From assembly GCA_903923395.1 (NCBI GenBank), contig CAIXXM010000009.1, forward strand, positions 1-45,821: 45,821 nt of DNA, written 5' to 3'. Source of the stretch: an uncultured Acidobacteriia bacterium (GTDB lineage: Bacteria > Acidobacteriota > Terriglobia > Bryobacterales > Bryobacteraceae). The notes under the pieces were generated by a model that saw only the letters and a program-made list of their open reading frames with translations, was not told where the DNA came from and made no database searches. Of this stretch, positions 1 through 45,821 are shown one piece after another (within the stretch, counting starts at the first letter, position 1; each line of letters begins with the position of its first letter). Both the position numbers and the translations under genes were made by a program.

Positions 1-1
1 A

Positions 2-412
2 CCCACTCCCGGTGCGGGCGGCGGATTCGGCGGTGGCGGTGGACGCGGCGGCGGTGGAGCTGGCGGCGGTGGAAGCCTGCAGATGAATGGTACAGACACT
101 CCCATTGACAAGCTCATCGCTTCAGTGGAGCGCGGTTTGTTGATCACGCACTTCTGGTATATCCGGCCCGTGAACCCGCAAACCCTGCAACAAACCGGAC
201 TTACCCGCGATGGCGTGTTCCTCATCGAAAACGGCAAGATCACGGCCCCGGTCATGAACTTCCGCTTCCTGGAAAGCCCGGTGCGTTTGCTGAAGAATAC
301 GGTGATGATCGGTCAGGCCCGGCGCGTACGCGGTCTGGAAGGTGCCACGATGATCGCTCCCGCAGTGGTCGTCAAAGATTTCCCCTTGCCTTCCATCTCA
401 GACGCGATCTAA
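2..412 (+). CDS. TldD/PmbA-family metallopeptidase, C-terminal part
   Basis: This is the 3' end of a gene that enters from the left edge; the frame is open from base 2 to a TAA at 410-412. The last 100 residues match the C-terminal domain of TldD/PmbA modulators of DNA gyrase/peptidases, with the ERGLLITHFWYIRPVNP block, the GLTRDGVFLIENGKI block and an ending in FPLPSISDAI. In this family TldD and TldE-like subunits form a zinc peptidase that degrades unfolded peptides; the HExxxH half of this protein would lie outside the window. The first 25 visible residues are almost all glycine, an unusual low-complexity insert for the family. It converges on the Hpt gene with 5 bp between the stops. 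Whether this copy is TldD-like or TldE-like cannot be decided from the fragment. Confidence 0.85.
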   Translation, partial: PTPGAGGGFGGGGGRGGGGAGGGGSLQMNGTDTPIDKLIASVERGLLITHFWYIRPVNPQTLQQTGLTRDGVFLIENGKITAPVMNFRFLESPVRLLKNTVMIGQARRVRGLEGATMIAPAVVVKDFPLPSISDAI

Positions 413-417
413 CTTCG

Positions 418-774
418 TCAGCCCAGCCCTTGCAATAACTTCCCGGCGAGCAGCAAAACGGTCTCACAGGCCGTGCGCAGCTCGCCGGTTCTGCGTTGCC
501 ACTGCTCTCTGGTTTCATTCGGAATCGCAACCTCGAACTGCTTGCACAGATCGGCAGCCAGGCCCGCACCCATTTGCGCGAGTCCGCCCTTCATCCGGTG
601 CACGGCGCGGGACAATTCCGCCCCATCGTCCGCAGCGGCCAACTCTTCCACACGCAGCAGATTGAGCCGGGTCTGTTCCACGAACGTCGCAAGGATGGAT
701 TGCATCGTCTCAGGGTCTTCCCGAAGAAGTTCAGCCAAGTCTTCGGGGAGGCTCCAAGCTAAATTTTCAGCCAT
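418..774 (-). CDS. Hpt-domain phosphotransfer protein
   Basis: A 118-residue protein made of a single histidine phosphotransfer domain. The phospho-accepting histidine is His59 in AVHRMKGGLAQMG, within the four-helix bundle typical of Hpt proteins. Such proteins relay phosphate between a hybrid histidine kinase and a response regulator in the cytoplasm. No kinase or receiver gene is visible nearby, so it is an orphan. The start chosen is the ATG at 774, 22 bp after the stop of the epimerase gene upstream; an in-frame start at 816 would overlap that gene and add 14 residues unlike the family. It probably lies on one transcript with the epimerase, an odd partner. No clear Shine-Dalgarno precedes it. 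The family call is firm; the pathway is unknown. Confidence 0.85.
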   Translation of the reverse strand: MAENLAWSLPEDLAELLREDPETMQSILATFVEQTRLNLLRVEELAAADDGAELSRAVHRMKGGLAQMGAGLAADLCKQFEVAIPNETREQWQRRTGELRTACETVLLLAGKLLQGLG

Positions 775-796
775 ACTATTACCAGTGTAAGAGAGG

Positions 797-1732
797 CTAA
801 CGGATGCCGTAAACAAACTGGTCGGCGGGGTCCAGAAGCAGCGTGGAATCAGCGTTTACAAAGGCGGTTCCGGTCACGCTCGGGTAAACGACGCCGTCGC
901 CGGGCACGAAGGAACCCTCGAACAGGCTGCCGATGAGACTCTCCTGCCGCCAGATGTGCCCGGGTTGCAGTTTCCCATCCGCGGCCAGGCACGCCAATTT
1001 TGCGCTTGTGCCCGTCCCGCAGGGTGAACGGTCATAGGCCTTGCCGGGACAAAGAACGAAATTGCGGCTGTTGGCACCGGGATCCGCCGGAGCGCCGAAG
1101 ACTTCGATGTGATCGATGTGGCCGTGATCCCGCCCGGTAATCCCGTTCGCTTCGAGCGTTTGCCGGATCTTCCAGGTGAAATCCGTCAGTTGGTCCAGAT
1201 TCTTGAGTTCCACGGAGCACGGGCTATCGGAAGTTAGAAAGAACCAGTTCCCGCCCCAGGCGATATCGCCGGTCACCTTGCCATATCCTTCGACCGTAAC
1301 TTCCACACCCGTGGCATGCCGGTAACTGGCGACATTATTCACGGTCACCGCACCGTTCTCATGCAGTCGCGCTTCGACAACGCCCACAGGGGTATCGATC
1401 CGGTGCAGGCCAGGTTGAATCCGTCCAAGATACTGCAGCGTGACGGCAAGGCCGATGGTGCCGTGCCCGCACATATTCAGATAGCCCACGTTGTTAAAGA
1501 AGATCACACCGGCGGAACAATCCGGCGCATGCGGTTCGCACAGCAGCGCGCCCACAATGGCATCATTGCCGCGCGGTTCATTCACAATGGCAGAGCGGAG
1601 GTGATCAAAGTCTCGGCGGAAACGCTCCAGCCGTTGCTGCAGCGGACCGCTACCAAGATCCGGCCCGCCTTCAATCACAAGACGGGTGGGCTCACCGCCG
1701 GTATGGGAATCAATCACTCGAATGCATTGCAT
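797..1732 (-). CDS. 4-hydroxyproline 2-epimerase (proline racemase family)
   Basis: A 311-residue proline racemase-family enzyme that should interconvert trans-4-hydroxy-L-proline and cis-4-hydroxy-D-proline, the first step of hydroxyproline breakdown. Both catalytic cysteines are present: Cys88 in NMCGHGTIG and Cys238 in DRSPCGTGTSAK. This argues for an epimerase rather than the trans-3-hydroxyproline dehydratase branch, which replaces one cysteine. The N-terminus IRVIDSHTGGEPTR is typical. The start is taken as the ATG at 1732, which gives the usual MQxIRVIDSHTGG beginning and leaves the palindrome at 1743-1754 exactly 10 bp upstream; an ATG at 1744 would put the start inside that palindrome. 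The divergent regulator operon carries the remaining pathway enzymes, which supports hydroxyproline over proline as substrate. Activity on proline cannot be excluded. Confidence 0.9.
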   Translation of the reverse strand: MQCIRVIDSHTGGEPTRLVIEGGPDLGSGPLQQRLERFRRDFDHLRSAIVNEPRGNDAIVGALLCEPHAPDCSAGVIFFNNVGYLNMCGHGTIGLAVTLQYLGRIQPGLHRIDTPVGVVEARLHENGAVTVNNVASYRHATGVEVTVEGYGKVTGDIAWGGNWFFLTSDSPCSVELKNLDQLTDFTWKIRQTLEANGITGRDHGHIDHIEVFGAPADPGANSRNFVLCPGKAYDRSPCGTGTSAKLACLAADGKLQPGHIWRQESLIGSLFEGSFVPGDGVVYPSVTGTAFVNADSTLLLDPADQFVYGIR

Positions 1733-1742
1733 GGAATCCGCC

Positions 1743-1754
1743 ATTGTATACAAT
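1743..1754. promoter_or_regulatory. Palindromic operator/bidirectional -10 element, copy 1
   Basis: A perfect 12-bp palindrome, ATTGTATACAAT, midway between the divergent epimerase (start 1732) and GntR gene (start 1765), with exactly 10 bp to each start codon. Its core resembles operators of FCD-type GntR regulators, which often carry a TNGTATACNA core. Each half also reads as a -10 hexamer (TACAAT) in its own direction, so one site could both drive and repress two nearly leaderless transcripts. An identical copy lies at 9688-9699. Binding is inferred, not shown. Confidence 0.7.
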
Positions 1755-1764
1755 GAGCATTCCG

Positions 1765-2457
1765 ATGATCGCAGTACAAGCCCCGTCCGTGAGAGGTCAA
1801 AGCACACAGGCTGCTTTCGAACAACTGCGCGACTACATCATCCGCGGCATCCTGCCCCCGGGCGTGTGGATGATTGAGGCTGAGATCTCCAACATGTTGG
1901 GCATGAGCCGAACACCCGTGCGCGGCGCTTTGCAGCGGCTGCACCGCGAAGGCTATGTGCAGTCTTCCGGCAGCGGAGCGAAAACGCGCATGGCAGTCAC
2001 GCCACTCACGCAAAGCGACGCCCAGGAACTCTATGCGCTGATAGGCCATGTGGAAGGGTTGGGGGCGCGACAGACGGCGCTGTTGCCCCAAAGGCAGCGG
2101 CAGGCAGTAGTGAAGGTGCTGCGGGAGATCAATGGCAACCTTCGCGCGCAAACCATGCCGAAGCAGATCTTCGAACTCGACCTGGCATTTCACCGGACAC
2201 TTCTGGAAGCTGCGTCCGGCCCGAGGGTGATGGAGATACACGCCACGTTGCAGCCGCAGGCAGAGCGTTACTGGCGGTTATATTCGGATGCGATTCTCGG
2301 TGAACTCGGGCAATCCGCCCGTGAACATAATGAGATCCTGAAAGCCCTGCGCGAGGGGGACGCCAGCGCGGCCGAACAAGGTGTGCAACTGAACTGGAGC
2401 AATGGTTTCGCAAGGCTTGCAGCGATGATGGCATCCGGCAAACGGGGGCGTTGGTGA
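1765..2457 (+). CDS. GntR-family (FadR/FCD) transcriptional regulator
   Basis: A 230-residue regulator with an N-terminal winged helix (about residues 12-75; recognition region NMLGMSRTPVRGALQRL) and a C-terminal all-helical FCD ligand-binding domain. Of the usual FCD metal ligands, His143 (FHRTL) and His188 (EHNEI) are visible, while the third histidine position near residue 210 appears to be Asn. It heads a seven-gene operon of hydroxyproline catabolism and peptide processing, and GntR-type regulators are known for hydroxyproline loci (HypR of rhizobia). It most likely represses this operon and the divergent epimerase through the palindrome 10 bp upstream, with hydroxyproline or a pathway intermediate as inducer (inference). 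The start is the ATG at 1765; an ATG at 1753 and a TTG at 1744 lie within the palindrome. Confidence 0.9.
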   Translation: MIAVQAPSVRGQSTQAAFEQLRDYIIRGILPPGVWMIEAEISNMLGMSRTPVRGALQRLHREGYVQSSGSGAKTRMAVTPLTQSDAQELYALIGHVEGLGARQTALLPQRQRQAVVKVLREINGNLRAQTMPKQIFELDLAFHRTLLEAASGPRVMEIHATLQPQAERYWRLYSDAILGELGQSAREHNEILKALREGDASAAEQGVQLNWSNGFARLAAMMASGKRGRW

Positions 2458-3542
2458 GAGCCGTGATCATCGGTGCAGGCATTGTTGGCGCGGCCTGCGC
2501 GTACGAGTTACAGCGCGAAGGTTTCCAAGTCACCGTTTGTGATCCAGGCGTTATTGGCGGCGGGGCAACAGCGGCGGGCATGGGCCACTTAGCCGTGATG
2601 GATGACTCACCCGCCCAATTCGCCCTGACCAGTTACTCGCAGGCTTTGTGGCGGGAATTGGCGGAGGAGTTACCACCAACCGCGGAGATCTTGCCTTGTG
2701 GATCTCTTTGGATTGCAGCAGACGCGGAAGAGATGGCCGAAGTCCACCGTAAGTTCGCCTATTACTCAGAACGCGGCATTCCCGTCGAAGTTCTGGATAG
2801 TCAACAACTCGCGGAAGCCGAACCTCATCTCCGGCCGGGCATGGCTGGCGGATTGTTAATGAGCGCGGATGGCGTATGTTATCCGCCTTGCGCGGCGGAG
2901 TGGCTGCTGCGCAGTGTTTCCGTGATCCGCGCCAGGGTTGTCCGGCTTGCGGAAGGAGAAGTAACGCTGGACCGGGGAAGCAGGCTCGAAGCCGATGTAA
3001 TTATAGTCGCCAACGGCACCGCGGCGGTCGACCTCTTTCCTGACCTTCCCCTGGCCCCGCGCAAGGGGCACTTACTCATCACAGACCGTTATCCCGGCTG
3101 GCTGCGGCACCAGCTCATCGAACTGGGCTATCTGAAGAGCGCACATTCCACTACTGCGGATTCTGTTGCCTTCAATGCACAGCCCAGAGCCACGGGACAG
3201 ATTCTGATCGGCTCTTCGCGCCAGTTTGGCGCCGTGAACGGAGAGATCGACCCGCCGATGTTAGCCAGAATGTTACAACGGGCATTCGAGTATATGCCGG
3301 GGCTCGCACAGTTGGCCTCCATCCGCACCTGGACTGGCTTTCGCGCGGCGACACCCGATAAGCTCCCGGTGATTGGCCACGCCCCGGGTTATTCCACTGT
3401 CTATCTCGCCACAGGCCATGAGGGTTTGGGGATCTCCACATCGCTGGCAACGGCGAAGTTACTGGCGGATCAGTTGATGAACAGGGAGAGCCGCATTCCG
3501 CGCGAACCATATCTTCCGGGGAGGAGTTACTCCCATGATTGA
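2454..3542 (+). CDS. FAD-dependent D-hydroxyproline dehydrogenase, DAO-family subunit
   Basis: A 362-residue flavoprotein of the D-amino acid oxidase (DAO) family. The Rossmann motif VIIGAGIVGAACAYEL is at the very N-terminus and the C-terminal FAD site reads ATGHEGLGISTS. With the following 2Fe-2S protein and the FAD/NAD subunit it matches heteromeric D-hydroxyproline dehydrogenases, which oxidise cis-4-hydroxy-D-proline to 1-pyrroline-4-hydroxy-2-carboxylate; this would be the substrate-oxidising subunit. The start is a GTG at 2454 whose last two bases overlap the TGA of the GntR gene (GTGA), indicating translational coupling. It overlaps the next gene by 8 bp. Related DAO proteins oxidise proline or sarcosine; the neighbouring epimerase and deaminase make hydroxyproline the best guess. 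Confidence 0.87.
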   Translation: MRAVIIGAGIVGAACAYELQREGFQVTVCDPGVIGGGATAAGMGHLAVMDDSPAQFALTSYSQALWRELAEELPPTAEILPCGSLWIAADAEEMAEVHRKFAYYSERGIPVEVLDSQQLAEAEPHLRPGMAGGLLMSADGVCYPPCAAEWLLRSVSVIRARVVRLAEGEVTLDRGSRLEADVIIVANGTAAVDLFPDLPLAPRKGHLLITDRYPGWLRHQLIELGYLKSAHSTTADSVAFNAQPRATGQILIGSSRQFGAVNGEIDPPMLARMLQRAFEYMPGLAQLASIRTWTGFRAATPDKLPVIGHAPGYSTVYLATGHEGLGISTSLATAKLLADQLMNRESRIPREPYLPGRSYSHD

Positions 3543-3771
3543 ACTCTTCATCAACGGCCGGGGTTTCTTTGTGAAAGAAGGAACCACCGCAGCCGCTGCG
3601 GTATTGACGTGCGGTACAGCACAGTTCCGGAGCTCAGTTACCGGCGAGCCCCGCGCACCTCTCTGCGGCATGGGAATTTGCTATGAGTGCAGGCTGACCA
3701 TAGACGGTGTGCAGCATGCACGCAGTTGCCGGATCATGGCCACAGAGGGGATGCGGATCGAAACCACATGA
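3535..3771 (+). CDS. Small 2Fe-2S subunit of D-hydroxyproline dehydrogenase
   Basis: A 78-residue protein with a plant-type 2Fe-2S ferredoxin fold of the compact kind found in hydrogen cyanide synthase A-like, proline and hydroxyproline dehydrogenase complexes. The cluster ligands are Cys44, Cys49, Cys52 and Cys65 (CGMGICYEC then SC). It should pass electrons between the DAO flavoprotein and the FAD/NAD subunit in the cytoplasm. It overlaps the preceding gene by 8 bp and the next by 4 bp (ATGA), so all three subunits are translationally coupled and probably made in equal amounts. Its length and cysteine spacing are as expected for the gamma subunit; it has no transmembrane segment. Confidence 0.88.
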   Translation: MIELFINGRGFFVKEGTTAAAAVLTCGTAQFRSSVTGEPRAPLCGMGICYECRLTIDGVQHARSCRIMATEGMRIETT

Positions 3772-5000
3772 CCGACCTCCTGATCATCGGTGCCGGACCG
3801 GCCGGTATCGCCGCTGCAGTCACAGCTGCCGAACAGGGGGCCAGCGTTACCGTCATTGATGATAACCACGCTCCCGGCGGCCAGATCTGGCGCGGCGAAT
3901 TTCATGGCAAGCCCTGGTATGACCGCTTCCAGAAGGTCAAACTGAATATCATCAGTGACGCCCGGGTGATTGCCGTGCATGGCAACGCGGTAGTCATTGA
4001 ACAAGGCGCTGCGGCACGAACTATCCATTGGAACAAAGTTATCCTCGCAACCGGAGCAAGAGAGTTATTCCTTCCCTTCCCCGGCTGGACGCTACCCGGA
4101 GTTACCGGTGTTGGTGGCTTGCAGGCACTGGTAAAATCCGGTCTGGTGATTCGCAATAAGAGAGTCGCCGTTGCAGGCTCCGGACCGCTGCTGCTTGCTG
4201 CCGCTGCGTATCTTCGGGCCAAGGGTGCGGATCTCGTTATGATCGCAGAGCAGGTTCCTACTGCAGCGTTGATGCGATTCGGCATGGAACTGCGCAAGCA
4301 TCCTAAGAAACTCAAGCAGGCGGCAGCATTACAGCTTCAGCTATTAGGTGTTCCGTATGTGCGGGATTGTTATGTGGAACACGCCACAGGCAAGGGCAAA
4401 CTCGAAACGCTGCAATTCCGGCAGGGTAGCAAAACGTTCACCGAAGAGGTGGATTACGCCGCTATCGCTTACGGCTTTACGCCGGAAACAGAACTGGCGG
4501 CGGCCTTCGGCTGCGAGATCCTTGCGCACGGTGTCTGGGTAGACAAGCGGCAACAGACTTCCATCCAGAATGTTTACTGCGCTGGAGAATCCACTGGAAT
4601 CGGCGGCGTGGATGTTGCGTTGCTTGAAGGTGAACTCGCGGGCTTGGCGGCCTGCCGCAAACCAACGAAACATCTCCTGCCCTTGCTCGCTAGAGAGCAA
4701 CACTTCGCAAGTCTTCTCAATCAAACGTTTTCTCCGCGGCCCGGATTGAAACATCTTTGCACTGCAGACACCATTGTTTGCCGTTGCGAAGATGTAACTT
4801 ATCAAGTCCTGCGGCAACAACCGGATTCCCGCACAGCAAAACTCCAGACACGCTGCGGCATGGGACCGTGCCAGGGACGCATTTGCGGTCCCGCGAATAC
4901 TTTCCTCTTCGGCTGGGAACAAGGTTCCGTCCGCCCGCCTATCTTACCGGCCCGTATGGCAACGCTCGCCCTATCCATGACACAGGAGACCTCTTCATGA
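3768..5000 (+). CDS. FAD/NAD(P)-dependent D-hydroxyproline dehydrogenase subunit with Bfd-like 2Fe-2S domain
   Basis: A 410-residue pyridine nucleotide-disulfide oxidoreductase-type flavoprotein. The first dinucleotide motif is LIIGAGPAGIAAA near residue 5, a second is VAVAGSGPLLLAAAA, and the C-terminal flavin site includes NVYCAGESTGIGG. The last 75 residues form a Bfd-like 2Fe-2S domain with CRCEDV near residue 338 and RCGMGPCQGRICG near 362-372. This architecture is that of the large subunit of heteromeric D-hydroxyproline, D-proline and hydrogen cyanide-forming dehydrogenases. Together with the two preceding genes it makes a complete dehydrogenase. Its start overlaps the previous stop (ATGA) and its stop overlaps the next start in the same way. 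The acceptor could be NAD or the respiratory chain; the sequence does not decide. Confidence 0.88.
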   Translation: MTDLLIIGAGPAGIAAAVTAAEQGASVTVIDDNHAPGGQIWRGEFHGKPWYDRFQKVKLNIISDARVIAVHGNAVVIEQGAAARTIHWNKVILATGARELFLPFPGWTLPGVTGVGGLQALVKSGLVIRNKRVAVAGSGPLLLAAAAYLRAKGADLVMIAEQVPTAALMRFGMELRKHPKKLKQAAALQLQLLGVPYVRDCYVEHATGKGKLETLQFRQGSKTFTEEVDYAAIAYGFTPETELAAAFGCEILAHGVWVDKRQQTSIQNVYCAGESTGIGGVDVALLEGELAGLAACRKPTKHLLPLLAREQHFASLLNQTFSPRPGLKHLCTADTIVCRCEDVTYQVLRQQPDSRTAKLQTRCGMGPCQGRICGPANTFLFGWEQGSVRPPILPARMATLALSMTQETSS

Positions 5001-5908
5001 ACATCACCAAAACAATGCTCTGGGAAGGCGTGATCCCCGCGATCACCACCCCCTTTCACACGGACCTGACCGTAGACCATGATTTCTTCGCGAAGCACTG
5101 CAACTGGCTCGTGGACAATGGCTGCAAGGGTGTTGTCGCCCTGGGCTCGCTCGGCGAAGGGGCAACACTCACTCCCGGCGAAAAGGCAACGATCCTGCGC
5201 ACCGCTGTTCGCGCGATTGGGGACCGCGCTGTTGTGGTTTCCGGTATCTCCTCGCTCAGCACTGCGGAGGCCGTGGAACTTGCAAAAAACGCCGAGGCTG
5301 CCGGCTGCAATGGCTTGATGGTGCTGCCACCTTATATCTACAAGAGTGACTGGCGCGAAATGAAGGCCCACGTCAAAGCAGTAATTGACGCCACACCACT
5401 TTCCTCCATGCTGTATAACAATCCGGTTGCCTATGGCACGGACTTTGTGCCGGAACAGGTGGTGGAACTTATGGATGAGTGTCCGAATCTACATGCCATC
5501 AAAGAGTCGAGTACAGATGTCCGCCGCGTGCTGGGCCTGCGCAGTTTGCTGGGTGACCGGATTCAGATCCTTTGCGGTGTGGATGATGCCATCGTGGAAG
5601 CCGTCTACGCCGGAGCAACGGGCTGGATTGCAGGCCTGGTGAATGCGTTTCCCAAGGAGTCCGTCGAGTTATTCGATTGTGCAATGCGCGGCGACAAAGA
5701 GCGCGCGTTTGAAATCTACCGTTGGTTTCTCCCGCTGTTGCGCATGGATACCGTGGTGAAGTTCGTACAGTTGATCAAACTGGTGCAGGAACGCGTCGGC
5801 ATGGGCAGCCAACTGGTTCGCGGCCCCCGGCTGGTCCTCACGGGCGATGAGTTACAGGCAGCCGAGAAGACCATTGCGGAGAGCCTCGCGACATACCCAT
5901 GGAAATAG
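4997..5908 (+). CDS. DapA-family 1-pyrroline-4-hydroxy-2-carboxylate deaminase
   Basis: A 303-residue TIM-barrel protein of the dihydrodipicolinate synthase/N-acetylneuraminate lyase family. The Schiff-base lysine is Lys169 in HAIKESSTD and the catalytic tyrosine Tyr140 in LYNNP; the substrate loop GSLGEGATLT is intact. In hydroxyproline loci this family member deaminates and dehydrates 1-pyrroline-4-hydroxy-2-carboxylate to 2-oxoglutarate semialdehyde. Its position directly behind the D-hydroxyproline dehydrogenase subunits supports that role over lysine synthesis. The start overlaps the previous stop by ATGA, preceded by AGGAG about 9 nt upstream. The next enzyme, 2-oxoglutarate semialdehyde dehydrogenase, is absent here. 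The gene overlaps the cyclophilin gene by 10 bp. Confidence 0.9.
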   Translation: MNITKTMLWEGVIPAITTPFHTDLTVDHDFFAKHCNWLVDNGCKGVVALGSLGEGATLTPGEKATILRTAVRAIGDRAVVVSGISSLSTAEAVELAKNAEAAGCNGLMVLPPYIYKSDWREMKAHVKAVIDATPLSSMLYNNPVAYGTDFVPEQVVELMDECPNLHAIKESSTDVRRVLGLRSLLGDRIQILCGVDDAIVEAVYAGATGWIAGLVNAFPKESVELFDCAMRGDKERAFEIYRWFLPLLRMDTVVKFVQLIKLVQERVGMGSQLVRGPRLVLTGDELQAAEKTIAESLATYPWK

Positions 5909-6477
5909 CTGCCCTGCTTTGCGCCATCCTGCTGGCTGCGCCCTCCACTTATCAGGTCGAGGTGGAAACCACAAAGGGAATCTTTGTACTGGAGGTCCAG
6001 CGGTCGCTCGCGCCTCACGGTGCGGAACGTTTCTATGAGCTGGTGGAGAGCGGTTATTTTAACGACAGCCGGTTCCACCGCGCGGTGGCAGGTAAGTGGA
6101 TGCAATTCGGGATTGCCGGGGAACCCAAGTTAGCCAAAGCGTGGAGGGGACGTACGATTCCCGATGACCCGGTGAGGGCATCCAATATCCGTGGGGCCTT
6201 CGCCTTCGCTATGACAGGTCCGGATACCAGAACGACGCAGATCTTCATTTGCCTCACGGATCAGAAGGCCCTCGATGCGCAGGGCTTCGCACCGCTGGGC
6301 AAGGTTATCTCAGGCATGGACGTGGTGGATCAACTCTACACCGGTTATGGAGAAACGTCCGGCGGGGGCATGCGCGCCGGCAAGCAGGACCCGCTCTTCG
6401 AGGGCGGTAATCAGTATCTGGATGCGAACTATCCGAAACTGGATCATCTGATCCGTGCGAGAATTCTGAAACAGTGA
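5899..6477 (+). CDS. Secreted cyclophilin-type peptidyl-prolyl isomerase
   Basis: A 192-residue cyclophilin with a short hydrophobic N-terminal signal (MEIAALLCAILLAAP) and therefore probably periplasmic. Family blocks are FHRAVAGKWMQFG, TQIFICLTD and FAPLGKVISGMDVV. The usual QGGD stretch after the active-site arginine is altered (MQFGIAG), and the tryptophan before GKV is not present, as in several bacterial forms. It overlaps the deaminase gene by 10 bp, so it belongs to the hydroxyproline operon. Cis/trans isomerisation of X-Pro bonds is often rate-limiting for proteolysis of proline-rich peptides, which suggests a helper role for the peptidases encoded nearby (inference). It could instead be a general periplasmic foldase. 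Confidence 0.88.
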   Translation: MEIAALLCAILLAAPSTYQVEVETTKGIFVLEVQRSLAPHGAERFYELVESGYFNDSRFHRAVAGKWMQFGIAGEPKLAKAWRGRTIPDDPVRASNIRGAFAFAMTGPDTRTTQIFICLTDQKALDAQGFAPLGKVISGMDVVDQLYTGYGETSGGGMRAGKQDPLFEGGNQYLDANYPKLDHLIRARILKQ

Positions 6478-6487
6478 AAGAAACCTT

Positions 6488-8383
6488 ATGAACCAGCGAT
6501 TCACCGCCCGTCTTGCTCTTCTTGTCACATGGACTCTGGCTGTGCAACCCGCGTTGCCGGCAGGATCGTACGATGTGCTTGATACTTCCAACAGTGAAAT
6601 GCGGCCATTGATTGAACGCGTCGCACTCGACCGGGGTAACATCCAGCGCTTCTATAACGTAACTGCGTCACCAGAGCGCCGCGCCCGCATGAGAAAGTTC
6701 TACGAGGAAGTACAGGCGGCACAGAAGGCAATGAACTTTGATGCCATGAGTCAGGATGGCAAGGTGGATTATGTTCTCCTGCGCAATGAAGTGGAACATG
6801 AACTGAAGCGTTTGTCGCTCGAAGAGAAGGAAGAGGCAGAGAATGCCGCGTATCTCCCCTTTATCTCCACCATGATCAACCTCGAAGAGTCGCGGCGCAA
6901 AATGCAGCCGATTGATCCGGCCAAGACTGCGGAGACGCTCACGAATCTCAACAAAGCTATGGAAGCGGCGCGCCGGTCCATCGAGGCGGAGTTACGCGGA
7001 GAAACGACGCCTGAGGCACTGCGCAAGCGGAAGATTGTTGGCAACCGCGCAGCGGCGGAGTTGACGGCATTGCGCGCTTCCCTGCGCAACTGGTTTACCT
7101 TCTATGATGCCTACGATCCGATGTTTACCTGGTGGGACGAGGAAGCCTACAAGACCTTGGATAACACGGCAGGCTCATATATCTCATTCCTGCGGGAACG
7201 CGTTGCCGGCATGCGGCCGGCGGTGGCAGAAGTTGGCGGTGCTCCGGCCGGTGGACCCGCACCCGCGGCAGCCGGTGGCGGCGGAGGTGCACGGCGCGCG
7301 GGTGGAGGCGCAGGTTTCGCACCTGGCACCGGCGCACGGGCGGGCTCCACGGATGATATCGTCGGCAACCCCATCGGGCGGGAAGGCTTAATGGTGGAAC
7401 TCGGCTACGAGATGATTCCCTATACGCCGGAGCAACTTATCGCCATAGCCAACAAAGAGTATGCCTGGTGCGAGGCGGAAATGAAGAAGGCCTCCCGCGA
7501 GATGGGTTTCGGCGATGACTGGAAGAAGGCTCTTGAAAAGGTCAAGACCATGTATGTGGAACCGGGCAAGCAACCGGAAATGATCCGTGGGCTTGCACTC
7601 GAAGCCGAGAAGTTTCTGGACGATCATGACCTGGTGACCGTGCCTGCCGTGGCCCGCGAGACATGGCGCATGGAGATGATGAGTCCGGAAAGACAGTTAC
7701 TGGCGCCGTTCTTCCTGGGTGGCGAACAGATTACCGTTTCCTATCCGGTGAACAGCATGACTTATGAGCAGAAGATGATGTCACTGCGCGGCAATAACAT
7801 CCCGATGTCACGCGCGACGGTCTTTCATGAGCTCATCCCGGGCCATAACTTGCAGGGCTATTATGCCGCGCGTTTCAAGCCCTACCGCGGGCAAGTGGGC
7901 GGCACTCCATTCATTACCGAAGGCTGGTCCCTTTACTGGGAGATCATGATGTGGAATCTGCATTTCCAGAAGACACCGGAAGACCGTGTGGGTGCGCTCG
8001 TTTGGCGCATGCACCGTTCGGCGCGGATTATCTTCTCGCTCAGCTTTCATTTGGGGAAGATGACACCGGAACAGTGCGTGGAATTTCTCATCGACAAGGT
8101 TGGTTTTGAGCGCGAGAATGCTTCCGCCGAAGTACGCCGTTCCTTTGGTGGCGGCTATGGCCCGCTCTATCAGGCAGCTTACCTGTTGGGCGGCCTGCAG
8201 ATCAAATCGATGCATGACCAGATGGTTGGTCCGGGCAAGATGACGGAGCGCCAGTTCAATGATGCCGTGCTCAAAGAGAACCGCATCCCTGTGGAGTTGG
8301 TGCGCGCCAGCCTGACGAAGCAGAAACTGACGCGGGATTACACCTCGACCTGGAAGTTCTACGGCGACGTGCCGGTGAACTAA
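6488..8383 (+). CDS. Secreted DUF885-family metallopeptidase-like protein
   Basis: A 631-residue protein with an N-terminal signal peptide (about 1-25) and a mostly helical DUF885 domain. The zinc-site motif HELIPGH is at residues 447-453, followed by a candidate third ligand Glu478 in TEGWSLYWE. DUF885 proteins are uncharacterised relatives of zinc peptidases with an HExxPGH signature. A glycine/alanine/proline-rich insert of about 45 residues (near 243-288) interrupts the N-terminal half and looks like a flexible linker. The gene starts 10 bp after the cyclophilin stop and is the last of the operon; its TAA shares 4 bp with the stop of the convergent BNR gene. A periplasmic peptidase acting on proline-containing peptides fits the context, but the substrate is not known. 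Confidence 0.85.
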   Translation: MNQRFTARLALLVTWTLAVQPALPAGSYDVLDTSNSEMRPLIERVALDRGNIQRFYNVTASPERRARMRKFYEEVQAAQKAMNFDAMSQDGKVDYVLLRNEVEHELKRLSLEEKEEAENAAYLPFISTMINLEESRRKMQPIDPAKTAETLTNLNKAMEAARRSIEAELRGETTPEALRKRKIVGNRAAAELTALRASLRNWFTFYDAYDPMFTWWDEEAYKTLDNTAGSYISFLRERVAGMRPAVAEVGGAPAGGPAPAAAGGGGGARRAGGGAGFAPGTGARAGSTDDIVGNPIGREGLMVELGYEMIPYTPEQLIAIANKEYAWCEAEMKKASREMGFGDDWKKALEKVKTMYVEPGKQPEMIRGLALEAEKFLDDHDLVTVPAVARETWRMEMMSPERQLLAPFFLGGEQITVSYPVNSMTYEQKMMSLRGNNIPMSRATVFHELIPGHNLQGYYAARFKPYRGQVGGTPFITEGWSLYWEIMMWNLHFQKTPEDRVGALVWRMHRSARIIFSLSFHLGKMTPEQCVEFLIDKVGFERENASAEVRRSFGGGYGPLYQAAYLLGGLQIKSMHDQMVGPGKMTERQFNDAVLKENRIPVELVRASLTKQKLTRDYTSTWKFYGDVPVN

Positions 8384-9678
8384 CGGAAATCCGCGGTTCC
8401 GACTTTCACCACCGTGCCGGGTGTGGCGGCTTCAGTCCAGACGCCGAACACCCGGCCATCATAGGCGGTGAGCCACGTATAATCCCCCAGAAAGAGGTTC
8501 TGCCCTTCAAACGGGCTATTACTCCAAAGATAGTTGGTAAAGCTTTTGCCGCCGTCTGTAGACCGCGCCAGAGTTACAGAGGTTTTGCGGTTCTCAAGGT
8601 CATCCCGGCGGTCATAATACTGGACGTAAACATCGCCGCGCACAGGGTCGACGGCCAGCCATTGAAAGAACTGATCGCGCCCGTTATGGATGGCATCACT
8701 GTTCACGCGCAAGGGCTGCCCCCACGTCTTGCCGCCATCGCGCGAGGCTGCGGTGAAGATATCGATATCTCCATTGCGGTAATCGCTCCAGGCAATGTGA
8801 AGTTCACGGCCCACACCGATTTGAGGAAAGCCCATCACGCGGGAGACGCCCGGAACGCCACCGAAGTAAACCGGTCCCACGGGCATGATGTCATGAGACG
8901 CTTCGAAGGTCTTGCCGCCGTCACTGGACTTGGTGAAGATGATAGAGTTCAGATCGTTCCAAACGGCATAGATGGTTCCGTCCTTGGCGGCCACACCCAC
9001 AAACCCTACCAGTCCACCGTTATCATCACGCGGCAGGCCGGCATGCGTGCTGATCCGCATGGGGGCCGACCATGTGTTGCCCTGGTCGGTTGACCGCGAG
9101 AAGAGAATGATGGATTGCCCGAGTTGCCATTCAATCCACCCGACATAGAGATTGCCCGCAAAAGGACTCCCCGGATTGTTATCGGCGAAGATACGGGGCA
9201 TATCCTCCCATTGGATATCTTTCTCGGTTCCAAGCGGGAATGACTTCACAGCAACGGGCTTCTTCTCCCACGTCCTGCCGCCATCGGGCGAGCGGCGGAC
9301 GTAGATGCCATTGCGGCGCGCATTGTGTGCCCAGTAAGATGTGGTGCCGAGCGTGTCAAACACAAGATAACTGAGATAGGCATTTCCCTTGTCATCGAAA
9401 GTGACAGAGACATCGCCCGCGGTGCGCCAATCATCTGGCGTGGTGCCCTCGGCCAGGGTGAAAGATTTGCCGCCATCCACAGACCACGCGGCACGGGCGC
9501 GCCCCTGAAACACCGCAACAACCTGATTCGGGTCTTTGGAATTCACTGCTATCCCCGGCTCATTGCCACGCGCGCCCGGCGGCGACACGGCGACCACCGA
9601 GCTTTTCGGTGCCCGCGGCAGAGTTGGCTGCGCGGCGAGCAGAGTGCAGAAGGAAATGGTGAACAGGGCGAATCTCAC
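8380..9678 (-). CDS. Secreted BNR/Asp-box repeat protein (sialidase-like propeller)
   Basis: A 432-residue protein with a signal peptide ([16 protein letters not shown]) and a beta-propeller built from Asp-box repeats. Six boxes are visible: [40 protein letters not shown] and STDGGKSF. Asp-box propellers occur in sialidases but also in many non-enzymatic secreted proteins; I do not see a convincing sialidase arginine triad, so a glycosidase activity is not claimed. The start is a GTG at 9678, which places the signal peptide at the N-terminus and lies 9 bp from the palindrome at 9688-9699. It is divergent from the DPP-IV-like peptidase and so probably shares its control. Its role may be binding or modifying glycosylated substrates (guess). 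Confidence 0.8.
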
Positions 9679-9687
9679 GGTACTGGA

Positions 9688-9699
9688 ATTGTATACAAT
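9688..9699. promoter_or_regulatory. Palindromic operator/bidirectional -10 element, copy 2
   Basis: A second perfect copy of ATTGTATACAAT, identical to 1743-1754, between the divergent BNR gene (GTG at 9678, 9 bp away) and the S9 peptidase gene (ATG at 9710, 10 bp away). The same geometry at both junctions, and the absence of other copies noticed in the window, argue for one regulator acting on both. Each half also supplies a TACAAT -10-like hexamer for its own strand. No obvious Shine-Dalgarno precedes either gene. Confidence 0.7.
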
Positions 9700-9709
9700 C
9701 AGAGATCCT

Positions 9710-12076
9710 ATGCGACGCCTCTGCCTTCTCTTCGTCTCACTATTGTCTGCTTCCGGACAGGTCACCTGGCAGGATTACGAACGCGCCACGGAGAGCCGTT
9801 CGAAGTACGCACGGTTGCTCACCGGAAGTGCCTCCAACTTCACCTACATGCCGGATTCGACGATGCTTTCCTACCGGGTCACCGTGGAAGGCGGTGCCCG
9901 GTTTGTATTGTTCGACACAAAGAGCAAAGCCAAACAACCCGCCTTCGATCATGACCGTCTGGCGGAGTCGCTGTCGAAAGCCGTACCGGGAAAGTACACC
10001 GGTATCACCCTGCCGTTCCAGTCGTTCACTTATGTGGATGGCCGCAACAGCATCCGGTTTGATCTGTTGACGTCAAGTTATCAGTGCCGGATCACTGACT
10101 ACCAGTGTAAGAAGCTGGATCCGGCGGAGATGGGAATGCAGCGCCGTCCTCCAGCGGCAGAGGAGGATGCGCCTGCGGAACCCGAGAATCAGGTGTTCGA
10201 CGGTATCTTCTTCGAATACCCGCAGCAGGGCGCTGGCGGCAGGCGCAATGGTCCAGAGAATGCCGGCGACAAGGTACTAACGTCACCGGATGGCAAGTAT
10301 GATGCACTCATTCAGAATTACAACGTGTTTCTCCGCGAGCATGGAAAACAGGAGGCACGCCCGTTGAGTTATGACGGCTCCGAGGGCAATTACTATACCT
10401 TCGCTTCCCTGCTCTGGTCGCCGGACAGCAAGCACTTGGTGGCTTATCATACGCGTCCCGGCTATAAGCGGGAAGTTCATTACATTGAATCTTCGCCGAA
10501 AGACCAGTTACAGCCAAAGCACTCCACCATTGATTACAACAAGCCAGGCGATGTGCTGGATCAGGCATTGCCAACGCTCTTTGACATTGCCGGCAGCAGG
10601 CAGACCAATATCGACTCCACGCTCTTTCCCAATGCCTTCAGCATGACCCGCCCGGCATGGCGCAAAGACAGCCGAAGTTTCACCTTTGCTTACAACCAGC
10701 GCGGCCATCAACTCTACCGGATCGTGGAAGTGGGCACCACGGGCAAGGCACGCGCAGTAATCACGGAAGAAAGCAAGACGTTTATTGAGTACCGTCCTCT
10801 GGCCGCCACCATGGCGGACACGGGCAAGACCTACCGCCTCGACCTCAATGACGGCAAGGAGATCCTTTGGATGTCCGAACGGGATGGCTGGGCCCATTTG
10901 TATCTATTCGATGGCATTACCGGGAAGATCAAGAACCAGGTCACCAAAGGCGAATGGGTGGTGCGGTCCGTTGACAAAGTGGATGAGGCGAAGCGGCAGA
11001 TCTGGTTCAGCGCCAGCGGCATGAACGCCGGTGAAGACCCTTACTTCACGCATTACTACAGGATTAACTTCGATGGCACTGGACTTACCAAGTTGAGTGA
11101 GGCGCCAGGCAATCACAAGGTTACGTTTGCTCCGGACATGAGCACTTATGTGGATGAATGGTCCACGACGTCGCAGCCCGCTATCTCACAGCTCCGCGAG
11201 ACAGCCACTGGAAAGGTTCTGGCGGAGTTGGAAAAAGGGGATGACAGCAAGCTGCGTGCGGCGGGCTGGTCGGCCCCCGAGGTCTTCACTGCTAAAGGCC
11301 GCGACGGCAAGACAGATATCTGGGGAGTCATCTGGAAGCCCCGCGGTTTTGACCCGGCGAAGAAATACCCGGTGATCGAATATATCTATGCCGGTCCGCA
11401 GGGTTCGTTTGTGCCCAAGACCTTTTCCGCCGCGGTACAACCGCTGACGGAGTTGGGCTTTGTGGTGGCGCAGATGGATGGCATGGGCACGAATAACCGC
11501 TCGAAGGCATTTCACGATGTCGCTTTCCAGAACCTGGGGGACGCGGGTTTCCCGGACCGCATTCTCTGGCACAAAGCAGTAGCGGCAAAGTATGGCTGGT
11601 ATGACATCTCCCGCGTGGGAATTTTTGGCACGTCAGCAGGCGGTCAAAACGCTTTGGGTGGCATGTTATTCCATCCGGAATTCTACAAGGCGGCCGTATC
11701 GAACAGCGGGTGTCATGACAACCGCATGGACAAGATCTGGTGGAACGAACTTTGGATGGGCTGGCCGCTGGGTCCGCACTATGCTGCCTCGTCCAACGTG
11801 GACAACGCCTACCGTCTGGAAGGGAAATTGTTATTAGTTGTGGGAGAGATGGACACCAATGTGGACCCGACCTCCACGTTCCAGGTGGTCAATGCGCTGA
11901 TGCAGGCCAATAAGAAGTTTGATTTGTTGTTTGTGCCAGGCGGCGGACACGGGTCAGGCGGGTTATTCGGCACACGCCTGCAGTTTGATTTCTTTGTGCA
12001 CCATCTACTGGGCCAGGAGCCACCGAAATGGCAGGCTGCGAATGACAAAGCCGGCCAGACAGACCGGACAATGTAA
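9710..12076 (+). CDS. Secreted S9-family dipeptidyl peptidase IV-like enzyme
   Basis: A 788-residue serine peptidase with a signal peptide ([16 protein letters not shown]), an N-terminal DPP-IV-type beta-propeller (about 60-530) and a C-terminal alpha/beta-hydrolase domain. The catalytic triad is visible as Ser642 in GTSAGG, Asp715 in GEMDTNVDP and His747 in [13 protein letters not shown] enzymes remove X-Pro or X-Ala dipeptides from peptide N-termini; the nucleophile box is GTSAGG rather than the classical GWSYGG. Control by the palindrome shared with the hydroxyproline operon suggests it releases imino-acid dipeptides outside the cytoplasm for that pathway (inference). It is followed by a strong hairpin at 12085-12119. 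Family assignment is firm; exact specificity is not. Confidence 0.92.
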
Positions 12077-12084
12077 CTGGAAAT

Positions 12085-12119
12085 CCGGGCAGGTATCCTT
12101 TGCGCCGATACCTGCCCGG
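12085..12119 (+). terminator. Strong 13-bp hairpin after the S9 peptidase gene
   Basis: A perfect inverted repeat, CCGGGCAGGTATC and GATACCTGCCCGG, with a 9-nt loop, starts 9 bp after the peptidase stop codon. There is no run of T after it, so it is not a textbook intrinsic terminator. It may pause polymerase together with Rho, protect the 3' end, or act for the convergent GGDEF transcript as well. About 87 further bases to 12206 hold nothing I can identify. Confidence 0.65.
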
Positions 12120-12206
12120 TGAACAGAGACCATGGTCAGTGATTCCAGAGTACGGTGTTTGCGAAGCGATTAAATGCCGGAGTTGTAAAATTCCTGTCAA
12201 TTCCGC

Positions 12207-13208
12207 TCAAAGGTCGGCTGCGAATTTTTCGATCCGCTCAATCATGGGGGTCGCGGCCAGCGCTTCGGTGCGCCCCAGACAAAGCCAGCGCGGACTGATG
12301 GGCACCATCATGGTGCGGCTGCCATTATCCACTTCGAGGTTGATGGTGGCACCGAGGGAGCGCACGATATCGCCACCCTCCTCTTTCGAAACATCACTCC
12401 TGCCAAAGACAGCAACGAAGCATTTGCCGCCCCAGCGGAAGATTCTGCCGGCCCCGCCGGTGCGGCGCTCCAGATGGTCGCGGTAACTCTGCAACACCGC
12501 GTTGCCCGTTTTGTGACCGAACTTCACGTTCAGCGCGGGCAGTTGCTGCAGATTCAAAACAACGGCAAAGCTCAGAGAATCTCTGGCGGAGAGCGAGTTG
12601 ATGTGTTCGATGCCCTGCTCCCGGGAAGGCAGGCCGGTGACGGCGTCCTTGGCCGGATCCACCTGGAAATCAGCGAGCCTGGCGCGGCTTTCGGCGAGTT
12701 GGCGCTTGAGTTCCTCTTCGGCGTGTAACCGCTGCCTGCGGCGTTCTTCTGACTGCTTTTGCAATTCCTCGATGGATTGCTTCAAGCGGCCCTTGAAATC
12801 TATCATTTCGCGGAGCGTCTGCACGCGGTCAATGTCGCGGGAAAGCTCGGTGATTTTCTCGAGCGATTTCTGGTCTTCGGCACCAACTACAGTCAAGGTC
12901 CGAGTGACCAGCTTTGCCAGTGCCTTCAGTTCCGTACTCTGTTCGCGGAGGATCCGCTCGAGTCCGCGCTTCTGGCCATCCATCACCTTGCTGAACATGT
13001 CCGCGATGACGGCCATGTGCTCTGGCGTTGCCTCTGGAGTGATGCGGCTCCCAATATCCCGCAGGTCTTCGAGGAATTCCTTATGCTTTGCAGGGTCATA
13101 TGGCAGGGCCGCAGCAGCAGCCGTTTCCACAAGACTTTCCGCCAGGGCGTAGACGGCATCCTGCGTGCCGTCTTCCCCGCGGCCAAGAAATCTGGCAATG
13201 GAGATCAT
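12207..13208 (-). CDS. Degenerate GGDEF-domain protein with long coiled coil
   Basis: A 333-residue cytoplasmic protein. The N-terminal two thirds are helical, with a charged coiled-coil segment at about 130-185 rich in Glu, Arg and Gln. The C-terminal part is a GGDEF-like domain, starting at DAVTGLPSREQGIEHIN and containing a region that matches the fold. The signature loop reads RWGGKCFVAVF, so GGDEF has become GGKCF, and the metal- and catalysis-related acidic residues are lost. It is therefore unlikely to make cyclic di-GMP and may act as a sensor or scaffold. Its ATG overlaps the TGA of the methyltransferase gene upstream (ATGA), so the two are coupled in one operon with the phosphatase. 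Confidence 0.8.
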   Translation of the reverse strand: MISIARFLGRGEDGTQDAVYALAESLVETAAAAALPYDPAKHKEFLEDLRDIGSRITPEATPEHMAVIADMFSKVMDGQKRGLERILREQSTELKALAKLVTRTLTVVGAEDQKSLEKITELSRDIDRVQTLREMIDFKGRLKQSIEELQKQSEERRRQRLHAEEELKRQLAESRARLADFQVDPAKDAVTGLPSREQGIEHINSLSARDSLSFAVVLNLQQLPALNVKFGHKTGNAVLQSYRDHLERRTGGAGRIFRWGGKCFVAVFGRSDVSKEEGGDIVRSLGATINLEVDNGSRTMMVPISPRWLCLGRTEALAATPMIERIEKFAADL

Positions 13209-14044
13209 CGGTTGGGCTTCCTCAACACGACGAGGTCCTGCCGTGCATCAATGATGCCTTCGATGACGTCGACCACGCGGAAGCCGGAATCCGGCCAGAC
13301 GCGGCGGATGTAGTCCGGCGTCATGAGGGTGGCTCCGTAGCGCCCTGTGATGCCCGTGGTGCGGTTGAGCACTTCCGCGAGCGGCCGGTGGATGCGCTCC
13401 TCTTCAAGGAAGTCATACTCCTGAAAGAGAATGCCCATTTCCATGAGTGCCCGTTCCATGTTCTGGCCACCGAAGTATTCCCTGAGCGGATCCAGTGCGG
13501 TGAAGCCTTCCGTGGTGAGAAAGCAATAGCCGCCGGGCGCCGTGATGCGGAAGAGTTCTTTCAGCCAGGGCAACTGCGCTTCCGGGCTGAAGTGCGAAAA
13601 CGTGGAGACGGAATAGATCATGTCCATCTGCCCGTTGTGATACGGGAGAGGAGGCTGGAAGTTGGTGCTCTGCGCTTTGACCGCGGGATAGTTTTCGCGA
13701 ACGAAGGCTACCAGTGTGGGGTCCACATCGCAGGCATAGTATTCAGCCTTGGGAAATTGCCGCGAGAAATGCAGCAGTTGCCTTCCCGCGCCGCAGCCGA
13801 AATCGAGAATGCGTGCCCTGTCGCCCAGCCGGACGCCATGGTGCAGGGCCATGGTCGCGATCGGCAGGGCGCAGTTCACGCCCGAAACGTAATAGTGCCG
13901 GATGCCGCTCGAACTGGTCTTCCGCATGGAAGAGTTCGGCGGCACCGGAAAATCAATAATTCCCGCGGCCCTGCCCAAGGCGACGCAGGAGGACTGGAGA
14001 GCGTTCAACGCCAGCTTTCCGGTCTCACGCAGCAGCGTGTTCAA
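13205..14044 (-). CDS. Class I SAM-dependent methyltransferase
   Basis: A protein of about 279 residues with a Rossmann-type methyltransferase fold. Motif I is ILDFGCGAGRQLLHF, followed by the acidic end of strand 2 in YYACDVD and the post-motif region DMIYSVSTFSHF. Such enzymes transfer a methyl group from S-adenosylmethionine; the substrate is not evident. The start is uncertain: no ATG is available after the stop of the upstream phosphatase gene (14058), and the TTG at 14044 is the best in-frame choice, 13 bp downstream of that stop. An earlier start would overlap the phosphatase gene by up to about 95 bp. The following GGDEF-like gene is coupled by an ATGA overlap. Confidence 0.8.
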   Translation of the reverse strand: MNTLLRETGKLALNALQSSCVALGRAAGIIDFPVPPNSSMRKTSSSGIRHYYVSGVNCALPIATMALHHGVRLGDRARILDFGCGAGRQLLHFSRQFPKAEYYACDVDPTLVAFVRENYPAVKAQSTNFQPPLPYHNGQMDMIYSVSTFSHFSPEAQLPWLKELFRITAPGGYCFLTTEGFTALDPLREYFGGQNMERALMEMGILFQEYDFLEEERIHRPLAEVLNRTTGITGRYGATLMTPDYIRRVWPDSGFRVVDVIEGIIDARQDLVVLRKPNR

Positions 14045-14057
14045 ATGTCGTCTTCGT

Positions 14058-15641
14058 TCACTTTCCGGTGAACATCTCCGACAGGACCCGCCCCTGGGAC
14101 CCGCTGGGTTCCAGCGCGCCCGCAATGGCGGAAAGAGTCGGAGCGATGTCATTCACCGCGATTCTGTTGTAGTAGTGTCCGGAACGGATACCATTTCCCA
14201 TAAAAATTACAGGGACGTGGGAATCGTAGTTAAACGGGGTGCCGTGGGAGGTTCCGGTGGCACCAAAGAGGTAGAACTGGTCCTGCACAATGATGAGATC
14301 GGGCGCGCGGGAGGCGAGGAAGCCGTTGAGGATCATAGTGCCGGGACCGTCCATCGCCATTTGCCCGTGGGTGATCTGCTCTTTGGTGAGCACGCGGTAG
14401 ACGTGCGGAAACTTGCGGGCGGCTTCCGCCGCGGTCTCCTCCACCTCGGCCAGGCTGAGCTTCTTGGAAACGATCAGTTCCAGGTTGAAGTAGGGGGCGC
14501 TCCCAACGCTATTGACCAGCCATTTGCCTTCGCCGTATTTAGCAGCAAGCGCGGCAGACATCGCGGCTGCGAGCTTCTGGTCGTCGAGACGGCCGCCGGG
14601 CATGTTGCGCGCGATGTTCACTTCGGGGACAGGGGAGACGCCGTGGTCAGCCGTGAGAACGACCAACAGATTGCCCGCACCAACTGCCTTTTCCGCCTCG
14701 TCGATGAGCTTGCCAATGAGGCGGTCGGTGCGGATGGCGATATCCCGGACGGAGGGATCATCTGGTCCGACGGCGTGACCCACGTAGTCATTAGAAGAGA
14801 AACTGACGGCCAGGAGATCCGTGCCTTCGTGCTTGCCCATCTGTTCCGCGGAGATAGCTTTGAAGGCCAACTCTTCAATCAGCTCATTGCCCCACGGGGA
14901 AGCTTCGAGAGAACCGCAGAAGCGGATGTCATCATTCCCGGCGACCATGGTGCAGAACGGCTTTGCGTTCGGATCGCCCGGCTTGGAATCGACGGGATAC
15001 CAGGTGGCTCCCAAGGTGCGCCGTTGAGGACCTTCTTCATTCACATCTTCCACCCACTTGGGCAGGGACTTCATGTAGTAGCTGCTGGTGGTCCAATGAT
15101 TGGAATCCGCGTCAAACCAGTAAGCAGCGTCTGCCATGTGCCCGGCAGGCAGGATTGCGCTGCGATCTTTGATAGAAACGCCGATGACCTTGGATTTTTG
15201 ACCGGAGATTTTGATTTCATCGCCCACGGTGCTGACCAGCAGGCGGTGGGGTGAAGAGCCAGGCGCGCCGGGAATGCCGCCGACAAGAGTGGCTTTCGGA
15301 TCGCTGACGCTGGTGACCTGGCTCCTGGTTTCACGCTCATACCACTCATTGGCGACAATGCCGCTTTGCGAAGGCGTCGCGCCACTCAGAAAAGTGGAAT
15401 GCCCGATCGCCGTGACCGTCGGGAAGGAGATGTGGTGGGCATCATCAAAGACGGCACCGTTGTCGAGCAGGCGCTTGAGTCCAGAGGTATAGTCCTGGCG
15501 GAAGCGGACGATGTAGTCATAACGGAACTGGTCAATGACGATGGCCAGGATCAGCTTGGGCTTTTTCGGCGGGACCGCAACGGGATCAGCGGAGAGCGCG
15601 AAGGCGGCGAGTAGGAGTGCGGGAAGAAATCGTCGGATCAT
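14058..15641 (-). CDS. Secreted PafA-like alkaline phosphatase (phosphodiesterase superfamily)
   Basis: A 527-residue protein with a signal peptide (MIRRFLPALLLAAFALSA) and an alkaline phosphatase superfamily domain. Metal ligands and the nucleophile region are visible: VIDQFRYD (Asp37), FPTVTAIGHST with the probable nucleophilic Thr at 75-77, SNDYVGHAVGPDD, TADHG and SHGTPFNYDSHVP. The stretch GVSIKDRSAILPAGH carries a Lys-x-Arg pair typical of PafA-type monoesterases rather than diesterases. It should release phosphate from organic esters in the periplasm. AAGGA lies 5-9 nt upstream of the ATG at 15641. It leads an operon with the methyltransferase and GGDEF-like genes. The 142-bp region to the divergent PEP-CTERM gene presumably holds both promoters. 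Confidence 0.88.
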   Translation of the reverse strand: MIRRFLPALLLAAFALSADPVAVPPKKPKLILAIVIDQFRYDYIVRFRQDYTSGLKRLLDNGAVFDDAHHISFPTVTAIGHSTFLSGATPSQSGIVANEWYERETRSQVTSVSDPKATLVGGIPGAPGSSPHRLLVSTVGDEIKISGQKSKVIGVSIKDRSAILPAGHMADAAYWFDADSNHWTTSSYYMKSLPKWVEDVNEEGPQRRTLGATWYPVDSKPGDPNAKPFCTMVAGNDDIRFCGSLEASPWGNELIEELAFKAISAEQMGKHEGTDLLAVSFSSNDYVGHAVGPDDPSVRDIAIRTDRLIGKLIDEAEKAVGAGNLLVVLTADHGVSPVPEVNIARNMPGGRLDDQKLAAAMSAALAAKYGEGKWLVNSVGSAPYFNLELIVSKKLSLAEVEETAAEAARKFPHVYRVLTKEQITHGQMAMDGPGTMILNGFLASRAPDLIIVQDQFYLFGATGTSHGTPFNYDSHVPVIFMGNGIRSGHYYNRIAVNDIAPTLSAIAGALEPSGSQGRVLSEMFTGK

Positions 15642-15783
15642 GGATTCCTTTCCATTATGCCGGGTTGCAGGTTGCGTTTTGATCAAATTTCACATGCGGT
15701 GAGTAGATTCCCCGCTGACTTGCGTTCACTTAAATAGTCCCGGTTCTGGCTTGTACAGTTCCCCCGGCACAAAAGGGGAAGCA

Positions 15784-16665
15784 ATGCGCAGAGTCTTGAT
15801 GCTGGGAATGATTCCGTTTGGTTTTTTGATGGCAGGCACTGTCTTGCCGACGGGCACAATGTTGCAGGACGGTGGGACGGTACAGTTGCTCGGCAGCCTG
15901 GGCAGTACGGGAAGTAATTTCTGTGCGTTCAATGATGGCAATGGGTCGCCGGGCACCTCGTGCAGCGCCTCTTTCCTCTCGAATCAGGGTTCCGCCAATG
16001 GGACGGCCACCGGGTACACAGATCAAAACGGACTCCACGTGGTGGCATCCGCAAGTTCCGGCGGACAGACTGGAGGAGCCTCAGTGGATGCTGTCGCGGT
16101 ATACAGCGACACGCTGTCTGACCCCTTCTTCTTTACGATGAGCTTCTCCGCGCAGTTTGATCTTCATGCGGTTCTCGCGACGGTCAATGATTCCCTCAGC
16201 CAATACACGTTGACTTACAAGGAATCCGGCGCCTGCAATGATACGCAGACCTGGTACGGATCTTCGCGCGGCGGCGCAGCCTACACAGATAACTATGGGA
16301 ACTCCGTCAATCTGGTGGTCAATACAGCGACCTGTCAGATCCCCTCGGCGACGGACCTCACTTGGTCCGTTACCTTGAAAGCGGTGGCAATTACTGACAT
16401 TCTGCAGGCGAATGGCTGTGATGCCTGCGGGTCACCGGAAGCTCTGGTGGATGCGGGCAACACGCTGAGCTTTACCGGCTTCACCCTGACAAGTCCGTGG
16501 GGCGATGCGCTCGACGGCTCTGCAGTGGCAGCGACGGGCAGGACGTTGAATGGCGTGGATTATTCGGTGGTGGCACAAAGCGACGCGCCCGAGCCTGCCA
16601 CTTGGTGCTTGTTGCTGGCGGGCGCGGGCGCAATCGGTATCAGGCGGTTCAGCTCAGGTCGCTGA
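15784..16665 (+). CDS. PEP-CTERM sorting-domain protein
   Basis: A 293-residue exported protein of unknown function. It has an N-terminal signal peptide (MRRVLMLGMIPFGFLMAG), a central region rich in Ser, Gly, Thr and Ala with beta-strand character and several cysteines, and a C-terminal PEP-CTERM tripartite signal: PEPATW, a hydrophobic helix and a basic tail (IRRFSSGR). PEP-CTERM proteins are recognised by an exosortase and are often linked to extracellular polysaccharide. No exosortase gene is in the window. The ATG at 15784 has a good Shine-Dalgarno (AGGGGAAG). Its 3' end overlaps the convergent DUF1552 gene by 17 bp. Confidence 0.85.
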   Translation: MRRVLMLGMIPFGFLMAGTVLPTGTMLQDGGTVQLLGSLGSTGSNFCAFNDGNGSPGTSCSASFLSNQGSANGTATGYTDQNGLHVVASASSGGQTGGASVDAVAVYSDTLSDPFFFTMSFSAQFDLHAVLATVNDSLSQYTLTYKESGACNDTQTWYGSSRGGAAYTDNYGNSVNLVVNTATCQIPSATDLTWSVTLKAVAITDILQANGCDACGSPEALVDAGNTLSFTGFTLTSPWGDALDGSAVAATGRTLNGVDYSVVAQSDAPEPATWCLLLAGAGAIGIRRFSSGR

Positions 16666-18013
16666 GGTGTTCGAGTTCACCCTTGGCATCCCCCAACATC
16701 TCATTCTTCACGCCGAACTTATCCAGCATGGAGACATATAAGTTGTTCATCGGGGTGTCCTTGGGGTAGACGATGTGGCGTCCGGTCTGTAGCTGGCCGG
16801 AAGCTCCGCCCACTAACATGACCGGAAGGTTATCGTGCTGGTGGCGGTTGCCGTCCGCGAGACCGCTGCCGTAGGTGATCATCACATGGTCAAGCAGCGT
16901 GCCGTCCCCATCGGGAGTCTTGGCCAGGCGGTCTATGAAACCGGCGAAAAGTTCCACGTGATAGCGGTTGATCTTCGCGATCTTGGCAACCAGCGCGGGG
17001 TCATTGCGGTGGTGTGAGAGCGGGTGGTGGGCTTCGGAGACGCCGATTTCACGGTAGGTCCTGCCGCTGCCTTCGCGTCCGATCATCATGGTGATCACGC
17101 GTGTGGTGTCGGTTTCAAAGGCCACTGCCATGAGTTCGTACATCAACTTCGCATGGTCAGCGAAATCGACCGGAACACCGGCGGGCTTTTCCATTTCGGG
17201 AATGGCGCGTGCGGCGGATTCCTTCTCTGCCGCTTCGATCTGCTGTTCGATCTGGCGGACGGAGTAGAGGTACTCATCGAGCTTGCGGCGGTCCGTGCGG
17301 CCCAGCGAAGCTTCGAGCGACTTGGTATCTTCCATCACCGCATCAAGAATGCTCTTGTTGTAGCGCTGACGGCGGGCACGCGTGGCGGGATCTTCATTGA
17401 TATCGGCGCCGAAGAGGCGTTCGAAAACCGCGCGGGGATTGATTTCAGGAGGCAGCGGGGACGACGGACTGCGCCATGCCAGTGCATTGCTGTAAGCGCA
17501 ACTGTAACCGGAATCGCAACTGCCGATGAGGCGGCCGTCTTCGCAGCCGAGTTCGAGCGATGGGAGCTTGGTCTTGGAGCCGAGCCGCTGGGCGGCAAGC
17601 TGGTCGATGGAGATACCGACCTGGATATCAGCCCCGGACGTCTTCTTCGGATGGACTCCGGTGAGGTAGCTCGACGCGGCGCGCGCGTGGTCGCCGGCAC
17701 CATCCCCCAGGGGGCGTCCTCCATTCTGCGTGAGACCGGTGAGCAGGAGCGTCTTCGATTTATACGCCGCCATCGGTTCCAGAATGTTCGGCAATTCCGT
17801 CAGAGCGCCCTGGGCGGAGGGAGTCCAGCGGGTCATATCGATGCCGTTGGGCACGTAGCAGAACGCCATGCGCACGGGTGCTTTCGTGCCCGGCCCGCCG
17901 ATTTTCGCGGCAGTGCCGAAAGCAGGAACCATCGCGTCCAGCATGGGCAGGGCGAGTGCCGCGCCGATACCCCTAAGGAAGGTGCGCCGATGCAGTGATT
18001 TTCGTGTCAACAT
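16649..18013 (-). CDS. DUF1552 Tat-exported protein
   Basis: A 454-residue protein with a twin-arginine signal (HRRTFLRGIGAALALP) and a DUF1552 domain. DUF1552 proteins belong to an alkaline phosphatase/sulfatase-like fold group and almost always sit next to DUF1592-type cytochromes in Acidobacteriota and Planctomycetota, as here. Visible blocks include FCYVPNGIDMTRWTP and YGSGLADGNRHQHDNLP near the C-terminus. The reaction is unknown. The start is taken at the ATG at 18013, preceded by GGGAG; a start at 18031 is possible. The gene overlaps the upstream DUF1592 gene by 41 bp, so the two are surely cotranscribed. Confidence 0.88.
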   Translation of the reverse strand: MLTRKSLHRRTFLRGIGAALALPMLDAMVPAFGTAAKIGGPGTKAPVRMAFCYVPNGIDMTRWTPSAQGALTELPNILEPMAAYKSKTLLLTGLTQNGGRPLGDGAGDHARAASSYLTGVHPKKTSGADIQVGISIDQLAAQRLGSKTKLPSLELGCEDGRLIGSCDSGYSCAYSNALAWRSPSSPLPPEINPRAVFERLFGADINEDPATRARRQRYNKSILDAVMEDTKSLEASLGRTDRRKLDEYLYSVRQIEQQIEAAEKESAARAIPEMEKPAGVPVDFADHAKLMYELMAVAFETDTTRVITMMIGREGSGRTYREIGVSEAHHPLSHHRNDPALVAKIAKINRYHVELFAGFIDRLAKTPDGDGTLLDHVMITYGSGLADGNRHQHDNLPVMLVGGASGQLQTGRHIVYPKDTPMNNLYVSMLDKFGVKNEMLGDAKGELEHLSDLS

Positions 18014-20297
18014 TGCCATCTCCCGCCACACCCTTCCGTTGTTGGAAAGGCTGGCTCATCACAATATCCCAGATGAGCCGGTCAAACCGGTACTCATGCT
18101 GGCTCAAATCTTTGATTATTTTCGAAGTCACCGGGCGGTCATACCGCTCCAGACCCCGACCCAGTGCATAGGTCATCATCTTTTCCGTGATGCAACCCAC
18201 AAAGGCCTCTTTGGTCTCCACCAGCGCGGCCTTCATCTCCGCGGCACCATTGAACTTCTGGCCGCTGGGCAGGTTGCCGGAGGGATCAATGGGAAACGCA
18301 CCATCTTTCTCGCGCCAGCGCCCGATGGCGTCATAGTTTTCGAGGCCGAAACCAATGGGGTCCATTTTGTTGTGGCACGAGGCGCAGATGGGCGACTCGC
18401 GGTGTTTTTCCAACTGCTGCCGCATGGAGCCCGCGGTGCCAACTTCAGATTCATTCAATGGCGGCACGTTTGGCGGAGGCGGAGGTGGCGGGGCGTTCAG
18501 GAAGTTTTCAAGAATCCACTTGCCACGGATCACCGGCGAGGTGCGCGTCGGATAAGAAGAGACGGTGAGCACGCTGCCCTGTGTAATCACGCCGCTGCGC
18601 TGGGTGCCATCGAGATCCACCTTGCGGAACTCCTTGCCAGTCACGTTCGGAATGCCGTAGTACTTGGCCAGCCGTTCGTTCAGGAAGGTGTACTTGCCAT
18701 CGAGGAAGTCCGTGACTGGCCGGTCCTCTTTCAGAACAGTGCTGAAGAAGAGCGTGGTTTCGGTCTTCAGCGCCTGGCGGAGTTCCTTATCGAACATGGG
18801 GAATTTTTCCGGGTCCGGCTTAATGGAATCGAGATTGCGCAGTTGCAGCCACTGGCCGGCGAAGTTCTCCACGAAGCGGCTGGATTTGGAATCCGCCAGC
18901 ATGCGTTTCAATTGCGCGGTCAAAGTGGCCTGGTCATGCAGCTTGTTCTGCTGTGCCAGGTCAAGCAGTTGATCATCAGGCGTGGAACTCCAGAGGAAGT
19001 AAGACAGCCGAGACGCCAGTTCGAAATCGTTGATCTGGTGGATCGGGTTGGCAAGCGCGGCCTTCTTGAGCGTGGAGGGGTTGGGGTCGCGCTCAATGCG
19101 GAACAGGAAGTTCGGCGAGACGAGTACAGCTTCCACGCCGACGCGCATGGCTGCTTCGAAGGTCTGCTTATCGGCCAGAGCCATGGCGACGAACTTGTAT
19201 TCCTTCTCGACTTCCTCCGGCGCGACCGGACGGCGCCATGCCCGGCGCATGAAAGTGGAGAGGATGGTCTTGGCACACTCCGGGGTTTTCTCACTGCAAA
19301 CGAAGAGTTGTTTATGACTCGGCGTCAAGGGCCAGGGTGCAGGGTTATAGGGACCACGGAACTCGAAGGCATCGAGATAAATGTGAGGCAGTGGAGGCTG
19401 GGCTTGCGCCTTCTGGGCAGCCTTCACGGACGGCTCCGGCGTGGTGCGGCTGGGGTCATCAAACAATTCGGCGCGGAATGTATGTTCGCCCGGCGTGAGA
19501 TGTACCTTCACCTCAATGGAGCGGGGCTGGTCTTCGGTGGTGATGACCGGCTCTTTTTGCACATCTTTGCCATCCACAGACACGGTTACAAAAGCAGGAT
19601 TGCGCTGCCCTTGCATCGAGGCTCTGGCGAAGTAATCGCCTTCATGCGGGACCTTGAACTTTACTTCGAGAGGCTTCTGCCGGTCCCCGCCATTGCGGCC
19701 CTGCCGGGTGCGGGCGGGCTTGGGGGGAGGGTCTGCCACGATGGCCAGTTTCGCGATCTTCTCGGCAGACGCCAGGTACTTTTCCATCAGCACGGGAGAG
19801 AGAGACAGCACGTCGCCGATGTTGTCGAAACCATAGCCGAGGTCGTCGACGGGAAAATCGTCGGCGGGGCGGAAGTCTATGCCCAGCAGGTCATGGATGG
19901 TGTTGTTGTATTCGTTGCGGTTCAGGCGGCGGGCGGTGACGCGGCCGGGGTCTGGCTTTTGGTTCTTGTCGAGCCGGGCCCATTCACTATTGAACCAGTT
20001 GGAGAACTTGTCGATGGCCTCGGGCGTGGGGGCCTTCATTCCCTTAGGCGGCATTTCCCCGCCCTTCACGCGGACGATGAGTCGCTCGAATTCATTGCGC
20101 TGCTCCAGAAGCTGTTCGGGCGAGGTGTAGCTGGAGAGATCCAGTCCGCCAGTCTTGGCCTTCGCGTTATGGCAGGCAACGCAGTACTGCTGCAGAAAAG
20201 GCGCAACGGATTTTTCGTACGCAGCCTTATCGAGCTTGCCCGTGGAGGCACCGAAGAGGGGGACTGCCAGCAGGACCGGAATCAGGACGCGGTTCAT
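17973..20297 (-). CDS. Secreted multi-domain c-type cytochrome (DUF1587/1592/1595/1588/1585)
   Basis: A 774-residue exported protein with a signal peptide (MNRVLIPVLLAVPLFGAST). A Planctomycete-type cytochrome c region follows, with the haem motif CVACH near residue 40. The middle and C-terminal parts carry the DUF1587-1592-1595-1588-1585 series; a second haem-like motif CASCHNKMDPIGFGLENYD lies in the DUF1588 region. A carbohydrate-binding-like segment occurs around 240-310. Such proteins pair with DUF1552 proteins and may take part in extracellular oxidative breakdown of polymers, but no function is proven. The overlap of 41 bp with the DUF1552 gene supports a stable two-protein unit. The ATG at 20297 has no clear Shine-Dalgarno. 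Confidence 0.88.
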   Translation of the reverse strand: MNRVLIPVLLAVPLFGASTGKLDKAAYEKSVAPFLQQYCVACHNAKAKTGGLDLSSYTSPEQLLEQRNEFERLIVRVKGGEMPPKGMKAPTPEAIDKFSNWFNSEWARLDKNQKPDPGRVTARRLNRNEYNNTIHDLLGIDFRPADDFPVDDLGYGFDNIGDVLSLSPVLMEKYLASAEKIAKLAIVADPPPKPARTRQGRNGGDRQKPLEVKFKVPHEGDYFARASMQGQRNPAFVTVSVDGKDVQKEPVITTEDQPRSIEVKVHLTPGEHTFRAELFDDPSRTTPEPSVKAAQKAQAQPPLPHIYLDAFEFRGPYNPAPWPLTPSHKQLFVCSEKTPECAKTILSTFMRRAWRRPVAPEEVEKEYKFVAMALADKQTFEAAMRVGVEAVLVSPNFLFRIERDPNPSTLKKAALANPIHQINDFELASRLSYFLWSSTPDDQLLDLAQQNKLHDQATLTAQLKRMLADSKSSRFVENFAGQWLQLRNLDSIKPDPEKFPMFDKELRQALKTETTLFFSTVLKEDRPVTDFLDGKYTFLNERLAKYYGIPNVTGKEFRKVDLDGTQRSGVITQGSVLTVSSYPTRTSPVIRGKWILENFLNAPPPPPPPNVPPLNESEVGTAGSMRQQLEKHRESPICASCHNKMDPIGFGLENYDAIGRWREKDGAFPIDPSGNLPSGQKFNGAAEMKAALVETKEAFVGCITEKMMTYALGRGLERYDRPVTSKIIKDLSQHEYRFDRLIWDIVMSQPFQQRKGVAGDGNVDTKITASAHLP

Positions 20298-20340
20298 CGT
20301 TAAAGTAGGCGAGATAAAACAGGCGTAAGTTACAGAGAAT

Positions 20341-21033
20341 TCAGTTTGCGGAGGGGTGTTCGGCGCGGGTGATGATGAGGACAGTCATTGGCGCTTTGCC
20401 GGACTCCAGACGCAGTCCGAGTTGCTCCTCAACGGCGGAGAACAGAGAGGGCCCATCGGGCGTGCCGGCCGGTGCCCAGTTGAGGTCGATGGCGTAGTTT
20501 GCGGTGAGTCCGGTCTGGTCAAGAACAGGGCTCTGCAGTTGGTTGGATAGCGCTGCGACGAGGGATTTCACGCCGGTGTGTCCGCGGAAGAAGGTGTTGG
20601 AGGCCGAGATTTGCCCGAGGGCGTCCGGGTTGGCGGGGGGCATCTTGCTGCCGCGCTTTCCCTGGCGCAGGAAGAAGACCTTGAAGGGCCGCGGCTCTTC
20701 GCGGAGTTCCAACTGGAAGCGTTGTTTCAGCAATTCCTGAAGCATGGCTCTGACCTGTGGATTCCCTGCGTGCCCCTCCTGTTTCGCGGTGATTTCGAAG
20801 AGTTCCGAGGAGGCCCATTTCGGGCCGCCGGACACCTGGTAGAAGGGCAGGCTCCAGGCATATTCGACGAGGGCCTTGAGGGTGCCGATGGCGTTGAATT
20901 TGCCTTTGGGTGTGCTGATGCCGCCGAGCACGGCTCCGCCAGGTGCGACGGGTTTGATGGTGGCGACTTCGAATTGGAGCGCGGGCTGGGCAAGTGCGGC
21001 TGCGGAAAGCAAGAACAGCAGGGGGACGCGCAT
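20341..21033 (-). CDS. TIGR03435 family secreted protein
   Basis: A 230-residue protein of the TIGR03435 family, which is expanded in Solibacter-like Acidobacteriota and has no known function. It starts with a signal peptide (MRVPLLFLLSAAALAQ) and the hallmark FEVATIKP motif. The familiar downstream blocks are FEITAK, MLQELLKQRFQLELREE, VLDQTGLTANYAIDLNWAP and LGLRLESGKAPM. It is presumably periplasmic. It lies 43 bp upstream of the DUF1592 gene on the same strand and could be cotranscribed with it. The reading frame of the preceding Uma2-like gene runs far into this gene in another frame. Confidence 0.88.
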   Translation of the reverse strand: MRVPLLFLLSAAALAQPALQFEVATIKPVAPGGAVLGGISTPKGKFNAIGTLKALVEYAWSLPFYQVSGGPKWASSELFEITAKQEGHAGNPQVRAMLQELLKQRFQLELREEPRPFKVFFLRQGKRGSKMPPANPDALGQISASNTFFRGHTGVKSLVAALSNQLQSPVLDQTGLTANYAIDLNWAPAGTPDGPSLFSAVEEQLGLRLESGKAPMTVLIITRAEHPSAN

Positions 21034-21601
21034 GGTCCATGTTATCCGCTTGTGCAGTTGGAGTGCGATTCCGATGTGTATCGCCGAGTACAGTTGCGGC
21101 GATGAACTGCGCGACGGCTTCGGTGCTTCCGTATACCTTCACGTCGTCGAAACCGGTGGCGTTGGGCAGGCGATGCACGATGACGCTGGAGCGCGATACG
21201 TCCACAACCCAGTATTCCTGAATTCCGGCGCGGCCATAGAGGCGGGATTTTGATGTGAGGTCGAAGCTGAGAGTGGAATCGGATATCTCAACGACGAGAT
21301 CGAGATCTTCCGGGCAGGGGTTGGACGAGAAGGTGCGGTAGTCGCGTTTGAGAACGATGAGGTCGGGTTCGGGCTCGTTCCATGGCCTGTCCGCGGGGTG
21401 CACGTCGATGGGAGCCGCGATGTTGACGTTGCGTTTGCCGAAGGCAGAAACCAACCAAAGATGCACATCTGCCAGAGCCGTCACATGCTGCCGGCCTTTC
21501 CCACGTTTGCTGATCCACTGCCCGGACACTCGCTCCATCCGGATGTCGGGAAAAGGAGATTGAGTTGATGAAGAAGCGCCATGATTGACCACTCGAAGCA
21601 A
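20519..21601 (-). CDS. Uma2-family endonuclease-like protein, disturbed C-terminus
   Basis: The first 175 or so residues are a Uma2 (DUF820) domain of the PD-(D/E)xK nuclease fold: EPDLIVLKRD, DLVVEISDST and SRLYGRAGIQEYWVVDV are characteristic. The rest, down to the stop at 20519, is Arg/His/Pro-rich and overlaps the TIGR03435 gene for 515 bp on the same strand in another frame, so it is almost certainly not native protein. In the third frame the region near 21058-21090 reads IHIGIALQLHKRI, which resembles the usual Uma2 ending, so a one-base frameshift around 21085-21105 is likely (inference). That frame then runs straight into the TIGR03435 start. The first codon is a TTG at 21601 or GTG at 21592, 13-22 bp after yceH. 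Real extent: about 21060-21601. Confidence 0.6.
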   Translation of the reverse strand: MLRVVNHGASSSTQSPFPDIRMERVSGQWISKRGKGRQHVTALADVHLWLVSAFGKRNVNIAAPIDVHPADRPWNEPEPDLIVLKRDYRTFSSNPCPEDLDLVVEISDSTLSFDLTSKSRLYGRAGIQEYWVVDVSRSSVIVHRLPNATGFDDVKVYGSTEAVAQFIAATVLGDTHRNRTPTAQADNMDHARPPAVLAFRSRTCPARAPIRSRHHQTRRTWRSRARRHQHTQRQIQRHRHPQGPRRICLEPALLPGVRRPEMGLLGTLRNHRETGGARRESTGQSHASGIAETTLPVGTPRRAAALQGLLPAPGKARQQDAPRQPGRPRANLGLQHLLPRTHRREIPRRSAIQPTAEPCS

Positions 21602-21613
21602 TACCCTTCTGCT

Positions 21614-22243
21614 TTAGAGCACTTCGTTCAAACGCCGCTTCAGTTCCGCCACCTCGGCTTCGAGCGCGGCGACGCGGGCTTCGAGACCACTCACGTGCGG
21701 CGACTCGGCATGCGGAGCCGTACCTTCCATCTCGATCATGGAAGCATCCACCGGGCCACCGAGCAAATGCGCATACCGCGGCTCCTTCTGGCCGGGTTGA
21801 CGGGCCAGTTGCACCGCCATGCCGAGTTCCGCCAGCGTGCGCAAGACGCTTTCCACTTCTTCGAGATCCGCGAAGTTGTGCATGCGCTCCGTCCGGTCTT
21901 TGATCTCGCCCAAGGTCTGCGGCCCGCGCAGGAGCAGAACACAAAGGACGCAGGGTTCGCGGCGGCCCAGGTTGAGGGTTTCTGTAAACCGCTGCGCATA
22001 TTTCGGCACGCGCATGCCGGAACCGGAAATCTCGGCGGCATAGCGGCGAACCCGGAGGCTGCGAAGCGCTTCACCGATTTCAGGTTCCGTCAGCGAGGTC
22101 ACTGGCCAGCGGTTCGACTTTTGGTTGCAGGCGGCAACCAGAGCGTTGAGCGTCATGGGGTAGTACTCCGGAGTTGTACGTTCTTTCTCCAACAGCGCCC
22201 CAAGAACTCGAATCTCTATCGGGTTTAGTGAGTTTTCAGACAT
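21614..22243 (-). CDS. YceH family (DUF480) winged-helix protein
   Basis: A 209-residue DUF480/YceH protein. It contains two winged-helix modules, with IEIRVLGALLEKERTTPEYYPMT at the start, NQKSNRWPVT, and a second module containing LLRGPQTLGEIKDRTERMH. It ends in a short coiled coil (VAALEAEVAELKRRL). Family length and motifs are complete. The biological role of YceH is not established, though the fold suggests DNA binding. It is divergent from a TetR gene with 87 bp between the starts. The Uma2-like gene follows 13 bp behind on the same strand. Confidence 0.9.
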   Translation of the reverse strand: MSENSLNPIEIRVLGALLEKERTTPEYYPMTLNALVAACNQKSNRWPVTSLTEPEIGEALRSLRVRRYAAEISGSGMRVPKYAQRFTETLNLGRREPCVLCVLLLRGPQTLGEIKDRTERMHNFADLEEVESVLRTLAELGMAVQLARQPGQKEPRYAHLLGGPVDASMIEMEGTAPHAESPHVSGLEARVAALEAEVAELKRRLNEVL

Positions 22244-22294
22244 TCAGCGGTCTTTCACGGATGTTATTCGAACTGGAACAATGTTAGCATCCGG

Positions 22295-22316
22295 TTTGGA
22301 ATCAACATTTTCCAAA
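22295..22316. promoter_or_regulatory. Inverted repeat, candidate TetR operator
   Basis: TTTGGAA and TTCCAAA form a perfect 7-bp inverted repeat with an 8-bp spacer, ending 14 bp before the ATG of the TetR gene and inside the yceH/tetR divergent region. Position and size fit an autoregulatory TetR operator. Binding is inferred only. Confidence 0.45.
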
Positions 22317-22330
22317 GAATAAATCGCCGC

Positions 22331-22948
22331 ATGACAGTCCTAGACACCACATCCTCACGAGGCAGACTGCTCCAGTCGGCCCGCCAGCTTTTCGCGGAAA
22401 ACGGCTATGAAGGAACCAGTACTGCCTCCATTGCCCGCATGGCAGCCACAAGCGAATCGCAGCTCATCAAGCACTTTGGAGGCAAAGCCGGCTTGCTGGA
22501 AGCCGTTTTGGTCACGGGGTGGAATGAGGTCCTGCCCCGCATCAAAGCGAGCCTTACTCAGGAAACCAGTGCGCTCGAAAAGCTCCGGCGGATTCCCCGC
22601 GCCTTCGGCGACGCTCTGGAGGCCACCCCGGACCTCCGCGTCCTCGTATTGCTGGAGGGGCGTCGCATCCGGAAAGAAGGCCGCCAGATGACCCTCACCG
22701 ATGGCTTCACTGGCTATGTCGAGTTGCTGGATGAAATCCTTACCGAGCTCGAAACCACAGGCGTGCTGCGGCCCAGCCTATCGAAAGAAGCGGTGCGATC
22801 CGCCATTGTAGGAATGACCGAGGGTGCTTTGCGCGACCGTGTGTTGGCGGAACGGACAAAACATTCGCCCTATACGGCGGAGCAACTGGGCCAGGTCGTG
22901 GACGCGCTGATCTCGGCGATTACGCTTCGCTCCGCCGCCGCTGCTTAA
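22331..22948 (+). CDS. TetR-family transcriptional regulator
   Basis: A 205-residue TetR-type regulator. The N-terminal helix-turn-helix spans about residues 10-55: LLQSARQLFAENGYEGTSTASIARMAATSESQLIKHFGGKAGLLEAV, given here as two recognisable parts, the ARQLFAENGYEGTS helix pair and the SESQLIKHFGGK recognition region. The C-terminal ligand domain (about 60-205) has no diagnostic motif. It may repress itself and the divergent yceH gene through the inverted repeat upstream. Its stop codon lies within the predicted mutS promoter, so mutS follows closely but probably has its own transcript. The effector is unknown. Confidence 0.88.
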   Translation: MTVLDTTSSRGRLLQSARQLFAENGYEGTSTASIARMAATSESQLIKHFGGKAGLLEAVLVTGWNEVLPRIKASLTQETSALEKLRRIPRAFGDALEATPDLRVLVLLEGRRIRKEGRQMTLTDGFTGYVELLDEILTELETTGVLRPSLSKEAVRSAIVGMTEGALRDRVLAERTKHSPYTAEQLGQVVDALISAITLRSAAAA

Positions 22949-22973
22949 CCTGTCCGGCGCAAAGCCTTATATT
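22945..22973 (+). promoter_or_regulatory. Predicted mutS promoter, leaderless type
   Basis: TTAACC at 22945-22950 and TATATT at 22968-22973 are separated by 17 bp, a good sigma-70-type arrangement that overlaps the TetR stop codon. The expected transcription start, 6-7 nt after the -10, falls on the TTG at 22980, so the mutS message would have no leader. Confidence 0.5.
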
Positions 22974-22979
22974 GGTTTC

Positions 22980-25625
22980 TTGTCCGACAGCCAACTCCAA
23001 AACGCCGCAGCCGACGCTTCCACGCCGCTCATGCGGCAGTATCACACTGCGAAGCAGACCGTACCGGGTGCGCTGCTTTTCTTCCGCCTGGGTGATTTCT
23101 ATGAGATGTTCTTCGAGGATGCCGTTACAGCGGCGCGCGAACTCGAAATCACCCTGACCTCGCGCAACAAGGAAAAAGGCAACGCGGTGCCCATGTGTGG
23201 TGTGCCGTTCCACTCGGCGGAATCTTACATCGCAAAGCTTCTGCACCGCGGCTACCGGGTTGCCATCTGTGAGCAAACCGAACCTGCCGGGGTTGGCAAG
23301 AAACTCGTGCGGCGGGAAATCACCCGCATCCTGACGCCCGGCACCGCGACCGATGCCCACTTGCTGCGCACGCGGGAGAACAACTATCTGGCCGCAGTCA
23401 CACGCCAGGGCAACCGCGCTGGCCTGGCTTATGCAGATATCTCCACCGGTGAGTTCCGGGCAACGGAAGTGGACCCCGCGGAACTGCCCAGCCTGCTGGA
23501 ATCTTTGAACGTGAAGGAGGTGCTTTCGGCTGCCGCGGCACCCAAGGACAAGGAACCGTCACTCTTCCCGCAGGCCGAGAGCCGCCGCTGGATCATCACC
23601 GAACAGGAAGACTGGATCTTCACGCCGGATTACGCGGACCGGATTTTGCGGGAACACTTTCGGCTGCTTTCGCTCGATGGTTGTGGACTCGCAGGCTACC
23701 CGGCGGCGATCGGCGCGGCAGGTGCCATTCTCCATTACCTGAAGGATACGCAGAGGGCTTCCTTAGGACATCTGGATCCGCCGACGCGTTTCGACCGGGC
23801 CTCGAACATGGTGCTCGATCACGTCACGGTGCGCAATCTGGAACTGCTCGAACCAATCTTCGCCGATCAGGCCGCTTCACAATCGAGTGCCACACTGATT
23901 GCCGTGCTGGACCAGACGGCGACCGGCATGGGCGGGCGTCTGCTGCGCCAAAGGCTGCTGCGGCCATCGCTTGACCGCGTGGAGATTGAGGCCCGGCTGG
24001 ACGGAGTCTCTGACCTGACGCGCGATACCATCCTGCGGGCGGAATTGCGGAAGCATCTGGGGCAGGTCCTGGATATAGAGCGTCTGCTGGCAAAGGTGAT
24101 GATTGGCAGTGCGAGTCCCCGGGACTTGCTGGCACTGGGCCGGTCACTGGAGGCGACGCCGAAGATCGCGGATGCGCTGCGGACGTCGACAAAGCAGCTT
24201 TCCGCCCGCCTGATTCTGACCTTTGAAAAGCTCGACCCGGTGCTGGAGGCATCCACGCCAATTCTGAATGCCCTGGCCGATAATCCGCCGTTGAATCTTG
24301 CGGATGGCGGCACAATCCGTGCGGGTTATGACCGGGAACTGGATGAACTGCGCGATCTCTCGCAGAACGGCAAGCAGGTAATTGCGCAGATTGAAGCGCG
24401 GGAACGGACGCGCACCGGCATCGCCTCATTGAAGGTCCGGTTCAATAATGTTTTCGGTTATTACATTGAGATCTCGAAGGCGAATCTGCACAATACGCCG
24501 CCGGATTATGAGCGCAAGCAGACCCTGGTGAATGCAGAACGCTTCACTACGCCGGAGCTGAAGGTCTATGAGCAGAAGGTGCTTTCGGCGGAAGAGAAAA
24601 TGCTTGAGATAGAGAAGCGTATCTTCGCGGAAATACGCGACTTGACCGCAGGGCACGCGCAGCGGATACGAGCCACGGCATCGGCCGTCGCGGAGTTGGA
24701 TGTCACGGCTTCTCTGGCACAGGCGGCGGCGGAAAACCGCTACTGCAGGCCCACGTTTTCTGACAACGGAGAAATGCGGATCGACGCGGGCCGCCACCCG
24801 GTGATTGAACGCATCGCCAACGAAGACGCCACGCGGTTCATTCCGAACGATCTCTATCTGGACAGGGAAGCCAGCCAAATCGCACTGATCACGGGTCCGA
24901 ATATGGGCGGCAAATCGACATATCTGCGACAGGCGGCGTTGATCGCGATCCTCGCGCAAATGGGTTCCTGGGTGCCGGCTTCGGCTGCGCATTTGCCGAT
25001 CCTGGACCGGGTCTTTACGCGGATCGGCGCTTCCGACAACCTGGCACGCGGGCGCTCGACGTTCATGGTGGAGATGACGGAGACCGCGATCATCTTGAAT
25101 ACTGCCACGCCGGACAGCCTTGTGATTCTGGATGAGATCGGGCGCGGTACAGCAACATATGACGGGCTTTCGATTGCCTGGGCCGTGGTGGAACATATTT
25201 CATCGAAGACCAGGGCGAAGACGCTGTTCGCCACGCACTACCACGAGTTGACGGAGCTTTCTGAACATTTGGAGGGCATTCGGAATCTGCGCGTGGCGGT
25301 GAAAGAGGCCGCCGACCGCATCATCTTCCTGCGCAAAGTGGAACCGGGCAAAGCGGATCGGAGCTACGGGATTGAAGTGGCCCGTCTGGCCGGACTGCCG
25401 ATGTCCGTGGTGGAGCGTGCGCGCGAAGTGCTGGTGCTGCATGAGCAAAAAGAAACGCAGACGGCGGAGATTCTAACGCCTTCGCCGCAGCAGGCCTTGC
25501 AGATCCGTTTGTTTGAACCAGGGGCGGATGAGATCAAGGAACGGATTCGCATGGTGAATCTGGATGAGATGCGGCCGATGGATGCCCTGCGGTTTCTCGA
25601 AGCGCTACAAAAGGATCTCCGCTAA
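22980..25625 (+). CDS. mutS: DNA mismatch repair ATPase MutS
   Basis: An 881-residue MutS1. The mismatch-recognition domain I is at the N-terminus, with the Phe-x-Glu motif in RLGDFYEMFFEDA. Connector, lever and clamp domains follow, and the C-terminal ABC ATPase has Walker A GPNMGGKST, Walker B VILDEIGRGT and the dimerisation region. MutS recognises mismatches and recruits MutL. The start is the TTG at 22980, which yields a normal-length N-terminus (MSDSQLQN); the next ATG lies 17 codons downstream and would remove part of the leading helix. There is no Shine-Dalgarno, and a -10 element lies 6 nt upstream. The stop overlaps the anmK start by one base. No mutL is visible here. Confidence 0.97.
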   Translation: MSDSQLQNAAADASTPLMRQYHTAKQTVPGALLFFRLGDFYEMFFEDAVTAARELEITLTSRNKEKGNAVPMCGVPFHSAESYIAKLLHRGYRVAICEQTEPAGVGKKLVRREITRILTPGTATDAHLLRTRENNYLAAVTRQGNRAGLAYADISTGEFRATEVDPAELPSLLESLNVKEVLSAAAAPKDKEPSLFPQAESRRWIITEQEDWIFTPDYADRILREHFRLLSLDGCGLAGYPAAIGAAGAILHYLKDTQRASLGHLDPPTRFDRASNMVLDHVTVRNLELLEPIFADQAASQSSATLIAVLDQTATGMGGRLLRQRLLRPSLDRVEIEARLDGVSDLTRDTILRAELRKHLGQVLDIERLLAKVMIGSASPRDLLALGRSLEATPKIADALRTSTKQLSARLILTFEKLDPVLEASTPILNALADNPPLNLADGGTIRAGYDRELDELRDLSQNGKQVIAQIEARERTRTGIASLKVRFNNVFGYYIEISKANLHNTPPDYERKQTLVNAERFTTPELKVYEQKVLSAEEKMLEIEKRIFAEIRDLTAGHAQRIRATASAVAELDVTASLAQAAAENRYCRPTFSDNGEMRIDAGRHPVIERIANEDATRFIPNDLYLDREASQIALITGPNMGGKSTYLRQAALIAILAQMGSWVPASAAHLPILDRVFTRIGASDNLARGRSTFMVEMTETAIILNTATPDSLVILDEIGRGTATYDGLSIAWAVVEHISSKTRAKTLFATHYHELTELSEHLEGIRNLRVAVKEAADRIIFLRKVEPGKADRSYGIEVARLAGLPMSVVERAREVLVLHEQKETQTAEILTPSPQQALQIRLFEPGADEIKERIRMVNLDEMRPMDALRFLEALQKDLR

Positions 25626-26716
25626 TGCGCATTGCGGGCATCATGAGCGGCACGTCATTGGATGGCATTGATGTGGCCATCATTGATGAGGATGGCGGGA
25701 AGCTGGAAACACTGGCGCATGGCACGACGCCGTACCCGGACGGTGTTCGGGAGAGAATTCTTGCTGTATCGAATGCGGAGTGTCACACGCGGGAGCTTTC
25801 GAGGCTCAATTTCGAGCTGCCCGAACTGTACGCCCAAGCTGTACAGGCAACCTGCTGCGCTGCTTCCCTGCCCCTGCACTCGATCGAACTCATTGGCTGT
25901 CATGGGCAAACGGTGTATCACGAGGGGGATACAGCGACTCCCAACACGCTGCAACTGGGAGAGCCCGCGGTGCTGGTGGAGCGTTTGGGGATTCCCGTGG
26001 TCTCAAACTTCCGGCCACGCGATATCGCGGCAGGTGGCAGGGGTGCGCCGCTGGTTCCGTTTGTCGACCAGTTGCTGTTTGGGCATGAGAGTATTCCCAG
26101 AGTTGCGCTGAACCTGGGCGGCATTGCGAATATCACGGTGCTGCATGCGGGAAAGCCGGTGATTGCGTTTGATACCGGGCCGGGAAATATGGTGGTGGAT
26201 CAGTTGACGGCACTGTACACCGACGGCAGACAGCGCTACGACGCGGGCGGCACCATCGCCGCCACGGCAGCGATCGATCAGGAACTGCTCGCACAACTCA
26301 TGCAGGACGAATACTTTTCCACCTTTCCGCCCAAGAGCGCAGGCCGGGAACAGTATGGTGCGAACTTCATCGACAGGCTCCTTGGAACCGGCTTGCCGCT
26401 GCCTGTTCTCATCGCGACGGCTACGGCGTTCACTGCAAGATCCGTGGCGCTGGCGGTCACGACGTTTGCGGCGGACACCAGGGAACTCATCGCTGCCGGC
26501 GGGGGAATCCACAACGCGCATTTGATGGCGCAACTGGCGGCATTTCTGCCCGGCTGCCAGTTGATGACGACGGCTGCGTTCGGCATCGATCCAGATGCCA
26601 AGGAAGCCATTGCCTTTGCGATTCTGGCGCGGGAAACGTGGCACCACCGCCCGGGAAATCTGCCTTCGGCAACCGGTGCCAGCCACCCGGTGATTCTAGG
26701 CAGCATAACCCGCTAG
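25625..26716 (+). CDS. anmK: Anhydro-N-acetylmuramic acid kinase AnmK
   Basis: A 363-residue sugar kinase of the AnmK family. It opens with the ATP-binding motif IAGIMSGTSLDGIDVA; GCHGQTVYHEG, NLGGIANIT and FDTGPGNMVVD are further family blocks. AnmK phosphorylates and opens 1,6-anhydro-N-acetylmuramic acid to MurNAc-6-phosphate during cell-wall recycling in the cytoplasm. The ATG shares one base with the mutS TAA, so the two are translationally coupled despite unrelated jobs. A glycosyltransferase gene begins 3 bp after its stop, consistent with one operon. Length and motifs are complete. Confidence 0.96.
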   Translation: MRIAGIMSGTSLDGIDVAIIDEDGGKLETLAHGTTPYPDGVRERILAVSNAECHTRELSRLNFELPELYAQAVQATCCAASLPLHSIELIGCHGQTVYHEGDTATPNTLQLGEPAVLVERLGIPVVSNFRPRDIAAGGRGAPLVPFVDQLLFGHESIPRVALNLGGIANITVLHAGKPVIAFDTGPGNMVVDQLTALYTDGRQRYDAGGTIAATAAIDQELLAQLMQDEYFSTFPPKSAGREQYGANFIDRLLGTGLPLPVLIATATAFTARSVALAVTTFAADTRELIAAGGGIHNAHLMAQLAAFLPGCQLMTTAAFGIDPDAKEAIAFAILARETWHHRPGNLPSATGASHPVILGSITR

Positions 26717-26719
26717 AAT

Positions 26720-27565
26720 GTGAACTTGACTCCTGAAATTGAAATCGACGGCGAACTGACGCCGGCAGTCCCCCGTGTCTCGGTTGTCATCGTTACGCAT
26801 AACCGGTATGCAACATTGCTGCGCTCTTTGGAAACGCTCGGCGCAGAGCACCAGGTCATTGTCGTGAACAATGGCTCCTTCGATGACACGACTTCAATCA
26901 GCGTTGAGTTTCCCTACCTTCGCTACATCCGTTTGCCGAAGAACTTCGGGGTGACCAAAGCCTTGAATCTGGGGATCCGTGCGGCGGAAGGCGACAACAT
27001 CCTGCTGCTGCATGACGACACCATCATCACGGGAGCGTCCGTAACTGCCTTGGCGGATTATCTGGAGCAACATCCCGAGGCCGGTGCGGCAGCGCCGATT
27101 CTTACGGGTGAAGATGGCAAACCTGTGCCGCAGATCCGGCCGATGCCGACACCTTCGAACCCTGACCCGGCTTATGTTCCGGCAGACGGCGGCGCGGCAC
27201 AATGCCTGCTGGGTGCCGCGGTCATGTACCGCACTTACTTCCTGCGGGCGATCCGCCAGATCGATGAGAACTATGGGACTTACGGCCCGGATGTGGAACT
27301 CTCCTGGCAGGTGAACCGCGGCGGGAAGCCTGCGATGGTGCTGCTGGGCGTAGAGGCGATTCACCTCGCGCTACCCTCGCCGGTCAAGAAGAGCGACCTG
27401 GCAGCCGACCGCGTGCAAGGCACAGCGGCGTTTTTCGGCATCCACACCAGCTTTATCTCCGGCATGCTTTACCGGCTCACGAAGGGACTCACCGGACTGC
27501 TGACCTTCAACTTCAGTGCGGTCTCCGGCGCATTTGGCGGCACGAAGATCGACGGCTTGCACTGA
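26720..27565 (+). CDS. Family 2 glycosyltransferase
   Basis: A 281-residue GT-A fold glycosyltransferase of family GT2. The nucleotide-sugar binding region begins at SVVIVTHNRYATLLRSLETL, the metal-binding DxD-like site is LLLHDDTI, and the acceptor-side block is GTYGPDVELSWQVNRGG. Relatives are rhamnosyl- or other sugar transferases for cell-surface glycans; the donor and acceptor cannot be named. There is no clear transmembrane segment, although the C-terminus is hydrophobic. The start is a GTG at 26720, three bases after the anmK stop; a TTG follows at 26726. It closes the mutS-anmK-glycosyltransferase operon. Confidence 0.87.
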   Translation: MNLTPEIEIDGELTPAVPRVSVVIVTHNRYATLLRSLETLGAEHQVIVVNNGSFDDTTSISVEFPYLRYIRLPKNFGVTKALNLGIRAAEGDNILLLHDDTIITGASVTALADYLEQHPEAGAAAPILTGEDGKPVPQIRPMPTPSNPDPAYVPADGGAAQCLLGAAVMYRTYFLRAIRQIDENYGTYGPDVELSWQVNRGGKPAMVLLGVEAIHLALPSPVKKSDLAADRVQGTAAFFGIHTSFISGMLYRLTKGLTGLLTFNFSAVSGAFGGTKIDGLH

Positions 27566-27874
27566 GTCTCCTGAGGAACCGCGCACAACGGACGCCTTCG
27601 AGCCGCAGGCAGTCCCGGCAGGCAGTCCCGTTTCTAGCTTTGGCGGATTTGATGCGGGTTTATGACAAAGCTCACCCGCACGCCAAACTTTCTGGCAGGA
27701 TAGGGGAAGAAGAATCTTTCTTTGGCAAAAGCCATGGACCGCAAGAAGCAAACCAAGAACCCCAAGAAAAACGCGAGGTAGGCCGAGCGTTCGGCAAATT
27801 CTGGAGAGGTTCGCAGCGGCCGGGTGGCATGAAGTCTTCCGGCGTTCGGCGTTTCAGACGGCTGGTAGCCGCAG
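27566..27874. other. Gene-poor intergenic stretch
   Basis: 309 bp between the glycosyltransferase gene and a lower-GC membrane protein gene. It contains a 13-bp tandem duplication at 27605-27630 and a 15-codon open frame at 27734-27781 that would give a very basic peptide (MDRKKQTKNPKKNAR). I see no RNA gene or convincing longer coding region. The stretch borders a probable recombination spot and may be a remnant. Confidence 0.5.
27605..27630 (+). repeat. 13-bp tandem duplication
   Basis: GCAGGCAGTCCCG occurs twice head to tail without a gap, in non-coding sequence. It looks like a simple slippage or repair product. Confidence 0.7.
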
Positions 27875-28411
27875 ATGGATGCGGGCTGTAATCGCTGGCT
27901 TTATGGAGAATTGATTGTGCTTGACGAAGAGCGACTTGGTTACGTTGACGTGGACGATAGGTACGTCCGATACGGGCCTTGGGTGTGTCACATCGATCAT
28001 ATCGAATCGATCTCGATTGAGAGCGCGCCGATAAATGCCAAAGAAGTGAGGGGGAATTTGGCATTGCTCGCCTTCAATTTGGTACTTGGGCCGACGGTGC
28101 TATTCGTAGTTCTTTGGGTTTGGAGGTCGGGTTGGCCATATCGAGTTCTTTGGGTTGCATTGACGCTGATGGCCGCCGGAGTACCATCTTTGGCGGGCTC
28201 CTTTATCTTTGACATGCTGGGCTATTCGCCCACCCGGAACCCGTTCAAGCGAGATTGGCTAATGACGATCACGCTTAAGGACGGTTATGGGCTGAAGACC
28301 GATTGGGGCCGCAAAAGCACATTGCATATCAAATCAGATGATATTAAGGTTCTCGACTGGGCACGTAGGAGTATCGAAAGGGTACGACCTGAACTCAGAC
28401 GGCCCCATTAG
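27875..28411 (+). CDS. Membrane protein of unknown function, possibly DUF6232-like
   Basis: A 178-residue protein I do not firmly recognise. A beta-rich N-terminal part (YVDVDDRYVRYGPWVCHIDHIESISIE, seen in two pieces around residues 22-50) is followed by two hydrophobic segments at about 63-80 and 87-108. A C-terminal cytoplasmic part ends with a charged helix (VLDWARRSIERV). This layout recalls DUF6232 proteins, but that is only a topology match. The start is uncertain: the ATG at 27875 has no ribosome site, while a GTG at 27917 is preceded by GGAG about 8 nt upstream and removes 14 residues. The base composition is visibly more A/T-rich than its neighbours, a sign of transfer. It converges on a truncated acyltransferase gene. 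Confidence 0.6.
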   Translation: MDAGCNRWLYGELIVLDEERLGYVDVDDRYVRYGPWVCHIDHIESISIESAPINAKEVRGNLALLAFNLVLGPTVLFVVLWVWRSGWPYRVLWVALTLMAAGVPSLAGSFIFDMLGYSPTRNPFKRDWLMTITLKDGYGLKTDWGRKSTLHIKSDDIKVLDWARRSIERVRPELRRPH

Positions 28412-28421
28412 TTTAGAGGCC

Positions 28422-28568
28422 TTACCCACTGTATTTTTCGAAGGCATACGCGATGGTGCGACTGGCGTTGGAGAAGAAATCCCTGGTGTGATCGAGTGCC
28501 ATGATCACCATCACCAAGCCGCGCAGGACGTCAATCGCTTCCAGACGGGCGGATTTGGTCAGAGCCAC
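28422..28568 (-). pseudogene. N-terminal remnant of a DUF1624/HGSNAT-type acyltransferase
   Basis: A 48-residue frame beginning with GTG at 28568 reads [20 protein letters not shown] and then TRDFF, the diagnostic N-terminus of DUF1624 membrane proteins (heparan-alpha-glucosaminide N-acetyltransferase-like), which normally run to about 350-400 residues. After about 36 residues the similarity stops, and a TAA follows at 28422-28424. The remainder is not found downstream, where the lower-GC membrane protein gene lies in the opposite direction. The gene overlaps the methyltransferase gene upstream by 10 bp, so it was once the third gene of that operon. It is best seen as cut off by recombination at about 28420-28460. 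Confidence 0.65.
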
Positions 28569-29026
28569 CGGCGCACTCTTTCCCGGTACTCCGCATATTC
28601 GCGGCCAAAGCGGGCCAGCATCGCGCGTTCTTCGGGGATGATCTGGAAGCGGTGGAGATAGAGGGCGAAGAGAAGGGGCGCGGCGAGAGTCCAGGGGACG
28701 GAAAGCCAAAGGGCCCACGCGACCAGAAGCAGGGTCAGCGCGACATACATGGGGTTCCGGGTGATGCTGTAAATGCCCGTGGAAACGACCGCTGCCGCGC
28801 GGTCCACATGCACGGGATCAATGGTGGTTTTGGCCTTGCCGAATGCGAAAAAGGCGGGGGTGGCGAAGCTGATGGCGGCGATTCCCGTGAGAACTGGAAG
28901 AATGATCCGCCAGATTCCGGGCAGTGCAGTACCAGGCAGAGCCATGTTCAGGCCCCACATGGCAACGCCAGTCAGCAGGCAGAGCACCGGAGGAGGAATT
29001 TTGGTTTCGAGAGGATGCGTTTTCAT
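28559..29026 (-). CDS. Isoprenylcysteine carboxyl methyltransferase-like membrane protein
   Basis: A 155-residue integral membrane protein with four to five hydrophobic segments and the C-terminal signature of the ICMT/phospholipid methyltransferase group: [18 protein letters not shown], then [20 protein letters not shown]. These residues bind S-adenosylmethionine in relatives. The bacterial substrates are mostly unknown and may be lipids or small hydrophobic molecules. The ATG overlaps the TGA of the TetR gene (ATGA), so it is coupled to that regulator and probably under its control. It ends within the start of the acyltransferase remnant. Confidence 0.85.
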
Positions 29027-29601
29027 GCTGTGGCCACCAATCTTTGTTTTGCGAAATTCCGGCAGGCATTGAGGACGTTCGAAGACAAGGGCGTGCCGCG
29101 CGTGGCGCGGGCGATGATCTGTCCGCCCACCAGCAACACCACCAGGGCGAGGGCTTCGTCCTGCTGGACCGTGCCTGCGCCTGCGGCATGGACCCGTGCT
29201 TCCAGAAATTGCACTAACTGCTGCGGCAAGGTCCCTTTTGATTTCTGAACGGCGGCGGCTTCCCCCAGGACAGCGGGCAGCGGACAACCCATGCGCACGT
29301 GATCGCGATGCAGCTCACTCAGGTACACGTCTGTGATGGCGTGGACGGCATCGATGCCGGTGCGGCCCGCAGCGGCATGATCCAGCATGCCCCCGACTTG
29401 CCGGAGCGCAACTTCCACTGCTTGTGTGAGCAGATCCTGCTTGTCAGTGAAGTGAGCATAGAAGGTACCCACGGTGAGTCCTGCGCCCGCGGTGGCATCC
29501 TGCACACTGGTGCCTTCGAGGCCGCGCTCGCGTAGAAGCGCTGCAGCGGAAGTGAGAATGGCGTCACGGCTGGCATCTTTCTGCTTCTTGCGCTGACTCA
29601 T
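29023..29601 (-). CDS. TetR-family transcriptional regulator
   Basis: A 192-residue TetR regulator with the N-terminal helix-turn-helix SRDAILTSAAALLRERG through the recognition part LTVGTFYAHFTDKQDLL (about residues 10-55). The C-terminal domain includes RMGCPLPAVLGEAA, typical of the TetR_C_33-like/AcrR subgroup that often responds to electrophiles or drugs. The ATG at 29601 directly abuts and shares a base with a 16-bp palindrome (29601-29616), which suits tight self-repression. A TATTAT -10-like element sits 9 nt upstream and no Shine-Dalgarno is visible. It is coupled to the membrane methyltransferase downstream. Confidence 0.9.
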   Translation of the reverse strand: MSQRKKQKDASRDAILTSAAALLRERGLEGTSVQDATAGAGLTVGTFYAHFTDKQDLLTQAVEVALRQVGGMLDHAAAGRTGIDAVHAITDVYLSELHRDHVRMGCPLPAVLGEAAAVQKSKGTLPQQLVQFLEARVHAAGAGTVQQDEALALVVLLVGGQIIARATRGTPLSSNVLNACRNFAKQRLVATA

Positions 29602-29616
29602 ATTATGAGCATAATA
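29601..29616. promoter_or_regulatory. 16-bp palindrome, candidate TetR operator and divergent -10 element
   Basis: TATTATG-AG-CATAATA is an inverted repeat with 7-bp arms, located between the TetR gene (ATG at 29601) and the divergent secreted-protein gene (TTG at 29622). It contains TATTAT, 9 nt before the TetR start on the minus strand, and CATAAT, 6 nt before the TTG on the plus strand. It is likely a combined promoter and TetR operator. Confidence 0.55.
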
Positions 29617-29621
29617 CGAGA

Positions 29622-30473
29622 TTGAGCGTAACGCCACCTGTTTTTCGCCCGTCGCATCAGCGAATGTGGCTACTCTCCGCGCTCCTGGCGCTCTCTCTGT
29701 TCCAAACCGCAGCACCATGGCCGGACGCGAATGAACTCCTGGCCCGCGTTGCCAAGGCACAACCGGCCAACGAGGAACGCTCCAAGCAGTACACATGTCA
29801 GGAGCAGTGCGACCGGTTCGACTACAACAGCAAGGGCGTCGCAAAGCGCTACCTAACGGAAACCAGCGATGTGATTTTCGTGGAAGGCATTGAGTTCAAG
29901 AAGCTAACCACCCGCAATGGCAAGCCGATCAGCGCCAAAGAACGGGCGCGGGTGGAACAGGAGATGAGCAAGACCGCGGAAGATCGGCGGCGCACCGGAA
30001 GGAAGGCGAGTCCGGGCGGGCGGATTGGAATTGGCGGCCGGAATGTGGAACTGGGTGATGCGAATGATCTGCTGGCATTGTTCGATAACCGCATCACCGG
30101 TGAAGAGATGTTTCAAGGCCGTAAGGTCTGGGTTTTGGAATGCACTCCGCGTCCGCTGCACGAGATCAGTTCACGGCACCAGACCGATGCGCTGACCTTC
30201 GCAAGAACTCTATGGGTCACGCAGGACGACGCCATTCCGGTGAAGCTGGTTTACAGGGCGGTGGTGGATCACGACTTCGTGAGGGAAGGTTCCACGTTAA
30301 CGCTGGAATACAGCCAGGTCAGCGACGATACCTGGCACCCTTCGAAGTTCATCCTCGATATGACACATGCGGCAGGCAAGGGCGTCGCGCCGTGGAAGAA
30401 GACGGAATATATCTACTCGAACTTTAAGAAGTTCGATGTGCAATCGACGATTACCTCCGACCCTGCAAACTGA
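29622..30473 (+). CDS. Secreted protein of unknown function, LolA-like fold possible
   Basis: A 283-residue exported protein. The signal peptide MWLLSALLALSLFQTAA begins at residue 15 if the TTG at 29622 is used, or at residue 1 if the ATG at 29664 is used. The TTG is favoured by a CATAAT element 6 nt upstream, but the choice is open. The mature part begins with an ANELLARVAKAQ helix, has a pair of cysteines (YTCQEQC) and a beta-rich half ending VKLVYRAVVDHDF and LTLEYSQVSDDTWHPSKFIL. That pattern resembles the LolA/LppX/RseB lipid-binding fold, common in Acidobacteriota secreted proteins; this is a suggestion only. It may answer to the divergent TetR. Confidence 0.7.
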   Translation: MSVTPPVFRPSHQRMWLLSALLALSLFQTAAPWPDANELLARVAKAQPANEERSKQYTCQEQCDRFDYNSKGVAKRYLTETSDVIFVEGIEFKKLTTRNGKPISAKERARVEQEMSKTAEDRRRTGRKASPGGRIGIGGRNVELGDANDLLALFDNRITGEEMFQGRKVWVLECTPRPLHEISSRHQTDALTFARTLWVTQDDAIPVKLVYRAVVDHDFVREGSTLTLEYSQVSDDTWHPSKFILDMTHAAGKGVAPWKKTEYIYSNFKKFDVQSTITSDPAN

Positions 30474-30638
30474 CGTTTTACATACACTTCTCCAGTAAGT
30501 AACCTGCCTGAAACAGTTTTGTAACTCGACTAACATCTGTGATTGCTACCCTTTGTAAGACTCCGTAAACACAGGGACTTACAGGCTCATGCGCACACCC
30601 GCGCGCACGTGTCTCCAATAGAGGAAAGGATCACTGGA

Positions 30639-33600
30639 ATGTTCAGAAAACTTGCGGTATTCACCGCATTCGCCGCTTTGCTGTTGCCCACTGGCACGCT
30701 CCGCGCCCAGGGACTTTTGGGCACCATTCTCGGCACCATCAACGATGCGAGTGGCGCCGCCGCGTCCGATGTGGATGTAGCAGCCAAGAGCGCAGCCACG
30801 AATCTGGTGGTAAAAGTAAAGACGAAGAACAACGGTCTGTATCAAATCAGCAACCTGCCCATCGGCACTTATACGGTGACCTTCGCAAAGACAGGCTTCC
30901 AGACCGAAGTGCATCCCCAGATTCTGGTGCAGGCAGAGCGCTCGACAACGGTCAACGGCAACCTGCAGGTTGGCGCGGTGTCCACGTCCGTGGAAGTTAC
31001 GGGCACGCCGCTGCTGAATGAAACGGACCAGACGAATGGTTACGTGCTGGATGAAGCGACCATCCGCAACACGCCGCTCGGCACGGGAAGCTTTACGCAA
31101 CTTGCACTGCTCTCGCCGGGCGTGAATGCCGATTTCCTCGGCGGCACGGGTTCGAACGCAGGTGTTGGCAACGTGGCGATCTGGGCCAACGGCCAGCGCG
31201 ATTCCTCGAACAGCTTTGTCATCAATGGCGTGAACTCAGATAACATCTTCAACGGCAAATCGTCGAGCCAGGTGGAATCCAGCCGCTTCACGCTCAACAC
31301 AGGCCAGGGCAGCACGGTGGCAGGCGAAGTCCGCACGAACACCTCGGTCTTTGATGCTATCGGCCAGGCCATTCCCACCCCGCCGCAGGAATCTCTGCAG
31401 GAAGTTCGTGTGAATACGGCGATGTATGACGCAACGCAGGGAGCGAAGTCCGGCGCGCACATTTCACTCATCACGAAATCCGGTTCCAACGCCTATCATG
31501 GCGAGGTTTACGAGTATTTCCAGAACAACATCTTCAATGCGGCTCCGTTCTTCCGCAATAACAACCCCAGTGTTCCCGCGGGCCAGAAGGTTCCCCCACT
31601 GCATTACAACCGCCCGGGCGGCACGTTTGGCGGACCGGTGATCAAGGACAAGCTCTTCTTCTTCGCCTCCTGGCAGAGTCTCCGCGTGAATGACAACCTT
31701 GCAGGCACGCAAACGGCAACGGTCCCGACGCACCTGACAGATGACCGCAGCGCCACGGCTCTGGCAGCAGTGGCCCAGGCCGACCTTGGCGTAGCGGTAG
31801 CACCCAGCCAGATCGACCCGGCCGCGTTGAAGATCATGCAGCTGAAGTACAACGGTTCCTACCTGATTCCGACACCGACCATCAGCGACATCAACACCGC
31901 CAAGGTTCTGGGTTATAACCTCGTCGTCAATGGTCACCCGAGCAATACGATGGCAGACATTGCCACGTCCAGCATGGACTATAACTGGTCCTCGCGTGAC
32001 CGCCTCAGCGTGAAGTATCTCTTCCAGAACAGCCCCAGCTACAACCCCTACGGTGGCGGACCCGCCATCAATGGTTTTGGCAAGAGCCTGGATGCCGGTT
32101 CGCAGCTTGCATCGATTGACAACACCACGGTGCTGCGTCCGAACCTGATCTGGGAAAACAAGATTGGTTTTGTCCGTCAACGCGCCAATGCGACCACGGA
32201 CCAGCCTGCCACCGCGCAGGATGCCGGCATCAACCTTTGGGCAATCAGCAAGCTGCCTTCGATCGCTCTGGGCACCGTGGATGCCACGCTGAACAAGACG
32301 CTTTCGATCGGCCCCAGCGGTAACTTCGCCAACGCCGGAATTTTCCAGAATAAGTGGGATCTCAGCTCGACCGCCAACTGGACTCCGGGCCGCCACACCA
32401 TTTCCTTTGGTGCCACCTGGAACCACACGCAACTGAACATCATCAACCGGCAGACAGAGGCAGCTTCGATTGCCTTCACGAATTTCGCAACCTTCCTGAC
32501 CGGAGCCGAGAATATCAGCTCCTCCACCTTTTACAACGGTGCGAGTAACCGCTATTACCGCGCCGATCAGATCGGCCTATTCGTGCAGGATAACTACAAG
32601 CTGAAGTCCAACCTGACGCTGAACTTCGGCATCCGGTATGACTTCGAAGGTCCCATGAGCGAGAAGTACGGCACGCTGGTGAACTTCAACTCTGACCTTT
32701 ACCAGTACAACGCTTCAACGGATACCGTTACCAACAGCGGCCTGGTCTTCGCCGGCAATTCGCCTTATGCCACCAAGGGAGTGAGTAACTCCACCCTTAC
32801 AGGACGCCAGTGGGGAGTTGGTCCCCGCGTTGGTCTGGCCTGGAGCCCCAGCTTCATCAAGCACCTCACCCTGCGCGCGGGCTATGGTCTGTACTTTGAC
32901 CGCGGCGAACTGTTCACTTACTTCTCGCCTGGTGCTGGCCGAGGCTTCAGCGGTCCATTCGGCGTGACCATGCAGCTACCCTTCACGGTACCCATCAGCG
33001 CCCCTGCGAACGGGACACTTTCGAATCCTTTCGGTCCGACGGCCCCCGGCACTCCCGGAGACCCAAGCATTCTCGCCAAACAACTGCCGAATGCCGCGCA
33101 GATCACCAATGGCTCAGCGCCCTATATCTTCGGCGGCTACGACGCGCACAATACGCTGCCCTACACGCAAAACTGGAGCTTTGACCTGCAGTACCAGCCG
33201 TTCAACAGCTGGGTCTTCACAGCTGGATATGTGGGCAACCACGGCAGCAATCAGGTTCTGCCTATCCCCTTCAACCAGGCCAACATCGCCACGGCCTCCA
33301 ACCCGATCAACGGCCAAACCACGAGCTACGGCTTCAACATCATCCCGACTGAGACCGTTGCTTCCTATGAAGGCGGCAATACGGACCTGCGGGCTCCGTA
33401 TCTGGGTTACTCCACCAGTTCGGTACTCTACAAGGCCATTGGATTTTCCAACTACAACGCGCTCCAGACCAGTGTCCGCAAGCGCCTGAGTCAGAACTTC
33501 CAGATGACGGCCTCTTACACGTGGTCACACTCGCTCGATATCCAGTCCAACCTCGGCTTGTTCTTCAACGGCAACAATCCGCTAAACATCAAAGATTCGT

Positions 33601-34313
33601 ACGGTACATCGACCTATGACCGTACGCATGTCTTCAACTCCAGTTATTTTTATGAGTTACCGAAGTTGAAGACAGCAAATACCCTCGTGTCGCGGCTCGT
33701 GAACGGATTCGCTCTCAACGGCATCCTGACTGTGCAGAGCGGCCAGCCGTATAACATCTACGACTACTCTGGAGCTGTTTCGTCGGTTTACAACAGCACC
33801 ACCATCAACATTGCGGACCCCATCATCGGCTTCACCCCCGGAGTGACCAACAGCAGCATTGTGCTGCAGGGCTCGACGGGCGTAAATATTCAGAAGCCTT
33901 TGATCGATACCACAAAGCTGTACATTCCTGTTCTGCAGCCGGGCCAGTCCGGCGTGCCTGCCTGCACCACAGTGAACGGTGCCTCTGTTTGCGATAACTA
34001 CGAGACCAGCTTCGGCGCGAGCGGACGCAACACCTTCCGCGGACCGCTGCAATCCCGTGTGGATCTCGGTTTGACCAAGCAAACTGCACTGACCGAACGG
34101 GTGAAGCTCAGCCTGCGCTGGGACGTTTTCAACGTCTTCAACCATCCTGATTTCGACGTACCCGGCAACAGCACCAGCCTCTACAGTACGACGAAGAGCG
34201 GCAATGCGATCAAGGCCATTACGGTCCGCACTCCTTCGGCAACTCTTGGTTACATCACACAGACGCTGGGCAGCCCGCGTGTCATGATGCTTTCCGCGCA
34301 CCTGACCTTCTAA
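30639..34313 (+). CDS. Oar-like TonB-dependent outer membrane receptor
   Basis: A 1224-residue outer membrane protein. After a signal peptide (MFRKLAVFTAFAALLLPTGTLRAQ) comes a carboxypeptidase-regulatory-like domain (about 28-115: GTINDASGAAASDVDV to LQVGAVSTSVEVTG). A TonB plug domain with NGQRDSSNSFVINGVNSD follows, then a long beta-barrel ending in the C-terminal Phe (LSAHLTF) expected for barrel assembly. Such Oar-like receptors are greatly expanded in Acidobacteriota; they are thought to bind large substrates or peptides, but ligands are rarely known. A strong Shine-Dalgarno region (GAGGAAAGGA) precedes the ATG at 30639. The 165-bp leader region holds no other gene I can support. Its TAA overlaps the convergent esterase stop in 4 bp. 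Confidence 0.93.
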   Translation: MFRKLAVFTAFAALLLPTGTLRAQGLLGTILGTINDASGAAASDVDVAAKSAATNLVVKVKTKNNGLYQISNLPIGTYTVTFAKTGFQTEVHPQILVQAERSTTVNGNLQVGAVSTSVEVTGTPLLNETDQTNGYVLDEATIRNTPLGTGSFTQLALLSPGVNADFLGGTGSNAGVGNVAIWANGQRDSSNSFVINGVNSDNIFNGKSSSQVESSRFTLNTGQGSTVAGEVRTNTSVFDAIGQAIPTPPQESLQEVRVNTAMYDATQGAKSGAHISLITKSGSNAYHGEVYEYFQNNIFNAAPFFRNNNPSVPAGQKVPPLHYNRPGGTFGGPVIKDKLFFFASWQSLRVNDNLAGTQTATVPTHLTDDRSATALAAVAQADLGVAVAPSQIDPAALKIMQLKYNGSYLIPTPTISDINTAKVLGYNLVVNGHPSNTMADIATSSMDYNWSSRDRLSVKYLFQNSPSYNPYGGGPAINGFGKSLDAGSQLASIDNTTVLRPNLIWENKIGFVRQRANATTDQPATAQDAGINLWAISKLPSIALGTVDATLNKTLSIGPSGNFANAGIFQNKWDLSSTANWTPGRHTISFGATWNHTQLNIINRQTEAASIAFTNFATFLTGAENISSSTFYNGASNRYYRADQIGLFVQDNYKLKSNLTLNFGIRYDFEGPMSEKYGTLVNFNSDLYQYNASTDTVTNSGLVFAGNSPYATKGVSNSTLTGRQWGVGPRVGLAWSPSFIKHLTLRAGYGLYFDRGELFTYFSPGAGRGFSGPFGVTMQLPFTVPISAPANGTLSNPFGPTAPGTPGDPSILAKQLPNAAQITNGSAPYIFGGYDAHNTLPYTQNWSFDLQYQPFNSWVFTAGYVGNHGSNQVLPIPFNQANIATASNPINGQTTSYGFNIIPTETVASYEGGNTDLRAPYLGYSTSSVLYKAIGFSNYNALQTSVRKRLSQNFQMTASYTWSHSLDIQSNLGLFFNGNNPLNIKDSYGTSTYDRTHVFNSSYFYELPKLKTANTLVSRLVNGFALNGILTVQSGQPYNIYDYSGAVSSVYNSTTINIADPIIGFTPGVTNSSIVLQGSTGVNIQKPLIDTTKLYIPVLQPGQSGVPACTTVNGASVCDNYETSFGASGRNTFRGPLQSRVDLGLTKQTALTERVKLSLRWDVFNVFNHPDFDVPGNSTSLYSTTKSGNAIKAITVRTPSATLGYITQTLGSPRVMMLSAHLTF

Positions 34314-35773
34314 CGCGGTTTACAGTCGTTGAGTAACTTACAGGCCAGCGGTTCGATGGTTTCGGCCATCATCCGCTGGCCTTTTGTATCCGGGTGAAGA
34401 GCACCTGCCGGAGTCTTCAAACGGGGGTCATAGAAGAGACCGTCATCGAGCTTGCCGTTCTTTCGGAAGATATCGCCGATGTCAGTAAAGGTGACAAAAC
34501 TGCTCGCGGCATATTTGGCTGCGAGATAGGTATTTACCGCAGCGGAATCTGCACTGCGCTGTTCTGATTTGTTACTCGGAAGGATGCCGAGCAGCAGAAT
34601 CTTCGCCGACGGGACCTTCACGTGTGTGAGATAGACCACTTCATCGATTCCAGCCTTCGTCTTCTCCGCAGGTACACCGTGTCCAAGATCATTGGTGCCA
34701 ATCAAGATCACAGCCAGCTTTGGCTTGATTCCATCGAGTTCACCGTGTTCGATCCGCCAGACCAGGTGTTCGGTTGTATCTCCTGAAATCCCCAAATTCA
34801 CAGCGTTGCGATCCCCGTAGAAGCGGTCCCAGGTGGGTTTGAAATCCTCGTCGGGCGGATTTGCCTTTTCATAGTTCTGCGTGATGGAGTCCCCCAGAAA
34901 GACAACGTCCACATTGCCCTGTTTGACGCGGTCAAGAATTTTTTCGTGCCTGGTCATCCAGCTTCCGGGGCGGGACACCGGCAAGGGCGACGCAGTCTCC
35001 AAAGTGGCGGGCCCGGTGAGATAGCCGATTGATTGCAGGAAGTGATCGCCCTCACGGATGGCATCCACAACTTGATGTTCCGGTGCCGTGTAACCGGGAA
35101 GAACAAAGGCATGACGGGCGTTTTCCACCATGATCAGACGCGATTTAGTGGCTGCGGCGTAGCGCTGTGACTGGTCTGGAGAAACAGAAGTATCATTCCA
35201 GCCATGCAACAGGACGGCTGGCGGCATGCGGGCTGGAATGTGGAACAAAGGAGAGACGGCCTTGGATGCTTCGGCACTGCCGGTGACCTTGGTCCGGTCA
35301 GTGTCAGTTAGATCATAGATGCCGTTGTAGAGCACGAGCGCGCCGGCTTGGTCCGCCAATGCAGCAGCCAGGTGTGCTCCGGCGGAATCCCCTGCAACGG
35401 TGATTCTTGCGGGGTCAATGTGGAGATCCTTCGCATGGCTCCCGAGATATTGCAATGCTGCCTTGCAATCGGCAATGGCATCACTGACGAAGGGTCCACC
35501 GGGCTTTGCGAGACGATATTCGGCGCTGATTCCCACCATACCCCGCGAGGCGAAATAGCGCGCGTGCGGGAAGCCGGCTTCGGCACTGCCGCTTGTCCAG
35601 CCGCCGCCATGCAACCAAAGCAAAGCGGGCTTGGGTTTGTCACCCGCCGCGGGAAATACGTACAAGCGCAGTCCGTCCTTGTAAGTAATCGCGGCAGGCT
35701 GTTGCTGAAGATCACGCAAGGTAACGCCGAATAGACAGGAGGCGGCTGCAAGAAGAGTAAAAAACAACTTCAT
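34310..35773 (-). CDS. Secreted fusion of alpha/beta-hydrolase esterase and SGNH hydrolase
   Basis: A 487-residue protein with a signal peptide (MKLFFTLLAAASCLFG) and two hydrolase domains. The N-terminal half is an Abhydrolase_3/BD-FAE-like esterase: oxyanion LHGGGWTSG, nucleophile GDSAG, acid in HGWNDTSVS and His in ARHAFVL. From about residue 270 an SGNH/GDSL domain follows: GDSITQNY (block I), GISGDTTEH (II), GTNDLGH (III) and LHPDTKG (V). In block V the Asp three residues before His is not seen (PAGALHPD), so this site may lack part of the usual triad. Double esterases of this type are expected to deacetylate plant polysaccharides. The start, ATG 35773, has TATAGA 10 nt upstream and no Shine-Dalgarno. 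Confidence 0.88.
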   Translation of the reverse strand: MKLFFTLLAAASCLFGVTLRDLQQQPAAITYKDGLRLYVFPAAGDKPKPALLWLHGGGWTSGSAEAGFPHARYFASRGMVGISAEYRLAKPGGPFVSDAIADCKAALQYLGSHAKDLHIDPARITVAGDSAGAHLAAALADQAGALVLYNGIYDLTDTDRTKVTGSAEASKAVSPLFHIPARMPPAVLLHGWNDTSVSPDQSQRYAAATKSRLIMVENARHAFVLPGYTAPEHQVVDAIREGDHFLQSIGYLTGPATLETASPLPVSRPGSWMTRHEKILDRVKQGNVDVVFLGDSITQNYEKANPPDEDFKPTWDRFYGDRNAVNLGISGDTTEHLVWRIEHGELDGIKPKLAVILIGTNDLGHGVPAEKTKAGIDEVVYLTHVKVPSAKILLLGILPSNKSEQRSADSAAVNTYLAAKYAASSFVTFTDIGDIFRKNGKLDDGLFYDPRLKTPAGALHPDTKGQRMMAETIEPLACKLLNDCKPR

Positions 35774-35816
35774 AGCTAGACAGTCTATAGCCCGGACGTC
35801 TACACTGTCGGGAACC
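35774..35816. promoter_or_regulatory. Compact divergent promoter region
   Basis: Only 43 bp separate the divergent esterase and amidase starts. Plus strand: TAGACA (35777-35782), 18 bp, TACACT (35801-35806), then 10 nt to the amidase ATG. Minus strand: CCGACA, 16 bp, TATAGA (complement of 35784-35789), then 10 nt to the esterase ATG. The two promoters overlap face to face, so they probably exclude each other. Both messages would be nearly leaderless. Confidence 0.5.
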
Positions 35817-37316
35817 ATGACACGACGAGACTTTACTCTCACCGCAGCGGGAGCCTTCGCCGCTACCCGCCTCAGAGCGCAGGCACCCAGCCCCGCCAGT
35901 ATGACCCTGGCCGAAGCTTCCGCCGCGATACGGTCCGGTCGCGTGACTTCCCTGCAACTCACGGAGGCCTGTCTCGAAAGGGCGGTGAGTCTCAACCCCG
36001 TGCTCAATGCCTATATCACGATCATGAAAGACAAGGCTCTGGAACAGGCCCGGCAACTCGATGCGGAGCTGAAAGCTGGCAAGTCACGCGGCCCGCTGCA
36101 TGGCATTCCACTCGCGCTCAAGGACAACATTGATACCGCTGGCACGCGAACCACTGCGGCCAGTGCTGTTTTCGACGACCGTGTTCCGGCTGAGGACGCA
36201 GAAGTCACCCGCCGGTTGAAGGCCGCAGGTGCGGTAATCCTTGGCAAAACCAACATGCATGAATTTGCCAACGGGATCACTTCGGCGACCAGTTACTTCG
36301 GACCTGTCCGCAATCCCTGGGCACTGGACCGGAATCCAGGCGGCTCATCGGGCGGATCAGCGGCGGCCACGATTGCCGATACCTGCTTCGGCGCACTGGG
36401 CACGGATACCGGCGGCTCCATCCGTGTGCCTGCCTCTTACTGCAATCTGGTGGGGCTCAAGCCGACTTATGGACTGGTCTCCATACGGGGCATTATTCCA
36501 CTGGTTCTTTCGCTCGATCACTGCGGGCCGATCACGAAGACCGTGGAGGATGCGGCGATCCTGCTGAATGTACTGGCAGGTTATGACCGTCTTGATATTG
36601 CCAGCGTGAAGCATGAGCGGGAAGACTACGCTGCCTTGATGCGGCAGCCTGTGAACGGTCTCCGGCTCGGCATACCACGGGCGCCGTATTTCGACGCTCT
36701 GGATGCCGACGTGGCGAAACTGGTGGAGGATGCCATCGGTGTAATGAAAGGGCTGACGAAGAGCATTCGGGATGTAACGCTGCCTTCCACGCGCGGGATC
36801 AACGTGGGCGCGGAGTTCTACGGCTATCATCAGGATTTTTATGCCGAGAACGTCAGCCGCTATCAAATCCCCACCCGCCGCAACTTATCGAAGGGCAATG
36901 AAGCCAAGGCCGCCGATTACATCAAGAGTATGTGGAAGCTGCAAACGTTGCGCCGCACGATTGACGATGCCTTCACGGATTTCGACCTTGTCGTACTGCC
37001 CACCCGCAGACATTCGCCGCGGACCATCGACGCTTCCATCAAACGGGAGGAAGTCGAAAAGGTGCGAAATCCGGAGTTGGAGAATACTTCCCAGTTCGAT
37101 ACGTTCGGTATCCCCGCCGTTTCTGTACCTTGCGGCTTCACGGCAGCGGGGCTGCCCATTGGCGTGATGATTGCCGGGCCGATGTTCTCCGAAGGCAGAG
37201 TACTTGCACTGGCGCGGGCCTATGAGCAGGCGACGGAATGGCATAAGAAGCGTCCCGTGCTTTCACCGGATATGAAGGTACCGGCTTTGGCACGGACGAC
37301 CGACGATTCCCAGTAA
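35817..37316 (+). CDS. Tat-exported amidase-signature-family amidase
   Basis: A 499-residue amidase. The Ser-cisSer-Lys triad is visible: Lys in IPLALKDNIDTAG (about residue 103), cis-Ser in NPGGSSGGSAAA and nucleophilic Ser in GTDTGGSIRVPASYC. The N-terminus TRRDFTLTAAGAFAA looks like a twin-arginine signal, so the enzyme is likely periplasmic rather than part of the GatCAB tRNA complex, which is also supported by the absence of gatB and gatC here. Substrates of secreted amidases are variable. The ATG at 35817 follows TACACT by 10 nt and has no convincing Shine-Dalgarno. It ends 3 bp before the stop of the convergent lactate permease gene. Confidence 0.92.
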   Translation: MTRRDFTLTAAGAFAATRLRAQAPSPASMTLAEASAAIRSGRVTSLQLTEACLERAVSLNPVLNAYITIMKDKALEQARQLDAELKAGKSRGPLHGIPLALKDNIDTAGTRTTAASAVFDDRVPAEDAEVTRRLKAAGAVILGKTNMHEFANGITSATSYFGPVRNPWALDRNPGGSSGGSAAATIADTCFGALGTDTGGSIRVPASYCNLVGLKPTYGLVSIRGIIPLVLSLDHCGPITKTVEDAAILLNVLAGYDRLDIASVKHEREDYAALMRQPVNGLRLGIPRAPYFDALDADVAKLVEDAIGVMKGLTKSIRDVTLPSTRGINVGAEFYGYHQDFYAENVSRYQIPTRRNLSKGNEAKAADYIKSMWKLQTLRRTIDDAFTDFDLVVLPTRRHSPRTIDASIKREEVEKVRNPELENTSQFDTFGIPAVSVPCGFTAAGLPIGVMIAGPMFSEGRVLALARAYEQATEWHKKRPVLSPDMKVPALARTTDDSQ

Positions 37317-37319
37317 GTC

Positions 37320-38942
37320 TCAGGGTGCCAGCGAAGGCAGCACATAGGTATAGAGCAGAGCCACTACACCGATGATGGAGGCGAGCAAGATACTGTGGCG
37401 CAGGGTGAAGCGGAAGAGCTTACTTTCCTCACCCTGCGCCATGGAGGTTGCGGCGGAAGCAACCGCCACGCTCTGCAGGCTGATCATCTTCCCCATCACG
37501 CCGCCGCTCGAATTCGCCGAGGCCATCAACACGGGATTCATTCCGAGGTTCTGTGCGGTCACCACTTGCAAGTTACCGAAGAGAGCGTTGGCCGAAGTAT
37601 CACTGCCGGTAAGGAAGACGCCCAGCCACCCAAGCAGAGCGCTGAAGAACGGGAAAGCTGCTCCGGTCGCCGCGAAGGCCAGACCCATGGTCGCTGTGGC
37701 GCCGGAGTAATTCATCACAAAGGCCAGGGCCAAAACGCAGGCGATGGTAAATTCCGCGAGTAATAACTGCCGGATTGTCGATAACAGGATCGAGAAGAAA
37801 TCCTTGAGCTTCATCCGCAGAATGACTGCAGACAGGATCGCAGCAGAAAAGCAGGCAGTCCCGGCGGCGGTCAGCCAATCGAACGTATAGAAGGCATCGT
37901 AAGGAGCAGGCTGGCGGACCACCGGCGGCATCCGTTGAATCAACTGGTGCAGGCCGGGCCAGGCGAACTTCAGCGTTGCTTTGGCGAATTCAGCTTTGAC
38001 CGGTTTGAATCCCCAGACCAGGACACAGACCACAATCAGGATGAAGGGGGTCCAGGCGAGCAACACTTCGCCAAGCGGCAGGCGCACACGCGCGGCCATG
38101 GGAGTCGCGCCGGGGAGTTCGAAATGATCTTTGGGCTTCCAAACCCGAAAGAGAATGACAAGCGAAACGATTGCCGCCAGCGAGGAGAGAATATCCGTCA
38201 GTTCCGGGCCGATGAAGTTCGAAACGACGAACTGCGTTCCGGCGAAGGCAACGCCACAGAGAAGCGCTGCGGGCCATACGCCGCGCAGTGCCTTCCAGCC
38301 ACCCATGACCAGAATGAGATAGGCCGGGATGATGAGCGAGACCGGCGCGCAGATGCGGCCAACACCCGCGCTGAGGCGTCCCAGGGGAAGTCCAGTCACC
38401 GCGGAAAGGGTAATCAGGGGAATGCCGATGGAGCCGAAGGCCACAGGCGCGGTATTGGCCAGCAAGCAGATGCCGCCAGCAAAGAAGGGTGGGAAGCCAA
38501 GTCCTGTGAGAACTGCGGCGGCGACCGCGACGGGGGTCCCGAAGCCTGCCGCCCCTTCGATGAAGGCACCGAAGGCAAACGCGATCAGCAACGCTTGCAG
38601 GCGGCGGTCACTAGTCAGGCCCGCAATCGACTGCTTTACGATCTCAAACTTCCCGGTGCGCAAGGTGATGTTGTAGAGGAAGATCGCCGACAGCACAATC
38701 CAGCCGATGGGAAACAACCCGAAGCAGGCACCATAAACCACGGTGGAGGCCAGCAAGGGCACAGGCATGCCGTACATCCCCAGTGCCACCAGCACCGCGG
38801 CCGTCAGGCTTGTGAGTGCGGAGATCCATGCAGGGCGGCGCAACACTCCCATCATGACGAGCATGACGAAGACGGGCGTTGCCGCAGTGAGTGCCGAGAG
38901 TGGGATGCTGCCCAGGACCGGTGTGTAATGTTGTTGCCACAT
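37320..38942 (-). CDS. L-lactate permease family transporter
   Basis: A 540-residue inner membrane protein with about 12-14 hydrophobic segments, of the LctP/LldP family. Family blocks include FGAFIEGAAGFGTPVAV and NSSGGVMGKMISLQS near the C-terminus. These transporters import L- or D-lactate, and sometimes glycolate, with protons. No lactate dehydrogenase or LldR-type regulator is next to it. The ATG at 38942 is 36 bp from the divergent SDR start. Length and topology are complete. The exact substrate is inferred from the family. Confidence 0.92.
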   Translation of the reverse strand: MWQQHYTPVLGSIPLSALTAATPVFVMLVMMGVLRRPAWISALTSLTAAVLVALGMYGMPVPLLASTVVYGACFGLFPIGWIVLSAIFLYNITLRTGKFEIVKQSIAGLTSDRRLQALLIAFAFGAFIEGAAGFGTPVAVAAAVLTGLGFPPFFAGGICLLANTAPVAFGSIGIPLITLSAVTGLPLGRLSAGVGRICAPVSLIIPAYLILVMGGWKALRGVWPAALLCGVAFAGTQFVVSNFIGPELTDILSSLAAIVSLVILFRVWKPKDHFELPGATPMAARVRLPLGEVLLAWTPFILIVVCVLVWGFKPVKAEFAKATLKFAWPGLHQLIQRMPPVVRQPAPYDAFYTFDWLTAAGTACFSAAILSAVILRMKLKDFFSILLSTIRQLLLAEFTIACVLALAFVMNYSGATATMGLAFAATGAAFPFFSALLGWLGVFLTGSDTSANALFGNLQVVTAQNLGMNPVLMASANSSGGVMGKMISLQSVAVASAATSMAQGEESKLFRFTLRHSILLASIIGVVALLYTYVLPSLAP

Positions 38943-38978
38943 GAGGGAACAATCGAGGATATCGTACGCTGGTTCGGA

Positions 38979-39629
38979 ATGCAGAATCCTGTTTGTGCAA
39001 TCGTAGGCGCGGGTCCGGGAATCGGCCTCGCAGTGGCGAAGAAATTCGCGGCGGAGGGCTTCGGTGTTGCCTTGCTCTCCAGGCAGCAGGCGAAGCTGGA
39101 AGAATTGGCGGCAGAAGTTGGCGTTGGCGCGCGGGGCTACCAGGCGGACGCGGGGGATGAGGCAAGCCTGCGGGCTGCCTTGGCGAAATGCACGGAGGAA
39201 CTGGGAAACCCTTCCGTCTTGGTCTATAACGCGTCAGTTATGAATCCCGGCCTGCCCAGCGTGGTGGCTACGGAACATTTACTCGAAGACTTCAAGGTCA
39301 ATGTGGCAGGAGCGGCAGTTGCAGCGCAAGCGGTCATTCCAGCGATGCGGAAGGCCGGAGGCGGAACCATTCTCATCACGGGCGGTGGACTGGCACTGGA
39401 GCCTTATCCGCATTACTCTTCGCTGGCCATTGGCAAAGCGGGAGTGCGCAATTACGCGTTCAGTCTGGCTGCGGAGTTGGAAGCAAGCAACATTCACGTG
39501 GCAACGGTCACGGTCTGTGGCTTCGTGAAAGAGGGAACGCACTTCGCGCCGGATCTCATCGCCGGGGTCTACTGGAAATTGCACCAGCAACCCCGGGAGG
39601 AGTGGGAACGCGAAGTGATTTACCGTTAG
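38979..39629 (+). CDS. Short-chain dehydrogenase/reductase-like protein, altered active site
   Basis: A 216-residue SDR fold protein. The cofactor motif CAIVGAGPGIGLAVAKKF is intact and VLVYNASV replaces the usual NNAG. The catalytic tetrad is not normal: the serine position in ILITGGG is glycine, and the Tyr of YxxxK is missing (PHYSSLAIGKAGVR, with Tyr seven residues before Lys instead of four). It may bind NAD(P)H without classical dehydrogenase chemistry. The start, ATG 38979, has TACGCT 8 nt upstream. Its TAG and the TAA of the convergent NHL gene share 4 bp. The substrate is unknown. Confidence 0.83.
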   Translation: MQNPVCAIVGAGPGIGLAVAKKFAAEGFGVALLSRQQAKLEELAAEVGVGARGYQADAGDEASLRAALAKCTEELGNPSVLVYNASVMNPGLPSVVATEHLLEDFKVNVAGAAVAAQAVIPAMRKAGGGTILITGGGLALEPYPHYSSLAIGKAGVRNYAFSLAAELEASNIHVATVTVCGFVKEGTHFAPDLIAGVYWKLHQQPREEWEREVIYR

Positions 39630-42403
39630 CGCTTCTTCGCAGCAGCCTGTGTTTTCAAAGCAACCGGAGGAGGTGCCTGGATGCCAGAGCCACTGGTCGC
39701 ACCGGGCACCGCCACCGGGAAGGTGACCACGTTGCTGACGAAGGATTGCTGCGCGATCGTCAACTGCGTGTTGGGGTTGCTGGTGAGACTGGTGCTGAGC
39801 TGGAAGCTGACCACGTAGATGCCAGCCTGCCCAACCAGCGGGGTGACGTTCACGATATTCGCCGTGGAACCGCCTGCCAGAACAGAGTCGACCGGGGTTG
39901 CCGGGGGATTGTTCTCGCCGCCCTGGTAGATGGCACCGGTGTCGATATCAGAAGGATTCGTCGGGCCAAGGCCCGTGGCGAGAACGTACACGATTTCGCC
40001 GGGTGCGGCGGGGTTGTCGATGGTGACCGGAGCACCCTGCACGTTCGAACAGCAGGTGGTGCCGCCGCCAAGAGCCGTCAGGATCAGCGAAGTACCCGTG
40101 GTCACAGAAACGGTGTAGTTCAGACCTTCGCCGGCAGGACCCGGGATCTTCGAATAGAGATAGATACGGTCGTATTGGTTGGAAGAAACCGCCGTCACGT
40201 TGGGATCTGAGGCGTTAATCATGGCGATGTAGGCATCGCGGACGGAATCCAGAGTGTCGCTGGCCTGCACCGTGTACGTGTAGACTTCGGTACCGATGGT
40301 GATCACGCCGACGTCTCCGGCATTGATGGTGCCGTCGACCGAGATCGCACCGGAAGCGAAGCTGGTGCCGTGGTAGACGAGACCCGGCCGGGGATCCGTG
40401 CCCTGCTGCGCATACACGCCAGGGTTTTGCGGAACGATGGTGACAGCAACCGGAGTGGTTGCGGTGACACGGCCATTTTCGTGAACAGTGCGGACGTAGA
40501 GGCTGACGCTGGTCCGGTCTGCCACCTCATAAGGCATCTGCACGTTTAGCTGTTTCTGCGAAGCATAGACGATGGGAGCCTGGATACCGTCGATAAATAC
40601 CTGTGCGTTCGCCAGGGTCGTGGGCAGGTAGCGCTTGGAAAAGTCTGCCGAACCGGTTTGGTTATTGGTGAATTCATCGCCGTAGATCTGGACGATGGTG
40701 CCTGGTGCAATCTGCGTCGGATCCTGCAGGTAAATATTCAGCGTGCCGCCGCTTACCACCGCTGTTTCTGTAGCGGTCACGGTGGAAGCGCTGCCGGAAG
40801 GAGGCGCAGTGGTTGTTGCGAGCGTAATGTTGGCCCCGCTGCTGCCGCCGGTGCGGGCGGTTAGATCCACCAGCAAATTGACCAGATCCGGTGTGGCCAA
40901 AACCCAGGGGTCGCCAGTGCCTGCGTTGATCAGAGCCACCAACCCTTTGACGACATCGGTCAGGGCGTCTGTCTTCTTGACCGTATAAACGTAGTCCTTG
41001 CTATTGATGGTGATCGTGATGGTGTCGTTCTCAGTGATGGTGCCGCCGATAGCCACGTTGGCGATCGCGTAGATCTCCAAGCTGGCGGAATTACGGACGC
41101 CGGAGAGCGGGATAACCGAGTTGCCTGGAGAGTACACAACCACGCGGCGGTTGAAGGTATCGCTCACGTACAGGTTGGTGCCATCGTAGGCGAGGGCGGT
41201 CGGAGTCTGGAACGCGTTCGCACCATCGGGATTGAAGAAGGTATCGAGCGTGAATTCGTCGGGCTGGCCGATGACGATGTCCGGTTGCGGGGTGTTGGCA
41301 GTCGGAATCTGATTGAAGATCAGCACACGGTCATTGCCGCCGTCCGCGACGAAAAGTTTGGTGCCATCAGAGAGAGCGAAACGGGGGAAGGAGAGCGTCT
41401 TCCCGCAGCGGCCGGGGTAGGTGGCATTCCCGCTCGAATCGGTTCCGTTCGAAGCGCAGAGATTTGTGTTGTCATTCTCCGTCGCAGTGACAAAGTCTTT
41501 CTGGCCAATCACGATGTCAGCGGCCTGATTGTTCGCCGTCGGGATACTGTTCCACATCATGATGCGGTTGTGGCCCAGATCGGACACAAAGAGATGCTGC
41601 CCATCTGTGGTCACGGAAACCGGATTCAACATGTTCTGCTGGGTCGCGGTTTGATCGGCTACTGACAGATCGGACTGGATGAACGCCGTGAAATTGGGCT
41701 GGCCCAGAACGACGTCGGCAGCGGCACCGTTCGAGGTCGGAATCTTGTTGTAGATCAGGACGCGGTGGTCCTGGGTGTCGGCAATATAGAGCTTGCCGTT
41801 GTAGATCCAAACACCCTGCGGTCCGCGAAGGCTCTTGGCGGTCGGCGGAATCGAGGTGGTCCCGTGCGTGAAGTCCGCCTGGCCCACAACCACATCGGCA
41901 GGCTGACCATTAAAGGTGGGAATGGAGTTCCAGATGAGAACACGGTTGTTATCCGTATCCGCAACGGCGAGGATTTTCCCATCCGTGGCTACGGCGTCCG
42001 GCTGGCGCATGCCACGCTGACTGAGCGAGTAGGCGGTCGAGATGAAGTCCGGCTGGCCGAGAACGACTGCGGCTTGCCCGCGGCAAACGCTACAGGTGGA
42101 GCCGGGGATCGTCGGAATGTCAGTGGGCGAAGGATAGGTGTTGAGGTCCTTGAAGATCACGACGCGGTTGTTGATGGGCGACGCGCCATAGCGGTTGGAG
42201 TCCGCCACGAAGAGCATGCCGTTGGCGTACGCAATCCCGCTGGGCGCGCCGATCAAGGTGTCTGAGGCACCGTAATCCGCCGCGGTGAATGATTTCTGGC
42301 CGACAACAAGCCGCGCGGCCTGGCCGGTACTGAATGTGCTGTTTTGCCCGAATGCGCAAGAGGTCAGCGTGACTGCCACTAGAAGGGCATGGAAAGACTT
42401 CAT
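39626..42403 (-). CDS. Secreted NHL-propeller protein with TIGR03437 C-terminal region
   Basis: A 925-residue exported protein (signal MKSFHALLVAVTLTSCAFGQ). The N-terminal 430 residues hold six NHL-type repeats of the form GQPDF...LYVADTxxxRVLIWNSIP, predicted to make a six-bladed propeller. The C-terminal part carries a TIGR03437-type region seen in Solibacter-like proteins: GTIVQIYGDEF, QAPIVYASQKQLNVQMPYEV, PGEIVYVLATGLGPTNP and SFVSNVVTFPV. Two related beta-rich modules are set into it, each with GTI...YxYTV...DxLxxV...INA (nt about 40750-41065 and 40065-40345). Its role is unknown; surface binding is plausible. The start is set by the signal peptide; an upstream TATACT lies about 60 nt before the ATG. 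Confidence 0.85.
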   Translation of the reverse strand: MKSFHALLVAVTLTSCAFGQNSTFSTGQAARLVVGQKSFTAADYGASDTLIGAPSGIAYANGMLFVADSNRYGASPINNRVVIFKDLNTYPSPTDIPTIPGSTCSVCRGQAAVVLGQPDFISTAYSLSQRGMRQPDAVATDGKILAVADTDNNRVLIWNSIPTFNGQPADVVVGQADFTHGTTSIPPTAKSLRGPQGVWIYNGKLYIADTQDHRVLIYNKIPTSNGAAADVVLGQPNFTAFIQSDLSVADQTATQQNMLNPVSVTTDGQHLFVSDLGHNRIMMWNSIPTANNQAADIVIGQKDFVTATENDNTNLCASNGTDSSGNATYPGRCGKTLSFPRFALSDGTKLFVADGGNDRVLIFNQIPTANTPQPDIVIGQPDEFTLDTFFNPDGANAFQTPTALAYDGTNLYVSDTFNRRVVVYSPGNSVIPLSGVRNSASLEIYAIANVAIGGTITENDTITITINSKDYVYTVKKTDALTDVVKGLVALINAGTGDPWVLATPDLVNLLVDLTARTGGSSGANITLATTTAPPSGSASTVTATETAVVSGGTLNIYLQDPTQIAPGTIVQIYGDEFTNNQTGSADFSKRYLPTTLANAQVFIDGIQAPIVYASQKQLNVQMPYEVADRTSVSLYVRTVHENGRVTATTPVAVTIVPQNPGVYAQQGTDPRPGLVYHGTSFASGAISVDGTINAGDVGVITIGTEVYTYTVQASDTLDSVRDAYIAMINASDPNVTAVSSNQYDRIYLYSKIPGPAGEGLNYTVSVTTGTSLILTALGGGTTCCSNVQGAPVTIDNPAAPGEIVYVLATGLGPTNPSDIDTGAIYQGGENNPPATPVDSVLAGGSTANIVNVTPLVGQAGIYVVSFQLSTSLTSNPNTQLTIAQQSFVSNVVTFPVAVPGATSGSGIQAPPPVALKTQAAAKKR

Positions 42404-42511
42404 CTGGGAAGATTGCTCACGGGAAAAAGAAGATTTAACTCCCAAGTATAACAAGGGCTTTGGACGTTCCGGGAACTCATTCCGGTTTCGCGGATCTGAC
42501 ATGGAAACTGC

Positions 42512-42517
42512 TAGACT
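42512..42517 (+). promoter_or_regulatory. -10-like element of the rhodanese gene
   Basis: TAGACT lies 9 nt before the ATG at 42527, with no Shine-Dalgarno between. This is the same short spacing seen at several other first genes of the window. No good -35 hexamer is visible. Confidence 0.35.
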
Positions 42518-42526
42518 CCCGAAGTG

Positions 42527-42856
42527 ATGGAACTAGCAATGGAAACAGGGGTACAAGAGGTCAAAGCGCGCCTCGACGCAGGGGAAAAACTGCGGTTGAT
42601 TGATGTCCGGGAGCCGCAGGAGCACCAGATCTGCCGCATTGCCGGGGCCGAATTGATGCCCATGCGGAGCGTGCCGCAACATCTTCAGGATCTGGACCGC
42701 GACGGCGAAATGCTGGTTGTTTTCTGTCATCACGGGATGAGGAGCCTCTCCGTAGTGGATTGGCTGCGCCGCCAGGGTGTGGAAAATTGTCAGAGCATGG
42801 CGGGCGGAATCGACGCCTGGAGTGTCCAGATTGATCCAACCGTTCCGCGCTACTAG
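42527..42856 (+). CDS. Single-domain rhodanese-like sulfurtransferase
   Basis: A 109-residue rhodanese domain protein. The active-site loop is VFCHHGMRS with the catalytic Cys near residue 67, preceded by LIDVREPQEHQICRIAGA and followed by MAGGIDAWS, all typical. Such small cytoplasmic rhodaneses carry persulfide sulfur to acceptors such as thiosulfate, molybdopterin or tRNA pathways; the partner is not evident. There is an ATG at 42527 and another at 42539, with the first chosen for its spacing from TAGACT. Its TAG is nested with that of the convergent membrane protein gene in a CTAG tetranucleotide. Confidence 0.92.
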   Translation: MELAMETGVQEVKARLDAGEKLRLIDVREPQEHQICRIAGAELMPMRSVPQHLQDLDRDGEMLVVFCHHGMRSLSVVDWLRRQGVENCQSMAGGIDAWSVQIDPTVPRY

Positions 42857-43329
42857 TTGCGGAGCAGTTTGCGGACCGGATGCTGTTCACCGGCCACATC
42901 GCCTGTGAGCAGCGGTTCGAAAACAGACATCGTCTTGAGCAGCTTGTCGAGGTCGGCACCTTCCTCGACGGGCATTTCCTGCTCCACCCAATTCGTCAGC
43001 GGGATGTTGCGGAAAAAGATGCGCTCCTGCCGCACCATGGATTTTCTGGTGATGAAGAGCGCCCTGTGCTCGCGCACGTAGTGGCGCTCTTCCACGCGGA
43101 TCTCTGCGAGAAATTCATCCATGGCCTGGCGGCGGGCGGAATCATGAGTTGCAGCGATTGTGCCGGCCAGTGATTCCTGCTGGGCCGCAAGTTGCGCCTT
43201 TGCGGCAGCCAACTGCTCGCGCTGCTTCGATAAACGGACTTCCATCCGCGACTGCATGACGAAATACATCAGCGTCCCGGAACCAAACGCGCACACAGCG
43301 GACCACGCAATCCACCACACGGGATTCAT
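42853..43329 (-). CDS. Membrane-anchored coiled-coil protein of unknown function
   Basis: A 158-residue protein. One N-terminal transmembrane segment (WWIAWSAVCAFGSGTLMYFVM) is followed by a coiled coil at about 30-70 (LSKQREQLAAAKAQLAAQQ). A charged C-terminal domain with RVEERHYVREHRALFITRK follows, ending near RKLLRN. The C-terminal region looks conserved and soluble, but I do not recognise it. The ATG at 43329 has CATAAT 6 nt upstream, matching the leaderless pattern. It lies 24 bp downstream of the vapC stop on the same strand. Confidence 0.72.
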   Translation of the reverse strand: MNPVWWIAWSAVCAFGSGTLMYFVMQSRMEVRLSKQREQLAAAKAQLAAQQESLAGTIAATHDSARRQAMDEFLAEIRVEERHYVREHRALFITRKSMVRQERIFFRNIPLTNWVEQEMPVEEGADLDKLLKTMSVFEPLLTGDVAGEQHPVRKLLRN

Positions 43330-43353
43330 GGCACCATTATGCAGGATTCGACG

Positions 43354-43734
43354 TTAGATTTTCTGCGCGTCATCGCACTTGGACAGATCTTTGTCGAAAG
43401 TGCCGAAGGGTTTATGCCCGGCCTTCTTTGCGATGTGCAGCATGAGGCAGTCCGAAAAACCGAGCGATGGCTTCGTCTGGTAGAGAGCCAGCGCGGCCTT
43501 CACGACGTCTGCATCTTGTATGGCAAGGTGCTCGTGAGCCAGCAGCATCTCAATTGCCTTTGCGAGCGATACATCCGGCAGATTGTAGGCGCTGCCCAAA
43601 ACCCAGATGCATTCCGTGAGTGCGAGCAACGATACCCAGGCACCCTTCTGTACAAACTTTTCCGCAGCTTCCGTCTGCTTGGCGTGGTCCCGCGTGATCA
43701 AGCGGACCAGCACATTTGTGTCAATGGCCCGCAT
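43354..43734 (-). CDS. VapC-type PIN-domain ribonuclease toxin
   Basis: A 126-residue PIN-domain protein. The acidic active-site residues are visible: Asp5 in AIDTNVLVR, Glu near 41 in LTECIWVL, Asp near 95 in GFSDCLML and Asp near 115 in FGTFDKDLSK. VapC toxins cleave tRNA or rRNA and are held inactive by the cognate antitoxin. The ATG overlaps the end of the AbrB-type antitoxin gene by 14 bp, the usual order and coupling. It is complete in length. The RNA target cannot be predicted. Confidence 0.92.
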   Translation of the reverse strand: MRAIDTNVLVRLITRDHAKQTEAAEKFVQKGAWVSLLALTECIWVLGSAYNLPDVSLAKAIEMLLAHEHLAIQDADVVKAALALYQTKPSLGFSDCLMLHIAKKAGHKPFGTFDKDLSKCDDAQKI

Positions 43735-43996
43735 TCAGATCTTCAAGCTTCTTCGCGGCCCGCGTTTTCAAAGACTTCTTCATATCAGCCAGCGAAACGG
43801 GTTCGGGGGAGAATTCCTGGAACAGAACGTGGTTGATATCAGCGGAAGAGTACCGAACCGCCCGCCGCACCACCACTTCGCCATCCCGGTCTTCCCACTC
43901 CAGAACAGAACCGGGCCCGATACCCAATGCCTTCCTGACATCAAGCGGCACGGAGATTTGTCCCTGCATGGTCAATTTTGATTCTGCGAGTTGCAC
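43721..43996 (-). CDS. AbrB/SpoVT-type antitoxin (VapB/MazE-like)
   Basis: A 91-residue antitoxin with an N-terminal swapped-hairpin AbrB DNA-binding domain (LTMQGQISVPLDVRKALGI and SVLEWEDRDGEVVVRRA). A C-terminal tail (SLADMKKSLKTRAAKKL) would wrap the toxin. It should neutralise the PIN toxin and repress the pair. The start is taken as the GTG at 43996, exactly where transcription is predicted to begin; a TTG at 44002 would add two residues. No Shine-Dalgarno is present. It precedes and overlaps the toxin gene. Confidence 0.88.
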   Translation of the reverse strand: MQLAESKLTMQGQISVPLDVRKALGIGPGSVLEWEDRDGEVVVRRAVRYSSADINHVLFQEFSPEPVSLADMKKSLKTRAAKKLEDLNAGH

Positions 43997-44002
43997 AATC
44001 AA

Positions 44003-44031
44003 AGATTACCACGGTAAGCGCAGGGCGTCAA
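44003..44031 (-). promoter_or_regulatory. Predicted promoter of the toxin-antitoxin pair
   Basis: On the minus strand, TTGACG (complement of 44026-44031) and TAATCT (complement of 44003-44008) are separated by 17 bp. The -10 ends 6 nt before the GTG at 43996, so the message should start at the start codon. It lies in the 37-bp gap after the amidohydrolase stop. Confidence 0.55.
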
Positions 44032-44040
44032 ATGGTCTGT

Positions 44041-45360
44041 CTAGTGAATCCGCCAGGCAGAAGGCGGAACTGGTCCGCTGTGGAAGAAAGGACCAGGAAC
44101 CATCACCCCATCCTTCTTGAAGAAAATGCCGTCTTTCATCACGAAACGTACGTCGCGGAGGGTATCGATATCCTGCAGAGGGTTCTTGCGGACAGCAATC
44201 AGATCCGCGGGAAGACCGGTCTTGATGGGTCCGCGCTTGTCGTAGATATCGCTGACTTTATAGCCATTGATGGTCATGATCTTGAGCAGCTCCGGCGCGG
44301 GGATTGCAGCTGCCTGCCAACTCTTGAGGAAGTCGATGACCACCTGCCCGCGGTCCATACCGGGAATATAGTAATCGGCGTCCGTCGAAAACGCCATCAT
44401 GACGTGGTTGGCGTAAGCGCTCTTGATGCCCTCGGTCTGGCGGTCGAATCGCGCTTTCGCGGCGGGGGTGGTTCCGGTGTGATACACCGTAAGCGGCGTT
44501 TCCGTCCCCACACGCCAGATGCCTTTCTGTGCCATCAACTTATGGGTTTCTTCGTCGAGGGCGCTGGAATGTTCAATCGACCAGATACCGGCCTCAATCG
44601 CCCGCAAGGCTCCGGCCTTGGTTTGCACATGTCCCGCAACCTTGAGCCCAGCCTTCGCAGCTTCCGTGATGAAGAGCTTCATCTCCTCCGCGGTGTAGCC
44701 GTATGGCTTGCAATCCACACAGATCTTGATCACCTTGGCACCGTAAAGGATATTCTTCCGTACCGCCTTGATGATTTCGTCATGCGTATCCGCGTTGAGG
44801 TATTCAGGCTCGATCAGAAATTCACGCTCCGGGACGGGTGAGAACTGTCCGCCGAAGCCGCCGATGATAATACCGGAGTTGATCAGCGTTGGTCCAGGAA
44901 CCCAGCCCTGTTCAATCGCGACGCGCAGAGCGGTATCGGCATAGTTGCCGTTGTTCCCAAGATCGCGCACCACGGTGAAGCCTGCGTTCATCATGGTCAT
45001 GCCGTTTGAGACGGCCTGAATGGCGCGAATGGCGGTGGAATCCAGCACGGACGTCAGATAGTAACTGTTATGCTCCGGTTCCTCTTTATAAGTGAGGGCA
45101 AGATGGTTGTGGGCATCCACCAGACCGGGCGACACATAGTAGGCCGAAAGATCCACAGTGTTGGCACCGGCCGGAATAGAGACATTCGCGCCGATGGCAG
45201 AGAATTTTCCATTTTCAATCAGGATGATCTGGTTATCCGCCACGGTGCCGTTTTCCGGATTCACCAGATGGCCCACGCGGAGAGCCGTCACCTGCGCAAA
45301 AGTGAGGCTGGCGAAGAGTAGAAGTGCAGCTGCTGCTTTACGGATCATAGGAAGTCTCAT
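44041..45360 (-). CDS. Secreted metal-dependent amidohydrolase
   Basis: A 439-residue amidohydrolase superfamily protein with a signal peptide ([19 protein letters not shown]). Metal ligands of a binuclear site are visible: VDAHNHLA (HxH), the Lys in KVIKICVD, His in AGHVQTK, His in [11 protein letters not shown] and Asp in AFSTDADYY. The [16 protein letters not shown] ending ([14 protein letters not shown]) is typical of the imidazolonepropionase/prolidase-like group. In relatives the substrates are cyclic amides or X-Pro type dipeptides, so a prolidase-like role is possible but unproven. Its ATG overlaps the TGA of the preceding PQQ-dehydrogenase gene (ATGA) with GGAG just upstream, so the two are cotranscribed. 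Confidence 0.9.
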
Positions 45361-45821
45361 TTCTCCGGCAGAGCAAACGCGACGATACTGCTGCCGGACG
45401 GGGCTTCATTCTTTCCGCCTCCGCAGACGATCACCACGTATTCCCTGCCCTCAATTTCATAGATGGAAGGTGTTGCATTTCCTGCCGCGGGAAGAATAGT
45501 CTCCCAGAGCAGCTTGCCGGTCAGTTTGTCATACGCACGGAACTTCTTGTCGAAACTGGTGGCACCAATGAATAACAGCCCACTGGCAGTGACTACTGGT
45601 CCGCCGTAGTTATCGCTGCCGGTATCTTTCATCCCTTTGGCCACCAGTTCCGGATATTCCCCGAACGGGATCTGCCAGCGGATCACGCCCTGATTCAGAT
45701 CAATGGCGTTCAGCGTACCCCAGGGCGGCGTAATCGGCGGATAGTTCTGCGGATCGCGCATGAGGATATAGCCCTCATTGCGGTATTTCAGCCAGTTTGG
45801 ATCATTTGCGGCATTCGAAGT
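45357..45821 (-). CDS. PQQ-dependent dehydrogenase, C-terminal part
   Basis: The last 154 residues of a quinoprotein propeller that continues beyond the right edge; the frame is open to base 45821. [21 protein letters not shown] and the following [18 protein letters not shown] and [14 protein letters not shown] blocks (short extracts) match PQQ-dependent glucose/alcohol dehydrogenases, periplasmic enzymes that oxidise sugars or alcohols and pass electrons to the respiratory chain. [19 protein letters not shown] is the usual C-terminal strand. Substrate and N-terminus are outside view. The stop overlaps the amidohydrolase start. Confidence 0.88.

Follow-up and report, generated by a model that had tools for sequence, protein, structure and literature searches.

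Two exact copies of the 12-bp palindrome ATTGTATACAAT, 8 kb apart, occupy two divergent gene junctions in the window (the whole stretch of 45,821 nucleotides analysed, from an uncultured acidobacterium), and are very probably operators of a locally encoded, HypR-like FCD-type GntR repressor, which would couple exported processing of prolyl peptides to the catabolism of hydroxyproline. In the proposed mechanism, a GntR dimer bound at the centre of a junction would block transcription in both directions, because the TACAAT ends of the palindrome may double as the –10 elements of two divergent promoters of the leaderless type. Binding of hydroxyproline, or of a product of it, to the FCD domain would open both junctions, the first serving the epimerase gene and a putative operon for the GntR protein, a three-subunit dehydrogenase, a deaminase, a cyclophilin and a DUF885 peptidase, the second an S9 family peptidase and a BNR-repeat protein. 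The liberation of (hydroxy)proline peptides beyond the cytoplasm would thereby be tied to hydroxyproline breakdown within it. An earlier note on this DNA had predicted a small regulon of this kind, and the comparisons presented below lend it support, with the site before the DPP gene present in only part of the relatives that carry the regulator.

Genes and candidate operators of the locus

The gene identities given in the earlier note were borne out by domain and homologue matches (Pro_racemase/epimerase-like, FCD-GntR, DAO, Pyr_redox_2, DHDPS-family, BNR, and DPPIV_N with Peptidase_S9), and its two perfect palindromes were recovered by sequence match (Table 1). Both the winged helix and the FCD domain of the regulator were matched, placing it in the FadR/FCD subfamily. 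Residues D143, H147, H192 and N214 are invariant in both ortholog alignments, and the ligand positions of the protein are presumed from the pattern seen in other FCD proteins. In Granulicella pACIX901 the position equivalent to the small frame carries an annotated 2Fe-2S protein, and a cyclophilin is also present in the Granulicella cluster.

Table 1. Coordinates of genes and candidate operators (window numbering).
Feature	Positions	Strand	Basis and remarks
4-Hydroxyproline epimerase-like protein	797..1732	-	Pro_racemase PF05544, E 5.8e-97
Candidate operator no. 1, palindrome ATTGTATACAAT	1743..1754	.	Between epimerase and gntR starts
FCD-type GntR regulator	1753..2457	+	PF00392 E 3.5e-11, PF07729 E 1.5e-16; alternative ATG 1765
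FAD-dependent D-amino-acid/D-hydroxyproline dehydrogenase-like subunit	2451..3542	+	DAO PF01266; substrate suggested by cluster
Small frame, probably 2Fe-2S subunit	3535..3771	+	Judged by eye
Pyr_redox_2 FAD/NAD subunit, probably of the same dehydrogenase as the DAO subunit	3768..5000	+	Start estimated
DHDPS-family protein, likely pyrroline-4-hydroxy-2-carboxylate deaminase	5012..5908	+	Function suggested by cluster; start estimated
Cyclophilin-type peptidyl-prolyl isomerase	5899..6477	+	Hydrophobic N-terminus by eye
DUF885 peptidase-like protein	6488..8383	+	HELIPGH motif; hydrophobic N-terminus by eye
BNR-repeat protein	8380..9678	-	GTG start 9678; signal-like N-terminus by eye
Candidate operator no. 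2, palindrome ATTGTATACAAT	9688..9699	.	Between BNR and DPP starts
DPPIV/S9 family peptidase (DPP)	9710..12076	+	PF00930, PF00326; GTSAGG nucleophile motif; signal-like N-terminus by eye

Copies of the palindrome in the source genome

The first site extends to a 14-bp palindrome, CATTGTATACAATG. The window holds no further match to ATTGTATACAAT at up to two mismatches, and shuffled versions of it gave at least two matches at that stringency in 17 of 100 cases. Across the whole source assembly (6,152,153 bases, or 6.15 Mb, in 169 contigs) the two copies are the only exact ones, and the reversed pattern, searched as a control, has no exact match there. Nine more copies carry one mismatch, and all nine lie within called genes, the calls being those of a simple caller of our own that is imperfect and wrongly put site 2 within an over-long DPP frame (TTG 9536). 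The genome-wide search proposed in the earlier note thus finds no spread of the palindrome over unrelated genes. The same scan gave no sign of further regulon members in the source genome, there being no third intergenic site at up to one mismatch. In the 228 genomes of the family that lack the GntR ortholog there are 10 exact copies, or 0.044 per genome, and the Poisson probability of at least two in one genome is 0.0009, with the 8-kb proximity not yet counted. A chance palindrome was ruled out by the genome-wide copy count, this same-family background and the de novo motif ranking described below.

Site presence and the GntR ortholog across relatives

Among 237 same-family genomes, the exact palindrome is present in 6 of the 9 that bear the GntR ortholog as opposed to 10 of the 228 that lack it (Fisher p 2.6e-6, relatedness of the genomes being ignored). 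Two ortholog surveys were conducted, one at E 1e-35 that scored up to 12 first-look candidates in each genome and one at E 1e-40 that scored up to seven; some orthologs may have been missed because of these cut-offs and the limited number of candidates. Rhizobium plasmid matches in the GntR search showed about 32% identity.

Epimerase promoters reach at least 9 of 12 matching positions at 12 of 14 loci in GntR genomes, whereas 0 of 52 control promoters do so, and an epimerase-promoter motif independent of GntR was ruled out by these controls. For DPP promoters the corresponding counts are 8 of 16 and 0 of 20. Loss of the sites in relatives that keep the genes, which the earlier note had named as a refutation, was found to go with loss of the regulator. 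The source's own family supplied every control, whereas genomes outside it supplied 8 of the 14 epimerase promoters and 9 of the 16 DPP promoters; within that family alone, 4 of 6 epimerase promoters (scores 12, 12, 12, 11, 7 and 7) and 3 of 7 DPP promoters reach the threshold. The epimerase search gave 65 matches in relatives, of which 60 were used and five dropped as distant (E 3.5e-32 and weaker). The control set comprised 55 of these 60 loci, four (L042, L065, L070 and L073) having been dropped because they lie in GntR genomes and one (L101) as a distant homologue (34%); the 55 loci correspond to 52 stretches labelled epimerase, and a paralogue or split match may give two per locus. Loci L134–L139, chosen for motif hits, stand outside the pooled epimerase and de novo counts and appear in the per-gene site survey.

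In that survey, relatives bearing GntR repeatedly have sites ahead of epimerase, gntR, DPP, DUF885, GH127, GH31 and outer-membrane genes, including an exact site before a DPP ortholog of 55% identity (G176) and another, in a genome of a third family (G527), about 50 bp before its GntR ortholog. Relatives also carry tandem palindromes at 12 bp spacing, both sites of the window being single. With the source genome excluded, de novo ranking of target promoters placed GTATAC first of 64 palindromic hexamers and TGTATACA first of 256 octamers, the latter occurring in 17 of 56 target promoters, 3 of 195 others and 0 of 741 promoters of GntR-less loci.

Several observations count against the operator model. 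Hydroxyproline genes lie near GntR in 14 of 22 GntR genomes, and the remaining 8 have none in the stretch available around GntR, up to about 20 kb. The epimerase genes of G050 and G101 stand apart from GntR and have no site (7 of 12), as does a second epimerase of G083 (L073, outside the 14), inclusion of which gives 12 of 15. Four of the 12 epimerase sites (G508, G383, G516 and G476) score 9, which is equalled in 6–16% of shuffles of their own promoters; these belong to the f2 genomes, which have no same-family control, and ten f2 GntR genomes contain no exact palindrome. In GntR genomes, half of the 16 DPP promoters lack a site of at least 9, and in seven of these eight cases the preceding gene is on the same strand, such that DPP may there be transcribed within operons. 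A GntR ortholog on a Gemmatirosa plasmid has neither hydroxyproline genes nor sites of at least 9 within 30 kb.

A possible glycosidase arm in relatives and the natural substrate

GH127 is a polyspecific family, and papers on carrageenan also mention it. Candidate sites precede GH127 genes in G050 and G083, and a weak site (8 of 12) does so in pACIX901; GH127 lies within 25 kb of GntR in 10 of 20 GntR genomes and within 25 kb of the epimerase in 0 of 30 controls, as counted by eye with differing anchors and on short contigs. The apparent glycosidase arm, confined to relatives and with its clearest gene set in Granulicella tundricola pACIX901, points to plant hydroxyproline-rich glycoproteins. 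It is tentatively proposed, at not quite an even chance, that Acidobacteriota possess a dedicated locus for such glycoproteins, with both the glycan and the protein backbone of extensin-like cell-wall proteins eaten under one control and the source genome holding a reduced version. A HypR-like GntR acting at tandem 12-bp operators would then switch on the removal of sugars by GH127 and GH31 enzymes and uptake at the outer membrane, together with prolyl isomerisation, peptidases of the prolyl and X-Pro kinds and the complete catabolism of hydroxyproline. The open-access literature searched yielded no description of a locus joining GH127 glycosidases with hydroxyproline catabolism, and, according to the available text of PMC4454575, little is known of how bacteria break down extensins and arabinogalactan proteins.

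The same regulon might instead be fed by animal collagen or gelatin, which is possible, if somewhat doubtful, and would be compatible with the operator explanation. HypR regulons elsewhere include collagenase genes (PMC5343134, PMC6608401, both in part), and no GH127 gene lies under the operator in the source genome, in which the one GH127-domain match is distant (E 1.5e-54) and lies on a different contig. However, in relatives GH127 and GH31 genes are found under this motif and beside GntR, and in several genomes, whether or not they carry GntR, the DPP subfamily lies no more than 10 kb from GH127.

Junction architecture and other readings of the palindrome

As stated in the earlier note, each palindrome sits in the middle of its divergent junction, and the gaps proved tighter than given there: 32 bp (10+12+10) from the epimerase ATG 1732 to the gntR ATG 1765, and 31 bp (9+12+10) from the BNR GTG 9678 to the DPP ATG 9710. 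The DPP start was set at ATG 9710 because the protein then has a signal-like N-terminus and homologues align from there. Most epimerase homologues align from about MQCIRVID; use of the alternative epimerase ATG 1744, or of the in-frame gntR ATG 1753, would make the palindrome overlap that start codon.

Symmetric –10 elements drive divergent transcription, and the palindrome could be such an element and nothing else, serving leaderless bidirectional transcription with no regulator. TACAAT is present on both strands, 9–10 bp separate the palindrome edge from the start codon on all four sides, and among 252 called genes, of which 25% have a Shine-Dalgarno-like motif, TANNNT shows enrichment upstream of ATG at –15 to –12. 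However, three of the four TACAAT hexamers begin at –16, one base outside the enriched range, where TANNNT is at background (0.012), the BNR-side copy alone lying at –15, and a sigma-70 scan listed nothing promoter-like at either junction. Such an element would also leave unexplained the two copies per genome and their tracking of one GntR ortholog, the site-free epimerase and DPP control promoters, and the tandem copies in relatives. This reading is therefore considered very unlikely, whereas a –10 role added to that of GntR operator is compatible with the preferred explanation. Least likely of all, the sites would belong to another FCD-GntR protein of the source genome, the adjacent one being a bystander: FadR-subfamily operators share the core (PMC4494728, in part), and other GntR-like genes adjoin 3 of the 10 exact sites in GntR-less genomes, such that another FCD regulator could use it, but site presence tracks the ortholog of the adjacent GntR over 237 genomes and sites precede gntR itself in G050, G176, G527, G586 and G631.

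Relationship to known systems

FadR/FCD operators are AT-rich palindromes with TKGT/ACMA boxes, and HypR is among the groups with 2-nt spacing in the available portion of PMC4494728; ATTGTATACAAT fits this consensus and spacing, its GT-N2-AC core agreeing with the likeness to FCD-type operators drawn in the earlier note. The regulator is called HypR-like on account of its linkage to epimerase, dehydrogenase and deaminase genes in the window operon and of the candidate operator shared by the hydroxyproline genes and the regulator gene.

The description of the system as unknown in the earlier note was too strong, since HypR regulons that take in collagenases or proline peptidases have been described, by prediction in Proteobacteria and also in Streptomyces (PMC5343134, PMC6608401, available parts). 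HypR of Proteobacteria such as Sinorhizobium meliloti likewise controls epimerase, dehydrogenase and deaminase genes, is autoregulated in 32 of 46 genomes, and has predicted regulons that in some taxa include secreted collagenases, proline peptidases and TonB receptors (PMC5343134, in part); the present locus differs in phylum and in its S9 DPP, DUF885 and cyclophilin genes, with GH127, GH31 and M1 genes added in relatives. Streptomyces coelicolor HypR (SCO6294), also a FadR-subfamily FCD repressor, represses a collagenase gene and controls the hyp operon, its targets being induced by L-Hyp, and its site covers the –10 of its own promoter; however, its motif, CTNTGC(A/C)ATGTCAC, is unlike ATTGTATACAAT, and it has a predicted three-His metal site (PMC6608401, in part), whereas the last ligand position here is an invariant Asn. 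Escherichia coli NanR is an FCD-GntR repressor binding as cooperative dimers to a repeated operator, but its repeats are direct GGTATA units (PMC8012715, in part) as opposed to the whole palindromes repeated in relatives. The HypBA system of Bifidobacterium longum, in which a GH127 beta-L-arabinofuranosidase works on the sugars of plant hydroxyproline-rich glycoproteins, acts on beta-L-arabinooligosaccharides and concerns sugar release and import (PMC7263609, PMC10850190, in part), whereas in relatives of the source GH127 adjoins hydroxyproline catabolism and peptidase genes.

The principle is accordingly known, and what appears to be new is the acidobacterial version, with the tandem 12-bp operators and the glycosidase arm of its relatives. 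The putative regulon lies on a plasmid of a named strain, Granulicella tundricola MP5ACTX9, with a recognisable operator, and is thus directly testable, and motif and GntR family together provide a marker for such loci in metagenomes. An acidobacterium appears to switch exported peptidases and the hydroxyproline pathway together, by means of one regulator and two identical DNA switches, and in some relatives enzymes that cut plant sugars are apparently placed under the same switch.

The palindrome pair and the genes it adjoins

An earlier note had described two identical 12-bp palindromes, each in the middle of a divergent junction, and a scan of the window confirmed both the identity of the sites and their central positions (see the table of features). 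The genome-wide motif search that the note had proposed revealed that these are the only exact copies of ATTGTATACAAT in the 6.15 Mb assembly, while all nine one-mismatch copies fall inside genes as called with our own gene caller.

Features of the palindrome-bearing region of the window
Feature	Position	Context
Palindrome 1, exact ATTGTATACAAT	1743-1754	divergent junction, palindrome central; epimerase ATG 1732 (- strand) to gntR ATG 1765, 32 bp
gntR (protein P0004)	1753-2457	earlier in-frame ATG at 1753 overlaps palindrome 1
Small frame	3535-3771	between two dehydrogenase subunits; resembles a 2Fe-2S protein
Palindrome 2, exact ATTGTATACAAT	9688-9699	divergent junction, palindrome central; BNR GTG 9678 to DPP ATG 9710, 31 bp

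Family searches of the window returned Pro_racemase, FCD-GntR, DAO, Pyr_redox_2, DHDPS, cyclophilin, DUF885, BNR and DPPIV_N plus Peptidase_S9. The epimerase scored 435 and 431 bits against the two best NCBIfam epimerase models, slightly below the respective curated thresholds (450 and 442), and the small frame has an annotated counterpart in Granulicella. Signal-peptide-like N-termini, judged by eye, are present in the cyclophilin, DUF885, BNR and DPP proteins. The solved chains nearest to the regulator are GntR proteins (E 2.6e-19 and weaker). The last ligand position of the FCD metal site is expected to be His in metal-binding members; in alignments of 9 and of 17 ortholog sequences residues D143, H147 and H192 are invariant, as is Asn214 at the last position of this metal-site-like set.

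Association of the site with the GntR ortholog

Of 150 same-family genomes sampled, 62 gave an epimerase match at E 1e-30, and up to 20 kb was fetched around 60 of the 65 matches that fell in relatives. Only one of these 60 loci, L070 of genome G083, has TTGTATACAA at 0-1 mismatch adjoining the epimerase, and it is also the sole locus with a linked GntR ortholog; a one-mismatch match at four further loci does not lie beside the epimerase. Nine of the 237 same-family genomes carry the GntR ortholog at E 1e-35; the exact palindrome occurs in 6 of these 9 versus 10 of the 228 others (Fisher p 2.6e-6, to be taken as indicative, since the genomes are related). Within genus g50 alone the corresponding figures are 5/7 with the ortholog and 0/10 without. 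Exact ATTGTATACAAT also lies next to other GntR-like genes in loci L152, L155 and L159, whose genomes lack this GntR; it may therefore represent an operator type common to several FCD-GntR regulators.

Palindromes were also counted de novo in loci holding a GntR ortholog, with the source genome excluded. GTATAC ranked first among the 64 palindromic hexamers, being present in 41% of 56 leading-target promoters; its frequency was 8% among the 195 other promoters of these loci and 2.6% among the 741 from GntR-less loci. In the f2-type subset (34 target promoters) it reached 32%, with GCATGC second at 26%. Among 256 palindromic octamers TGTATACA ranked first (17/56, 3/195 and 0/741, respectively). 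Matches of at least 10/12 occurred in 29/95 target, 12/195 other and 3/741 control promoters, although these promoter counts are not independent, because divergent genes share stretches and some of the others are divergent partners of targets. For the 14 epimerase promoters of GntR genomes, five sites were reached by 0/1000 shuffles, three by 5-18 and four by 61-164, and two promoters had no site. DPP promoters with at least 9/12 matches numbered 8/16 in GntR genomes (four of them at least 10) versus 0/20 controls.

Architecture of the putative operators

Among 33 hand-picked sites, a further palindrome-like copy at a distance of 12 bp was commoner than expected: the best flank scored 7.45/12 versus 4.01 (sd 0.22) in shuffles, and 0/1000 shuffles attained the observed score. 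Such tandem palindromes, frequent in relatives (L111, L115, L116, L117, L137, L138, L139, L178, L196, L202 and L222), suggest, by analogy with NanR, that dimers may bind cooperatively there. Each site of the window stands alone, its best flank scoring 6 and 5, respectively.

In 252 called genes of the source's family (window and L042-L101), positions -15 to -12 relative to ATG are enriched for TANNNT and only 25% of the genes have an SD-like motif, which suggests that leaderless transcripts are common in the family. The TACAAT of the palindrome begins at -16 on three of its sides and at -15 on the remaining one, so its fit to a -10 element would be close but not exact. If the palindrome does serve as a -10 element, a repressor bound to it would shut off both divergent promoters.

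Putative site targets in relatives

The clearest gene set among the GntR relatives is that of plasmid pACIX901 of Granulicella tundricola MP5ACTX9, which comprises GH31, DUF885, a Tat-signal protein without Pfam match, an outer-membrane protein, GntR, aminopeptidase P, cyclophilin, an M1 peptidase, a deaminase, three dehydrogenase subunits, epimerase, an aldehyde dehydrogenase and two GH127-domain proteins. At a distance of 32-108 bp, sites with 8 to 10 matches precede GH31, M1, epimerase, aldehyde dehydrogenase and GH127, those of M1 (9 matches) and GH127 (8) being weak taken alone; one 9-match site falls within a gene.

In g50 and g14 genomes, sites precede the DPP ortholog and DUF885 (both G176), gntR (G050, G176), epimerase (G083, G170, G174), GH127 (G050, G083), GH31 (with one mismatch, in G101) and, in G050, G169, G101 and G083, genes for outer-membrane barrel proteins of the carboxypeptidase-regulatory type; in G083 a site precedes a gene that is followed by a same-strand DPP gene. 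The window encodes a large CarboxypepD_reg/outer-membrane barrel protein resembling the site-bearing ones (30543-34313), and the window scan found no site at ≤2 mismatches for this gene.

A phylum-wide search found the GntR ortholog in 12 of 396 genomes: the source, ten genomes of family f2 and one of f25. In the f2 and f25 genomes its neighbours are subsets of the hydroxyproline genes, DPP, DUF885, GH31, GH127, outer-membrane protein and cyclophilin. Degenerate sites occur there, for example TTTGTATACAAA, GTTGTATACAAA and ATTGTATTCAAT; the exact palindrome is absent from the ten f2 genomes. Of the 22 GntR genomes, 14 have hydroxyproline genes close to GntR. Such genes were not found near it in the f25 genome (G527, locus L204), which has the exact palindrome ~50 bp before the GntR gene. 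This locus holds two GntR paralogs 5.4 kb apart (6466-7143 and 12524-13207), the palindrome preceding the first. In another phylum, plasmid 2 of Gemmatirosa kalamazoonensis (L223) carries a GntR ortholog (41%), with neither hydroxyproline genes nor sites ≤15 kb either side.

Relation to known regulons and a possible glycosidase arm

The earlier note knew of no described system of joint peptidase and hydroxyproline control, which does not hold for the principle. In Proteobacteria, predicted HypR regulons are reported to include collagenases and proline peptidases as well as TonB receptors (PMC5343134); in S. coelicolor, HypR is reported to repress a collagenase gene along with the hyp operon (PMC6608401), so that this coupling is already known. 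An open-access literature search found no description of the proposed acidobacterial regulon, its S9/DUF885/cyclophilin set or its GH127/GH31 arm. Use of hydroxyproline-rich glycoproteins has been proposed for Latescibacteria from gene content (PMC4454575), and hydroxyproline degradation is reported as enriched in one group of Acidobacteriota genomes (PMC11245096).

The source genome has one GH127 match, distant and on another contig. As judged by eye, GH127-domain genes lie ≤25 kb from GntR in 10 of 20 GntR genomes searched, versus ≤25 kb from the epimerase in 0/30 GntR-less genomes. GH127 lies ≤10 kb from the DPP subfamily in 6/13 GntR genomes and, among GntR-less genomes covered by both searches, in 3/7 (again by eye), the distances being 3-6 kb in G020 (C196), G047 (C27) and G077 (C27). 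The DPP-GH127 pairing thus does not need this GntR. It argues against GntR as sole organiser and in favour of the peptidase having a plant-glycoprotein role.
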